NCBI RefSeq assembly: GCF_029873635.1
Contig: NC_080417.1
Coordinates: 32,724,214 to 32,788,213, forward strand
DNA from: Malania oleifera
Taxonomy: Eukaryota > Streptophyta > Magnoliopsida > Santalales > Ximeniaceae
DNA length: 64,000 nt
Direction of reading: 5' to 3'
A program made the translations under genes and the position numbers. Shown here piece after piece: positions 1 through 64,000 of the stretch; position 1 is the first letter of the stretch, and each line of letters starts with the position of its first letter. The notes beneath the pieces were generated by a model that worked only from the letters and a program-made list of their open reading frames with translations, was not told the DNA's origin and did no database searches.

Positions 1-1418
1 CTTTCTCATATACTGTAGAGGATAAGGATCGAAGGACTTCTATCATTCTTTCATTCTTACTTTCTAATTCTTTGATTTTCAAGTCTTTTTCCTTTTCATC
101 AAGATTTTTGTATTCTAATTCTTTTTTCATAGATTGATTCTTAATTTCTATTTTCTTGATTCTAGAATCCTTTTCTCTTTTTGCAGCCTTAAGGGTTTCT
201 ATCTCTTTCATTATGCCTTCATTCATATATTTTTAATGAAGTATTTTGTTTAGTTACTTTAATCAACATCTTATGAACTTTGAATAAATCATTTTGAAGT
301 TCTTCATATGATGGCATGCTTTCATCATCATATTCATCACAACAAGAATTATTTGAAGAATTAGATGAGGAACTTTCCTCATTGTCCCAAGCCATAAAGT
401 GTGTATAAGCAACCTCTTGGTCATTTGATTCATTTTCTAAACTACTTGTACTCATCGTGTCCCAAGTAGTGGCTTTCATGGCCTTTTTCTTTTTCTTCTT
501 AGCCTCTTTCTTTAGTAGTTGTGGACATTCTAGTTTTATATGTCCAACTTTATTGCAATTGTAGCACATAGGAGTTTTATTCTTTGATTTCTTGCTAACT
601 TTTTCTTCTGATTCAGATTTTTTATTTCTTCTTTTGAATTTGTTTCTTCTTCTTAGTATTCTTGCTAACTTTTTAGATATGAAGGCTACTTAATCTTCAT
701 CCATTTCTTCTTCTCTACTTTGAAGGCTATTGAATCTTGGCTTTTGGCTTTCCCATTCTTTTCATTCATAGCCATTTCATATGTAAGTAGAGAACCTATA
801 AGTTCATCTAAGGAAGTGGTTTTCATATTTTTTTCCTTCCGTTATAGTAGTGGCTTTTGGTTCCCATTTAAGTGGCAGTCCTCTAAGAATTTTTCTTATC
901 ATCTCATAAGTAGTGTAGGTTTTTCCTAGTGCATTTAGGGAATTGATTATATGAGTGAACCTAGTAAACATATTAGTTATAGATTCATCCGGATTTATTT
1001 TAAAAGTTTCATATTTACTTGTAAGCATATCGATCCTATAATCCCTCACATCTATGGTGCCTTCGTAAGTGACTTCAAGCTTGTCCCTTATTTTCTAAGT
1101 TGATTTACAAGCCATTACTCTATTAAACTCATTAGCATCTAAAGCACAACATAGAGCACTCATAGCACTAGAATTTACTTGCAGCATCTTATAGTCTAAG
1201 TCTTTCATATCAATTTTCTCCTTAGGGATTTGTTTTCCATCAACTATCTTAGTGGTAATTTGGTCATCTTCCATAACAACTTCCCACGCTTTCCAATCCA
1301 TAGTTTGGAGATATATTTGCATTCTCTTTTTCCGGAAAGTATAGTTATGCCCACAAAAGATTGGAGGCCTAGTTGAAGATTGTCCCTCTCCAAAGGGAGC
1401 TACACCTGAGTTAGCCAT
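1..1418 (-). pseudogene. copia gag (capsid and zinc knuckle), degenerate
   Basis: Gag would form the virus-like particle that packages element RNA in the cytoplasm. The start at 1418 gives MANSGVAPFGEG, the typical beginning of this gag class. A UBN2-like capsid follows (motif RKILRGLPLKWE within 804-1049). A CX2CX4HX4C knuckle, CYNCNKVGHIKLEC, lies at about 525-566, in a segment rich in Lys, Ser and Glu. The frame is the same in 1418-1095, 1049-804 and 569-219, but an in-frame TAG at 1095-1097 and further stops at about 800 and 218 break it. From 1 to 218 I see only the weak continuation of this region, with no intact frame. It is a decayed copy with no intact product. Confidence 0.85.
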
Positions 1419-1462
1419 TACGATCTTTTTATAGCTACTAATTAAGATTTTCTATAACCCCG

Positions 1463-1474
1463 CTCTAATACCAA
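1463..1474 (-). other. primer-binding site (initiator tRNA-Met type)
   Basis: The minus strand reads TGGTATTAGAGC, one mismatch from TGGTATCAGAGC, which pairs with the 3' end of plant initiator tRNA-Met. It lies directly inside the LTR, as expected for priming minus-strand DNA. Confidence 0.85.
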
Positions 1475-3533
1475 TCGAAATTAGGAATAGCTTCCCAAGA
1501 GCCCGTGAATTGGCTTTTAAAAATTTCTTTTTAAAGTCCTTAACTTCTTTTAATATTTAACCAATTCTTTGACTTGTTTATCTATTTTTTTGATCAAACA
1601 AGAACTTGGTTTCTTTTAAACAATCAACAAGACAACTAATAAAACATTCAATCTTCAACCATACAAATAACTAAACCAGTCAAACCAATCAACCACAATG
1701 CTTAAACCAACAATCAATTTGTTTGCCAAATATACGTTTACTGCAACACTATAAGATTCAAGATTTAGATCTCTTGGAATATAAACGCTATCTGCTTAAT
1801 CTCAAGTTTTATACCATTCAATCACAATCAATATAATATTTGTAACTTTCAGCTTTTAATGCTTTCAGCCCTGTGGTGAATATAAGTTTGAACAAATCCC
1901 TGTATATATGAAATTTCTTCTTCAATATGATGTTCAATATAAAATTCAATTACTCTTTCCAAACTTCAGAATTCAAATAAACTCTTAAATTAATTTATCT
2001 TTGGGATGTTTAATCAAGTAACGTACTCCCATATGGTTTCGGAAAAATATGATTTAAACAACGTACTCCCTTTCGGTTTCCGCAACCCCAAATCAAAATT
2101 AAACCTCAAGTTTGTTTGCTTTCCAAATATCAGTAGGTTGTATGATTTTCAGATTTAAACTATCCATGCAATTAAAATATGTACTAAAAATAAAGAGTAA
2201 GGGAAAGAGAGAGTGAGACAGAGATTTTTACGAGGTACGGCTTATACCCAGCCTACATCCTCGCCTTTGGCAAACCACCAAAGGATTCACTAAACCTATT
2301 CCTTTAATGGGAGGAACAAACCTTTACAACACTCATTGGTTAAGGATAGAGCCCGCCTTCTCCAAATAATATTCCCTTGTCCGGTCACTCCTTACATAGG
2401 CTAGAGCCCGCCTCTCTAAGCAATATCCCCTTGCTTAGTCAATGATCCAAACAACCCTTGAAATAGTCAATCTACAAGATAAAGATCAAATAGATGTGTA
2501 CAAAGAACTTGCTCCTCAAAGAACTGGTTAGTACAACAATTACAGCACAACTAATATACTTCAAATTCAAAATATCAAAAGAATGAAGTAAGAAGCTCAA
2601 TATAAATATCACCTACTTCTCTTTGATGATGATCAAGAACTTAAATCAAATACTTCAGAAAATTTGTAAAAGCTTAGAGATTTCTCAAAAATTTCGCAGC
2701 AATTCAGAGCTTTAAAACAAATAGCAAGAAGCTTTCAGTGAAAGAGATCTTGAAGGAATTTTCAATGTTTGGTTGATTTGTTTCTCATAGACCATATATA
2801 TATAGGCTTCAAAAACACTTTCATTCGTGCTCCCCAAGTTTACTTGGAGTGCCCCCAAAGTTTCCAAAAATATTAGGGCGCAAGTGAATTTTATTTGAAA
2901 AAAAAAGTTTAAAAAATCTGCTTGTTGTCGTACTTCGATTGCCTGAAGTGCAACCTCAGTAGCCTGAGGTACGTTCAGAAGCCTGAAGACACAGGATCAG
3001 GCACCTGAAGGTACACTGCCTGTTTGATTTTCTTCAGTAAAAATCTTCGATTGCTTGAGGATTTAACCTCAGTCTCCTGGGTAGTACAAAACAACTTTCC
3101 TTCTTTCTTTTTCAAAGACATTTGGTTTCTTTACTTTCTTACTTTTGAAAAACATTTTCTGGAGTATTAAAATAAAGTCTTTTAAGTCTATATTTATCCC
3201 CTAATGAGCTTCAATTCATTCACAATGACATTTTTAACTTTGAAGTGCTTACATGAAGATTTCTTAACAATATGAACAGTTCTTGTTCTTTGAAACTTCA
3301 TGATCATCTTGGAGCTTTAGATTCATTTCATCTTCAGATGTCTTCGTGCTTCCCGGTTTGATCACTTCTTGACACACCATACACCTTTAAGCTTGATAGT
3401 GATCTTTTGAAGCTTTGTTGAGTTTGGCTTTTTCAGATTCCTGAAAACATCATTACTTGAACATATAATGTGATTAACATTTTCTTCATTTGTTATCATC
3501 AAAACAAGAGGTGAAAGCCTTGTTAGGCTAACA
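1475..3533 (-). repeat. 5' LTR of element 1 (SIRE-like, about 2.06 kb)
   Basis: On the minus strand it starts TGTTAGCC at 3533, matching the TGTTGAC starts of the other copia LTRs here. The inner edge at 1475 aligns with the edge of the LTR at 28641, but the usual CA terminus is mutated (plus strand TCGAAATTAGG against TGTTAATTTAGG). A block near 2225-2340 resembling 2 kb away copia LTRs (compare 28905-29040) is the probable R/U5 region. I see no gene in it. Confidence 0.85.
2793..3081 (-). promoter_or_regulatory. LTR promoter: TATA box and phased palindromes
   Basis: A TATA-like run (minus strand CCTATATATATATGG) lies at 2793-2805. Upstream on the minus strand are short inverted repeats such as CCTCAGTAGCCTGAGG (2954) and CTTCGATTGCCTGAAG (2933). 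Site starts are near 2933, 2954, 2974, 2995, 3045 and 3066, so the spacing is 21, 20, 21, 50 and 21 bases. The word differs from the TCGTCGACGA word of other LTRs here, but the spacing is similar. A regulatory role is inferred from the position. Confidence 0.6.
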
Positions 3534-3804
3534 GACCTATTTGTATACTAGCCTTCATTGATGAGCCATGCCACTTCGTCGATGAGGTCAAGTAGGAAGT
3601 TCGTGGACGAATGCTCACTCCTCATCAACGAAATTTAGAACTATGACATATCCTCTCCGTATCTTCTCTTCGACGAGACATGTCCCCATCGACGAGCCCC
3701 TTATGTGTGCTCGTCGACGAATTCCCTGTGTTCATCGACGAGACCCTATATAATTTCCTTCCTAAATTCCTTCTTTCATTATTTAAATACCATAAGTCAC
3801 TACA
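3534..3804 (-). repeat. 3' LTR fragment of element 2 (U3 part)
   Basis: It matches the U3 end of the 5' LTR (10690-10969): the same TCGTCGACGA-type sites, the same word order and the same terminus (plus strand GTCACTACA). The rest of the LTR is displaced beyond the window by the insertion of element 1. Confidence 0.9.
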
Positions 3805-3814
3805 TTCTCCCCTC
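3805..3814 (-). other. polypurine tract of element 2
   Basis: The minus strand reads GAGGGGAGAA immediately before the 3' LTR, the expected primer for plus-strand DNA synthesis. The same sequence precedes the 3' LTRs of elements 3, 6 and 7. Confidence 0.85.
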
Positions 3815-4041
3815 TTTATAAAATTTCGTCCTCGAAATTTGCTATTCATATGATTCATCATCCCTTAAAGGCAAAACGGTCTACTTATTTTATTACTTGC
3901 CCTCACTTATGGCGGAGGAATACCGTGGTTATATTCCAAGTCCTTAGAAATTACATATATAAAATAATATTCTCCCAAAACTAGAAGACTACTTATTAAC
4001 TGAACCACTACATGTACGTGCAAAAGAAACATTACCTACTA

Positions 4042-4945
4042 TTACACTTTCCTAAATAATTGTGGATATCTCTGCCTTATCTATTCCTCGAGTTTTCAAG
4101 AAACTTCTTCTATTGCATGATTTCTCCACAAGACTTTCATTAGAGGAATCTTCTTATTACAAAATTCTTGTTCCTTCCTATCAAGAATTTGTACTAGCAC
4201 CTCCTCATAAACTAGTGAATTACTGAGCTCTAATTCACCATAACTGATCACGTGAGAAGGTTCTGGAACGTATTTCCTCAACATGGAAACATGGAATACA
4301 TCGTGAATCCTGGACAACACAAGTGGCAAAGCTAGCCTGTAGGCAACCGACCCCACTCTCTCTAGAATCTCGAACGGTCCAATGAACCTAGGTCTAAGTT
4401 TACCTTTCTTCCCAAATCGCATAACCCCTTTTAACGGAGCTATTTTCAAAAATACATGATTACCAACATCAAACTCCAATTTTTTGCTATGGATATCAGT
4501 GTAACTCTTCTGTCGGCTCTGGGATGCACTGATACTATTTCTGATAAGCCGGACCTTATCATACGCTTATTGTACCAACTCTGGCCCTACTACTCTCCAT
4601 TCACCCATCTTATCTTAGTATAAAGGAGAACGACATCTCCTACCATAAAGCGCCTTAAACGGTGCCATGCCAATGCTGGCTTGATAACAGTTATTATATA
4701 CAAATTCTACTAGCGGCATAAACTGAGTCCAACTACCCCTAAAATCTAGCACGCACACTCAAAGCATATCTTCTAATATCTAAATTGTCTTCTCAGTCTA
4801 CCCGCCTGACTAAGGATGGAATGTTGTACTAAAAGATAACTGAGACCCTAGAACCTCCTGCAAGCTCCTCCAAAATTGTGACGTGAAATGTGGGTCTCTG
4901 TCTGACACTATAGACACTGGCACATCGTGAGAACGGACTATCCCC

Positions 4946-4985
<40 letters not shown>

Positions 4986-5391
4986 TCAGTCTGTCCATGG
5001 AGTAGCTAATCTTGATGGGAAAGAAATGGGTGGTCTTGGTCAAACGATCCACAATCACCTAAATTGCATTCTAGCCACGCAACACCGACGGCAGCCTTGA
5101 AATAAAATTCATAGACATATGATCTCATTTTCACTCTAGGATAAAATGTGGCTGCAACTGGCCTGCTGGTCTTTAGTGCTCAGCTTTTATCTACTGACAC
5201 GTCAGACACTGGGCTACATATTCATCAATTTCTTTCTTCATGCCACTCCACCAATAAGACTCTTGTATATCTCTATACATCTTCGTATTGTCGAAATGAA
5301 CTGTGTACAAAGATATGTGAGCCTCCTCTAAAATGGTCTTCTTGATGTCAGTATCGGCAGGAACACATAATCTGGAACGGAATTGCAACAC
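4042..5391 (-). pseudogene. integrase with chromodomain-like C terminus, broken
   Basis: Integrase would insert the cDNA into nuclear DNA. From N to C: the zinc-binding part with CLTC (5191-5391), the core with [15 protein letters not shown] and [12 protein letters not shown] (4810-5058), then the C-terminal domain with [14 protein letters not shown] (4096-4479). The last part carries KVLWRNHAIEE, the chromodomain-like tail of Tekay/Del elements, and the frame would end near 4042. Stops separate the pieces. Odd: a run of 16 AT units (4949-4980) sits inside the core and reads as alternating Ile and Tyr without breaking the local frame. No intact product is possible. Confidence 0.88.
4949..4980. 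repeat. (AT)16 microsatellite inside integrase core
   Basis: Sixteen AT units interrupt the segment that in elements 6 and 7 reads EIYIQEIV or a close variant. On the minus strand it gives a run of alternating I and Y. It probably grew by slippage from the short ATATAT present in the normal codons. Confidence 0.9.
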
Positions 5392-7021
5392 TCTGTCATC
5401 TGCAATATAGAATTCCTCCCTCTAACCATTTCGCACTCTAACTAATACCTCTGCTAATTATGGATCGTCTTTTTGAGAAACTTTAATCCTTTCCTGTAGA
5501 GTAGGCTGCATCACTAAACTAGAAATACAAGCCTGAGAGCCACTCTCAACCAACTCTATACCGAATCTTTCCATATCTATCATAGTCAGATGCTGAATAA
5601 CCATAGCTGCCAACGCTGGTCCCATAGACTTCTTGCTCAAAGCATTATTTACCACGTTCACCTTCCCTAGGTGGTAACTGATAGTGCAGTCAAAATCTTT
5701 AATAAGCTCCAACCACCTTCTGCGCCACATATTCAGTTCCTTCTAAGTGAAAAAGTACTTTAAACTCTTATGGTCAGAGAAGATTTCGTACTGTTCACCG
5801 TACAGGTAATGCCTCTTAATTTTAAATGCATGTACTACTACAACCAATTCAAGATCATGGGTAGGGTACTTCTTTTCATACTCTTTCAATTTCATGGAAG
5901 CATACGCTACCACTTTGTCATGCTACATTAGTACACAACCAAGTCCCTTTAAGGACACATCACTAAAGATAACATAACTATTACCCCCTGACAAGATGAT
6001 TAATACTAGTGTCATGACAAGCCTTTGCTTCAATTCTTGAAAACTCTGCTCACAACTGTCGTCCCACTCAAACCTGACATTCTTCCTAGTCAGTCATGTT
6101 AGAGGTCCTGATAGTGCTGAGAATCCCTCAACGAAACGACAGTAATACCCAACTAACCCTAAGAAACTCCTAATCTCCTGGACATTCTTTGGTCCAGCCT
6201 AATTCACTACTGCCTCAATTTTACTAGGATCCACAGAAATTTCATCCCCTGATATGACGTGCTCTAAAAACGCAACTTTCTCGAACCAAAATTCACACTT
6301 ACTAAACTTAGCGTACAACTTCTTTTATCGAAGCATCTGTAGAACCTACCTCAAATGCATCTCATGCTCCTCATAGCTCCTCGAATAAACCAGTACATCA
6401 TAAATAAATAAAAACAACAACAAACTGGTCTAAATATTGGTGAAAAATTCTATTCTTTAAATCCATAAATACCGCAGGAGCATTCGTCAGACCAAACGGC
6501 ATAACGAGGAATTCATAATGCCCATATCTGGGCCTAAAGGCTATCTTCAATACATCCTCTGCTTTCACTTTCACCTGATGATAGCCTGATTTGAGGTTAA
6601 TCTTAGAATACACTCGTGTACCCTGGAGCTAGTCAAACAAATCATCTATACGGGGTAGAGGATACTTGCTCTTAATTGTCATTTTATTAATCTCCCTATA
6701 ATCTATACAAATCCTTGTAGTCTCGTCCTTCTTCTTCACAAATAGAACTGGAGCTCCCCATGGGGATACACTGGGTCGTATAAAACCCTAATCAAGAAAA
6801 TATTGCAACTGATTCTTCAATTCTGCCAACTCTACTGGTGCCATTCGGTAAGGTACTTTAGAAATCGGCATTGTACCTTGAAGCAAATCAATTAGAAAAT
6901 CTACCTCATGATCAAGTGGCAAGCTTGGTAACTCATCTGGAAAAACATCCGTAAACTCATTTACTACTGGCGTACTAGTGAGTTTCGATTCATTCCCTAA
7001 CCTTTCCTTCATAAAGGCCAC
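5392..7021 (-). pseudogene. reverse transcriptase and RNase H, broken
   Basis: This would copy element RNA into DNA and remove the RNA strand. Recognisable from N to C: the linker with PLDHEVDFLIDL and PYRMAPVELAELK (6788-7021), the RT palm with [13 protein letters not shown] and [12 protein letters not shown] (6398-6613), the FVVVFI strand just before the catalytic DD, and the end of RNase H with the ELIKDFDCTISYH linker (5458-5730). The track beyond FVVVFI is disturbed near 6400 by an inserted AATA-type run, which removes the expected IDD in that frame. Stops are frequent between 5730 and 6398. Confidence 0.85.
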
Positions 7022-7589
7022 GAATCCCTGACAACCACTTAGCAGCAGTCTCCTCGCCTGAATAGCTGAAACTGAATAAGGCGGGGATGGATTGCACTTG
7101 TGATCCTACAAACCTGAATTCTACTCTTCATGGAGGTCTGAATATCACTTCTCGTGCATGGCAATCTATACTGGCAAAATTAACTACTAGCCAATCCATA
7201 CCAAATATTACATCAAACCTATGCATGTCCAGCACTATTAAATCAGCAGATAAAATTTTTTCCTGAATATCAACTGAACAACCCTGGAGCACTCTACTAA
7301 ACCTCGCTACTGACCTGGTCAGTGTAGATACTAACAGTTCAGTGTCTTGGAGCACTCTACTACACCTCGCTACTGACCTGGTCAGTGTAGATACTAACAA
7401 TTCAGTGTCTAACAACTGTGTTTCTACCCTACATAGTCTAGTGCACTCTAGAGATACAAACGAGTGTGTGACTTTTGAATCAAATAATACAATAGCTTTA
7501 AAGGAAAGCATGCTAACCATACTTGTCACCACGTCGCCGGCTGTCTCAGCATCACCTGGTGGCAAAGCAAAAACTCTAGTTGGAGCCAT
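7022..7589 (-). pseudogene. aspartic protease with internal 63-bp duplication
   Basis: Retropepsin would cut the Gag-Pol precursor. The segment opens with MAPTRVFALPPGDAE at 7589. The active-site motif reads LFDSKVTHSF where the family has DSGATHSF: the catalytic Asp is kept but Gly and Ala are replaced. The later motif FDVIFGMDWL is present. Residues DTELLVSTLTRSVARCSRVL occur twice in tandem, matching a 63-bp direct duplication at 7285-7347 and 7348-7410. The duplication keeps the frame. It lies between the active-site loop and the flap-side strands, so activity is unlikely. Confidence 0.85.
7285..7410 (-). repeat. tandem duplication, 2 x 63 bp, in protease
   Basis: The blocks starting TGGAGCACTCTACTA (7285) and TGGAGCACTCTACTA (7348) are almost identical over 63 bases. 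Elements 3, 6 and 7 have a single copy at this place, so the duplication is private to this copy. Confidence 0.92.
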
Positions 7590-8541
7590 ATTTCTTTGTT
7601 GGCCTCCACATGGCGCCTAATAGCCTCCTCGATATGGTTTGTGAGCAGGAGCAATATTTGGTGGTAAAGGGCAGTCTCGCACCAAATGTCCCTATCTACC
7701 GCAGCGATATCAGACAGCTCGTCCCACTCAACACTCTCCCCAGCGTCTCCTCTCATAAGCCTAACAGATAGGAGGATTCTGCACCATCTGCACCACACGA
7801 CCTCTAGTTTCCTACCTCTGTCCTCTGCCATAGTTTCCTCTCCTCCACTAACCCTACCTATGACCCTACTGGTAGCCTGAAGATGCAAATATCTTCTTCT
7901 GTCCCTGTTCCTCTGCATCCATATGCTTACCAACCTCTACCAAGGCTACTCTTTCAAATTGTCTCACCTTCTTTATCTCATTAGGAACAATATACGGAGT
8001 GAAACAAGAGAGCTATATAAACCGCGCCGCGTACTGCTAGACTGAAAGCTGTCACTGCTTCAGACTTAGGAACTCTTCCACTTTAGCCTCCGTGACAGTA
8101 GCTGGAAAATATCTGTCAAAGAATAATTCTTTAAATTGGTCCCATGCCATCACTATCGGCATCATCCTCTGCTACTGCAAAAGTCTCACAGTAGTCCACC
8201 ACTCTTGGCCTCCCCTGTCAGTTTATAGGTGGCGAAGAGGACCCTCTTCCTCCGTACACTGTAGCACCGCCAATACTTTCTCAATCTCATGCATCCAATT
8301 CTCAGCAGCTGCTAGATCAACTCCTCTTGAAAAATGTCGGTGGATTCATCTTGGTAAACTTCTCTATAGTGCACCCATGGCCTGTAGACGAACCTCCCTG
8401 CTCTTTGGAGCTTTTAACGATCTCAGCCATAACTTGTTGAGCCACGGTGCATTGTACTGTATCAGAATTAGTCCCGTCTGCAATTGAGGGCTCTGCTCCA
8501 TCTCTGCCACTCGCATAGGCACTACCTCCTCCTGGATCCAT
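7590..8541 (-). pseudogene. Tekay gag (capsid and zinc knuckle), degenerate
   Basis: The N terminus at 8541 reads MDPGGGSAYASGRDGAEP, like MDPGSSG in element 7. It is followed by [13 protein letters not shown] and KFTKMNPPTF, the conserved start of this gag. The frame ends at 8317 and then passes through several stops. The nucleocapsid knuckle can still be read near 7665-7715 as YRCGR, a stop codon, then GHLVRDC. The longer frame at 7526-7933 is an out-of-frame shadow. The capsid middle (7950-8310) aligns in order with element 7 gag but is not open. Confidence 0.8.
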
Positions 8542-8829
8542 CTTGAAAAATAATAAACGTAACTTGGGAACCCTGTACTTATAACTTACATGCCTAACAT
8601 AGTTCCTTATCCTAACTTCTTCAACTCATTCCTAACTCTAGTCCTACATTTTAGGAACACAACCCGACAATAGTTTACTATGGTTTTCCTGAAATCGTCA
8701 CCCAAGGAAAATCACAGAAACCACTACGGAAGTCCTGCCTCTAGACTCTAGAACAAAACCTTAAATCATTTCCTATACTCTGGTATCGTTTCCGCTGCAC
8801 TCTAAAGTCTATAGAACCTAGCAACCTAG

Positions 8830-8841
8830 GCTTTGACACCA
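8830..8841 (-). other. primer-binding site of element 2
   Basis: The minus strand reads TGGTGTCAAAGC, two changes from the Met-type site TGGTATCAGAGC. The leader between it and gag (8542-8829) has no ORF and is well conserved with the leaders of elements 3, 6 and 7. Confidence 0.8.
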
Positions 8842-9889
8842 AACTGTAATGACCTAATTATTTTACCTTTCGTGATAATAAAAACCGATATAAGAAATCT
8901 AGTAGATCATAATCAACCTGATTCGGTGGGTACCAGGGATATATCAGAAACACAACACGGAAGCCTAAGTAGTAGAAAACATAAAATAATATACATAAGA
9001 TATCACCATTCAACACAATACCAGAGTTACTACATCCATCGCATACATCCTAAAACAATCAAAACCAGTACTACGGTCGTCACCCAAAAATCCATCTGAC
9101 CCTAGCAAAAGACTTACCCTTTAGATAGGGTAGGACTAACGAACTCTAGCGCTGCGGAGCTTTATCCGCTCTGTTATCTAGGGCTCCTGAAATGTTTATA
9201 TAACTTGGGGTGAGATATCTCTCAGTAATGGAAAATAAACTAACACCAGTGTGTGGCAACATGAGTATTTCCATGTTATACATAAGACCATACATAAACG
9301 TATTCAGTGAAACTGTCTGTAACATATATGGGAAAACATATATAATCATAGCATGGCAGAACATACTAGATTTCCATAAGCATAATTCATCTTATATAAA
9401 AATAATACAAAAAAAAAAACCTGTAAGGTTAGCTGGCTGGTGTCATGTCTTACCCTCATATGACTAGGTTGTGTGGCCCGAAGGCGAGACCTGACAATAG
9501 CTGGCCAATCACTACCAAGTCAAAAGCAAAGTATGTAAGTACGATGGGTCCGCCAAACCTAGTCCGTACATAGGGGGCGCAAACACTACCATAAACCAAA
9601 TCGACTATCCATCCTCACGCTGCCCCGTACGACAACGATAACACTAATATCATAATTACTATGATCACATAGCTACGGTACTGTGCTCGTGTAAGCCTAA
9701 ACCAAGCCAACTAGATTCTGATAACATATAACATGTTTCAAATTGTGATACATTGCTTTTCTATAATAATAAATGTCAAATCAATATCATCATATCACAT
9801 TTCATAGCATAATATGAAAATCTTTGGCCCTTACACTGGCATTTTGTCTTTTTATTAATCACGGCCCGTACGCCGTATCACATATCAAA

Positions 9890-10094
9890 TAAAAGGCTCA
9901 GCCCGCACGACGTATCATATAAAAAGCTCGGCCCATACGCCAGCATATCATGTAAAAGGCTCGGCCCATACGCCGGCAGATCATGTAAGAACATCCTCGA
10001 CCCGTACACCGGTATATCATATAGAACTCTCGGCTCATATGCCGGTATACCTTATAAAACTCTCGGCTTGTACGCCGGTTTATCATAGTAAAAC
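9890..10094 (-). repeat. minisatellite in LTR, units of about 32 bp
   Basis: Six or so degenerate units share GGCCCATACGCCGGC-like cores followed by ATCATRTA. Related arrays occur at the same LTR position in element 6. The repetitive peptide that can be read here is a by-product. Confidence 0.85.
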
Positions 10095-10690
10095 TTTGTA
10101 TCATTTAACATTTTCCTAGAAAATAGTAATTTATATTAAATTCTACTCATGCCACACAAAAATGGGTATTACACATATTTAAAACATATCATCATTTATT
10201 GTAGTATTTCCCAAACATAATGCTAATATATATTTATTTTCCTAAAATTAAATGCTATATAACTATACATATATTTTCATAAAACAACTAGTTTAGTTTA
10301 TCCCCTTACTTCAATTCCTGAATAGCCCCTAAATATACCAGTCCTGCACCCGCAGGGTTCCCTGTTCAACACCTTGAAATCAACATCTCCCAAAACAGAA
10401 ATTCAGTATTTCTCAATGTACAACATTTCCTATAACTATGGAAAGACCAAATTTCAAATAAAAAGTCTTACCTTGAATTTGGGATGAATTTCAAGGTAGC
10501 CCCACTGATGATCCACTCCAATAGTTTTGTAAAGAACTTCCCTAAGAATGTTGTGCTGGCTTCAGATCGTCGAACCGGCGAAAATACGGCCTGAAATCTT
10601 AGAGAGAAGGGAGGAGGGACGAATTGAGGAGAGAGAGAGAGAGAGAGAGAGAAATTTTCGTAGGATTTTTGGCCAAAAAATGAAGGTTAG

Positions 10691-10897
10691 GCCTATTTAT
10701 ACACTAACCTTAGTCGACGAGCCACGTCACTTCGTCGACGAGGTCAAGTAGGAAGTTCATCGACGAATGCTCACTACTTGTCGACAAAATTCAGAACTAT
10801 GGCATATCCTCTCTATACCTTCTCATTGATGAGACATGTCCCTGTTGACGAGCCCCTTATGTGTGCTCGTCGATGAATTCCATGTGTTCATCGACGA
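10691..10897 (-). promoter_or_regulatory. LTR promoter with eight phased TCGTCGACGA-type sites
   Basis: A TATA box (minus strand TATAAATAGGC) lies at 10691-10702. Palindrome starts on the plus strand are 10711, 10732, 10757, 10778, 10823, 10842, 10867 and 10888. Read in element direction the spacing is 21, 25, 19, 45, 21, 25, 21. The site nearest the TATA box is about 9 bases from it. The role as a protein-binding array is inferred. Confidence 0.75.
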
Positions 10898-10969
10898 GAC
10901 CCTGTAAAACTTCCTTCTTAAATTCCTTCTTTCATTATTTAAATACCATAATTTCTCTGAGTCACTACA

Positions 10970-11396
10970 TTCATTGTAAGCATCAACACATAACCCATAC
11001 ACAAAACCGTCAATGGTTTTTACCTACCACAGAAAACTGTTGACGGTTTGGCCCAAAATCCCTCTCCTATATATATCCTTTAACCCACTAAATTTTGACC
11101 TATCCAACCCACTAACTACTCAAGTTCCAGTCTCTCTACACAAAAACAAAAACCGTCAATGGTTTGCTGAAATTTTTCTGAAACTGCCATCGCAGGAAAA
11201 TCACAGAAGACTGTCAATGGATTCTTGCTTCTAGGCTTCGAAACCAAAACCCAAGATTCTATCTTAACTTCCACTAATGACTTGATAAACTCCAAATCTA
11301 CTCATTTTCTACCCTCCTCAAGATCCATTCCTGTACTCTGGTATTGCAATCCGCTGAAGTCTGCAGAACCTAGCAACCTAGGCTCTAATACCACAT
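10970..11396 (-). other. leader (5' untranslated region) of element 4
   Basis: The part from 11165 to 11396 aligns with the Tekay leaders (compare 8690-8845). The remainder carries four copies of an ACCGTCAATGG-like word (near 11003, 11034, 11149 and 11207) that also occurs in the U3 of this element near 27347 and 27443. No coding frame is supported. Confidence 0.7.
11382..11393 (-). other. primer-binding site of element 4
   Basis: The minus strand reads TGGTATTAGAGC, one change from the Met-type site. It lies three bases inside the LTR terminus at 11397. Confidence 0.82.
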
Positions 11397-11906
11397 TGTA
11401 ACAACCTAAAAATTCTTCTATATACTATTTATTTATTTATTTACTTTTTCCAAACATTAAACTCTGATACCAATAGTAATATCTTGGACCCGAAGTGATA
11501 CCAGGCTTACCTATTCATCACACATATCTAACCATACAACGAAATCATACACATAATAACCCAAATACAATACCAGAGTTCTAAGAGAACCATGATTACA
11601 TACACATCTCCTCAAAATGTTATACAGCCCATAGTAGACCAAAACATAACTATATACATGCATCTCACCAATACTTACTTCAAAACCAAACACTATCTAG
11701 ACTCGCCTCGAAACCTCCTAAGCTCGATTTCTGGTATTTCCTGAAATGTTTAAATATCATTAGGGTGAGACACCTCTCAGTAAGAAGGAATAAATTATTA
11801 TTAGTGTGTGTAGCAAATGAGTTCTTAGCATGAGTAAGATATATAACCATTAATTTAGCTGTAAAGAGACTACACTTACACTGTAACACTCACCTATAAT
11901 TGAAAA
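11397..11906 (-). repeat. LTR of element 4, inner part
   Basis: It starts with TGTAACAACC (plus strand) next to the primer site. It contains the conserved TGAGACACCTCTCAGTAA block near 11771. It is interrupted at 11907 and continues at 25750 with matching Tekay LTR order. Confidence 0.85.
11902..11906. repeat. target-site duplication GAAAA, left copy
   Basis: GAAAA precedes the copia LTR here and GAAAA follows it at 25750-25754. This fixes both ends of the inserted LTR. Confidence 0.85.
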
Positions 11907-13632
11907 TGTTGACTTTTTAGTCACATCCCTGTTTTGATTATGACAAACCACAGTATCTCGTCTATGTGCTTTGAGTATTTGAGCAGCTTTATGTTTCAGT
12001 TAGCACAAATGATGATGCAATTTGGAAGCCACAAAGAGAACCTAAATGAGCATACCCCAGCGTATTCCATGAAACTGCAAAAGAGTAGTGCATGAAGAAT
12101 GATTTTTGTTTTGAGTTGTATTTTTATATTTATCTTTCGAGTCTATAATAGTAATGCAAGGTCTATAATAATTAATGCATCTGCATGCATGGTAGGACTG
12201 TAAGCTTTGTAATGTCGTAGACAGACTGTAGGATAACCAAAATACCCTAGACAAGACTTCGATCGACCTACGCCAAGTTTTTAGGCTTAATAAAAAAGCC
12301 TAGACCTTTGGTAGACCCTAAGTCCCTGCACTTAACTCTTACTAAAAAAAAAACAGGACCCATTTCTTAAGCAATGAAAGAGCCTCAGGCGACTAAATCT
12401 GTGCGTTGAAAATGCCTCGATCGACCGAACATGTGACAATTCAAAAGTGTTTGCCTGGTTTCAAGCGACCGAACCTAAAAGAAATCAACATTCTCGATCG
12501 ACTGAACTTTTATTACTGACTTTTCCAACAACCCAAACGCCCAAACTTCACTGTCATTTTGACCTCGGGCGACCAAACTCTAAAGTTCGACATCTCAAAC
12601 TATTGACCAGGCGACCGAATCTTGAGCAGTTTGGAAATCGCCTTGGTTCAGCCACCCGACCATGACCTCGAGCATCCGAACTTGAAAAACGTCTTTTTTA
12701 TCTATGTTTGTTCAGGCAACCAAACCTGAGGTCCGGGAGACCGAAACTCTCGGGTTGATCTAATTTTACCGCGAATAATTAAAGGTAAAATAGGGTTATT
12801 TTTATTAAACTTATTTAAAATAATTTTAATAATTCCCCTTAGGTACCCAATGGTCAAAATATTTGGCATGTCTATATATATGGCCTTATTTGCAAGATTA
12901 AGCTAGTATTGGCAATTTGATTAGCTGAAAAATCCACTAAATTTTTGAGAGCCTATTTTACCCATCCAAGCCCAAAATACTCTTCCATTGAGCATTCCTT
13001 TGAAAAACAATCTTGCGTGAGAGTATCCTACATCTTCCTACATAGCTCACCATTGCTAAAACTATCATTTTTGTGATTAGGTGATTGATTTTTTTGATTG
13101 AGAGTTTAGCTAAGGTTTTTCCCCCGGTTTAATTAATAATCATTGTGTGGGGAAAACTTTGTAGCTTGTGAGTCTTGCCACTTGTGTTGCAAGACTTGTA
13201 AGCTTGTATTGTGATTGTGCGAAAATATTTTTCACAAGCTTATTTTTCAAATATCTTTTGTGCTAGAATTTTGAGAAAATCATTTTAGATATATTTTGAT
13301 TACATTTGTTGGAAATCTTTGGAACTCCACTTTTAATTGATATATATTGATAAAGTGTTTCAAAGTTTTATTGAGAATACACTCTTGCTCTTGATTGAAT
13401 ATTGATATTAGATTGAGTGTTATTGCACGTGTATTGCACTGAGCTTATTGTTCCAATCTTCTTGAGGTGCATTGATTAATCCATGTGCGCATTGGTTAAA
13501 ATCTTCTTGTGTTTAGAAGCATTAGAATTGTACACAAATATTTGATACTCACTGTTGTATTCCAGGCGTGGCCTGAGGGAGTGTTGATATAGCCCGTAAG
13601 GATCAGTTGGTAGGGTCTTCTTTGCCCCATAA
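11907..13632 (+). repeat. solo copia LTR, 5' part
   Basis: It begins TGTTGACTTTTTAGTCACAT. It holds the promoter region (12385-12882) and a downstream AT-rich part with CTTGTGAGTCTTGCCACTTG near 13165, shared with 34795. It is interrupted at 13633 after GTAAGGATCAGTTGGTAGGG. No gene is present. Confidence 0.9.
12385..12882 (+). promoter_or_regulatory. copia LTR promoter: CGACCGAAC-type sites and TATA box
   Basis: Repeated words like TCGATCGACCGAAC start near 12385, 12417, 12461, 12494, 12565, 12607, 12648, 12668, 12712 and 12732. Gaps are mostly near 20-21 or 41-44 bases. A TATA-like run TATATATATGG lies at about 12872-12882. A regulatory role is inferred from the repetition and position. 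Confidence 0.6.
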
Positions 13633-13716
13633 TGTAGAGACCTGAATAATTATTGCAATTTAATAATAGGAGGTGGAGAGGAAAGAAGGAGTTAAAGAAG
13701 AAAATTAAACAGGGTC

Positions 13717-13901
13717 TCATCGATAAACACAGGGGATTCGTCGACGAGAACACATAAGAGGCTTGTCAATGGAGACGTGCCTCATCGACGAGAAGATACC
13801 GAGAAGATGTTTCGCAGTTCTGAATTTCGTCGACGAGGAGTGAGCATTCGTTGACAAATTTCCTTCTTGACCTCATCGACAAAGACCAGTGTATAAATAG
13901 G
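13717..13901 (+). promoter_or_regulatory. LTR promoter array and TATA box (element 3, 5' LTR)
   Basis: Palindrome-like sites start at 13717, 13738, 13763, 13782, 13827, 13848 and 13873: spacing 21, 25, 19, 45, 21, 25. The TATA box is at 13892-13901. One site next to the TATA box is missing relative to the 3' LTR. Confidence 0.75.
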
Positions 13902-13937
13902 CCTAAACTTCATATTTTGACCGAAACTCGCGCACAA

Positions 13938-13940
<3 letters not shown>

Positions 13941-14019
<79 letters not shown>
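13941..14019 (+). repeat. (CT)n tract downstream of TATA box
   Basis: An almost pure CT run of about 79 bases starts some 40 bases after the TATA box. The 3' LTR has a shorter, interrupted version at about 23548-23622. Shorter versions occur at the same place in elements 2, 4 and 7. Confidence 0.95.
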
Positions 14020-14023
<4 letters not shown>

Positions 14024-15750
14024 TCAACCCATCTACCTTCTCTCCAAGTTTTCGAGCCGAATTCTTGCCTGCTCGATGATCCGAGGCCACCACGATACTC
14101 CTAGGAAAGTTATCTACAAATCTACTGGAGTGGATCGTCGGTGGGGCTACCTTAGAATTCATCCCAAATTCAAGGTAAGGTTTTTTACTCAATATTTGTC
14201 TTGCCTATAGTTATAGAAAATGTAGTACACAGGGAAATACTAAAGTTTAGTTCTGAGGGATGTTGATTTCAGGGTGTTGAACGGGGAACCCTACGGGTGT
14301 AAGACTAGAATTTTATAGGGGCTTTTTAGAAGTCAAGTAAGGGAATAAACTAAAGAAATAATTTTCCATGAAAATTATTATTAAAGTACTAGCCGATTTA
14401 TGTTTAGAAAGCATGTATTATATATGATTATTTTTAAGAAAATACATATTTGGGAAAATACTGCTGTTACACTGGAATGTATGTTTTTAGTATAAAATGC
14501 CAAAAAATATGATTTCATAGTATAATGTATGGCTTTATTCAACATTGTGTGGCATGAATTTTATTTTACGCAAATTGTAATATGTTAAGGCAATTTTGCA
14601 AATAAAGTATGTTTCAGTGATTTTTAAAAATTACAGAATAATGCAGTACATTATGATTTTAGAATACATGATAAATAATATATTTATTCAGATCAATATG
14701 TATGAAATGTTCGGCGCAAGGCTGTGATTGATAGCCGGTGCAAGGTCGTGTATTTATGAATGATTTCGACACAAGTCCACAAATATGAAAGTAATCGGCG
14801 CAAGGCCAGATTTATTTATGTTATTACAGAAAATGCTATTAGTCTATTTACGTTAAATGGTATATTATCATGTATTATATGTTATCAGAACCCGGATGAT
14901 AGTTCAGTTCAGTTTCAGGAGCATGGTACCGTAGCTATACAGTTCAGTTTATTACAGTTCAAACTTGTGCTAACCGCCCCTCCAAGTAGAGGGGATGGGA
15001 GATGGATAGTTGATGTGGCTTTTAGTGTAGAGTTGTAAACATCCACCTGGTAGTCCGAATCAGGGTGTGATGTGTCTTTCGTACTTACAGACATTTTTAC
15101 TCGGTAGTGGTTGACCAGCCATTATCGGGTCTCGCCTTCGGGCTGCACAACCTTTCATGGGGGGGGGGTAATACATGACATCCGCCAACTATACATCCTG
15201 GGTAAATATAAGTATTATTAGTTATATCAGATAGTCCATGAACAATATGATTTATGATAATTATGGAATTATATGTTTACTCAGCTCTGTAATGATCAAT
15301 GTTTGCTAGTATATGAAATGTATTGTATATCTACTATAAATATTTATGTTGTCACATAACTGTATTTAGTTTATTTTCCCTTACTGAGAGGTGTCACACC
15401 CCAACTTAAATAATTTTCAGGAAACTCAGAAAGACTAGCGAATCGAGACCACCGTTGAGTTAGTTGTGCTATCCCGCTAGGAGGGTAAGTTTTGAACTAG
15501 GATCAAGAGATTTTGTTATGGGATCCTCAATATATTTTTGGATGTTTTGAGGATTGTATATAAACATAGTATTATTGTGAATTGTAGTTAACTCTGGTAT
15601 TATGCACTATATGGTTTGGTGAATGTAATTTATTTTACCGTTGCTTAGGTTTCCACTACGTATGACAACTATGTCCTCATTACCCACAGGTTCGGATTAA
15701 CTATATTATATGTGATTTATTATGTAGAAGTTAAGCAGGTCATTACAGTT

Positions 15751-15762
15751 TGGTATCAAAGC
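15751..15762 (+). other. primer-binding site of element 3
   Basis: TGGTATCAAAGC, one change from TGGTATCAGAGC, lies three bases after the LTR end. The leader 15763-16005 has no supported coding frame. Confidence 0.87.
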
Positions 15763-16005
15763 CTAGGATGCTAGGTTCTGTAGACTCTAGAATGCAGCAG
15801 TAATAATACCAGAGTATAGGATAAGGGAATTTGAGATCTAGTTTTGTAGTCTAGATGCAGGACATTTGTGATGGTTTGTGTGATTTTCCTAGGGTGACGA
15901 TTTCAGGAAAGCCATGGTAAACTATCGTCAGGTTAGGTATCTAGGTTGCAGGATTGAACCTTGAATCCAGATCAGGGGTGAAGGATTAGTTTAAGATGTA
16001 ATATA

Positions 16006-17010
16006 TTGACATGTTATGATGATAGGGTCCTAAGTCCTGGAGGTTGTAGCACCCATGCTAGTGGGAATGAGGGTGCTGGGCCCTCAAGCACTACAGGTGG
16101 TGATTCAGATGTAGTACTACGCAGTGTGGCACGACAAGTTATGGCCGAGATTGCCAGGAGCTCTAGAGAACAGGGTGGTCCATTGGCAGGCCACGACAGC
16201 TCGATTGAGAAGTTCATTAAGATGAATCCTCTGGCTTTCTCAGGAGGAACCGACCTGAAGTCGCTAAAAATTGGGTGCAGGAGGTGAGAAAGTGTTTGCA
16301 GTGGTACAGTGTACTGAGGAGCAGAGGGTTCTATTCGCTACATATAAACTAACTGGAGAGGCCGAGAGATGGTGGACGACAGTGAAACTCCTAGAGTAGT
16401 AGAGGACAGTACCTATGGAGATGACATGGGAGCGATTAAGGAGATATTAAATTTGACAGATATTTTCCAGCCTCATCTAGGGAAGTTAGGATTGAAGAGT
16501 TCCTGAATCTAAAACAGAGACAGATAACAGTGCAGCAGTACGCGGCGAGGTTTATTTAACTATCTTGTTTCGTCGCGTACATTATTTCGGATGAGATGAA
16601 AAAGGTACAACAGTTTAACAGAGGTATGAGAAGAGAAATATATAGGCAGGTGTTGATACTGAAGTTGCAGGATTTTACTGAGTTGGTAGATAAGGCCACT
16701 ATAGTAGAAATTGGAGAGCAGTTGGAGGCTAAGGAGCAGAGACAGAGGAAGAGATCCACGTCGTCTGGTTCCCAATAGGGTTCTAGTCATGGTTCGTGGA
16801 AGGTAGGTGGCTACTATAGAGATCAGAGGTAGGATATAGGGAATCGTGGTTTTCAGGTTATGCAACCACTTCTAGCTTGCCCGACTTGTGGGAAAAGACA
16901 CCTGGGTAAGTGTCACGTCAGGCAAGGTGTTTGCTACCAGTATGGGGAGCCAGGGCATGTGATGAGAGATTGTCAGGCTCATATTGGTGCTGCTCTCACC
17001 CCTAGACCTG
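16006..17010 (+). pseudogene. Tekay gag, degenerate, one knuckle Cys lost
   Basis: The N terminus is recognisable ([18 protein letters not shown] at about 16030, then [16 protein letters not shown]), but the expected MDPGG start is mutated. The capsid appears in pieces to 16778 (EIGEQLEAKEQRQRKRSTSS). Two Cys clusters follow at 16875-16975: CPTCGKRHLGKC, then CYQYGEPGHVMRDC, in which the second Cys of the CX2C pair has become Tyr. Several stops and at least one frame change separate the pieces. Confidence 0.85.
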
Positions 17011-17054
17011 CTCAAGGAGGCTATCATGCGCCACGTGGAGGCCAACAGAGGAAT

Positions 17055-17549
17055 ATGGTTCCAACTAGGGTTTTTGCTTTGGCGTCGGGTGATGCTAAGA
17101 CAACCAAAGATGTGGTGATAGGTATGGTTAGTATGTTTTCATTTAAAGTCATTGCATTATTTGATTCAAGTGCCACACACTTGTTTGTGTGTATAGGGTG
17201 TATTAAATTATGTGGGGCAGACACACAATTATTAGACATTTAACTGATAGTGACTACACCGATCGGGTTAGCAGTGAGGTGTAGTAGGGTGCTTCATGGA
17301 TATCCAGTTGATATTCAAGGGAGAATTTTATCTACTGATTTGATAGTGTTGGACATGCGTGGGTTTGATATCATATTCAGCATGGATTGGCTAGCAGCTA
17401 ACTTTGCCAGTATAGATTTCCATTTGAGAGAAGTGATATTCAGACCCCCAGGAAGACCAGAATTCAAATTTATAGGATTACGAGTGCAATCTCTACCTCA
17501 AATGGTTTCATCTGTTCTGGCGATGAGACTGCTCCTAAGTGGTTGTTAG
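17055..17549 (+). pseudogene. aspartic protease region of element 3
   Basis: The segment starts at MVPTRVFALASGDAK. The active-site motif reads LFDSSATHLF against the family DSGATHSF: Asp is kept, the conserved Gly is Ser. FDIIFSMDWLAANFASID follows at about 17365, with Gly to Ser in the usual GMDWL. A TAA at about 17240 interrupts the frame. The same frame resumes at 17250. Confidence 0.82.
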
Positions 17550-17555
17550 GGATTT

Positions 17556-18990
17556 GTGGCCTTTGTGAAGGAAAGATCAGGGAATGAATTGAAGCTCGTT
17601 AATACGTCAGTAGTGAAAGAATTTACATATGTGTTCCTAGATGAATTACTAGGTTTGCCACCTGATCGTGAGGTAGATTTTTCTATTGATCTACTTCTAG
17701 GTATAGCGTCAATCTCTAAAGCACCTTACCGAATGGCGCTAGCAAAGTTGGCAGAATTAAAGAATTTTGTAAGATTTGTTTAATAAGGGTTTTATACGAC
17801 CTAATGTATCTCCGTGGGGAGCTCTAGTATTATTTGTGAAGAAGAAATACTGGTCCATGAGGATGTGTATAGATTATAGGGAGATTAACAAAGTGACAAT
17901 CAAGAACAAGTATCCTCTACCCCGTATAGATGATCTATTTGACCAGCTCCAAGGTACACGAGTGTATTCTAAGATTGATCTCAGATCAGGCTACCATCAA
18001 GTAAAGGTAAGGGCAGAAGATATATTGAAGACGGCCTTTAGGACCAGGTATAGGCATTACGAGTTTCTTGTTATGCTTTTTGGTCTAACGAATGCTCCTA
18101 AAATATTTATGGATTTAATGAATAGGATCTTCCATCCATATTTGGACCAGTTTGTTGTTGTTTTTATTGATGATGTATTGATATACTTGAGGAGCTCTGA
18201 GGAGCATGAGATACATTTGAGGCAAGTTTTACAGACGCTAAAGGAAAAGAAGTTGTATGACAAGTTCAGTAAATGTGAGTTCTAGCTCAAGAAAGTTGTT
18301 TTTTTGAGGCGCGTTATCTCAGGGGACGAAATTTCTATGGATCCTAGTAAAATTGATGCGGTAGTGAATTAGGTTAGACGGAGGTACGTCCAGGAGATCA
18401 GGAGTTTCTTGAGGTTAGCTAGTTATTACCGTCATTTTGTCGAGGGACTCTTAGCGTTATCAGAGCCTCTAACACGGCTGACTAGGAAGAACGTCAAATT
18501 TGAATGGGACGACAACTGTGAGCAAAGTTTTCAAGAATTGAAGCAAAGGCTAGTTACAACATCAATACTGGTCATCCCGTCAAGGGGTGAAGGTTATGTT
18601 ATCTATAGTGATGAGTCCTTGAAGGGACTTGGCTGTGTATTGATGCAGCATGACAAGGTAGTAGCGTATGCTTCTAGGCAGCTGAAAGAGTATGAGAATA
18701 ACTACTCTACCCATGACCTTGATTTGGCTACAGTGGAACATGCATTGAAGATTTGGAGGCATTACCTATATAGCGAACGATGTGAAATTTTCTTTGACCA
18801 TACGAGTTCAAAGTACTTCTTCACTTATAAGGAATTGAATATGAGATAGAAAAGTGGTTAGAGCTAATTAAAGATTTCGATTGCACTATCAGTTATCACC
18901 CAGGAAAAGCAAACTTGGTAGTTAATGCACTGAGTAGGAAGTCTGTGGGATCAGTGTTGGCAGCTATGGAGATTCAATACCCAATTTTAA
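17556..18990 (+). pseudogene. reverse transcriptase and RNase H of element 3
   Basis: From N to C: the linker with PDREVDFSIDLL and PYRMALAKLAELK (17556-17783), the RT with [37 protein letters not shown] and the catalytic [12 protein letters not shown] (17776-18285), the thumb and connection with [11 protein letters not shown], and RNase H with [17 protein letters not shown] (18409-18849). A frame change lies near 17775. In-frame TAG codons at 18283-18285 and 18370-18372 stand where relatives have TGG. A TAG near 18847 and a one-base change then lead into ELIKDFDCTISYHPGKAN. Confidence 0.9.
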
Positions 18991-19290
18991 TGGATCTGGA
19001 GAGACTCGGCATAGAATTGATCAAGAGTGATCCTTAGGCATATATTTCCAATTTAGTGGTGCAGCCTACTCTACACGAAAGGATTAAAGCTGCATAGAAA
19101 GAAGATCCAGAATTAGCAGAGGTGATGGTTAGAGTACAGACTGGTCAGGGAGAGGAATTCTGCTTTACAAATGATGGAGCCTTGCGGTTCTGTTCCAGAT
19201 TGTGTGTTCCTGCTGATGCTAATATCAGGAAGACCATCATAGAAGAGGCTCACAGATCTTTGTACACAATTCATCCCGATAGCACGAAAA
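18991..19290 (+). pseudogene. integrase of element 3, N-terminal part
   Basis: This carries the RNase H to integrase spacer and the first half of the zinc-binding domain (EEAHRSLYTIHPDSTKM, with its two His). TAG codons at 19035-19037 and 19095-19097 replace CAG codons. The reading is cut at 19290 by a solo LTR and resumes at 21775. The two His and the two Cys of the zinc site are thus on opposite sides of a 2.5 kb insertion. Confidence 0.88.
19286..19290. repeat. target-site duplication GAAAA of solo LTR, left copy
   Basis: GAAAA at 19286-19290 is repeated at 21770-21774. Removing one copy and the insert restores the alignment with the integrase of elements 6 and 7. Confidence 0.9.
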
Positions 19291-21769
19291 TGATATGCCC
19301 CGAACCCGCTAAATGGGGCCCAGGTGCCACGTGTTCCAATCACCTGTATCTGATACCATAATTAACATGCACACAGCGGAATATAAATAAATAACCTCAA
19401 ATAAATACCAGAGTTCTATATAACAACCCAAAAACAAACACTACAACATCCAGATATCCGTATCCACAACCATCGTTTAAAACATAACCTAGTACAAATA
19501 TATACCAGTACCTCACAATACCCCAAAAAGAAACCACCAAAAACAATCCCAACCTAGGCCTTCAAACCCGATCTCCAGAAGAATTTGAAAAATTGTTAAT
19601 CCACTAGGGTGAGGCACTTCTTAGTAAGGGTGGAATAAATTATAGCAGTGTGTGACAAATGAGTTTTAATATTTATATATCAAAATAAATTGCTTCTCAT
19701 ATAACATCAATAACAACTGAGAAAAAGTGTCATTAATAAAATCACTGACATTTGATATCATACACACATCCAATATGCGCAAGTATATAATTTTTATGCA
19801 GGGAAGTCCCCGAGGATAGGGAAGATTACCCGCTAATACAAGTAGCTTCCCTCTGCTCTAGTACCTAAAAGATACCTACTAGAGCACTCACCTTACTCAG
19901 TAAGCCCTCAGGTGGAGAATTACCTCGCTTTCAGTATATACATCTTTATTATTTTAAAGGCAAAGGTTTCCGAGGATCGGGATGTCTACCCACCCATACA
20001 AGTAGCATCCATTTGCACTGATACCTAGAAACTATCTATCAGAGCACTCGCCTTTCTCAGCAAGCCCCTAACGGTATGTTTACCTCGTCGCATGCATACA
20101 CATGCATTCACAATATGCTATATCATTATTATTATGCTATAATTAAATTCACATACGCACAACACATCCACATAGCAATCATGCAACTTAAACTTCATCT
20201 TCCAATGTCCTCAGTACGTGGCCCACACAGAGCAATTGCATACATGTCAGTACGTGGCCCACACAGGCACCTACATACTTCTTATCTACACATGACCCAC
20301 ACAGGCACCACTATCTACACAGGGTACATAACATGGCCCACACAGGCGCCACTATCCACACAAGATACATAACATGGCCCACACAAATGCCATTATCCAC
20401 ACAGGATATAACGTGGCCTATACAGGCACCACTCAAGCTTCTGCGACATGTGGCTTACACAGGAACCACTATTCACCAGTATATAATTCCCATGACCTAC
20501 CTGTCGTACATCAATAGAACAAGTTCCTCGACCTACCAACGTCCTACCCTATATAAAAGACAATATGATGAGCTCCTCGACCTGCCAACATCATATCATG
20601 ATTTATATCTAGGCAACATAACAACCTCCTCATGCCAACATTATATTGAGATGCATACGAATAACCACACTAGTTAGTTCACACAGACGCATCAACACAT
20701 TACCACACAGGTATCCAACAGATCAATACATTCCCACACAGTAATCCAACAGATCAATACATTTCCACACATGAGTCAAACACAACAATTCATTCATCAT
20801 GTCATAATCATTCCAAACTCCTCACATGCAAACCCAAATACCACAGTAATTCATATTCAATTTATTAGGAAAAATTGTTCTAATGTCATATGAATTTAAT
20901 ATCATATGCAATTATCCCAAATATAAACCTTAAACAAAATCATCATTTTCTAGTATCCACATGGTTCTAAAAATTATATAGATAAATAATAAATTTCACA
21001 TGCTCGTAAATGACTCGTTCACCTTAATAAACTACTGATATAATTTTATTCCCTCTTACCTAATTTCCTGAACCACGCTTGCTGGGTTCCCAAAATTATA
21101 CCCACGGTGCTCACCCGAACCCTGATTCAATCAAATCAACCCCAATAAAATATTATTTTAACCTTTCCTAATTTACAATAATTAAATAAAAATTATTTTC
21201 TAAATAACTCATTTATCCTAGTTTTGGGGCTATTTCTACAATGACCCCACTAGAAATCTGCTCCACTAGACTTGTAGAGAATCATCCCTAGAATCTCGTG
21301 GTGGTGTCTAATCGCCCATTTGGCTTAAAATTTAAGAAAAAATGAGGTAAGCAAAAAAATTTGTCTTACCCCAAGAGATATGCCTACATTACTCCTACGA
21401 CAAATCCACTTCGGTAGATATGTCAGTGGCGAAGAATGGAGTCTAGTGGTGTTTTTGGATTTTCAATTAAGCGAGGATCCGCCGCGAGATTGTAGAGAGA
21501 GGAGGAGTGGAGAGCATGAGCTGAGAGAGTTTTTTTTTTTCTTTCCCTTTCCTTCCTGTTCTGTGTGAATCCCCCTTTTTTTCTGGTCTTTGTTTGCTCT
21601 AGAAAGCTTAGCCACTAAGTTTTTTTTTTCCCCCCTTTATCCTTTACTTACTACTTTTATATATACTTTTACATATACTTATATATATACCCACAATCCT
21701 CAAATTTCTTAATTTAATTAATTTTATTAATATAATAAATTTTTTTTTAATTTTTTTTTTGTCATTATA
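19291..21769 (-). mobile_element. solo gypsy LTR in integrase of element 3 (2479 bp)
   Basis: The insert runs from TGATATGCCCC to GTCATTATA with exact GAAAA duplications. It has no protein domain. The minus strand carries CCTTACTAAGAAGTGCCTCACC near 19610, like the TTACTGAGAGGTGTCTCACC block of Tekay LTRs, and starts TATAATGAC (normal TGTAATGAC), so it is an LTR lying on the minus strand. A repeat of about 30-45 bp (20215-20480) and AT- and pyrimidine-rich parts (21520-21760) fill the rest. It belongs to a subfamily not otherwise present here. Confidence 0.82.
20215..20480. repeat. degenerate minisatellite with GGCCCACACAGGC word
   Basis: Seven or more copies of a TGGCCCACACAGGCACC-like word recur with gaps of roughly 27-46 bases. 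A similar CAAGTAGC.TCC word pair occurs twice at 19841 and 20000. The repetitive small ORFs reading through it have no other support. Confidence 0.8.
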
Positions 21770-21774
21770 GAAAA

Positions 21775-22988
21775 TGTATTGGGATCTGCCAGAGTTTTCT
21801 TGGTGGAGCGGTACGAAGAAAGAAATCATTGAATATGTAGCACAGTGTATGACATGCCAGCAGGTAAAAGCTGAGCACCAGAGGTCGGCAAATCAGCTGC
21901 AGCCGCTATTTATCTCAGAGTGGAAGTGGGATCATTTATCCATGGATTTTGTCTCAGGGCTGCCATCAGCATTGCATGGTTAGAATGCAATTTGGGTGAT
22001 TGTAGATCGTTTGACTAACACCGCCCATTTCCTTCCTACCAAGATCAGCTATTCCCTTAACTGTTTGGTAGAGATTTATATTCAGGAAATAGTTCGTTCT
22101 CACGGAGTGCCAGTATCTATAGTGTCAGATCGAGACCTGCGTTTTACGTCATGTTTTTAGAGAAGTTTGTAGGAAGCTTTAGGGTCTCAATTATCTTTTA
22201 GCATGACATTTCATCCCCAGTCAGATGGACAGACTAAGAGGACGATATAGATATTAGAAGATATGCTTCGAGCATGTGTGCTAGACTTTGGGGGTAGTTG
22301 GACTCAGTTCATGTCGCTGGTAGAGTTTGCGTATAATAAAAGTTATAAGACTAGCATTGGCATGGCACCGTTTGAGGCGCTCTATGGTAGGAGATGTCAT
22401 TCTCCTTTATTTTGGGATGAAATGGGTGAGCGGCGAGATGTGGGGCCAGAGTTAGTGTAGCAATCGTATGATAGGGTTCAGCTCATCAGATATTGAATCA
22501 GTACAATTCAGAGCCGACAGAAGAGTTATGTTGATAATCACTGCAAGAAATTGGAATTTGATATTGGTGACCATGTATTTTTGAAAATAGCTCCGTTAAA
22601 AGGGGTTATGAGATTTGGAAGGAAAGGTAAACTTAGTCCTAGGTTCATCGGTCCATTTGAGATTCTAAAGAAAGTAGAGTTGGTTGCCTACAGGTTAGCT
22701 TTACCACCTATGTTGTCTAGGATACACGATGTATTCCATGTTTCCATATTGAGGAAATACGTCCCAAAAAATTCCCATGTAATCAGTTATGGTGAACTAG
22801 AACTTGGTGAATCACTAGTTTGTGAGGAGGTACCAAGACAGATTCTGGATAGAAGAGAATAGGAATTGTGTAATAAGAAGATTCCTCTGGTAAAGGTTTT
22901 GTGGAGAAATCACGCAATAGAGGAGGCTTCTTGAGAGCTCGAGGAACAGATAAGACGGAAATACTCGCAATTATTCCAAGAAGTTTAA
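21775..22988 (+). pseudogene. integrase of element 3, rest, with chromodomain-like tail
   Basis: It resumes with WWSGTKKEIIEYVAQCMTCQ (Cys pair of the zinc site). The core follows with WDHLSMDFVSGLP, then KTSIGMAPFEALYGRRC and the C-terminal [14 protein letters not shown]. The tail KVLWRNHAIEEAS ends at 22988. TAG or TGA codons at 22158, 22170, 22248, 22458, 22860 and 22932 each stand where relatives have TGG or CAG. The second core Asp region reads SDRDLRFTS. No intact product is possible. Confidence 0.9.
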
Positions 22989-23226
22989 TTATAACCGGGT
23001 AAAGTATAGATAGTTATGCAATGTTTCTTTTGCAAGTACTTGTAGTAACTTAGTTAGTAAGTAATATTTTAGTTTTGGGGGAAATTTTATTTTATATATG
23101 TAATCCTCGAAAACTTGGAATGTAACCACAGTATTCCTCTGTCATAAGTGAGGGTAAGTAATAAAATAAGTAAACCATTTATCTTTAAGAGATGATGAAT
23201 AGTAAATTTTGAGGACAAAATTTTAT

Positions 23227-23239
23227 AAGGAGGGGAGAA
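23227..23239 (+). other. polypurine tract of element 3
   Basis: AAGGAGGGGAGAA lies directly before the 3' LTR. Between pol (22988) and here there is only a 3' untranslated stretch, conserved with elements 2, 6 and 7 (GAGGACAAAATTTTATAAGG near 23211). Confidence 0.9.
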
Positions 23240-23559
23240 TGTAGAAACCCAAATAATTATTATAAATTAATAATAGAAGGAGGAGAGGAAAGAAGGAATT
23301 AAAGAAGAAAATTAAACAGGGTCTCGTCGATGAACACAGAGGATTCATTAAAGAGAACACACAAGGGACTCGTTGACGGGGAGGTGTCTCATCAACGAGA
23401 AGATACCGAGAGGTTGTTTTGCAGTTCTGAATTTCATCGACGAATTTCCTTCTTGACCTCGTTGACGAAGTGACCTAGCTTGTTGATGAAAGCCAGTGTA
23501 TAAATAAACCTAAACTTCATTTTTTGTCCAAAACTTGCGCACAATTCCTCTCTCTCCTC

Positions 23560-23623
<64 letters not shown>

Positions 23624-25377
23624 TGTTTGACCTATCTACCTTCTCTCTAAGTTTTCAGGCTGGATTCTTGTCGGTTCGACCATCCGAGGCCACCATGACA
23701 CTCCTAGGAAAGTTTTCTACAAATCTGCTGGAGTGGATTGTCGGTGGGGTTACCTTGGAATTCATCCCAAATTCAAGATAAGACTTTTTACTCAATATTT
23801 TTCTTTCCTGCAGTTATAGAAAATGTAGTACACGGAGAAATACTGAAGTTTAGTTCTGAGGGATATTGATTTCAGGGTGTTGAACGGGAAACCCTACGGG
23901 TGTAAAACCAAAATTTTATAGGAGCTTTTTAGAAGTCAGGTAAGGGAATAAACTAGAGCAGTAATTTTTCATGAAAATTATTATTAAAGTACTAGCCGAT
24001 TTATGTTCAAAAAGCATATATTATATCTGAGTATTTTTAATAAAATGTATATTTGGGAAAATATTGTTGTTACACTAGAATGTATGTTTTTAGTATAAAA
24101 TGCCAGAAAATATGAATTCAGAATAGAATGTATGGCTTTATTCAACATTATGTGGCATGAATATTATTTTACACAAATTGTAATATGTTAAGGCAATTTT
24201 GCAAATAAAGTATGTTTCAGTGATTTTTAGAAATTACACAATAATGCAGTACATTATGATTTTAGAATACATGATAAATAATATATTTATTCAGAACAAC
24301 ATGTATGAAATGTTTGGCACAAGATCATGATTGATAGCCGGTGCAAGCCGTGATTGATGGCCGGTGCAAAGCCGTGTATTTATGAATGATTTCGGTACAA
24401 GGCAATATATATGAAAGTAATCGGCACAAGACCGCATTTATTTATGTTATTACAGAAAATGCTATCAATCTATTTATGTTAAATGGTATATTATCATGTA
24501 TTATATGTTATCAGAACTCGGATGATAGTTCAGTTCGGTTTCAAGAGCACAGTACCATAGCTATACAGTTCAGATTATTACAGTTCAGACTTGTGCTAAC
24601 CGCCCCTGCAAGTAGAGGGGGTGGGAGATGGATAGTTGATGTGGCTTTTAGTGTAGAGTTGTAGATGTCCACCTGGAAGTCCAGACCAGGGTGTGGTGGG
24701 CCTATCGTATTTTACAGACATTTTTGACTCGGTAGTGGTCGGCCAGCCATTGTCGAGTCTCGCCTTCAAGCTGCACAACCCGTCATGGGGGGTAATACAT
24801 GACATCCGCTAGCTATACATCCTGGGTAAATATTAGTATTATTCGTTATATCCGACATTCCATGAACAGTATGATTTATGAGAATTATGGAATTATATGT
24901 TTACTTAGCTATGTAATGATCAATGTTTTCTAGTATGTGAAATGTATTGTATATCTACCATAGCATTAAATATCTATGTTACCACAACATAGTATTTAGT
25001 TTATTTTCCCTTACTGAGAGGTGTCTCACCCCAGTGTAAATAATTTTTAGAAAACACAAAAAGACCGGCGAATCAAGGCCGCTGATGAGTTAGTTGTGCA
25101 ACCCCGCTAGGAGGGTAAGTTTTGAACTAAGATCACGAGACTTTGTTGTGGGATCCTAGATATATTTTTGGATGTTTAAGGGATTGTATATAAACATAGT
25201 ATTATTGTGGATTGTAGTTAACTCTGGTATTATGCACTATATTGTTTGGTGAATGTAATTTATTTTACTGCTGCTTAGGTTTCCATTATGTATGACAGGT
25301 GTGTCCCTATTATCCACAGGTTTGGGTTGACCATATTATATATGATTTATTATATAGAAGTTAAGCAGGTCGTTACA
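23240..25377 (+). repeat. 3' LTR of element 3 (2138 bp)
   Basis: It runs from TGTAGAAACC to GGTCGTTACA. It is collinear with the 5' LTR, with an extra GCCGGTGCAAG repeat unit near 24335-24370 and a shorter CT tract. No gene is present. Confidence 0.93.
23324..23506 (+). promoter_or_regulatory. LTR promoter array and TATA box (element 3, 3' LTR)
   Basis: Sites start at 23324, 23345, 23370, 23389, 23434, 23459 and 23480: spacing 21, 25, 19, 45, 25, 21. The TATA box is at 23499-23506. Compared with the 5' LTR it lacks the second site of block two but keeps the site nearest the TATA box. Confidence 0.75.
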
Positions 25378-25749
25378 TGAAAGGAGAGTGTGTAAAGGTT
25401 GAGGTCAGCCCTAGTAATTTGACCTAGTTGTAACTGGTGCCGCTTTACCTGTTAAGTGAGCATTAATGGAATCCTTGGGTTTGTGAGTTGAGGTGGTGAC
25501 GTAGGCAGTATTGGCTGAACCCCGATAACATTTTTTGTGCCTGCTTTTAATTTTCACAATTTAAATTTCCGCACTTGAATATTTGTGATTTATTATTGTG
25601 AATGATTGGATTTATAATTGCATAAATAGACCCTAGGTTGCGTAATACTGCTGATTTGGATAAACTTAGGAGGAGAAATTTTTAAATACCCAATTCACCC
25701 TCCTCCCCCCCCCCCCACCCCTTCTCTTGATAATACACCAATTCCGACA
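25378..25749 (+). repeat. solo copia LTR, 3' part
   Basis: It continues the LTR cut at 13632, with GTGTAGGCAGTATTGGC-like and CCCGATAACAT words shared with 35355-35390, and the terminal AATACACCAATTCCGACA. A run of C at about 25704-25720 is local slippage. Confidence 0.88.
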
Positions 25750-26415
25750 GAAAATATATTTATCTTCTACGCAAATATACTTTAACTTAATAAATAAATG
25801 TATTTTCATAAATCTATATAAATATATTCATAGTATAATTTCTTTTCTTTCTTTCCGTGATGGTATTGACGTACTATCATGAATTAACCTCACATGATTA
25901 GGTTGTGCAGCCCGAGGGCTGGAATTAACCATGGTTAACCTACCACATTAAGTCAAACATAACATATCTATGCACGATTGCCCACCCAAACTGGTCTGCC
26001 CATCCTACTCGCCGCAACACTTCTTTGGTTGGTACACAGTGGGTATCCTATTCACCGCAACACTTCGGGGCTAATCAGCCTCTGACCCAACACTTTCTGA
26101 ATAGTGTGGTTGCATTTTTGGCTAAAAACCAACCTGATCCGCCCATCTTACTCGCCGCAACACTTCTTGGGTTAGCACACACGGGGTTACACTGTCTGAT
26201 CTGGATAGCTAGCTACGGTACCGTGTTCTGAATTTGAATCATACTAGTCAATCGGGTTCTGATAACATATAGTACTATTCATAACTAATAAATCTATGTC
26301 TTGATCACATTTTTATAATTATGTATAAAATCTGCCTTATCATATTTCTGTACTCGGCATAAAGCCGACTGAACTACTATATCATACTGATCTCAGCATA
26401 TAGTCGGCTAAATTG

Positions 26416-26455
<40 letters not shown>

Positions 26456-27534
26456 TGAAACGATTATATCATATATCTGTCTGAAACTGTTATATCATAT
26501 ATCTATCTAAAACTGTTATTTCATATATCTGTCTCAAACTGTTATATCATATATCTGTCTAAAACTATTATTTTCTAGATCCGTCTGAACATATCTTATA
26601 GTAATTCTGTATAAAATCATACTTGTTCTGTATCATCATAAAATATTTTACATGTTGATTTATACTGTAAAATAACCCTACTCATCCCACACAAATTTTG
26701 AATAGTAATTCATAATATAATAACTACGTGGGAAAATTTTCCTGATTCTCCAAAATATGCATATAATAATTCATATTTACTATTTCCATATACCTGAATA
26801 TTTAGTAAAATCATATTCATCATTTCAATAATCATATCCTTCAATTTAATCAGGTAAATTTCCTCAAAATAGCTGACATAATTTATTCCCCTTACTTGAT
26901 TCCTAAAAAAAAATCCTGCAGGGATCCTAAACCATGCTTGCGACATATGCACAAAACCCTGTATCCATAATTTCTAATTTAATCAACTCATTCCCCAGGA
27001 TAAAAATCATTTTAACATTCCCTAGGCCCACACATTCCAAATAACTGATTAAACTTTTGAAAACATCATCCTTACCCTAGTGTTGGAGTGATGTCTGGAA
27101 TCCTCAACCAACTAATACGGCCCGATTAAACTGCAGAGAACCTCACCAAGTTCCCAAAACGATGTTGCTCGTTCAATTCGAGTTGAAATCGACCCAAAAA
27201 TTGAGGAGAGAGAAAAAGAAGGTCGTAGCCCGAGAGAGAGAGAGAGAGAGAGAGAGAAAGATAGGATCTAAGTTTTACCATTAAAATGAGTTTAAGGGCT
27301 ATTTATAGGTGGTTGTACCCAGACAAAAACATCGACGATTTCCCTAAAACCGTGGACGTATTGGTTTTTAACCAAACCCCCTTTTCACCGTTTTACCCTT
27401 ACCTAGCCACAATAACTCAAAATTGTCATCGATTTTCTGAGCTCCATCGAAACCGTCGATGGTTTGGCCTGTGCCAAACTAAATTTCTTATTTTATTTAT
27501 TATTTTTATTATTACTATTTTCGAGTTCTCTACA
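25750..27534 (-). repeat. LTR of element 4, outer part (U3 and R)
   Basis: It starts after GAAAA with the interrupted LTR. In plus-strand order it has the GTTGTGCAGCCCGAGGGC block (25906), an AT microsatellite (26420-26452), a 26-bp minisatellite, a GA tract (27234-27257), a TATA box (minus strand TATAAATAG near 27300) and ACCGTCGATGG-like words (27347, 27443). It ends at 27534 (minus strand TGTAGAGAACTC). The next bases, 27535 onward, are gag of element 5. Confidence 0.83.
26451..26595. repeat. 26-bp minisatellite, five and a half copies
   Basis: Units start at 26451, 26477, 26503, 26529 and 26555, with consensus CTGTCTGAAACTGTTATATC plus ATATAT, then a partial unit at 26581. An (AT)n run of about 33 bases comes directly before. 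Confidence 0.95.
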
Positions 27535-28580
27535 ATTAGACACAGATTTGCAATCTGGTCGTTGCTAGATTCAGAGTCTGAACTGCTGGTGTTGTGAGTG
27601 TCCCAACTAACCTTTAATGCCTTCTTCTTCTTTTTGACCATTTTCTTTAGCTGAGGACAATCTGGTTTGATGTGTCCAACTTCTTTGCAGTTATAGCACA
27701 TAGGAGGATCATCCTTTTGCTTCCTTCTGCTTGACTCTCCCTTTGTTGTTTTTGAGTTCTCGAATTTTTTAGTATATTTCCTGTTCTTTTTCAGGAACTT
27801 TCCGAACGTCTTAGTTAGAAAAGCCATATTATCTTCTAATTCTGAGTAGCTTTCTTCACTAGAATTGCTGGATGATGCTTTAAGAGTTGTTACTTTCTTA
27901 GTTTTATTATGCTCACTTAGTCTTTCATTTATTGTCAACTCGTATGTGATGAGTAACTTGATTAACTCGTCTACAGTAATTGCTTTCAGGTTCCGTCCTT
28001 TTGCTATGGCTGTAGCCTTTGCCTCCCAGACTAGTGGTAATCCCCTAAGAATTTTCCTAATCCTTTCATAAGTGGGGTAAGTTTTATTAAGAGCATGCAA
28101 TGAATTCGTGATGTGAGTGAACTTGGTGTACATGGATTGGATTATTTCACTAGAAGAGATTTTAAAGGCTTCATATTCACTAGTTACCATGTATTTTCTA
28201 CTATCTTTTACATCTTTAGTCCCTTCATATGTGACTTCTAATTTATCCCATATTTCTTTAGCAGCTGTACATGCCATGACCCTATTAAATTCATTTACAT
28301 CTAAAGCACAATATAACAGATTCATTACAATAGCATTTATTTGAAGAGCTTTCATGTTCTCATCTATGTATTCATCCATAGTCTTAGGTATATTTTTTTT
28401 TCTCCACAATTTTCATAGGAATATGATTTCTGTAGAAACAACTTTTCATACTTTCCAATCAGCATTTTAAAGAAAGATTCTCATTCTTTGTTTTCAGTAT
28501 GTGTAGTTAACACCACAAAACATGGGTGGTCATGTGGATGAGTATCCCTCACCGAATGGGGTTACATAGATGTGTGTCAT
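27535..28580 (-). pseudogene. copia gag with zinc knuckle, truncated by element 4
   Basis: Translation would start at 28580 (MTHIYVTPFGEG, like the gag starts of elements 1 and 9). A nine-A run at about 28391-28399 coincides with a frame change. From 28409 the frame is open: capsid with VTYEGTKDVKDSRKY and RKILRGLPLVWEAK, a Ser-rich linker, a basic segment, and a CX2CX4HX4C knuckle, CYNCKEVGHIKPDC, at about 27659-27700. The open frame runs past 27535 into the LTR of element 4, adding about 36 unrelated residues. It is the longest intact copia gag piece here. Confidence 0.88.
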
Positions 28581-28626
28581 TGTGATCTTTTACAAAAAAA
28601 AAAATGTTTAAGTCTAGTATAACCTT

Positions 28627-28638
28627 GCTCTGATACCA
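28627..28638 (-). other. primer-binding site of element 5
   Basis: The minus strand reads TGGTATCAGAGC, a perfect initiator tRNA-Met type site, two bases inside the LTR end. Confidence 0.9.
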
Positions 28639-28640
28639 TA

Positions 28641-30422
28641 TGTTAATTTAGGTGTAATCCCAAGAAGGGGGTGAATTGGGTATTTTGAAATATAGGCCAC
28701 TCAAGTTCTAATTTTGAAAACTTACAACCATACACGTACAACCTAGATGACAAGAAATTCAATATTTCTCAACTTATCAATTTAATGTGTGACTTAATTA
28801 AGCAAACTGAATTACCCTATTACTTAACATACACAACAAATAGATGAATAAGTGTAGGCAGAAATTAAAAGAGTTAAGAGAAAGAGAAATGCAAACACCG
28901 TATTTTTATGAGGTTCAGCCTACCTCGGCCTACGTCCTTGCCTTGAGCATTATTCCACTAAACCCGCTCCTTTAACTGGGATAAAGCTTCTCGTTAAAGT
29001 TTGCTACTTACAAGAGGCGTAGCTTCCTCCTTTCCCCGGTTCACAACCCAAACAGTCAATATAATAAAATGATTACAATTCTCTGCAAACCCAAACGCGC
29101 CTCAATAAGCTAATGAGTACAATAAATTTCTAAAACACACTCAAAAAATATAATATGAAGCTTAATGAGTGTATAAGATGTTTTCAATAATGTTTTTGCA
29201 ATAATAAATATATGACCTTCATGTGAAATGAATATATGATAGGCTTGCTCCAAATATATGATTTTTGTATATTAAAATATATATGATAACCTTGCTCCAA
29301 AGATCAAAACTTTATTAAAAAAATTCTCCACAACAATATATCAAAATTATGTATTTTGGAGATTTTAGGATTTTGCTCTCAAATAATTTTTGCAATGAAA
29401 AAATACGATGAAATTTATGAGTAAATTATAAACGTGAATGCTTTCAAAGATTTGAGCTTTAGCAACAACTTTTTTCCAAATAAACTTTTCAAGTAATAGA
29501 TAGATAAAGAACAAGAGTTTTTCTTCTCAATGAAATATTAGATATAAAAATATGAGAGATGAAAAACTTTTGATAAAAAGATTGAATATGCAAAAGAAAA
29601 CTATTTTTGTATCAAACCTCAATACCCAAGGATTGCTTGCAAGATGTGTATATGAATGCCCTTTCAAAATTGATGTGAGTGCATTGGAATCTAGGCAAAA
29701 GTTTTAACAATCAATTCAAAGCTCTCAAGAAGTATGCAAAAAGTGATGACCTTGGGTTTAGAGTTTGTATTTATAAGTGTTCTCGCCATCTGGAGGATTT
29801 CTGGCCATTGGATCGTTCAAAATAAAGAATTTACGTCTATGTCCGTGCAGGAGCGTTGTTCTGCATGACGTACTTGTTGACGAGTGGATACATTCATCGA
29901 AGAGTGTCCAACACTCGTTTGTTGACCAGAACATGGGTTCGTCGCTGAGTGGACTATCTAAGATTTTTGAGCTCTCGATATTTTCTCGTTGACAAGAGCA
30001 AAGCATTCGTCGTTGAGTGGCCTTCGGTCATTCATCGACGAGACCAGGAGAATCATCAATGAGCTGCCTGTTGTTCGGCCTGATCCAACCTAGGTTAATG
30101 CATGTGAATATGTCATGAAAAACATGCATCCTAAAGTCAATCTATATGTCACTTTGAGCTTCCAACTATATCATATGAGTTATGTAACTACAAGCAATAC
30201 TAAATACCCATTACAATTGAAAACTTGAAGCTTCTTCATCCTTTTACTCTTCTTACTCCATGGAGTGTACCAGGTTGTATACGCTTAAGTTCCTTATGGC
30301 TTCCATGACATCCTTACCTTCCGTGCATACTAGGTAATGATCCTATTCACAATCTCAAAGCACATGTAAGATATCAAGTGATTTGTCACTATCAAAACAT
30401 GATTGAACTCATAGAGTCAACA
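28641..30422 (-). repeat. 5' LTR of element 5 (1782 bp)
   Basis: It runs from TGTTAATTTAGG (plus strand, 28641) to GAGTCAACA (30422), so TGTTGACTC on the minus strand. It contains the copia block TTTTTATGAGGTTCAGCCTA near 28902 and a long AT-rich part (29120-29740). The promoter part shares its palindrome array with the Tekay elements. No gene is present. Confidence 0.9.
29768..30062 (-). promoter_or_regulatory. copia LTR promoter with Tekay-like palindrome array
   Basis: TCGTCGACGA-like sites start at 29874, 29894, 29919, 29939, 29986, 30007, 30032 and 30053: spacing 20, 25, 20, 47, 21, 25, 21. A TATA box (minus strand TATAAATAC) lies at about 29768-29776, about 100 bases from the nearest site, farther than in Tekay LTRs. 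The spacing is practically that of the Tekay arrays. Confidence 0.72.
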
Positions 30423-30810
30423 AATTGAGTCATTTTTAAAAAAAATTTACTCCTTTTTCCTAAAATTAAGATCACCCCTTCCCACAAGGCAATTATTGAA
30501 AAATAAATTCCTCGTATTTATTGCATCAATATACACAAATACAGATACAGGGAAATACATTGTATAGGGGAATAAAATACAAAAGGGAATATTCCAAAAT
30601 ATCCAAATTGCATTGAATAATTTATTTCCAAAATTGAAAAAACCTGCATCAATTGGAAGATTAGGGAATTAATTGGAATAAAGCCCTAAATCTATAAATG
30701 AGGGACATACACACACAAGAAAGGAAGAAGGACGATTGCCTAAGAGAGGAGGCATGACCACACAAAGGGAGAGGCATGGCCTCCCAAGGAGAGAAAGAGA
30801 GAGGAGTGGA

Positions 30811-31290
30811 GGTGCCTGCGCAATCAACTTGATGCGGATGATTGAATGGTGATTTCTTTTCAATGAAGCTTAAATTTTAACAGGTTGTTCATAACTCATT
30901 CTTTTAAATTCTGATTGGTTGGATTATTATTAGGAGCTTTGCAACTTTAATTTCATGCCTTGGACAATAGCCTCATTGCGATAGCGGCTTTAGGATGGGA
31001 GGTGCATGCGTAATCAACTTGATGCGGATGATCGGATGGTAATTTCTTGTCTGATGGAGCTAAATTTTAACAGTAGCCTCATTGCAGCAGCGGCTTCAGG
31101 TTGGGAGGTGCATGCGCAATCAACTCAATGCGGACGATCAAATGGTGATTTCTCATCCAATGGAGATGAAATTTTGACAGATTGTTTATGACTCATTCTT
31201 ATTCATTCTTACCTGTTGAATTACTATTTAGAGATTCGCAACTTTGTTTTTGTGGCTTGGACAGCTCTTCCACTCCCTCTCCTTCTTCAA
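30811..31290 (+). repeat. degenerate tandem repeat, three copies
   Basis: GGTGCATGCGCAATCAACTT-like unit starts lie at 30811, 31001 and 31107. Copies one and three carry an extra part (CATAACTCATTCTT, then CGCAACTTT or GCAACTTT, then GCTTGGACA or CCTTGGACA). Copy two lacks about 85 bases. No coding frame is shared by the copies. Confidence 0.85.
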
Positions 31291-31309
31291 AGGTAGAATT
31301 TTGTTGGTA

Positions 31310-31750
31310 TATCTTAAGGTGTTGTGTTTTTGTAGTATGTTTGTGTATCATTATGTGTATTATCATTATGTTTATGTTTATATTATGTTTTTATTTGTTA
31401 TGTTTGTTTTGATATTATTATTATGTTTATGTTTACTGTTATGTTATCATGTTTATATTATAATTGTATTATTAGGTGGATATTATTATTATGTTTTGTG
31501 TATTATTATATTATTATTATGTGTATATTATTGTTATGCTTATATTTAGCATTTTAGTTCATATTATATGGTATTTTTAGTATTATAGTTTATATTATTA
31601 TGGGCATTGTGGCATTTTTAGTGTTTTAGCTAGTATATATGGTATTATTTATTAGAGTATTTTTAGTATTTTAGTATATATGGTATTATGGCATTTTATT
31701 ATGTTTAAATTTAGTATTACTTATTATGATATTTTTAGTATCTTAGTTCA

Positions 31751-31810
<60 letters not shown>

Positions 31811-31910
31811 GGTATTTATAGTATTTTAGTATATATTTATTATTATTATGTTTATATTTAGTATTACTCATTATGGTATTTTTAGTATTTCAGTTCATAT
31901 TATATATTTA

Positions 31911-31983
<73 letters not shown>

Positions 31984-32113
31984 GAGTATTATGGTATTTT
32001 TAGTATTTTAGTGAATATGGTATTTTTATGATGTTTATATTTAGTATTAGTTATTATAGTATTTTTAGTATTTTAGTATATATGATATTACTTATAATGA
32101 TTATTGTGGAATA

Positions 32114-32153
<40 letters not shown>

Positions 32154-32307
32154 GTTTATATTTAGTTTTACTTATTATGCTATTTTTAGTATTTTAGTAT
32201 ATATGGTATTACTTATTGTTGTATTTTTAGCATTTTAGCACATATGGTACAACTTGTTATGGTATTTTTAGTATTTTAGTATATATGGTATTACTTATTA
32301 TGGTATA

Positions 32308-32341
<34 letters not shown>

Positions 32342-32490
32342 GAGTATTGTGGTATTTTTAGTATTTTTGTTCATATCATATGTTTATTAGTATTATAAGT
32401 TTTGTGGTTTTTTATATTTTAGTTTATATTATATGTTTAATATTATGTATTGTGATATTTTAATATTTTAGTCTATTATTATGTTTATCT
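31310..32490 (+). repeat. ATT microsatellites within a larger AT-rich repeat
   Basis: Four pure ATT runs (about 31749-31811, 31911-31983, 32118-32155 and 32310-32341) are separated by copies of GGTATTTTTAGTATTTTAGT and TATATATGGTATTACTTATT. The whole forms a higher-order repeat of about 160-210 bases. Nothing coding is supported. Confidence 0.93.
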
Positions 32491-33150
32491 TTAAAATAAA
32501 ATATAAAAAAAAACATTTGAAAAGTCCCAAAAGTTTGTTTAAAAAATGTTAACGATGGCTTGAAAAACTCTACTAAGATTTTGAAAAACCCAGGAATAAA
32601 AAAAAAAAAAAAAAAAAACATTGCTGATTTTCTTTATTTTTGTGTGGGTGTCTCCCTATGATTGTAAAAAGGACAATGAGTATTTGAGACCTCACCTATA
32701 TTAGCTCTGAGGGGGGTTTTTTAACGAGATCCCCTCTTTTTGGGGTCTTATTAGATATTCCTTAATCACATTCGGTTTTTTTTTATTACATACTTTTAAT
32801 TTTGTACATTTATTCCTTTATTTGTTTTTCTATTTTAAAAGGGGTAAATTAAAAGACTATTAAAATTCAATTTTGGGATAATTATTAGTTAATTAGGTAC
32901 TGTTTGTAGAATAGTTGCATAGGGGGCTCAAATACCTTCCCCTAGTATAACCGAACTCCCGATCCCGACCCTGGTATACGCAGACCGATACTATTCTTAA
33001 TTGAGTAGTAATCAGGTGTTCTAATCGTAATATGTTAGTGGCGACTCTAAACTTCAATCTTTCCAAAAAAAAAACTCACTTATTTTTATTTCTCATCGCT
33101 TCTCCGGGGCACCCTCGCTCCCAAGACATCGTGGTAGGTTTTGTGATGTT

Positions 33151-33587
33151 CAATAAAGATATAGGTTTTATTTGGGCTAAAATTTTCTTTTAAATAGTTG
33201 TTAGTTGTATTTGCTTGTATTTTTTGTTTAATCATTTACTTTTGATATTGTTGAGTTTTAATCTAATGAGCTATGGAGAGATCAATGTAACAACATTGTA
33301 AGATTAGCTATATAAACTTTTTTGATAATAAATTAATAAACAGTTGATTTGATACATGTTTCTCTTATCCAAATCAAATTTATTTATTCTGCTTCATATT
33401 CGAGTGATGGATTGGGCACCAATGGAATTTGTGGGGGATCCATTTTAGGAAAATTAGAGACGATGAACTAAAAAAAGTGGGGCAAGGCATAGATAGCTAA
33501 TAATGCAATAGCCTGTGTTGAGCAAACAACATGATTGAGCATGCATGTCCCCTCAAGTGATGCCCAATTGAGTACTTTTAGCATATG
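33151..33587. other. unassigned AT-rich sequence
   Basis: I see no ORF, repeat, RNA gene or LTR edge in this stretch. It ends where the copia LTR begins at 33588. Confidence 0.6.
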
Positions 33588-35396
33588 TGTTGACCTTATG
33601 GTTCATATCTCGTTTTGATCATGACAAATACATTGGTATTTAATATTTGTCGAGTTTGTGTGCAGGATCAATTAGCAAAATCATATGGTGGCACATGATG
33701 ACTCAAAGGAAAAATGAAGACACAAAGTGTTTTTATTGTTGCAATTTATATTCAATTCATTGGGTTTGTAATAATTATTTATCGGTCTGTAATAATTGAT
33801 GCATGTCATGAATAGTAGGAACTACAAGCTCAAGACCATAGATGGACTTTAGGGATCACACTTCGGTTGACCGACGCTGAATTTTTAGGTCTAGGTAAAA
33901 AGACTTTTGAAAGACCCTAGGACCTTACACAGACACTTAAGAAAATCCCCACTATCAACTATGCAATCAGGGGTAACTTATGATTTAAAATATGACTTAG
34001 GTCTAAATTGTGTAAGGGGTTCGGCCGACTGAACCTTGGCGTTGAAAACGCCTCGGTCAACCAAACGTTTGACTAGTCAAATAGTTGACCTAACTTTGGG
34101 CAACAGAACTCAAATAACTTGAGTGTCCACGGTCGACCAAACTCATACCCTTACATTTTTCAACAACTCGGGTGCCTGAACTTCATGTTCAAAATACCCA
34201 CAAGTGAATGTGCAAGTTAGGCAGACCAAACTTGAGACTAGGCGACCGAACCTCAGATAGATTGCAAAATCGCTTTGGTCAGTAGACCGAACCCTTTATT
34301 AGGTACCCGAACTTCAAAAATCATTTTTTTCTCATATGTCTATTTAGGTGAACGAACCTATGGCTCGATCAACCAAAACTCTTGGGTTGGCCAAAATTTT
34401 ATCGCGGTTAATTGGGGTTGAATAGGGTTGATTTTCTTAAACTCATTTAAAACAAATTTAATAATTCCCTATGTATCCCCAATGGTTATAAAATTGGCCA
34501 AGTCTATAAATACAAGTTCATTTGGTCATATTAGGAAGTGATTAACTTTTATTAGTTGAAAAATCCTCTAAAATTTTCCAAAGCCTATTTTTCATACAAA
34601 GTCTATACTCACTCATACAATCATTCCTTTGCTAAATCAATCTTTGAGAGAGCTCCTTGAGTGACTATACATTCTTCTATCTTGCTAGAAACTCTCATTG
34701 TATTTGTTATTGTTTTATTTTCACATTGAGAATTAAGCAAAGATTTTTCCCCCGATTTTATTTAATAAATTTGTGTGGTAAAAATCTTATAGCTAGTGAG
34801 TCTTGGCATTTTTATTGCAAGACTCATTGAGCTTGTATTTTTGAGTGTGCAAAAATCTTTTTCACAAACTCATTTTTGAATATCTCTTTGTGCTTGAATA
34901 TTAAGAAAATATTTTTAGAGATATTTAGAATAATCTTGGTAGAAATCTTTAAAACCCTAAACTGTGATTGAGATTTACATCTATACATAGTTTCAAAGAT
35001 TACCTTGTTGATACACTCTTGTGTTTGATTGGATATAGTTGTTACTTTGAATGTTGATTGCACACATATAGCACTGAGCTTTTTGTTCTTACATTATTGG
35101 TGTGCATTGATTATAATGTGCTGAATTTTTGTACAAATCTGCTTGTGTTAGAAGCACTTTTCATTGTACAAAAAAGTTAATCTGATTGTATTCCAACCCA
35201 TAAGGATTGATAGGGCCTTCTCTGTCCCGTAAGGTGAGGTTGTAAAGGTTGACGTCAGCCATGGAAATTTGACTTGGTCGTAACCAATGCCGCTCTACCC
35301 GTTAAGTGAGCAATAGTGGTAATCCTCGAGCTTGCGAGCTGAGGCAGGGGTGTAGGCAGTATTGGCCTAACCCCGATAACATATCATGTGACGACC
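33588..35396 (+). repeat. 5' LTR of element 9, first part
   Basis: It starts TGTTGACCTTATGGTTCATA and is collinear with the solo LTR at 11907-13632, including CTCATTGAGCTTGTATT and the GTGAGCAATAGTGG region near 35308. It is cut at 35397 by element 6. No gene is present. Confidence 0.9.
34021..34512 (+). promoter_or_regulatory. copia LTR promoter: CGACCGAAC-type sites and TATA box
   Basis: Words like TCGGCCGACTGAAC and TAGGCGACCGAAC start near 34021, 34053, 34096, 34139, 34168, 34218, 34239, 34279, 34300, 34345 and 34365. Pairs 20-21 bases apart recur every 61-65 bases in the last part. TATAAATAC lies at 34504-34512. Confidence 0.62.
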
Positions 35397-36384
35397 TGCT
35401 TAATTTTCACTTTTTTTTATAATATAAATACCATATTACAAAACTCAGTAGATCATAATCCACCTGGACCCTTGGGTCTGAGGGATATATCATAAACACA
35501 TCACGGAAGCCTATGCAACAGGAAACATAAAATAACATACATACATACATAATCCTCCATCACAATACCATAAATACCAGAGTCACTATATCCACTGGAT
35601 TTCAATATACACATCCCAAAAACAAGATCCAGGGACATTTTTCACAAAATCCAATCGTCCCTACTAAAACTTACCCTTCAAAGAGGGCAAATCGACAGCA
35701 CTAGATCAGCAAGGCTTTCCCGCTCTCCTATCAGGGGCTCCTAAAAAGTTTATAAAATTCGAAATGAGACACCTCTCAGTAAGGGAAATAAACTAATACC
35801 AGTGCGTGGCAACATAAGTATTCCGTGTTATACATATACCATACAGAACATATTTAGTAAACTGTTATGTCAAATCTGGGAAAACATATATATCATCAAA
35901 ACATGGCAGAATATATTGCATTTTCATAAACATATATCATCTCATATAATAATAATACAAAATCATTCCTGGTAGGTTAGCTGGTTGTTGTCATATATTA
36001 CCCCCACATGACTGGGTTGTGTGGCCCGAAGGCGGGACCTGACAATGGTTGGCCGACCACTGCCAAGTCAAAAGTACAGTCTATAAGTCTGATGGGTCTA
36101 CCAAACCTGGTCTATACACTAGGGGGGCTCACACACTTCTTAAAAACCACATCAACCATCCAATCTCACACCACTCTGTATAGCGGCGTTAACATAAATA
36201 TCATGATCCTGATGACTATGGACACATAGCAACGGTACCGTGCAAGTCCTAGCCTAGACCAAGCCAACTAGATTCTAATATCATATAACATATACTGAAA
36301 CTGTGATACATGGATATTTCATATCATTATTTATCAAGCCAATCATATCATTTTGCATTTATACGTATATCATGAAAATCATCG

Positions 36385-36625
36385 GCCCGTACGCCGGCAA
36401 ATCATATCATAGCACAGCCCATACACTGGCAAATCACATCCATAGTTCAGCCCATATGCCGGCAAATCATATACATAACTTAGCCCGTATGTTGGCAAAT
36501 CACATCCATAGCTCAGTCCGTACACCAGAAAATCATATACATAACTCGACCCATACGCTGGCAAATCAAACACATAGCTCGGCCCGTACGCCGACAAATA
36601 TATCAAAATCTCAGCCCGTACCCCG
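36385..36625 (-). repeat. minisatellite of 32-33 bp units in LTR
   Basis: About eight units with the word GCCCGTACGCCGGCAAATCA start near 36385, 36417 and 36450 and continue at similar steps. The same array occurs in the 5' LTR at about 53318-53632. Because the unit is near 33 bases, frames read as 11-residue peptide repeats, which is not evidence of a gene. Confidence 0.92.
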
Positions 36626-37226
36626 GTTTTCCATTATAAAAATCTGTATCATTAACACATTCTCAAAAAATAATATTTTATAACAATTTCTACTCATGCC
36701 ACACTAAACAGGTTTTTCGCATATTTAACATACCATCATTTTTAACATTATTTTCCCAAATAGAAATCCTGTATAAATATATTTATTTTTCTGAAATCAA
36801 ATGCTATAATATTATAAAAACTTTTCATAAAATACTAGCTTAGTTTATCCCCTTACCTGATTCTTGAAAAGTCCCTAAATCAAACACTCCTGCACCCGTA
36901 GGGTTCCCCGTTCAATACCCTGAAAACAACACTCCCTAGAACTAAAGTTCAGTATTTTTATGCGTACTACGCTTTCTACAATTGTCAAAAAGCCAAATAT
37001 TGAGTAGAAATCCTTACCCTGGATTTGGGATGGTTTCCACCTCAGCCCCACCAACGACCTGCTCCGGCAGATTTGTAGAGAACTTTCCCAGGAGCGTCGT
37101 GGCGGCTTCAGATCCTCGAACCGGCAGAAATTCAGCCCAAAATTTTAGAGAGAAGGAGGAGGAACCAATGGGTAAGAGAGAAAGAGAAGTTATGCATAGG
37201 AAAATGATTGAAAAATCACGTTTAAC

Positions 37227-37507
37227 CCTATTTATCCTGTGGGATTCGTCGATGAGCCACGTCACCTCTTTGACGACTCCTGTAGAAAGTTTGTCGACGA
37301 ACCTCAACCCTCATCAACAAATTTCAGGCTTCCAAAAATTCTCTCTTGGTATCTTCTCGTCAATGAATCCTATCCTCGTCGACGAGCTCCTTTTATACCC
37401 TCGTCGACGAGTCCCTTATGTTAGTCGATGAGGAGCTGAAAAATTTCTCGAGATTATCCCATCCAAAATGCAATGTCGTTGACGAACGCGAAGCGTTTGT
37501 CAACGAA
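37227..37507 (-). promoter_or_regulatory. LTR promoter array and TATA box (element 6, 3' LTR)
   Basis: The TATA box is at about 37227-37237 (minus strand GGATAAATAGGG). Sites start at 37246, 37267, 37291, 37311, 37357, 37376, 37401 and 37422: spacing 21, 24, 20, 46, 19, 25, 21. Two extra sites lie at 37476 and 37498, 22 apart. Confidence 0.75.
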
Positions 37508-37587
37508 GTCGACTGCTTCCTTCTGTTCCTGTTTCCATTTCCCTTTCTTCTTATTATTTAAATACCATTATTTTTCGGGTCGTTACA

Positions 37588-37600
37588 TTCTCCCCTCCTT
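37588..37600 (-). other. polypurine tract of element 6
   Basis: The minus strand reads AAGGAGGGGAGAA next to the 3' LTR, identical to that of element 3. Confidence 0.9.
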
Positions 37601-37825
37601 ATAAAATTTCGTCCTTGAAATTTACTATTCACGCAACTTATCATCCCTTAACAAGAAAAGGGTCTACTTATTTTATTACTTACCCTCACTTATGGCGGAG
37701 GAATACCATAGTTACATTCCGAGTCCTGGTAGATTACATATACAAAATAAAAATTCTCCTAAAACTAAAATGCTACACTAATTAAACCATTACATATACC
37801 TGCAAAAGAAATATTACCTAACTAC

Positions 37826-39201
37826 TTAAGCTTCTTGAAATAGTTGTGGGTACGTCTATTTCATCTGCTCCTCAGACTCCCAAGAAGCCTCTTCTATCGC
37901 ATGATTCCTCCACAAAACTTTTACCTGAAAAATTTCCTTGTTACGTAACTCCTATACTTTCCTATCCAGAATATGTATTGGTACCTCCTCATACACCAAT
38001 GAATCAGTGAGTTGTAATTCACCATAACTGATGATATGAGAAGGATCTAGGACGTATTTCCTCAACATAATAACATGGAATACGTCGTGGATCCTGGACA
38101 ACACAGGTGGAAAAGCTAGCCTGTAGGCTACCAGTCCCAATTTATCTAAAATCTCAAATGGACCGATAAACCTAGGACTAAGTTTACCCTTACTTCTAAA
38201 CCTCATAACCCCTTTCAACGGAGCTATCTTCAAAAATACATGATCACCCAAATCAAATTCCACATTCATGCGGCGATTATCAGCATAACTTTTCTGTCGG
38301 CTCTAAGCTGCATTGATCCTATCTCTGATAGACCGAACGTTATCACACCCTTGCTACACAGGCTCTGGTCCCACTACTCACCACTCACCCACTTCATCCC
38401 AAAATAAAAGAGAAAGACATCTCCTACCGTATAGAGCCTCAAATTATGTTATGCCAATGCTGGTATGATAACTATTATTATACGCAAATTCTATTAATGG
38501 CATGAACTAAGTCCAACTACCCCAAAATCCAATACACACGCTAGGAGTATATCCTCTAATGTCTGTATCATCCTCTTAGTCTGCCTATCTGATTGAGGAT
38601 GGAATGTCGTGCTAAACGATAACTGAGGAGTTTCCTGTAAGCTCTTCCAAAAACATGACGTGAAACGCAAATCTCAATCTGACATAATAGATACTGGCAC
38701 CCCATGAGGACGAACTATCTCCTAAATGTAGATCTCCGCTAAACGGTTAAGGGAGTTGCTAATCTTGATAGGTAAAAAGTGGGCGGTCTTAGTCAAATGG
38801 TCCACTATCACCCAAATCGCATATTGGCCATACGATGTTGACGGATGCCCTGAAACGAAGTCCATGGAAATATGATCCCACTTCCACTCTAGGACAAATA
38901 ATGGCTGCAACTGACCCACTGGCCTCTGATGTTCAGCTTTTACTTGTTGGCACATCAAACACTGGGCTACATACTCGGCGATTTCTCTCTTCATACCACT
39001 CCACCAGTATGACTCTCGCAGATCCCTATACATCTTCGTACTACTGGGATGAACTGTATACAAAAATTTGTGAGCCTCTTCTAAAATAGTCTTCCTGATC
39101 TCAATATCGGCAAGAACGCATAATCTAGAACGGAACCGCAAAGCTCCGTCGTCTGCAATACTGAATTCCTCCCCCTGACCATTCTGCACTTTATCCATCA
39201 C
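37826..39201 (-). pseudogene. integrase with chromodomain-like tail (element 6)
   Basis: The longest frame (38722-39201, 159 codons) holds the zinc site EEAHKFLYTVHP with CLMCQ, then the core start WDHISMDFVSGHP and VDHLTKTAHFLPIKIS. The second core part (38440-38720) is disrupted. The C-terminal domain (37952-38269) has [13 protein letters not shown] and ends in an ILDRK segment. The tail, with NHAIEEASW, ends near 37826. Breaks lie between these blocks. Confidence 0.88.
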
Positions 39202-40455
39202 CTTTGCTAATTATGGGTCTTCCTTCTGAGTGGCTTTAATTCGTTCTTGCAGAGTAGGTTGTACTACTAGGCTAGAAATACACACTGGAGGATCACTCTC
39301 CACCAACTCTATGCCGAATCTCTTTAGATCCATCATGATCGGATACTGGATCTCCATAGTCGCCATTACTGATTCCCTGGATTTCCTGCTCAATGCATCA
39401 TCTACCACGTTTGCATTCCCTGGGTGATAACTAATGGTACGATCAAAATCTTTAATTAGCTCCAACCACCTTCTTTGCTTCATATTCAGATCCTTTGAGT
39501 GAAAAAGTACTTCAAACTTTTATGGTCAGAGAAAATCTCACACCGCTCGCTGTATAGATAATGCCTCCAAATCTTCAAGGCAACCAATTCAAGATCATGT
39601 GTAGGGTAGTTCTTTTTATATTCTTTCAACTTCCTGGACACATACGCCACCACCCTACCATGCTGCATCAATACACAGTCAAGTCCTTTCAAAGATGCAT
39701 CACTGTAATTGACATAACTCTCACCCCCTGACGGGATGACCAATACTAGTGATGTGACTAATCTTTGCTTCAATTCTTGAAAACTCTGCTCGCAGCTGTC
39801 ATCCCTTTCAAATCTGACATTCTTCCTCGTTAGTCGTGTCAAAGGCCCTGAAAAAACTTAAGAATCCCTCAACGAAACGGCGGTAATACCCAGCTAGCCC
39901 CAAAAAACTCCTGATCTCCTAGACATTCCTCGGTCTAGCCCAATTCACTATGGCCTCAACCTTACTAGGATCCACAGAAATACCATCTCTAGACATAGCA
40001 TGCCCCAAGAACACGACCCTCTCAAACCAGAATTCACATTTACTGAACTTGGCATACAACTTCTTTTCCCGAAGAGTCTGCAGAACCTACCTCAAGTGCA
40101 TCTCATGCTCCTCATAGCTCCTCGAATAGACTAGTGCATCATCAATAAAAACAACAACAAACTGGTCTAAGAATTGGTGGAAGACTCTGTTCATCAAGTC
40201 CATAAATACCGCAAGAGCATTCCTCAAACCAAACGGCATAACAAGAAATTCGTAATGCCCGTACCTGGTCCTGATGGCCGTCTTCGAGACATCTTCTACA
40301 CTCACTTTCACTTGATGATAGCAGGATCTGAGTTCAATCTTCGAATACACCCGTGTACCCTGAAGCTGGTCAAACAAATCATTGATGCGGGGTAGAGGAT
40401 ACTTGTTCTTGATTGTCACTTTATTAAACTCCTTATAGTCTATACACATCCTCAT
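39202..40455 (-). pseudogene. reverse transcriptase and RNase H (element 6)
   Basis: RT in 40087-40455 has [33 protein letters not shown] (family RSGYH; Gly replaced by Cys), [12 protein letters not shown] and the catalytic [14 protein letters not shown]. RNase H in 39486-39842 has [17 protein letters not shown]. The linker with ELIKDFDRTISYHPGNANVV is at 39211-39483. The RT thumb (39843-40086) is closed by stops. Confidence 0.88.
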
Positions 40456-40512
40456 AGACTCGTCTTTCTTCTTTACAAATAAAACTGGAGCTCCCCACGA
40501 AGATACGCTAGG

Positions 40513-41244
40513 TCATTTGAAGCCCTTATCAAGTAGATCTTGCAACTGATTCTTCAATTTTGCCAACTCCGCTGGCACCATTCGGTAAGGTACTTTAGAA
40601 ATCAGTGTCGTACCTAGAAGTAGATCAATAGGGAAATCTACCTCATGATCGGGTGGCAAGCCTGGTAACTCATCTGGGAAAATATCTGTAAACTCCTTTA
40701 CTATAGGCGTGCTAGCAAGTTTCAATTCATTCTCTGACATCTCCTTCACAACTGCCACAAACTCCTGACAACCACTCATCATTAGTCTCCTGACCTGAAT
40801 AGCTGAAACTAGATGAGGTGGGGATTGTACCCACGACCCTATGAACTTGAATTTCGCTTTCCTCAGAGGTCTCAATATCACTTATCATGCTCAGCAATCT
40901 ATGCTGGCAAAATTTGCTGCTAGCCAATCCATGCCGAAGATCACATCGAATCCAAGCATATCTAACACTATCAGATCAGCAGATAGAATTTTCCCTTGAA
41001 TATCAACTAAACAACCTCGGAGTACTTTACTACATCTCACTATATATCCAGTCGGTGTAAACACTAACAATTCAACGTCTAATGGTTGTGTTTCAACCCC
41101 ACATAATTTAACACACTCCGAAGACATGAACGATTGCGTAGCTCTTGAATCAAATAATGCAATAACTTTAAAAGAAAGCATAATAACCATACTTGTCACC
41201 ATGTCACCTGTCATCTCAGCCTCACTCGATGTCAAAGTAAACAC
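40513..41244 (-). pseudogene. protease and RT linker (element 6)
   Basis: The protease (40891-41244) has LFDSRATQSFMSSECVKL, where the family DSGATHSF has become DSRATQSF: the Asp is kept, Gly and His are changed. FDVIFGMDWLAANFASIDC is intact. The following frame (40513-40881) has LPGLPPDHEVDFPIDLL and PYRMVPAELAKLK, the lead-in to RT. A TGA near 40889 separates them. Confidence 0.85.
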
Positions 41245-41265
41245 CCTGGCTGGAGCCGTATTTCT

Positions 41266-41659
41266 TTGCTGGCCCCCACGTGGTGCCTGATAACCTCCTT
41301 GGTATGGTCTAGGAGCTGGAACTACATCTGGTGGGGTAGAAGAGTCTCACACCACATGCCCCTATCTACCGCACCGATAGCACACTACACCACCAACTCG
41401 ACACTCTCCCCAATGCCTCCTACCACAAGTCTAACAAACTGGAGGACCCTGCCCTTCCTGCACCTCGCGTCCTCCCGTCTCCTACCTCCGCCCTCTGCCA
41501 TGATTACCTCTCCTCCACTGGTTCTATCTAGGACCCTACTAATAACCCGTAGATGTAGATCTCTTCCTCTGACTCTGCTCCTTTGAGTCCAAACGCTCAC
41601 CAATCTCTGACAAGGCTGCCCTGTCGACTAACTCAGCAAAGTCCTGGATCCGCAGCACC
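41266..41659 (-). pseudogene. gag of element 6, C-terminal part
   Basis: It carries FAELVDRAALSEIGERLDSK and RKRSTSTGY (41539-41655), then a nucleocapsid knuckle near 41340-41390 readable as CYRCGR, stop, GHVV, stop, D-Ser, so the last Cys is lost. It is cut on its N-terminal side at 41660 by the Athila element. Confidence 0.8.
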
Positions 41660-41664
41660 ACCAC
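41660..41664. repeat. target-site duplication ACCAC of Athila element, left copy
   Basis: ACCAC here and at 51387-51391 flank the element exactly, and the two gag parts join across it. Confidence 0.92.
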
Positions 41665-42365
41665 TGACTCATTCTGAGTTGTGCTTCCAAGTGCAGAAGT
41701 GTCAAGTTGTATCAAGGATGAGTCCATGATCGTATTCCACAGGGACCACTGAGTATCAAAGTATTTATGCAAGTTTAGTGAAATCCTGTTGCTAAAAAAT
41801 GGGATTTGAAAATCTTTTTGGTCTTTTACGATTTTGAAAACAGTAAACAAAGTGAGAGAATCTTGAGTAAACTATCAAAATGAAACTAAAATTTTATCAA
41901 TTTTCCAAAAATGTAAATCTAATAATGCAACCGAAACTAAACAATTTTACCAAACACTCGGGTTACGGGTTCAACATCTGTTTGCTTCCACCGTTTACTA
42001 ATTTCCTAGGCCTTACTCCTCTTCTTGTTAATCCAATCAAGGCATTAATAAGATGAAATTTTATCACTAAATATTGACTAAATTGGCCACATCCAAACGG
42101 AAGAAAATAAAAACTCTCATTAAGCATCAACCGAATTTTATGTAAAAATTAGTTTATTAAAATCTTAGATTAAATCAAGGTTTTGATGTGCCTATCGTCA
42201 ACAACAAAACAAGAAATAAGAGCTAGCGATTTATCAACGATACCTTAAATTTTTGGATTCAACCAAATAAAAGTTTATCAATAATTTCTTAGGAGAACTA
42301 AAAAACCATGGAAAACAAATGACATTGACCCACAACGCGAGTTATCGAACTTAGCCACTCATGCT
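41665..42365 (-). repeat. 3' LTR remnant of Athila element (R/U5 side)
   Basis: TGACTCATTCTGAGTTGTGC onward matches 49299-50000 of the 5' LTR with few changes. Similarity stops abruptly after CACTCATGCT at about 42365. The U3 side, about 1.39 kb, is absent. Confidence 0.9.
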
Positions 42366-43720
42366 ATATGAGGAGGAGTGTTGCGATCAAACATCCCACA
42401 TAATAAAAGGAACAACGGTAAATGTACAGAGTGGACTAGTCTGGAAAGGATCTAGCCTATCTATGAGGTGTCGGGTCCTTCACCCTAGCATCTTCACACC
42501 TACTCGCCACATCCAACTGAGACCACCCTAGATCAACTTATTCACAAACTTGTTGTGAACACATCTGAGGCATTAACTGGTTGAAGAATCTTCGTACGTA
42601 GAGAACATGTGTTGTGTCCTTGACTTTTTGTGATATTTCTGTGGAGCAGACATTAGCATTTCATTTCACTCGCATTTTTATTTCTTATCGTTTCTTCTGC
42701 TCATTCTTTATTTTTCTGCCTTTTCTTGAACAATTAAGACAATCATTACACTTCGTTTGTTATCTTCATACCATCAACGGGAATTGAGTTCGAATAGTGG
42801 TCCATGAACTAAGTCTGTCTCTAGGGGTGGCTCAGCCTTCACATCTTGAGTAGGCTACAAGACCTAGGTTTCTATCTCCCCACTAGAAGTCACCTCTAGG
42901 TTAGCAAATCAAAAACAAAGACTAGTGTACAAGGAATCATCCAGAAAAAAGAGAATTGAGTTCTATGAACTCTGATTTGATATTAACGCTCAAAAGGACG
43001 ATACATAGCTCAAGGATATCTCACAAGGTGTCATAGTCGCCACGGGTGTTCTCTCAATGCTCACAGGAAACCCTAAGTGCAATGAATCACGTGAGTTTGT
43101 ATTCAACCTCGTGAGATGTTATGTAAATACAGAAAATTATATAACCAAATTAACACGAATGTACTACCAATCAATTATTCATGGAGTCATAAAATCATAT
43201 AAAGAGAAACTACGCATAAATGAGTCAAGTGTGTAGTTCTTAGGTTATATGCAGGTATGTGAAGGGTACGAGTCAATGTTAAAAATGGGATAATGCAGTG
43301 TAAATCTTCAGTGCTCCTCTTTCTTTCTCTCTTTCTTTTTGATTTTTGATTTTTTTTTTGTTTTTGTTTTTTTTGTTTTAATATAACACTATTTTCCCAA
43401 GGCAAACCACATATGTTTAAAGCACGCAAACCACAAGGTAAATTCTCTTCCACCCCCCAACTAGAATGTAGCATTGTCCCCAATGATGCAGGAGAATTGA
43501 AAGAATTTACCCGAGAGAGTATTTAAACGTAAAGCAAAACAACTCTAAAAATATAAATGAGAAAAAGAAGAAGTACCTGAACCGCTTTGAAAAGAATATA
43601 ATGTTAGAGAATAAGAAATAAAAACTACAGAACAAAGGAAAACGATGAGAAAAATAAAAATATAAATGAGAAAAAAAAAAACACAAAAAGGGAAAAGAAA
43701 AGAAAAGAAAATGAACTATA
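42366..43720 (-). other. noncoding 3' internal region of Athila element
   Basis: Between pol and the LTR remnant I see no ORF with recognisable domains. There are T-rich and A-rich runs (43340-43380, 43560-43710) and a polypurine-like stretch on the minus strand (GTTGGGGGGTGGAAGAG, about 43446-43462). Athila elements often carry an env-like gene here. None is supported. Confidence 0.7.
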
Positions 43721-45872
43721 CTAAGTGGGATCAAGCAAATGAAGAGTAGATTCCTCAAGTACAAAGTTAGAAATAAAATTCTTGAGCCTTTGACCATTAA
43801 CCTTAAAAACATTACCATTTTGAGGATTCAGAATCTCTATAGCACCATGAGGAAAAACAGTCTTCACCACAAAAGGTCCACTCCACCCGAGACCTTAACT
43901 TACCAGGAAACAAGTGTAGGCAAAAGTTGTACAATAGCACCTGTTGGCCGGGCTCAAAAGTCTTACGCTGAATGTGTTTATCATGAAAGTTCTTCATTCT
44001 CTCCTTGGACAATTTAGAATTATTGTACGCATCCATCCTCAGCTCGTCCAATTTAGATAACTGCAATTTTCTCACGCAACCAGCATCATCAATGTTAAAA
44101 TTGCATTGTTTAATTGCCCAATACGCCTTATGTTCCAACTCTACAGGCAAATGGCAAGCCTTAGCATACACTAATCTATATGGAGACATGCCTAAAATGG
44201 TTTTAAAAGCTATTCTATAGGCCCACAAGCTATCAGACAATCTCAAAGACCAATCCTTCTTATTTGGGTTAATAGTTTTCTCCAGGATGTGTTTAATTTC
44301 CCTATTTGCTAATTCAGCTTGCCCGTTGGTTTGAGGATGGTAGGTAGTAGAGATTTTGTGATGGATACCATACTTCTTCAATAAGGCTGAAACATGTTTG
44401 TTGCAAAAGTGCGTGCCTTGATCACTGATTATGGCTTTAGGCATGCCAAACCTTGCAAAAATGTTTTCTTTCAAAAATTTTATAACCACTTGATGGTCAT
44501 TAGTTCTGCAAGGGACTTCCTCAACCCACTTGGAAACATAATCAATGGCAAGCAAAATGTATAAATAGCCAAAAGAAGAAGGAAATGGTCCCATGAAATC
44601 TATACCCCAACAATCAAAAATTTCAATCACTAGTATAGGTTGCAAAGGCATCATGTTTCTCCTAGTTATTCCCCCTAATTTTTGACAAGGCTCACAAGCT
44701 TTACAGAAACTCAAAGCATCCTTAAACATAATTGGCCAATAAAACCCACTTTGAAGAACTTTAGCCACTGTTTTTTGGGCGGAAATATGCCTACCACAAG
44801 CTTCCGTGTGGCAAAAATTTAAAACACTAGAAATTTCATTGTTAGGCACACACTTCCTAATAATCTGATCTGAACAATATTTAAAGAGATAAGGATCATC
44901 GTAAAAGAAATTCCTAACTTCAGCCTTCAACCTTCTTATGTCTCGAGCATTCCAACAACGTGGAGTTTTCCCTGTAACCAAGAAATTTACAATATCAGCA
45001 TACCATGGTAAATATTCAACGACAAATAATTGTTCATCAGGAAATTTTTTAGAAATTAAAGAAAACTTCTCATAAACTTCTGGTTGAAGCCGAGAAAGGT
45101 GATCTGCCACCACGTTCTCCTCACCTTTTTTATCTTTTATTGTGAGATCAAATTCCTGAAGCAGAAGTATCCACCTTACCAGTCTTGGCTTAGTGTCTTT
45201 TTTTGACAGTAGAAATTTCAGAGCTGCATGGTCAGTGAATATTATGACAGGAGAACCAAGAAGATAAGATCTAAACTTATCCAATGCAAATACTATAGCT
45301 AGTAGTTCTTTTTCTGTGGTGGAATAGTTCTTTTGTGCCACATTTAAAGTTTTACTAGCATAATATATAACATATGGCAGTTTATCTCTTCGTTGTCCAA
45401 GAACAGCCCCCACAGCGAAGTCACTTGCATCACACATTAATTCAAAAGGAAGTGACCAGTCAGGAGATCGAATGATAGGTGCAGTGGTGAGACATGTTTT
45501 CAATTCATCGAAACCATTTTGACACTCTTGGGTCCATTCAAATTTAACATTATGCATCAAAAGTTTGCAAAGAGGTTTAGAAATAAAGCTAAAATTCCTT
45601 ATGAATCTTCTATAAAAACCAGCATGCCCTAAAAATGATCTAACATCTTTCACATTTTTAGGTGCAGGCAAATTTGAAATCAAGTCTATTTTAGCTTTAT
45701 CCACCTCTATGCCTCGAGAGGATACAATGTGCCCCAAAACTATTCCTTGTTGGACCATAAAGTGACATTTTTCCCAATTTAACAACAATTGCTTTTCTTC
45801 ACATATTTTCAAAACAACCTGCAAATTAGACAAACATGCATCAAATGTTTTTTCCAAAAACTGAAAAGTCAT
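43721..45872 (-). pseudogene. Athila RT end, RNase H and integrase
   Basis: A frame of 686 codons. It starts inside the RT thumb ([20 protein letters not shown], then [12 protein letters not shown]). RNase H follows with [16 protein letters not shown] and [15 protein letters not shown]. Integrase has the zinc site [10 protein letters not shown] with CKACEPCQ, and the core with [18 protein letters not shown] and [10 protein letters not shown] giving D, D and E. All key residues appear present. Near 43886-43888 one extra G shifts the frame in the C-terminal domain. In the other frame the usual end can be followed to a stop at 43721. It is the best-preserved catalytic region in the window. Confidence 0.92.
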
Positions 45873-46782
45873 CCATGAATACCTCTACACTATCCTCAAT
45901 CAAGTTGCTAAAAATACTTAACATGCATCTTTGAAAAGTAGCCGGGGCATTGCATAGTCCAAATGGCATTCTCCTAAAGGCAAAAGTTCCAAAGGGACAA
46001 GTGAAGGTAGTCTTCTCTTGGTCCTCTGGAGCTATTTCTATTTGATAATAACCGGAGAATCCATCTAAAAAATAGTAATATTCATGCCCTGCCACTTTTT
46101 CTAAAACCTGGTCAAGGAAAGGCAAAGGAAAATGATCCTTCCTAGAGGCAGTATTCAATTTCCTATAATCTACACACATCCTCCAACCTGTGGTCTCTCT
46201 AGTAGGCACCAATTCTCCCTTATCATTTTCTACAACGGTTATACCAGATTTTTTTGGGACAACTTGTATTGGACTAACCCATTTACTGTCAGCAAATGGA
46301 TATATGATGTCTATGTCTAACAATTTCAAAACTTCCTTTTTTACCACTTCTTTCATTGTGGGGTTTAGTCTCCTTTGCATCTCTCTAGAGGGTTTTGAAT
46401 CCTCTTCCAAATATATCCCATGTGTACAAATGAGAGGACTTATACCTTTAATGTCGGCAATGGACCAACCAATGGCTGATTTGTGTTGTGTCAAAATTCT
46501 CAACAACTTACTTTCTTGGTTAGGAGTCAACAATGCAAAAATCACCACTGGGAATGAGTTCTCTGGTCCAAGGTAGGCATATTTTAGTTCCGGCGGCAGT
46601 GGCTTCAATTCTAACACTAGTGCCTTCTCATCGGATGGTTGTGCTGGGGTTTGTATTGCCGGTAATGGTTCAAATTTGAGCTTCCATTGCATCTCAGTTG
46701 AGTCACCTGCAACACAAAGCGAAGAAAAATGATCAGTGGACTCAGTTAAATCGAGGGAATCTTCACTGCTCATCACAATCAT
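45841..46782 (-). pseudogene. Athila reverse transcriptase, palm and fingers
   Basis: It has GWSIADIKGISPLICTH, SPIQVVPKKSG, WRMCVDYRKLN, DGFSGYYQI, FRRMPFGLCNAPATFQRCM and the catalytic [12 protein letters not shown]. The frame ends right after this motif because a run of A (about 45853-45858) has one extra base, and the next frame (45872) continues the thumb. The upstream end overlaps the protease frame by 20 bases in another frame. Confidence 0.9.
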
Positions 46783-47665
46783 AGTTTAACCAAGGAGTGT
46801 CTACAATTAAAGATTCCAGTGAATTGACTTCTTGGATTTCTTTATGTTCTTGAGGTTGCTTGCACAAATTGAAGATATTCAGTTCTAAAGTCATATTTCC
46901 AAAACTCAATTTTAAAACACCACTCCTACAATTGATTATGGCATTAGAAGTTGCTAAAAATGGTCTTCCCAAAATCACAGGTGGTGAAGAATTTGCGCGG
47001 GATGACACTTTCATATCCAAGACCACAAAATCCACAGGGTAGTAAAATTTATCCACTTGGACCAAGACGTCCTCAATGATACCCTTAGGAATTTGTATGG
47101 ATCTATCAGCAAGCTGCAAGATAATGGATGTGGTTTTCAATTCCCCTAGCCCCAATTGTTCATACACACTATAAGGTAGCAAATTAACCCCCGCACCTAA
47201 GTCTAGCAAGGCCTACCCTATCTTAGAGTTTCCAATGACACATGAAATAGTAGGTGACCCAAGATCCTTGTACTTAGGTGGTGTGTGATTTTGAATAATA
47301 GCACTAACTTGCTCAGTGAGGAAGGCCTTTTTCTGCACATTCAGTTTGCGTTTTACAGTGCATAAATCCTTTAGAAATTTAGAATAAGCAGGAATTTGTT
47401 TTATAGCATCTAGAAGTGGAATGTTAATCCTAACTTGCTTAAAAATTTCCAAGATTTCAACATGTTGTTTATCCTTGTGCAAAGAAACCAAACATTGTGG
47501 AAACGGTGCAGGTATGGAACATGCATCATTATGTGAATTTAAAGTGTTCGACTCACCACTATCAAGAGGAGGATTAGCATTTTTACCTGAACTTCCTGCA
47601 CTATAGGCAGGGTCACCCAAAACCTTACCATTCCTCAAAATTGTAATAGCTTTCATTGATTTCAC
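46763..47665 (-). pseudogene. Athila gag C terminus and protease
   Basis: The first part (47213-47665) has ITILRNGKVL and a lysine-rich PPKYKDLGSPTISC segment, as found before Athila proteases. A TAG at 47213-47215 stands just before the active site, which reads LLDLGAGVNLLPYSVYEQLG. The usual DLGAS has Gly in place of Ser, and the Asp is kept. SSRANSSPPVILGRPFLAT is the typical C-terminal block. The frame is that of gag. Confidence 0.88.
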
Positions 47666-47848
47666 ATTGCTCCCTTCACCTGAATGCTGAGATGATCGAC
47701 TGTGCCCTTGTGGATTGGGTTGGGGTTAAGCTGGAAACTTTCCTTTCTCCTGGTTACTCAAAGTGGTGGTTACTTTAGTGAGAGTCCCTCTGATGTCATT
47801 GATGGCTTGGGAGTTTTGGTTGTTGATCGTGCTCTGACTCTGCATAAA

Positions 47849-49141
47849 CTATTGCAAGCTAACAGTTAGTTGTTGTATGGAGTCTTCCACTCCTCTTCTT
47901 TGCATTTGGGGGGGCTGATTTGGAAAATGAGGTGGCCCCAAGCCTTGGCTAGCGGTTGCATAAGGATTATACTGACTTGGTCCCTGCGTAGATGGCCCCA
48001 CTTGGTCATTTTTCCAACTGAGATTTGGATGATTTCTCCAACCTGCATTATATGTATTAGAATAAGGTCCAAAAGAATTCTTAGAAACCATATGCACTGG
48101 GTTAGATTGATCAAGCAAAACTTCCTTAAAAGCAGGAATAGTTGGACATGCATCAGTCACATGCCCTGGATTCTCACATATGCTGCATTTTTCAGAAGAT
48201 GATGGTAAAATGTGCATTTCATTTACCTTCTTAAGTTCAATGGACTCTAACCTTTTAGACATCAATGCAAGCCTAACATTCAAATCATCAACTTCTTTCA
48301 ATTGATACTTACCACCCCCACCAATACATTTTTGCTTTTTAGATCTATCATACACATCAGAGACATCCCAAGATTGGGCATTTTCAGCCAAGTAATCAAA
48401 ATAATCAAAAGCTTCTTCAGGCCCTTTATTGAAAAACTCACCATTGCACATTGTTTCTACAAATTGTCTCATCTTTGGTTGCAATCCCTCATTGTAAAAA
48501 CTGATGACCCTCCAATTTTCATACCCATGGTGAGGACATGCATTTAAGAGATCTTTGAAACGTTCCCAACACTGATAAAATGTCTCCACATCCTTTTGGC
48601 AAAAATTCATGATTTGTCTTTTCAAAGCATTAGTTCTTTGCATGGGAAAAAATTTCTTTAAAAACTCCATTTGCATTTCTTGCCAAGTCCCAATGGATCT
48701 TGGTCTTAAGGAATTCAACCAGGTTTTTGCTTTGTCTTTTAAAGAAAATGGGAACAATTTCAATCTTATTACCTCCTCAGTGCATGTTCTATCCATGAAT
48801 GTGGAACAAACTTCTTCAAACTCTTTAATATGCAAATATGGGTTTTCAAATTCAATGCCATGAAAATGAGGTAACAATGGAATCATCCTAGGTTTAAAAT
48901 TAAAAGCATTTGCATTCAAAGGTAGAATAATGCAAGATGGGGTGCTGGTCCTAACAGGTTGCAAATATTCTCTAAGTGTCCTATTAGGGTTCTCCATATC
49001 ATGAGGTTCATTTTCAGCCATGATGCTACGCGTGTTAGATGGTGATTCAAGTGATTCAAGTGAAATAGGTTCACTCGATGATGAGATGATTGAGTCTGTC
49101 CTGACTAGTCTAAATGTGTTATCTCTAGCCCAACCAGTCAT
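47849..49141 (-). pseudogene. Athila gag (capsid, CCHC knuckle), nearly intact
   Basis: A 430-codon frame from 49141. Capsid blocks include FHGIEFENPYLHIKEFEEVC, RLKLFPFSLKDKAKTWLNSL, FFPMQRTNALKRQIMNF and YNEGLQPKMRQFVETM, all typical of the retrotransposon gag family. A CX2CX4HX4C knuckle, CSICENPGHVTDAC, follows at about 48146-48190. The frame closes at a TAG at 47849 in a Gln-rich segment and a TAA near 47729, but stays in phase with 47665, so gag and protease were once one frame. The start at 49141 is the only Met upstream of the capsid near the leader. Confidence 0.92.
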
Positions 49142-49274
49142 ACAACTCGGTATAAACGCAATAAAAACAAACAGGTCAAAGGAGAGGAAGTAGATATCAC
49201 CCAGGCTGTGAAGACGTTCACAGCTCTAAAACACCTCTCTGAAATCTGAGAAACACTTTGATGACACCAATTAA

Positions 49275-49292
49275 TCCCCGGCAACGGCGCCA
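49275..49292 (-). other. primer-binding site matching tRNA-Asp
   Basis: The minus strand reads TGGCGCCGTTGCCGGGGA, complementary over 18 bases to the 3' end of plant tRNA-Asp and known from Athila elements. It lies six bases inside the 5' LTR. The short leader 49142-49274 has no ORF. Confidence 0.92.
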
Positions 49293-49298
49293 AAAACT

Positions 49299-50986
49299 TG
49301 ACTCGTTCTGAATTGTGCTTCCAAGTGCAGAGTGTCAAGTTGTATCAAGGATGAGTCCAGAATCGTATTTCACAGGGACCACTGAGTATCAAAGTATTTA
49401 TGCAAGTTTAGTGAAATCTTGTTGCTGAAAAATGGGATTTAAAAATCTTTTTGGTCTTTTACGATTTTAAAAATAGTAAACAAAGTGAGAGAAGCTTGAG
49501 TAAACTATCAAAATGAAACTGAAATTTTATCAATTTTCCAAAAATGTAAATCTAATAACGCAACCGAAACTAAACAATTTTACCAAACACTCGGGTTACG
49601 GGTTCAACATCTGTTTGCTTCCATTGTTTACTAATTTCCTAGGCCTTACTCCTCTTCTTGTTAATCCAATCAAGGCATTAATAAGATGAAATTTTATCAC
49701 TAAAGATCAAGTAAATTGGCCACATCCAAACGGAAGAAAATAAAAACTCTCATTAAGCATCAACCGAATTTTATGTAAAAATTAGTTGATTAAAATCCTA
49801 AATTAAATCAAGGTTTTGATGTGCCTATCGTCAACAATAAAACAAGAAATAAGAGCTAGCGATTTATCAACGATACCTTAAATTTTCGGGTTCAACCAAA
49901 TAAAAGTTTATCAATAATTTCTTAGGAGAACTAATAAACCATGGAAAACAAACGACATTGACCCACAACCCGAGTTACCGAACTTGGCCACTCATGCTAA
50001 CAATACACACTTTTTGGGTTAAATTAATTCCATGGTGGCTCATTGCATCAATAAAACGAAAGACATCAAAATAAAACAAACCTAACACTTAAAGATACCG
50101 AAACATGAGAAAAAAATGAACTTTAATTGAACCAATCCTAATCTAAATTGAATTTCAAAAGAAAGAAAAAAAATTAAAACTTGGAAAACTTCAAAACTAA
50201 ACAATATTTTTTTTCTGTCTTTTTTTTTTTTTTTTTTCAAACCGAACTTAATTTAAAGGACTAATTAAAACCACCAATAACTAGTTTAATGGAAAAAAAA
50301 ATTCAACAAGAGTTAAATGCTTAACAATATTCAATCTTAAAAGAAATTTCAAATAAACTAAAAAAAAATTTGAACTTTATGCAATATTTAAAGTCTTAAC
50401 AAAAATAAATAAATAATTAAAAGAAAGAAGGGAAAAGAGAGAACAGGGAAGGACGGCCATGGCAGGCCGTGAGAAACAGAGGAGAGGGCTGTTGTTGCTG
50501 CTGTGCTCTGCTGGTTGAGAGGGCTGTTGATGCTGGGCTGGCCTAGGATCAGAGAGGAGCAGCTCTCAAGTTGCTGTTGCTGCTGTGCTCTGCTGGCTGT
50601 GCAAAGGGCTGCCTGAATTCTGCTGTGGTGTGCTTGGTGGTCTGTCCAGAACAGCTGCAACGGAGGAACTTAGCTGGCAGGATGGTGGAGTGGAGTTGCT
50701 GTGGTCGGCTATGGTTCACAGTGGCTGCAGGTGGTGTCTCACGGGAGAGAAGACATAGGGAGAGGGAGAGGTTTTAGGGAAGCTGAGAGAGTAAAAGAGA
50801 ACGAGAAGGGGAAAAACAGAGAGACGACAAAAATTGAAGGAGCAAAGGAGAAGAGGGAGCATAGATCGGTGTGCTGGAGACACCCTCAAAAAAAAAAAAG
50901 GGAAGAGGAGAATTTAAAGGGGAAAAAGAATACCTAGACCCGGCTAACCCAACCCGACCCGGCCATGCATGGTCGGGTCACATAAA

Positions 50987-51025
<39 letters not shown>

Positions 51026-51386
51026 TTTCAGTTTTTGTTTTTCATGAACACGGTCTATTTTGACCTTCCTGGAGCCCATTTCTCATAAAACTCAAAAGAT
51101 GAAAGTTGTAGATAATCCTTTTCTCTTTCTCTAGAAATTTGAATTGTCTCGATCAAAGCTTGGATGGAAAAGTTATGTACAAAATACGAAAAGGTATTGG
51201 TATTGGCTCCCGGGACTTTTCCTGCGACAAAAAATTACCAAAAATTCATAAATTGTGCAATGAAACTCAAGAATACTAAATTTGACACTTTGTTAAAATA
51301 TTAGACATAATTGGACATTTAATTAAAAATATAAGCCGTAAAGCCCGGGTTAAAGTGCCCAATTACGCAGTTTTGACGCGCAATCA
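49299..51386 (-). repeat. 5' LTR of Athila element (2088 bp)
   Basis: It runs from TGACTCGTTC to GCGCAATCA on the plus strand. It contains a T-run (50217-50238), a part rich in CTGCTG words (50480-50620), purine-rich sequence (50740-50930), a 24-base palindrome (50956-50979) and an (AT)n run (50991-51017) that may serve as TATA region. Small ORFs here are not supported. Confidence 0.9.
50956..50979. repeat. 24-bp near-perfect palindrome in Athila LTR
   Basis: GACCCGGCCATG faces CATGGTCGGGTC, one mismatched pair in twelve. It lies beside the (AT)n run in the U3 side that the 3' LTR lacks. Confidence 0.85.
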
Positions 51387-51391
51387 ACCAC

Positions 51392-52013
51392 CTGCTTGAA
51401 TATACTCCGCCTCAAGCCTCTCTCAAACTACCTCGCCTTCTTCACTTCATCAGGGACAATGTACGGGGTGAAATGAGAGAGCTCGATGAAATGCATCGCA
51501 TACTGCTAAACTGATAACCGTCCCTACTTCAAACCCAGGAACTCTTCCACTTTAGCCTCCCTGACAATAGTTGGAAAATATCTATCAAAGAACAACTCCT
51601 TAAACTGGTCCCATGTCATGGCTATCGAAGTCAACCTCTGCTGCTCTAGTAGTCTCACCAAAGTTCACCACCTCTCAGCCTCTCCTGTCAATCTATAGGT
51701 GGCAAAGAGGACCCTCTGTTCCTCAATACATTGCAATATAGCCAAGACTTTCTCAATCTCCTGCATCCAGTTCTCAGCGGCTGCAAAATCGACTCCACCT
51801 AAGAACGCTGGAGGATTCATCTTCATAAACTTCTCTATGGTGCATCCATGGCCTGTAGATGGACCACCCTACTCCCTCGAGCTCCTAGCAATCTCCGCCA
51901 TAACTTGCTGAGCCACACTACATAATACTGCGTCAGAGTCAGTCCCAGCTGCACCTGATGGCCCTGCCCTATCACTGCCACTCACATGAGCACTACTTCC
52001 TCCTGGATCCATC
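51392..52013 (-). pseudogene. gag of element 6, N-terminal part
   Basis: The start codon lies at 52011-52013 and gives [23 protein letters not shown] sequence, the Tekay gag start. [15 protein letters not shown] and KFMKMNPPAFLGG-like blocks follow, then the capsid middle to 51392, where the Athila element cuts. Several stops are present (for example in the CTGCTCTAG region near 51640). The leader 52014-52300 is conserved with other Tekay elements and has no ORF. Confidence 0.8.
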
Positions 52014-52300
52014 CTGAAAACAACAATTTCAACTCAGTAATCCTATCCTTATAATTTACCCGCTTAACCTAGCCTCTTATCTCAATACTCTCAACTTATT
52101 TCTATTACCTAGTCCTACATTCTAGGAACACAACCCGACAATAGCTTATTATGGTTTTCCTGAAATCGTCACCCTAGGAAAAACACAGAAACTACCATGA
52201 AAATCCTGCCTCTAGACTATAGAACAAAATCTCAAATCATTTCCTATACTCTGGTATTGTTTCCACTGCATTCTAATATCTACAGAACCTAACAACCTAG

Positions 52301-52312
52301 GCTCTGATACCA
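52301..52312 (-). other. primer-binding site of element 6
   Basis: The minus strand reads TGGTATCAGAGC, a perfect Met-type site, three bases inside the LTR end. Confidence 0.92.
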
Positions 52313-53317
52313 AACTGTGACGACCTGCTTAATTTCCTCTTTTTTTATAATATAAATACCATATCAAAAAACTCAGCAGATCATAATCCACCTAGACCCG
52401 TGGGTCCCAGAGATACATCAGAAACACATCACAGAAGCCTATGCAGTAGGAAACATAAAATCACATACAAACATACAAAATCCTCCATCATAATATAATG
52501 AATATTAGAGTCACTATATCCACTGCATTTCAATATACACATCCCAAAAACAAGATCTAGGGACATTTTCTATAAAATCCAACCGTCCCTACTAAAACTT
52601 ACCCTTCAAAGAGGGCAAATCGACAACACTAGATCAGCGAGGCTTTTCCCGCTCTCCTATCAGGAGCTCCTGAAAAGTTTATAAAATTTGGGGTGAGATA
52701 GCTCTCAATAAGAAAAATAAACTAGTACTAGTGTGTGGCAACATGAGTATTCCGTGTTATACATATACCATACTGAATATATTCAGTAAACTGTTATGTC
52801 AAATCTAGGAAAACATATATATCATCAAAACATGGCAGAATATACTGCATTTTCATAAACATATATCTTCTCATGTAATAATAATACAAAAGCATTCCTA
52901 GTAGGTTAGCTAGCTGTTGTCATGTATTACCCCCACATAACTAGGTTGTGTGGTCCAAAGGCGGGACCTGACAATGGTTGGCCGACCACTGCCAAGTCAA
53001 AAATACAGTCTGTAAGTCTGATGGGTCTGACAAACCAGGTCTGTACACCAGGGGCGCTCACACACTTCTTAAAAACCACATCGACTATCCAATTTCACAC
53101 GACTCCGTACAGCGGCGTTAACACAGATATCATGATCATGATGATCATGGACACATAGCAACGGTATCGTGCAAGTGCTAGCCTAGACCAAGCCAACCAG
53201 GTTCTGATATTATATAACATATACTGAAACTGTGATACATGGATATTTCATATCATTATTTATCAAGTCAATCATATCATTTTGCATATATACGTATATC
53301 ATGAAAATCATCGGCCT

Positions 53318-53632
53318 GTACGCCGGTATTTCACATTTTACCATAGCTCGGCCTGTACGCCGGCAAATTATATCATAGCACAGCCTGCACAATGGCAAAT
53401 CACATCTATAGCTCATCCCATATGCCAGAAAATCACATCCATAGCTCAGCCCACATGCCGGTAAATCATATACATAGCTCAGCCCGTACGCTGGCAAATC
53501 AGATCCATAGCTCGGCCCGTACGCCAGAAAATCATATACATAGCTCAGCCTGTATGCTAGCAAATCAAACACATAGCTCGGCCCGTACACCGGAAAATAT
53601 ATCAAAATCTCAGCTCGTACGCCGATTTTCCA
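53318..53632 (-). repeat. minisatellite of about 33 bp units in LTR
   Basis: About ten degenerate units with the GCCCGTACGCCGGCAAATCA word, in the same place as 36385-36625 but with more units, so copy number differs between the two LTRs of one element. Confidence 0.9.
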
Positions 53633-54226
53633 TAATAAAAATCTGTATCATTAAAACATTCCCAAAAAACAGTATTTCATAACAATTTCTACTCATGTCA
53701 TACTAAACAGGTTTTTCACATATTTAACATGCCATCATTTTTAACATTATTTTCCCAAATAGAAATCATGTATAAATATATATTTATTTTTCTGAAATCA
53801 AATGCTATAATATTATAAAAACTTTTCATAAAATACTAGCTTAGTTTATCCTCTTACCTGATTCTTGAAAAGCCCCTAAATCAACACTCCTGCACCCGCA
53901 GGGTTCCCCATTCAACACCCTGAAAACAACATTCCCCAAAACTAAAGTTCAGTATTTCTACGCGTACTACTCTTTCTACAACTGCCAAAAAGCCAAATAT
54001 TAAGTAGAAAGTCTTATCCTGGATTTGGGATGGTTTCCATCTCAGCCCCACCAACAATTCGCTCCAGCAGATTTGCAAAGAACTTTCCTAGGAGCGTCGT
54101 GGTGGCTTCAGATCCTCGAACCTGCGAAAATCTGGCCCAAAATCTTAGAAAGAAGGAGGAGGAACCGAAGGGTAAGAGAGAAAGAGAAGTTTTGCACAGG
54201 AAAATGACTGAAAAATCACGTTTAAC

Positions 54227-54431
54227 CCTATTTATCCTGCGAGATTCGTCAACAAACCACGTCACCTCGTCGATGAGTCCTGTAGAAAGTTCATCGACGA
54301 ACCTCAAACCTAGTCGACGAATGTCAGGCTTCCAAAAATTCTCTCTTGGTATCTTCTTGTCGACGAAACTTGTCCTCGTCGACGAGCTCCTATTATACCC
54401 TCATCGATGAGTCCCCTATGTTCGTCAACGA
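54227..54431 (-). promoter_or_regulatory. LTR promoter array and TATA box (element 6, 5' LTR)
   Basis: Sites start at 54246, 54267, 54291, 54311, 54357, 54376, 54401 and 54422: spacing 21, 24, 20, 46, 19, 25, 21, the same as in the 3' LTR. The TATA-like GGATAAATAGGG (minus strand) lies at about 54227-54238. Confidence 0.75.
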
Positions 54432-54566
54432 GGAGCAGAAAAATTCCTCGGGATTATCCCATCGAAAATGCGCGTTCGTCAATGAAGTCGACTGCCTCCT
54501 TCTGTTCCTGTTTCCATTTCTCTTTCTTCTTATTATTTAAATATCATTATTCTTCGGGTCATTACA

Positions 54567-54795
54567 TAACATGTGTGCACTTTATAATTTCGCACTTTAT
54601 ATTCCTGCATATGTATGTTTTATTTAATATATGGCGAATGTTGTGCTTGATTAAATTTCCACATTTCATTATCTGCGCAATTGGTATATGATTAGAAAGA
54701 CCTTAGGTTGTGTATTACTGATATTTGGTTAAACTTAGGAAGAAGTTTTTAATACCCAATTCACCCCCTTTCTTGGGAATACACCAAAGTCAACA
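54567..54795 (+). repeat. 5' LTR of element 9, second part
   Basis: It resumes with TAACATGTGTGCACTTTATA and ends AATACACCAAAGTCAACA. The terminal TACCCAATTCACCCCCTTTC block is the reverse complement of the edge at 28641, which confirms the family. Confidence 0.88.
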
Positions 54796-54796
54796 A

Positions 54797-54810
54797 TGGG
54801 TATCAGAGTC
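54797..54810 (+). other. primer-binding site of element 9
   Basis: TGGGTATCAGAGTC resembles TGGTATCAGAGC with one inserted G and a changed end. It lies one base after the LTR. Confidence 0.75.
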
Positions 54811-54848
54811 TCATTGCATAGACTTAAACATTTTTATAAAAGAGTGCA

Positions 54849-54883
54849 ATGGCCCAAATTAGTGTATCCCCATTCGGTGAGGG
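54849..54883 (+). pseudogene. start of copia gag, cut after 11 codons
   Basis: MAQISVSPFGEG at 54849 matches the gag starts of elements 1 and 5. A Tekay-type LTR begins at 54884. Confidence 0.8.
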
Positions 54884-55289
54884 TGTAGTAACCCGGATAA
54901 TTATGGGAATTAAATAATAAAGAAATAAGAGGAAAAGGAAATTTTTAAAGGGGACGCAGCGTTCATCGACAAGCAGTCTTCTTGGGCTCATCAACGTGGA
55001 CACGTCTCTCATCAATGACAACTTATTGAGAGGGGTGATTTTAGGGCCTGAAACTCATCGACGAGGGTTAGGTGTTCGTCGACGAACTCCCTTCTTGGAC
55101 TCATCGACGAGGTGTCATGGCTCATCGACGAGGCCACGTGGCAAGAGGTATATAAATAGCTGAAAACAACATTTTAGCGAGAAATTTTATTTTCTCTCAG
55201 TTTTTCTCTCTCTCCTGCTTGGTTTCTTTCCTCTTCTCTCTATATTTCTCACCCTGTTACTCCCCAGTTCGATGATCAGAAGTTGCCAC
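54884..55289 (+). mobile_element. Tekay-type LTR fragment (element 10), U3 and TATA part
   Basis: It starts TGTAGTAACCCGGATAATTA. It carries the palindrome array (sites at 54963, 54988, 55009, 55055, 55076, 55101 and 55122: spacing 25, 21, 46, 21, 25, 21), TATATAAATAG at about 55149 and a pyrimidine-rich leader. It is cut at 55290 by element 7. The rest must lie beyond the window. Confidence 0.85.
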
Positions 55290-55424
55290 TATAGTGACCC
55301 GAATAAAAATAGTATTTTAATAATAATGAGGGAGAGAAAATGGAAACAGAAACAGAAGGAGGCCGTAGACATCGCACTTTGGAGATAATAATAAATAAAT
55401 AAAATTTCAGGAAATTGCCAGACT

Positions 55425-55629
55425 TTGTTGATGAATATAGGGTTTTGTCGACCCTAGGTCTTTAGGATCTCATTGATGAGTTCCCATTTCATTGACAAGA
55501 AAATACCGAGAGACAGGTTTGGGCTACTCTAAATTTCGTCGATGAATACAGGGGTTCGTCGATGAATTTACTGAAGGACATGTTGATGAAGTGACGTGTC
55601 TCGTCGACGAATCTGGCCCTATAAATAGG
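55425..55629 (+). promoter_or_regulatory. LTR promoter array and TATA box (element 7, 5' LTR)
   Basis: Sites start at 55425, 55445, 55470, 55489, 55536, 55556, 55580 and 55601: spacing 20, 25, 19, 47, 20, 24, 21. TATAAATAGG lies at 55620-55629, ten bases after the last site. A CT-rich tract follows at about 55665-55700. Confidence 0.77.
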
Positions 55630-56029
55630 GAAAACTTGGATTTTTATCAGAATTTCAGTGCTCTCCCTCCTTCCTCTCTCCCTCTCTCTCTCTCTCTCTC
55701 CTACAAACCCTCTCCCTTCTCTCTTCAATTTCAGCCCCGCCAGTCACTGAATCGACAATCCGAAGCCACCACGACATTCCTGGCAAAGTTCTCTGCAAGT
55801 CCGTCGGAGCAGACAGTTGGTAAAACGAAGTTAGATTTCATCCCAAATTTAGGGTAAGGCCTTTTAGTCCATTTTTAGGCCAGTATACCATAGGGGCTTT
55901 TTAATAGTCAAGTAAGGGAATTATGCTATGCTAGGTAATTTTAAGATATTATACAGTTTATTTAAATTATGAATATTATGTATTAAAGTATGGTGTGTCT
56001 TGAGAATATGAATATAGTATGGAATATAT

Positions 56030-56190
56030 TTTACGAATTTCAGTACCATGATTTTACGAATTTCAGTATCATGATTTTACGAATTTTAGTACCATGATTA
56101 TACGAATCTCAGTACCATGATTATATGAATTCCAGTACTATGATTATGCAGTTATCAGTATTACGATTATACAGTTCTCAATATTATGAC
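56030..56190 (+). repeat. minisatellite of about 24 bp in LTR
   Basis: Six or seven units of TACGAATTTCAGTACCATGA and close variants follow one another. The same array occurs in the 3' LTR at about 62990-63150. Confidence 0.93.
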
Positions 56191-57198
56191 GTATGAATTA
56201 CAGTTATAGTTTATTCAGTATCATGGTTATTACAGTTATTTCAGAATCATGGTAAATCAGATAGTGGTATATAGAGATATATGATATAGTATCAGACCCT
56301 ATTGGACTATGCAGTTATAGAGCACGGTACCGTTGCTACAGATATTATGTTATGTTACAAGTGCAACCATTTATTAAGATAATACGTGGTAGTAGGTCGA
56401 TCACCTAGGCCCTTGACGTGGACAGACTCCCCATCAGATATGGGTTAAGGTGGGCAAATCAGACCGATGGAGTATAGTGATTTATTCCTAGTTGGCTAGC
56501 TAGGGTAAATCCCGCCTACGGGCCGCACAACCCTGTCATGAGGGGTTAAATCATGACACATAGTTATTTATAGGGAAAGTTTTCAGTTACTATTACGTAT
56601 GTACAGATTTACAAAAACTAGGAACATACCTATGTATGATAGAAGTATTTTGAATAGTAATCTACAATACTATTATGTTAAGCAACATGGAAAGGGGGTG
56701 AATTTTATTACTTGTACTGTATTTACATATTTAGTTATACATGATTATTTAGAAATGAATTTTCATAATATTGTAACTCATTTGCCACACACTAGTAATA
56801 GCATATTTCGTCTTACTCAACGTTGGTTCATCCCAGTGTTGAATCATTTTTCAAGTGATCCAGGTAGGCAGGCAAACCAGGCTCACAGATAGAGGGGCTT
56901 AAGTACTGCCCTGTTAGCAGATAGTGAGTATGTTGTGGACGATTTTTGTATATCCCAGTATAGTTGGGGATATTTTGGAGAATAGTGATATGTGTATATT
57001 TTGGAAAACATGATAGCACTCTGGTATTGTCTTGTATATAATTATGTATGGATATGTTTATTTGATTTCTACTTCTCGCTGCTTAGGCTAATGATTGGGT
57101 TTACCCTAGTATGGTATCAGAGCTTGTAGATTATCATAGTATGTATTAAAAAAAAGAAAAAAAAAAACCCCCAGTTTATTAAGGAGGTCGTTACAGTT

Positions 57199-57210
57199 TG
57201 GTATTAGAGC
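57199..57210 (+). other. primer-binding site of element 7
   Basis: TGGTATTAGAGC, one change from the Met-type site, three bases after the LTR. The leader 57211-57499 has no ORF and matches the other Tekay leaders. Confidence 0.87.
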
Positions 57211-57499
57211 CTAGGTTGCTAGGTTTTGTAGACTTTAGAATGCAGCAGAAACAATACCAGAGTATAGGAAAAGAATTTGAGGTTTGTTCTGTTTTTGGGT
57301 ACAGGATTTTCGTGGTGGTTTCTTTGTTTTTCCTAGGGTGACGATTTTAGAAATACTATAGTAAACTATTTTCAGGTCGTGTGTCTAGGTGACAGAACTA
57401 GATATTGAGTTAAGGTCAGGGAAGGTAATTAAGTTTGAGTTGGTACAGGATAGGTCTGTATAGGAGATAAAGTGCTTAAGTGTGCTTCTTGTTTTCAGG

Positions 57500-58440
57500 A
57501 TGGACCCAGGAAGCAGTGGCACAAATGCTGAGGAGGATAGGCCAGGACCTTCCAGCATAGGTGGAGGAGATACAGATGTTGTACTACGTAACGCCACTCA
57601 GCAGGTGATGGCTGAGATGGCCAGGAGCTCTAGGGAGCATGGTTGTTTGATTGAGCAGTTTACGCAGATGAAGCCCCCATCCTTTGTTGGAGGAGATGAC
57701 CTAACTATAGCTGAGAATTGGGTTCAGGATACTGAAGAAACATTGGCGGTGCTTCCATGTACGGATGAGCAGAAGGTAGCATTTGCAACATTCAAGTTAA
57801 CAGGTTTTGCAAAGCGCTGGTGGAAAGCAGCTCGTCTGATAGAGAAGTAGAGGCTGGTTCCAGTTCCAGTGACGTGGGACCGATTCAAGGAGCTATTCTT
57901 CGAGTGGTATTTCCCTACTATCGTTTGAAGTGCGAAGACAGCAGAGTTTCTACATTTGGTACAGGGGCAAATGACTGTATCCCAGTACGCAGCTCGGTTT
58001 GTCGAGTTGTCACGTTTTGCTCCACATTTGGCACCTGATGAAGAGAAAAAGGCAAGGAAGTTTGAAGAGGGACTGAGGCAGAATCTGTTTAAGCAGGTAA
58101 TTGGTTTCAGGGCTTAGACATTCACAGAGGTTGTAGACAGAGCTGTGATTATTGAGAGTGGCATTCAAAGGGGTGTAGCAGCTCAGAGTTAGAGGAAGAG
58201 GCCTGCACCTCAAGGTTTTCAGGCTAGCACCAGTAGGGGTCCATGGAGAGGAGGTCGTGATAAGGGAGACCAGAGGCAGATGGCCGGATAGGCAGAGGTG
58301 TATGTTATCATTGTGGGAGACCTGATCACATGGTACATGAATGCCCAGGTCAGCAGGACCAGGTCTCAGCTCCCAAGCCCTATCAGGGAGGACATCAGGC
58401 AGCTCGGGGAGGATACCAGGCACCTCGTGGTGGCCAGCAG
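57500..58440 (+). pseudogene. Tekay gag of element 7 (capsid, CCHC knuckle)
   Basis: I chose the ATG at 57500 ([19 protein letters not shown]) because it aligns with gag of elements 2 and 6. Capsid blocks include [33 protein letters not shown] and [14 protein letters not shown]. The frame stays in phase beyond its stops: TAG at 57848-57850, TGA at 57926-57928 and TAG at 58115-58117 replace Gln or Arg codons. A knuckle CYHCGRPDHMVHEC lies at about 58303-58345, in a different frame from the upstream part. No intact product is possible. Confidence 0.88.
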
Positions 58441-58911
58441 AGGAATATGGCCCCAACACGAGTATACGCTCTGACGTCGGGTGATGCAGAGGCTGCTATG
58501 GATGTGGTGATAGGCACATTTACTATTTTATCACATCCAGTCATTGTTCTTTTTGACTCGGGTGCTACTCATTCTTTCATTTCTGCATCTTATGTTAAAT
58601 TATTTGAGAGTGAGACCCAGTTATTAGATATAGCGTTGTCAATAGCTACACCATCAGGATCAGTGATCAAATGTCAAAAGATAGTTAGAGCCTATCCAAT
58701 AGAAATTCAGGGGAAAGTACTACCAGCGGACCTGATTGTGTTTGATATGTGTGGTTTCGATATAATACTGGGTATGGATTGGTTGGCTGTCAATCATGCC
58801 AACATCGATTGTTTCCAAAAAGAAGTAATTTTCAAACCTCCTGGAGAGCAGGAATTCAGATTCGTTGGTTCATGGGTACGTGCTCCAACGCAGTTGGTAT
58901 CTGCCATGTAA
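58441..58911 (+). pseudogene. aspartic protease of element 7, well preserved
   Basis: An open stretch (part of a frame from 58330) with MAPTRVYALTSGDAEAAMD, the intact active site VLFDSGATHSFISASYVKL and FDIILGMDWLAVNHANIDC. It is the only Tekay protease here with the full DSGA motif. A TAA at 58909-58911 separates it from the RT linker. Confidence 0.87.
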
Positions 58912-60309
58912 GTGAGCAGATTACTCTTGGACGAAGGTCAGGGATTTATAGCATTTGTGAAAGAAGTATCTGAAAATGAATTGAAGATTGATAGCACTCC
59001 AGTAGTACGAGAATTTCTAGATGTTTTTCTAGAGGAGTTACCAAGGTTACCTCCTGTGCACGAGGTAGATTTTCGTATAGATTTACCTCCAGGGACTACA
59101 CCGATTTCTAAGGTTCCCTACTGTATGGCTCTATCTGAATTGGGAGAATTAAAGGAACAGTTGCAAGATTTGCAGAAAAAGGGGGTTTATACGACCCATT
59201 GTATCGCCATGGGGAGCTCTAGTGTTGTTCGTAAAGAAGAAAGACGAGTCCATGAGGATGTGTATTGATTACAGGGAGATAAACAAGGTTACTATTAAGA
59301 ATTAATATCCTCAACCCCATATAGACGATTTTTTTTATTAGCTCCAAGGTACACAGGTGTATTCCAAGATTGACCTCAGATTAGGGTATCATCCAGTGAG
59401 AGTAAAAGCAGAGGATGTCGCAAAGACAGCCCTCAGGACCAGGTATGGGCACTACGAGTTCCTCGTTATGCCGTTTGGTCTAGCGAATGCCCCGGCCGTG
59501 TTCATGGACTTGATGAACAGAGTTTTTCACTAGTATCTAAATTAGTTTGCAGTAGTTTTCATTGATGATATACTAGTGTACTCGAGGAGTTTTGAGGAGC
59601 ATGAGGTGCATTTAAGGCAGGTGTTGCAGATTCTCATGGAAGAGAAGCTTTATGCTAAGTTTAGTAAGTGTGAGTTCTGGCTTGAGAAGGTAGCATTTTT
59701 AGGCCATGTGATCTCAGGGGACGGTATTTCAGTGGATCCCAGTAAGATTAACGCGGTGGTAAATTGGTCTAGGCCAAGAAATGTGCAGGAAGTCAGGAGT
59801 TTCTTAGGACTGGCAAGTTATTACCATCGTTTTGTTGAGGGGTTTTCAGCTTTATCGGGACCTCTCACACGATTGACTAGGAAAAATGTCATATTTATGT
59901 GGGATCAAGAATGTGAGTAGAACTTCTAAGAATTAAAGCAGCGGTTCGTCACTGCACCAGTTCTGACGATTCCATTAGGAGGTGATGGTTATGTTATTTA
60001 CAGTGACGCGTCTTTGAAAGGGCTCGGTTGTGTGCTGATGTAGCATGGTAGGGTGGTAGTGTATGCATCTAGACAGTTGAAAGAATATGAAAAGAACTAC
60101 CTTACTCATGATCTAGAATTGGCTGCAGTTGTACATGCACTAAAGATTTGGAGACATTATTTATATGGTGAGAGGTGTGAGATATTCTCAGATCACAAAA
60201 GCCTAAAGTACTTCTTACATAGAAAGAGTTGAACATGCGGTAAAGGAGGTGGTTAGAACTCATCAAAGATTACGACTGTACCATCAATTACCAACCAGGT
60301 AAAGCAAAT
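58912..60309 (+). pseudogene. reverse transcriptase and RNase H of element 7
   Basis: The linker with LPRLPPVHEVDFRIDLPPG and [13 protein letters not shown] opens it. A one-base change in an A/G run near 59180 shifts the frame, after which [17 protein letters not shown] is read near 59250. The palm has [20 protein letters not shown] (family RSGYHQV) and [12 protein letters not shown]. The catalytic FIDD at about 59560 lies just after two TAG codons (59531 and 59543). The thumb and connection (59576-59920) are open. RNase H has [16 protein letters not shown] with TAG at 60041. A short deletion near 60220 and a TAA at 60241 follow. Confidence 0.9.
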
Positions 60310-61897
60310 ATGGTAGCTGATGCACTGAACCGTAAATCAAGAGACACAGCACAACTAGCAGCGGTAGTTCAGCATCCGATTCAAATGAACTTAGAAAGAC
60401 TCGGTGTGGAATTAGTGGAGTATGATCCTCATGCGCTTATTTCCAGTTTGGTTGTACAACCCACATTGTATAAAAAGATTAAAACTGCTCAGAGAGATGA
60501 CCCAGAGTTAGTGGAGGTGATAGCTAGAGTACAGGATGGTCAGGGGGAAGAATTCAGTATTTCTGATGATGGGGCTTTGAGATTTCGCACCAGATTGTGT
60601 GTGCCTGCAGATGACAGCATCAGGAGGATGATTTTAGAAGAGGCACATAGATTTCTATACACTGTTCATCCTAGAAGTATAAAAATGTATAGGGATCTAC
60701 GAGATTATTTCTAGTGGAGTGGCATGAAGAGGGAGATGGCAGAATTTGTGCAGCAGTGTTTGACGTGCCAACAGGTTAAGGCTAAGCACCAAAGGCCGGC
60801 TAGTCAGTTGCAACCACTTTTCATTCCTGAGTGGAAGTGGGACCACGTGTCCATGGATTTTGTTACCGGGCTTCCGCCAGCGTTGCATGGTTAGAATACC
60901 ATCTGGGTAGTAGTTAATAGATTGATGAAGACAACACACTTTCTGCCCATTAAGATTAGCTATCCTGAACCGGTTAGCAGAGATATATATACAGGAGATT
61001 TTTCAATCCCATGGAGTGCCGGTATCCATAGTCTCAGACCGTGATCCACATTTTACATCACAGTTCTGGAGGAGTTTACAGGAGGCACTAGGGACTCAGC
61101 TAGCATTCAGTACAGCTTTCCACCCTCAGACCGATGGTTGGACTGAGAGAACAATCAAGATATTAGAAGATATACTTCGTGCATGTGTGCTAGACTTTGG
61201 AGGTAGCTGGATCCAGTTTTTGCCACTAGTTGAATTTTCTTATAATAACAGTTATCATACTAGCATCGGCATGATACCTTACGATGCATTATATGGTAGG
61301 AGATGTCAATCTTCTCTTTTCTAGGATGAAGTAGGTGAAATGCGAGTTTTGAGTCCAGAGATAATTCAGCAGGCATGTGATAAAGTCCAACTTATTCGAG
61401 ATAGGATCAGTACAGCACAGAGTCGGCAGAAAAGTTATGCAGATACTCGCCACCGGGAACTGGAATTTGGAGTAAGTGATCATGTATTTCTAAGAATAAC
61501 TCCACTGAAGAGAATTTTGAAATTTGGGAAGAAGGGTAAGTTGAGCACTAGGTTTATTGACCCATTTGAGATACTTGAGAAGATTAGATCAGTGGCCTAT
61601 CGACTAGCTTTACCGCCATCTCTATTTCGAGTTCATGACGTATTTCATGTTTCTAGGTTAAGGAAATACGTCTCAGATCCTTCCCATATCATCAACCATG
61701 TAGAACTGGAAGTCAGTGAGGCTTTAGCATATGAAGAAGTTCTAGTACAGATTTTAGATAGAAAAGATCAAGAATTACGCAGCAAAAGGATACCACTAGT
61801 GAAAGTTCTATGGAGAAACCATGCGATTGAAGAAGCCTCATGGGAGCTTGAAGATGAAATTAGATGGAAATATCCCCATTTATTTGATGAATTATAG
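60310..61897 (+). pseudogene. integrase with chromodomain-like tail (element 7)
   Basis: 60310-60714 holds the spacer and the zinc site (EEAHRFLYTVHP). After a TAG at 60712 come QQCLTCQQ, then [18 protein letters not shown] with a TAG at 60892. The core has [19 protein letters not shown] and FHPQTDGWTERTI (61016-61324; the E of the catalytic triad follows TDGW, where relatives have TDGQ). After a TAG at 61322 the last 185 codons (61340-61897) are open: FLRITPLKRILKFGKKGK, then the tail KVLWRNHAIEEASWELEDEI. The tail is the clearest chromodomain-like end in the window. Confidence 0.92.
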
Positions 61898-62147
61898 TAT
61901 TGATGTATATGCTAAGATAGTAATTTTATTTTGTTAAGTTCAGTGTAATTGTAATGTAAAGTATAGGTTAGGTAGTATTTTGGTTTTAGGGGTAATTTTC
62001 TTTTATATTTGTAATCTCCGAGAACTACCCATGTAATCATGGTATTCCTCCGCCATAAGTGAGGGCAGGTAATAAAATAAGTAGACCGTTTTCTTTTAAG
62101 GGAAGAGGAATTATATGAACAGTAAATTTTGAGGACGAAATTTTTAT

Positions 62148-62160
62148 AAGGGGGGGAGAA
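62148..62160 (+). other. polypurine tract of element 7
   Basis: AAGGGGGGGAGAA lies directly before the 3' LTR. The stretch 61898-62147 is a 3' untranslated region with no ORF. Confidence 0.9.
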
Positions 62161-64000
62161 TGTAGTGACCCGAATAATAATAGTATTTTAATAATAATGA
62201 GGGAGAGAAAATTGAAACAAAAATAGAAGGAGGCCGTAGACATCGCACTTTGGAGATAATAATAAATAAAAAAAATTTCAGGAAATTGCCAGACTTCGTC
62301 AATGAATACAGGGTTTCGTCGACGAAGGTCTTCAAGATCTCGTCGACGAGTTCCCATTTCGTCGATGAGAAAATACCGAGAGACGGGTTTAGGCTACTCT
62401 GAATTTCATCGACGAACACAGGGGTTCATCGACGAATTTACTAAAGGACTCGTCGACGAGGTGACGTGTCTCGTCGACGAATCTGGCCCTATAAATAGGG
62501 AAAACTCATATTATTATCATAATTTTAGTGCTCTCTCTCTCTCTCTCCTGCGGACACTCTCCCTTCTCTCTTCGATTTCGGCCCCTCCAGTCACCGGATC
62601 GATGATCCGAAGCCACCACAATGCTCCTGACGAAGTTCTCTGCAAGTCTGCCAGAGTGGATCGTTGGTAAAACGAAGTTAGATTTCATCCCAAATTCAGG
62701 GTAAGGCCTTTTAGTCCATTTTTTGCCTATGACAGTCATAGGAAATGATATAGGCGAAGAAATACTAATATTCTATTCTGAAAAATGTTGTTTTCAGGGT
62801 GTTGTGTAAGAGGCCATGCGAGTATTAGGCCAGTATACCATAGGGGCTTTTTAATAGTCAAGTAAGGGAAATATACTATGCTAGGTAATTTTAAGATATT
62901 ATACAGTTTATTTAAATTATGAATATTATGTATTAAAGTATGGTGTGTCTTGAGAATATGAATATAGTATGGAACATATTTTACGAATTTCACTACCATG
63001 ATTTTACGAATTTCAGTATCATGATTTTACGAATTTTAGTACCATGATTATACGAATCTCAGTACCATGATTATACGAATTCCAGTACTATGATTATGCA
63101 GTTATCAGTATTACGATTATACAGTTCTCAATATTATAACGTATGAATTACAGTTACAGTTTATTCAGTATCATGGTTATTACAGTTATTTCAAAATCAT
63201 GGTAAATTAGATAGTGGTATATAGAGATATATTATATGGTATTAGACCCTATTGGACTATGCAGTTACAGAGCACGGTACCGTTGCTACAGATATTTTGT
63301 TATGTTACAAGTGCAACCACCTATTAAGATAATACGTGGTAATAGGTCGATCACCTAGGCCCTTGACGTGGACAGACTCCCCATCAGATATGGGTTAAGG
63401 TGGGCAGATCAAATCGATGGAGTATAGTGATTTATTCCTGGTTGGCTAGTCAGGGTAAATCCCGCCTACAGGCCGCACAACCCTGTCATGAGGGGTTAAA
63501 TCATGACACACAGTTATCCACAAGGAAAGTTTTCAGTTACTATTACGTATATACAGATTTACAGAAACTAGGAACATACTTATGTATGATAGAAGTATTT
63601 TGAATAGTAATCTACAATACTGTTATGTTAAGCGACATGGAAAGAGGGTGAATTTTATTACTTGTACTGTATTTACATATTTAGTTATACATGATTATTT
63701 AGAAACGGATTTTCATAATATTGTAACTCATTTGCCACACACTAGTAATAGCATATTTCGTCTGACTGAGCGTTGGCTCATCCCAGTGTTGAATCATTTT
63801 TCAAGTGATCCAGGTAGGCAAGCAAACCAGGCTCGCAGATAGAAGGGCTTTAGTACTGCCCTGTTAGCAGATAGTGAGTATGTTGTGGAGGATTTTTGTA
63901 TATCCCAGTATAGTTGGGGATATTTTGGAGAATAGTGATATGTGTATATTTTGGAAAACATGATAGCACTCTGGTATTATCTTGTATATAATTATGTATG
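62161..64000 (+). repeat. 3' LTR of element 7, cut by window end
   Basis: It starts TGTAGTGACCCGAATAATAA. It contains the array, TATA box, CT tract, the 105-base segment missing from the 5' LTR, a minisatellite (about 62990-63150) and the GCCGCACAACCCTGTCATGA block near 63471. Confidence 0.92.
62296..62499 (+). promoter_or_regulatory. LTR promoter array and TATA box (element 7, 3' LTR)
   Basis: Sites start at 62296, 62316, 62340, 62359, 62406, 62426, 62450 and 62471: spacing 20, 24, 19, 47, 20, 24, 21. Four are perfect TCGTCGACGA. The second block repeats the first at an offset of 110-112 bases. TATAAATAGG lies at 62490-62499. Confidence 0.78.

Follow-up and report, generated by a model that had tools for sequence, protein, structure and literature searches.

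The window, the whole 64-kb stretch of Malania oleifera DNA analysed here, carries a minus-strand Ty1/copia remnant, element 5. Table 1 lists the parts of this element together with the palindrome arrays of nine gypsy LTRs. The sequence-only reading that preceded this analysis had taken the LTR outside its array to be copia-like, and the terminal motifs, the perfect initiator-Met primer-binding site and the copia gag behind it agree with that description. This gag is the sole minus-strand ORF of at least 90 aa within 25300-36000. Copies of the LTR occur elsewhere in the M. oleifera genome and can be aligned up to full length.

Element 5 was compared with the Sirevirus traits given in the accessible parts of Bousios et al. 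(2010; PMC2829016). It encodes a copia gag (PF14223 with a CCHC knuckle), bears a palindromic array upstream of the TATA box, and has the primer-binding-site core TATCAGAGC. Its C-rich 19-mer fits the description of the Sirevirus integrase signal, a C-rich stretch about 21 bp from the LTR 3' end. The 5 nt that intervene between the CA end of the LTR and the primer-binding-site core are TATGG versus the typical Sirevirus ATTGG, equal in length and in three of five letters. The RM boxes of Sireviruses have a CGG-CCG core, to which Tnd-1 is the reported exception, and the core here is CGTCGACG; we therefore call the element Sirevirus-like rather than a Sirevirus. An ACGTCA follows the last array site at 29871-29866.

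Table 1. Features of the window, with the palindrome sites of element 5 numbered in LTR sense.
Feature	Position	Strand	Remark
LTR of Ty1/copia (Sirevirus-like) element 5, 1782 bp	28641..30422	-	ends TGTTGAC...AACA beside primer-binding site
Primer-binding site TGGTATCAGAGC, initiator Met tRNA	28627..28638	-	0 mismatches
Copia gag ORF (stop to stop)	27426..28412	-	PF14223 Retrotran_gag_2 E 9.5e-22; PF00098 zf-CCHC E 4.4e-6
C-rich signal AATTCACCCCCTTCTTGGG, 19-mer, 18 bp off LTR 3' end	28659..28677	-	by eye
TATA box TATAAATA, 98 bp past last palindrome site	29768..29775	-	TATAWA scan
CCAAT box, between array and TATA	29807..29811	-	by eye
Palindrome site 1	30053..30062	.	site scan
Palindrome site 2	30032..30041	.	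site scan
Palindrome site 3	30007..30016	.	site scan
Palindrome site 4	29986..29995	.	site scan
14-mer GAAAATATCGAGAG immediately after site 4, common to gypsy arrays	29972..29985	-	
Palindrome site 5	29939..29948	.	site scan
Palindrome site 6	29919..29928	.	site scan
Palindrome site 7	29894..29903	.	site scan
Palindrome site 8	29874..29883	.	site scan
Gypsy array, type C (T3555)	3555..3741	-	14-mer 3653-3666
Gypsy array, type C (T10711)	10711..10897	-	14-mer 10809-10822
Gypsy array without eighth site (T13717)	13717..13882	+	14-mer 13792-13805
Gypsy array without one second-block site (T23324)	23324..23489	+	14-mer 23399-23412
Gypsy array (T37246)	37246..37431	-	14-mer 37343-37356
Gypsy array (T54246)	54246..54431	-	14-mer 54343-54356
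Array of a further LTR (U54963), taken as Tekay-like from its start TGTAGTAACCCG at 54884, by eye	54942..55131	+	14-mer with 4 mismatches
Decayed gypsy array (T55489), apparently other LTR of the element of T62296	55425..55610	+	14-mer 55499-55512
Best-preserved gypsy array, type A (T62296)	62296..62480	+	14-mer 62369-62382; TATA from 62490

The element 5 array consists of eight palindromes of the TCGTCGACGA type across 29874-30062, each with one to three mismatches and set at steps of 20, 25, 20, 47, 21, 25 and 21 in ascending coordinates. Arrays were scored by a dynamic-programming fit of eight palindrome sites with these steps. The LTR reaches a best fit of 64.2, and none of 1000 base-shuffled LTRs came as high (mean 22.1, sd 2.5, maximum 33.4), which upholds the sites and steps first read from the sequence. 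Of the 17 mismatches at the sites of element 5, 13 are CpG transitions, as are 90 of the 104 departures from TCGTCGACGA across the ten arrays of the window; the ancestral sites were therefore nearer a perfect palindrome, and such transitions are the mark of methylated, decaying copies. The CpG observed/expected ratio is 1.19 in the array versus 0.27 and 0.56 in the remaining LTR. Throughout the M. oleifera genome (1.494 Gb) there are 20294 pairs of exact palindromes 5-20 bases apart and none in the reversed control, and a search of viral contigs with the palindrome array gave no match.

Searching the genome with the LTR pieces on either side of the array returned 60 partly overlapping loci, a sample of best hits that yields 45 distinct array positions once identical arrays are merged. 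Among the 30 loci from one of the searches, five hits (L026, L027, L030, L031 and L034) begin downstream of the array position and are uninformative on it. Scores of at least 40 were found at 43 of the 45 positions (L015 and L016 fell below and were left out), against a mean of 14.4 and a maximum of 21.2 in 60 shuffled stretches. The commonest steps in LTR sense are 21 (32 of 43), 25 (36), 21 (36), 47 (37), 20 (33), 25 (40) and 20 (34), and 26 of the 43 copies have a TATAWA 90-110 bp from the array. The array is thus a family-level feature of this copia LTR, and the module that the sequence-only reading proposed to look for in other copia copies is there. Nearby LTR copies on one contig, seven pairs that are perhaps the two ends of one element, are 87-91% identical; the sampled copia family is therefore not young.

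Ten stretches of the window score at least 35, namely the element 5 array and nine arrays in gypsy LTRs (chromovirus, Tekay/Del-like). As had been claimed for Tekay, these nine share the layout of element 5, with two of them, T13717 and T23324, one site short; their 8-site fits extend to 13900 and 23507, respectively, only through a false last site. The TATA box of element 5 lies 98 bp from the array, and the distance in gypsy is 9-17 bp where measurable: 9 bp in T10711, T55489 and T62296, 17 bp in U54963, and 9 bp by eye in T13717 and T23324, where the scan missed a TATA overlapped by the last fitted site. A strict TATAWA was not found within 160 bp of T3555, T37246 or T54246. The roughly tenfold difference described earlier therefore holds where it can be measured, and the differing TATA distance and spacers support the view that the whole promoter was not transferred.

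The gypsy assignment was examined in the element at 55291-64000, the one tested, which has the Ty3-type order protease-RT-RNase H-integrase: RVP_2, RVT_1 and RT_RNaseH are followed by a weak rve (E 0.0028, below cutoff). SH3_Tf2-1 is clear (E 3.7e-24), and Chromo (E 0.0024, 18.2 bits) falls under its Pfam cutoff of 25.1. The internal region of this element is 71% identical to the stretch at 3768-7271, beside array T3555. Del is the same lineage as Tekay. The name Tekay/Del for these elements follows the sequence-only reading and the Malania genome paper (PMC6377399).

Gypsy copies were also drawn from the genome, 20 of the 39 best hits listed for each of subfamilies A and C (those of the window excluded), picked mostly by matches starting at or near query base 1 and not at random. 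Scores of at least 40 were reached by 39 of these 40 copies (type A 20/20, type C 19/20); the one left out, L086 of type C, scored 4.2, and as its hit begins at query base 39 the stretch may miss the array. The commonest steps are 20, 24, 19, 47, 20, 24 and 21 in type A and 21, 25, 19, 45, 21, 25 and 21 in type C. As sampled, the gypsy modules are more diverse than the copia module.

Several further features of the gypsy LTRs deserve record. In the apparent LTR pair 55291-57190 and 62160-64000 of one element, the U3/array part is 83-93% identical and the rest 93-99%; the first four 150-column blocks hold 35 CpG transitions and the remainder 5. Spacer 7 of many gypsy arrays (e.g., 62460-62470) reads GGTGACGTGTC or AGTGACGTGGC, a bZIP-like sequence with an ACGT core beside the TATA box. 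Some gypsy LTRs have one or two extra palindromes (37476-37506 and 54476-54485), the first 54 bp upstream of site 1 in minus-strand sense. Direct repeats at 41665-42366 and 49299-49999, 95.6% identical and flanking gypsy gag and pol ORFs, form another LTR pair, in which the site scan found no palindrome array and only two weak sites each.

Beyond sites and steps, the two superfamilies have one stretch of letters in common. In both, the middle spacer starts with the 14-mer GAARATAYCGAGAG, immediately after site 4 and in equal orientation to the TATA box, a feature that the sequence-only reading had not recorded. With at most three mismatches it follows site 4 in 39 of 43 copia arrays, 19 of 20 gypsy A, 18 of 19 gypsy C and 8 of 9 window gypsy arrays, the ninth, U54963, having it at four mismatches; against the reversed middle spacer, median mismatches are 9-12. 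All nine occurrences at two mismatches or fewer in the 64-kb window fall in array middle spacers, where shuffles lead one to expect 1.3 in total. Genome-wide, with copia and gypsy pooled, the exact word GAARATACCGAGAG occurs 10197 times (reversed control 13), and in 8915 of these it directly follows a palindrome or its CpG-decayed form (reversed control 0).

Identities of the 14-mer and spacers were taken from a fixed-register comparison, which replaced whole-spacer alignment because the latter dilutes the 14-mer. Over the 14-mer, identity between copia and gypsy is 0.71-0.76, next to 0.75 within copia and 0.80-0.81 within gypsy A and C. Over the six other spacers it is 0.23-0.26 between copia and gypsy, which is near random, and the spacers stay recognisable between gypsy A and C (0.45) and within copia (0.64); the corresponding values for the remainder of the middle spacer are 0.12-0.19 (at or below random), 0.31 and 0.69. 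Sites, spacing and one oriented 14-mer are therefore common to the superfamilies, and the filling of the spacers differs.

The gapped and end-anchored comparisons gave little more. Global free-end alignment of one copia array with five gypsy arrays was not significant over all spacers (p 0.07-0.20) or without the middle one (p 0.16-0.78), was weak for the middle spacer (p 0.04-0.14), and gave scores of 18, 21, 15, 13 and 18 with the copia spacers reversed versus 16, 15, 14, 13 and 17 forward. End-anchored identity of the six non-middle spacers at the same index was 0.25-0.40 versus 0.21-0.36 shuffled; against gypsy A, spacers 1 and 2 were slightly above their shuffled values (0.37 and 0.40 versus 0.27 and 0.30), a difference that is not claimed. 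An all-against-all gapped test (196 comparisons; 8 copia arrays and 6 gypsy arrays of each type) ranked the pairing of the two middle spacers, number 4 in each array, first for gypsy A (z 4.7); for gypsy C this pairing was weak (z 2.0). High values were otherwise scattered over index and orientation, and we make no claim for the pair of copia spacer 5 and gypsy C spacer 2 in reverse (z 4.0) or for that of copia spacer 2 and gypsy A spacer 6 (z 3.4). In one or more copia arrays, spacer 2 or 6 instead opens with a word one mismatch away from the 14-mer, probably a misplaced fit. Within arrays, the resemblance between the two blocks lies at spacers 1-5 and 2-6 in copia and mainly at 3-7 in gypsy A and C. 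The earlier expectation had been that transfer would align the spacers as well and convergence the sites alone. Part of such an alignment emerged: the middle spacers agree over their first 14 nt, with offset and orientation matched, and six of the seven spacers show no consistent similarity.

A third, Sirevirus-like LTR family (L018:3225-3490 and L106-L121, 17 copies) has the same palindromes, mostly in 21, 21, 21 tetrads separated by gaps of about 49 bp, and lacks the 14-mer, the best match having 4-6 mismatches in all 17 copies. Of 544 first-look candidates for this family in the genome, 40 were scored. Its arrays with steps 49, 21, 21, 21 and 49 score 40.0-56.8 on the 8-site fit, for which a threshold of 40 is thus not specific for the spacing described here; the claim of matching steps therefore rests on step counts and not on score. 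The fit also fills in absent sites, as in the two window arrays one site short, and five of the 19 gypsy C arrays have a last step of 18 that may arise in this way. As the third family has neither the 14-mer nor the 25-bp step, neither is obligatory for such arrays, and the tetrads and long gap may be what the host machinery demands. By eye, the U5 and the C-rich signal of the LTR adjoining L018 are Sirevirus-like; neither a primer-binding site nor a gag was seen behind this LTR, which is therefore probably a solo LTR. A second copia LTR-like stretch of the window (3515-1475, minus strand) has palindromic boxes unrelated to these, namely CCTCAGGCTACTGAGG and half boxes of the CTTCAG type at 3010, 2988, 2969 and 2948, again about 21 bp apart; neighbouring copia families therefore use different palindromes.

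Among known systems, the copia elements Tnt1 and Tto1 carry tandem enhancer boxes in U3, repeated factor-binding boxes that drive transcription. To our knowledge, these are family-specific and not an ordered module shared across superfamilies. The RM boxes of Sireviruses are described, in the accessible parts of PMC2829016, as dyad-symmetric motifs in high copy, at least eight per element, within a CpG-rich stretch of the upstream LTR half shortly before the TATA box, and are called Sirevirus-specific within the Ty1/copia dataset. The Vitis box CGGTCGACCG has the GTCGAC core in common with the palindromes here; unlike RM boxes as reported there, the present arrays hold an oriented 14-mer in order and recur as the same module in Ty3/gypsy LTRs. 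Palindromes of maize Sireviruses (a 2016 study, as relayed in the accessible text of PMC10760457 and PMC5311732) likewise cluster in the LTR regulatory region, but they are a different palindrome, were studied as small-RNA hotspots, and are reported as shared with Helitrons, in contrast to the sharing with gypsy LTRs seen here. For Del LTRs, the available portion of Cruz et al. (2014, PMC4029996) reports, comparably to the present arrays, a CpG-rich variable stretch in the 5' part that the authors link to the promoter; that portion places the CpG islands in grasses and not in the five eudicots studied, and the word stem "palindrom" is absent from the paper's text. In Malania, according to the accessible parts of the genome paper (PMC6377399), the most prevalent clade is Del among gypsy elements (6.99%) and Sire among copia elements (3.77%). 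In a collection of 5.39 million papers, the 10-mer palindrome occurred in 33, never together with "retrotransposon" and, among the matches listed, under no retrotransposon title; none of the papers listed in this and related searches describes a palindrome module shared by copia and gypsy, in a coverage that leaves most subscription journals outside. Palindrome arrays in Sireviruses are thus known, and the ordered module shared with gypsy is new.

We consider it somewhat more probable than an even chance that one ordered enhancer cassette moved between Ty1/copia and Ty3/gypsy elements, with families of both thereby answering to one host regulatory input in this plant genome. The host machinery does not require the 25-bp central step or the 14-mer, yet copia element 5 and the gypsy families have both, which favours one origin. 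On the choice between transfer and convergence that the sequence-only reading had left standing, the matched steps and the 14-mer thus favour a common origin of the module while falling short of proof. Under this reading, the array would be an upstream enhancer of the LTR promoter, made of two tetrads of 10-bp dyad-symmetric sites spaced approximately 21-25-21 bp, with about 47 bp between the tetrads and an oriented 14-bp putative second-factor site directly after site 4. Host dimeric DNA-binding proteins would read the palindromes as double-stranded DNA; the position of the array, the dyad symmetry of every site and the fixed steps fit such proteins on a putative enhancer, and the asymmetric 14-mer fits a second factor. 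The cassette would have crossed between a Sirevirus-like copia family and several Tekay/Del-like gypsy subfamilies on one or a few occasions; the simplest routes would be a template switch between RNAs packaged together or recombination of nested LTR copies with each other. It would have landed upstream of the recipient's core promoter, each LTR keeping its own. Afterwards, sites, spacing and 14-mer would have been kept as active copies needed them, with the spacers free to change.

The first alternative to weigh is convergence, in which the superfamilies evolved separately towards one host complex dictating TCGTCGACGA tetrads, a gap of some 47 bp and an adjacent second site. We hold this to be unlikely, though not far-fetched. 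Non-central spacers near random between copia and gypsy speak for it, and as six of the seven spacers do not align between the superfamilies, common descent rests on 14 bases and the spacing. The third LTR family has a similar plan with different steps; as it, too, has tetrads, set off by a gap of some 49 bp, this plan may be host-imposed. Sirevirus families of several plants likewise have palindrome arrays of their own at this place, according to the accessible parts of PMC2829016. The differing block resemblance within arrays could mean separate histories of block duplication, which counts against transfer. Against convergence, the same 14-mer at the same offset and orientation, along with the 25-bp central step, would be hard to reach twice, and both are absent in the third family. 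A further, improbable reading would have both superfamilies take the cassette separately from a third source, such as a host promoter, satellite or other transposon. Other contexts may exist among the 20294 palindrome pairs and among the roughly 13% of exact 14-mers (1282/10197) with no recognisable adjoining palindrome, and the available text of PMC10760457 names a maize palindrome as top motif of both Copia and Helitron structured regions. The arrays that were read with their surroundings, in the window and at the copia loci (L001-L004 with 60-base flanks only), nevertheless all lie in LTRs and no other source was seen, in a survey that was not random.

A role in RNA or single-stranded form, in which palindromes of the U3 transcript would form hairpins and so draw small RNAs and silencing, a role proposed for maize Sireviruses, has in our estimate very little probability. 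Both array types fold more stably than dinucleotide shuffles, copia with a mean z of -2.3 (30 of 43 arrays folded, 15 of them below -2) and gypsy with -3.5 (30 of 39 folded, 26 below -2), and Sirevirus palindromes have been linked to small RNAs (PMC10760457 and PMC5311732, accessible parts). Hairpins, however, need complementary partners and not sites that are individually self-palindromic, any set of palindromes folds in this way, and structure alone requires neither an oriented 14-mer nor fixed steps; stable folding may thus be a by-product rather than a role. The window is crowded by gypsy LTRs, which would suit a chance insertion of a gypsy LTR fragment into this single copia LTR, the condition under which the sequence-only reading would have failed. 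The same array place in 43 of the 45 copia positions, copia LTR on both flanks and copia-specific spacers leave this with next to no probability, and insertion in one copy is refuted.

If the cassette was indeed exchanged between Ty1/copia and Ty3/gypsy elements, LTR promoters would be modular across superfamilies and LTR regulatory regions would evolve by module exchange; a host could then gain or lose control of very different elements via one factor. Two unrelated LTRs that agree in certain letters only point to the bases that matter, namely eight sites, their spacing and one 14-mer, and these agreeing letters make a binding factor directly searchable.
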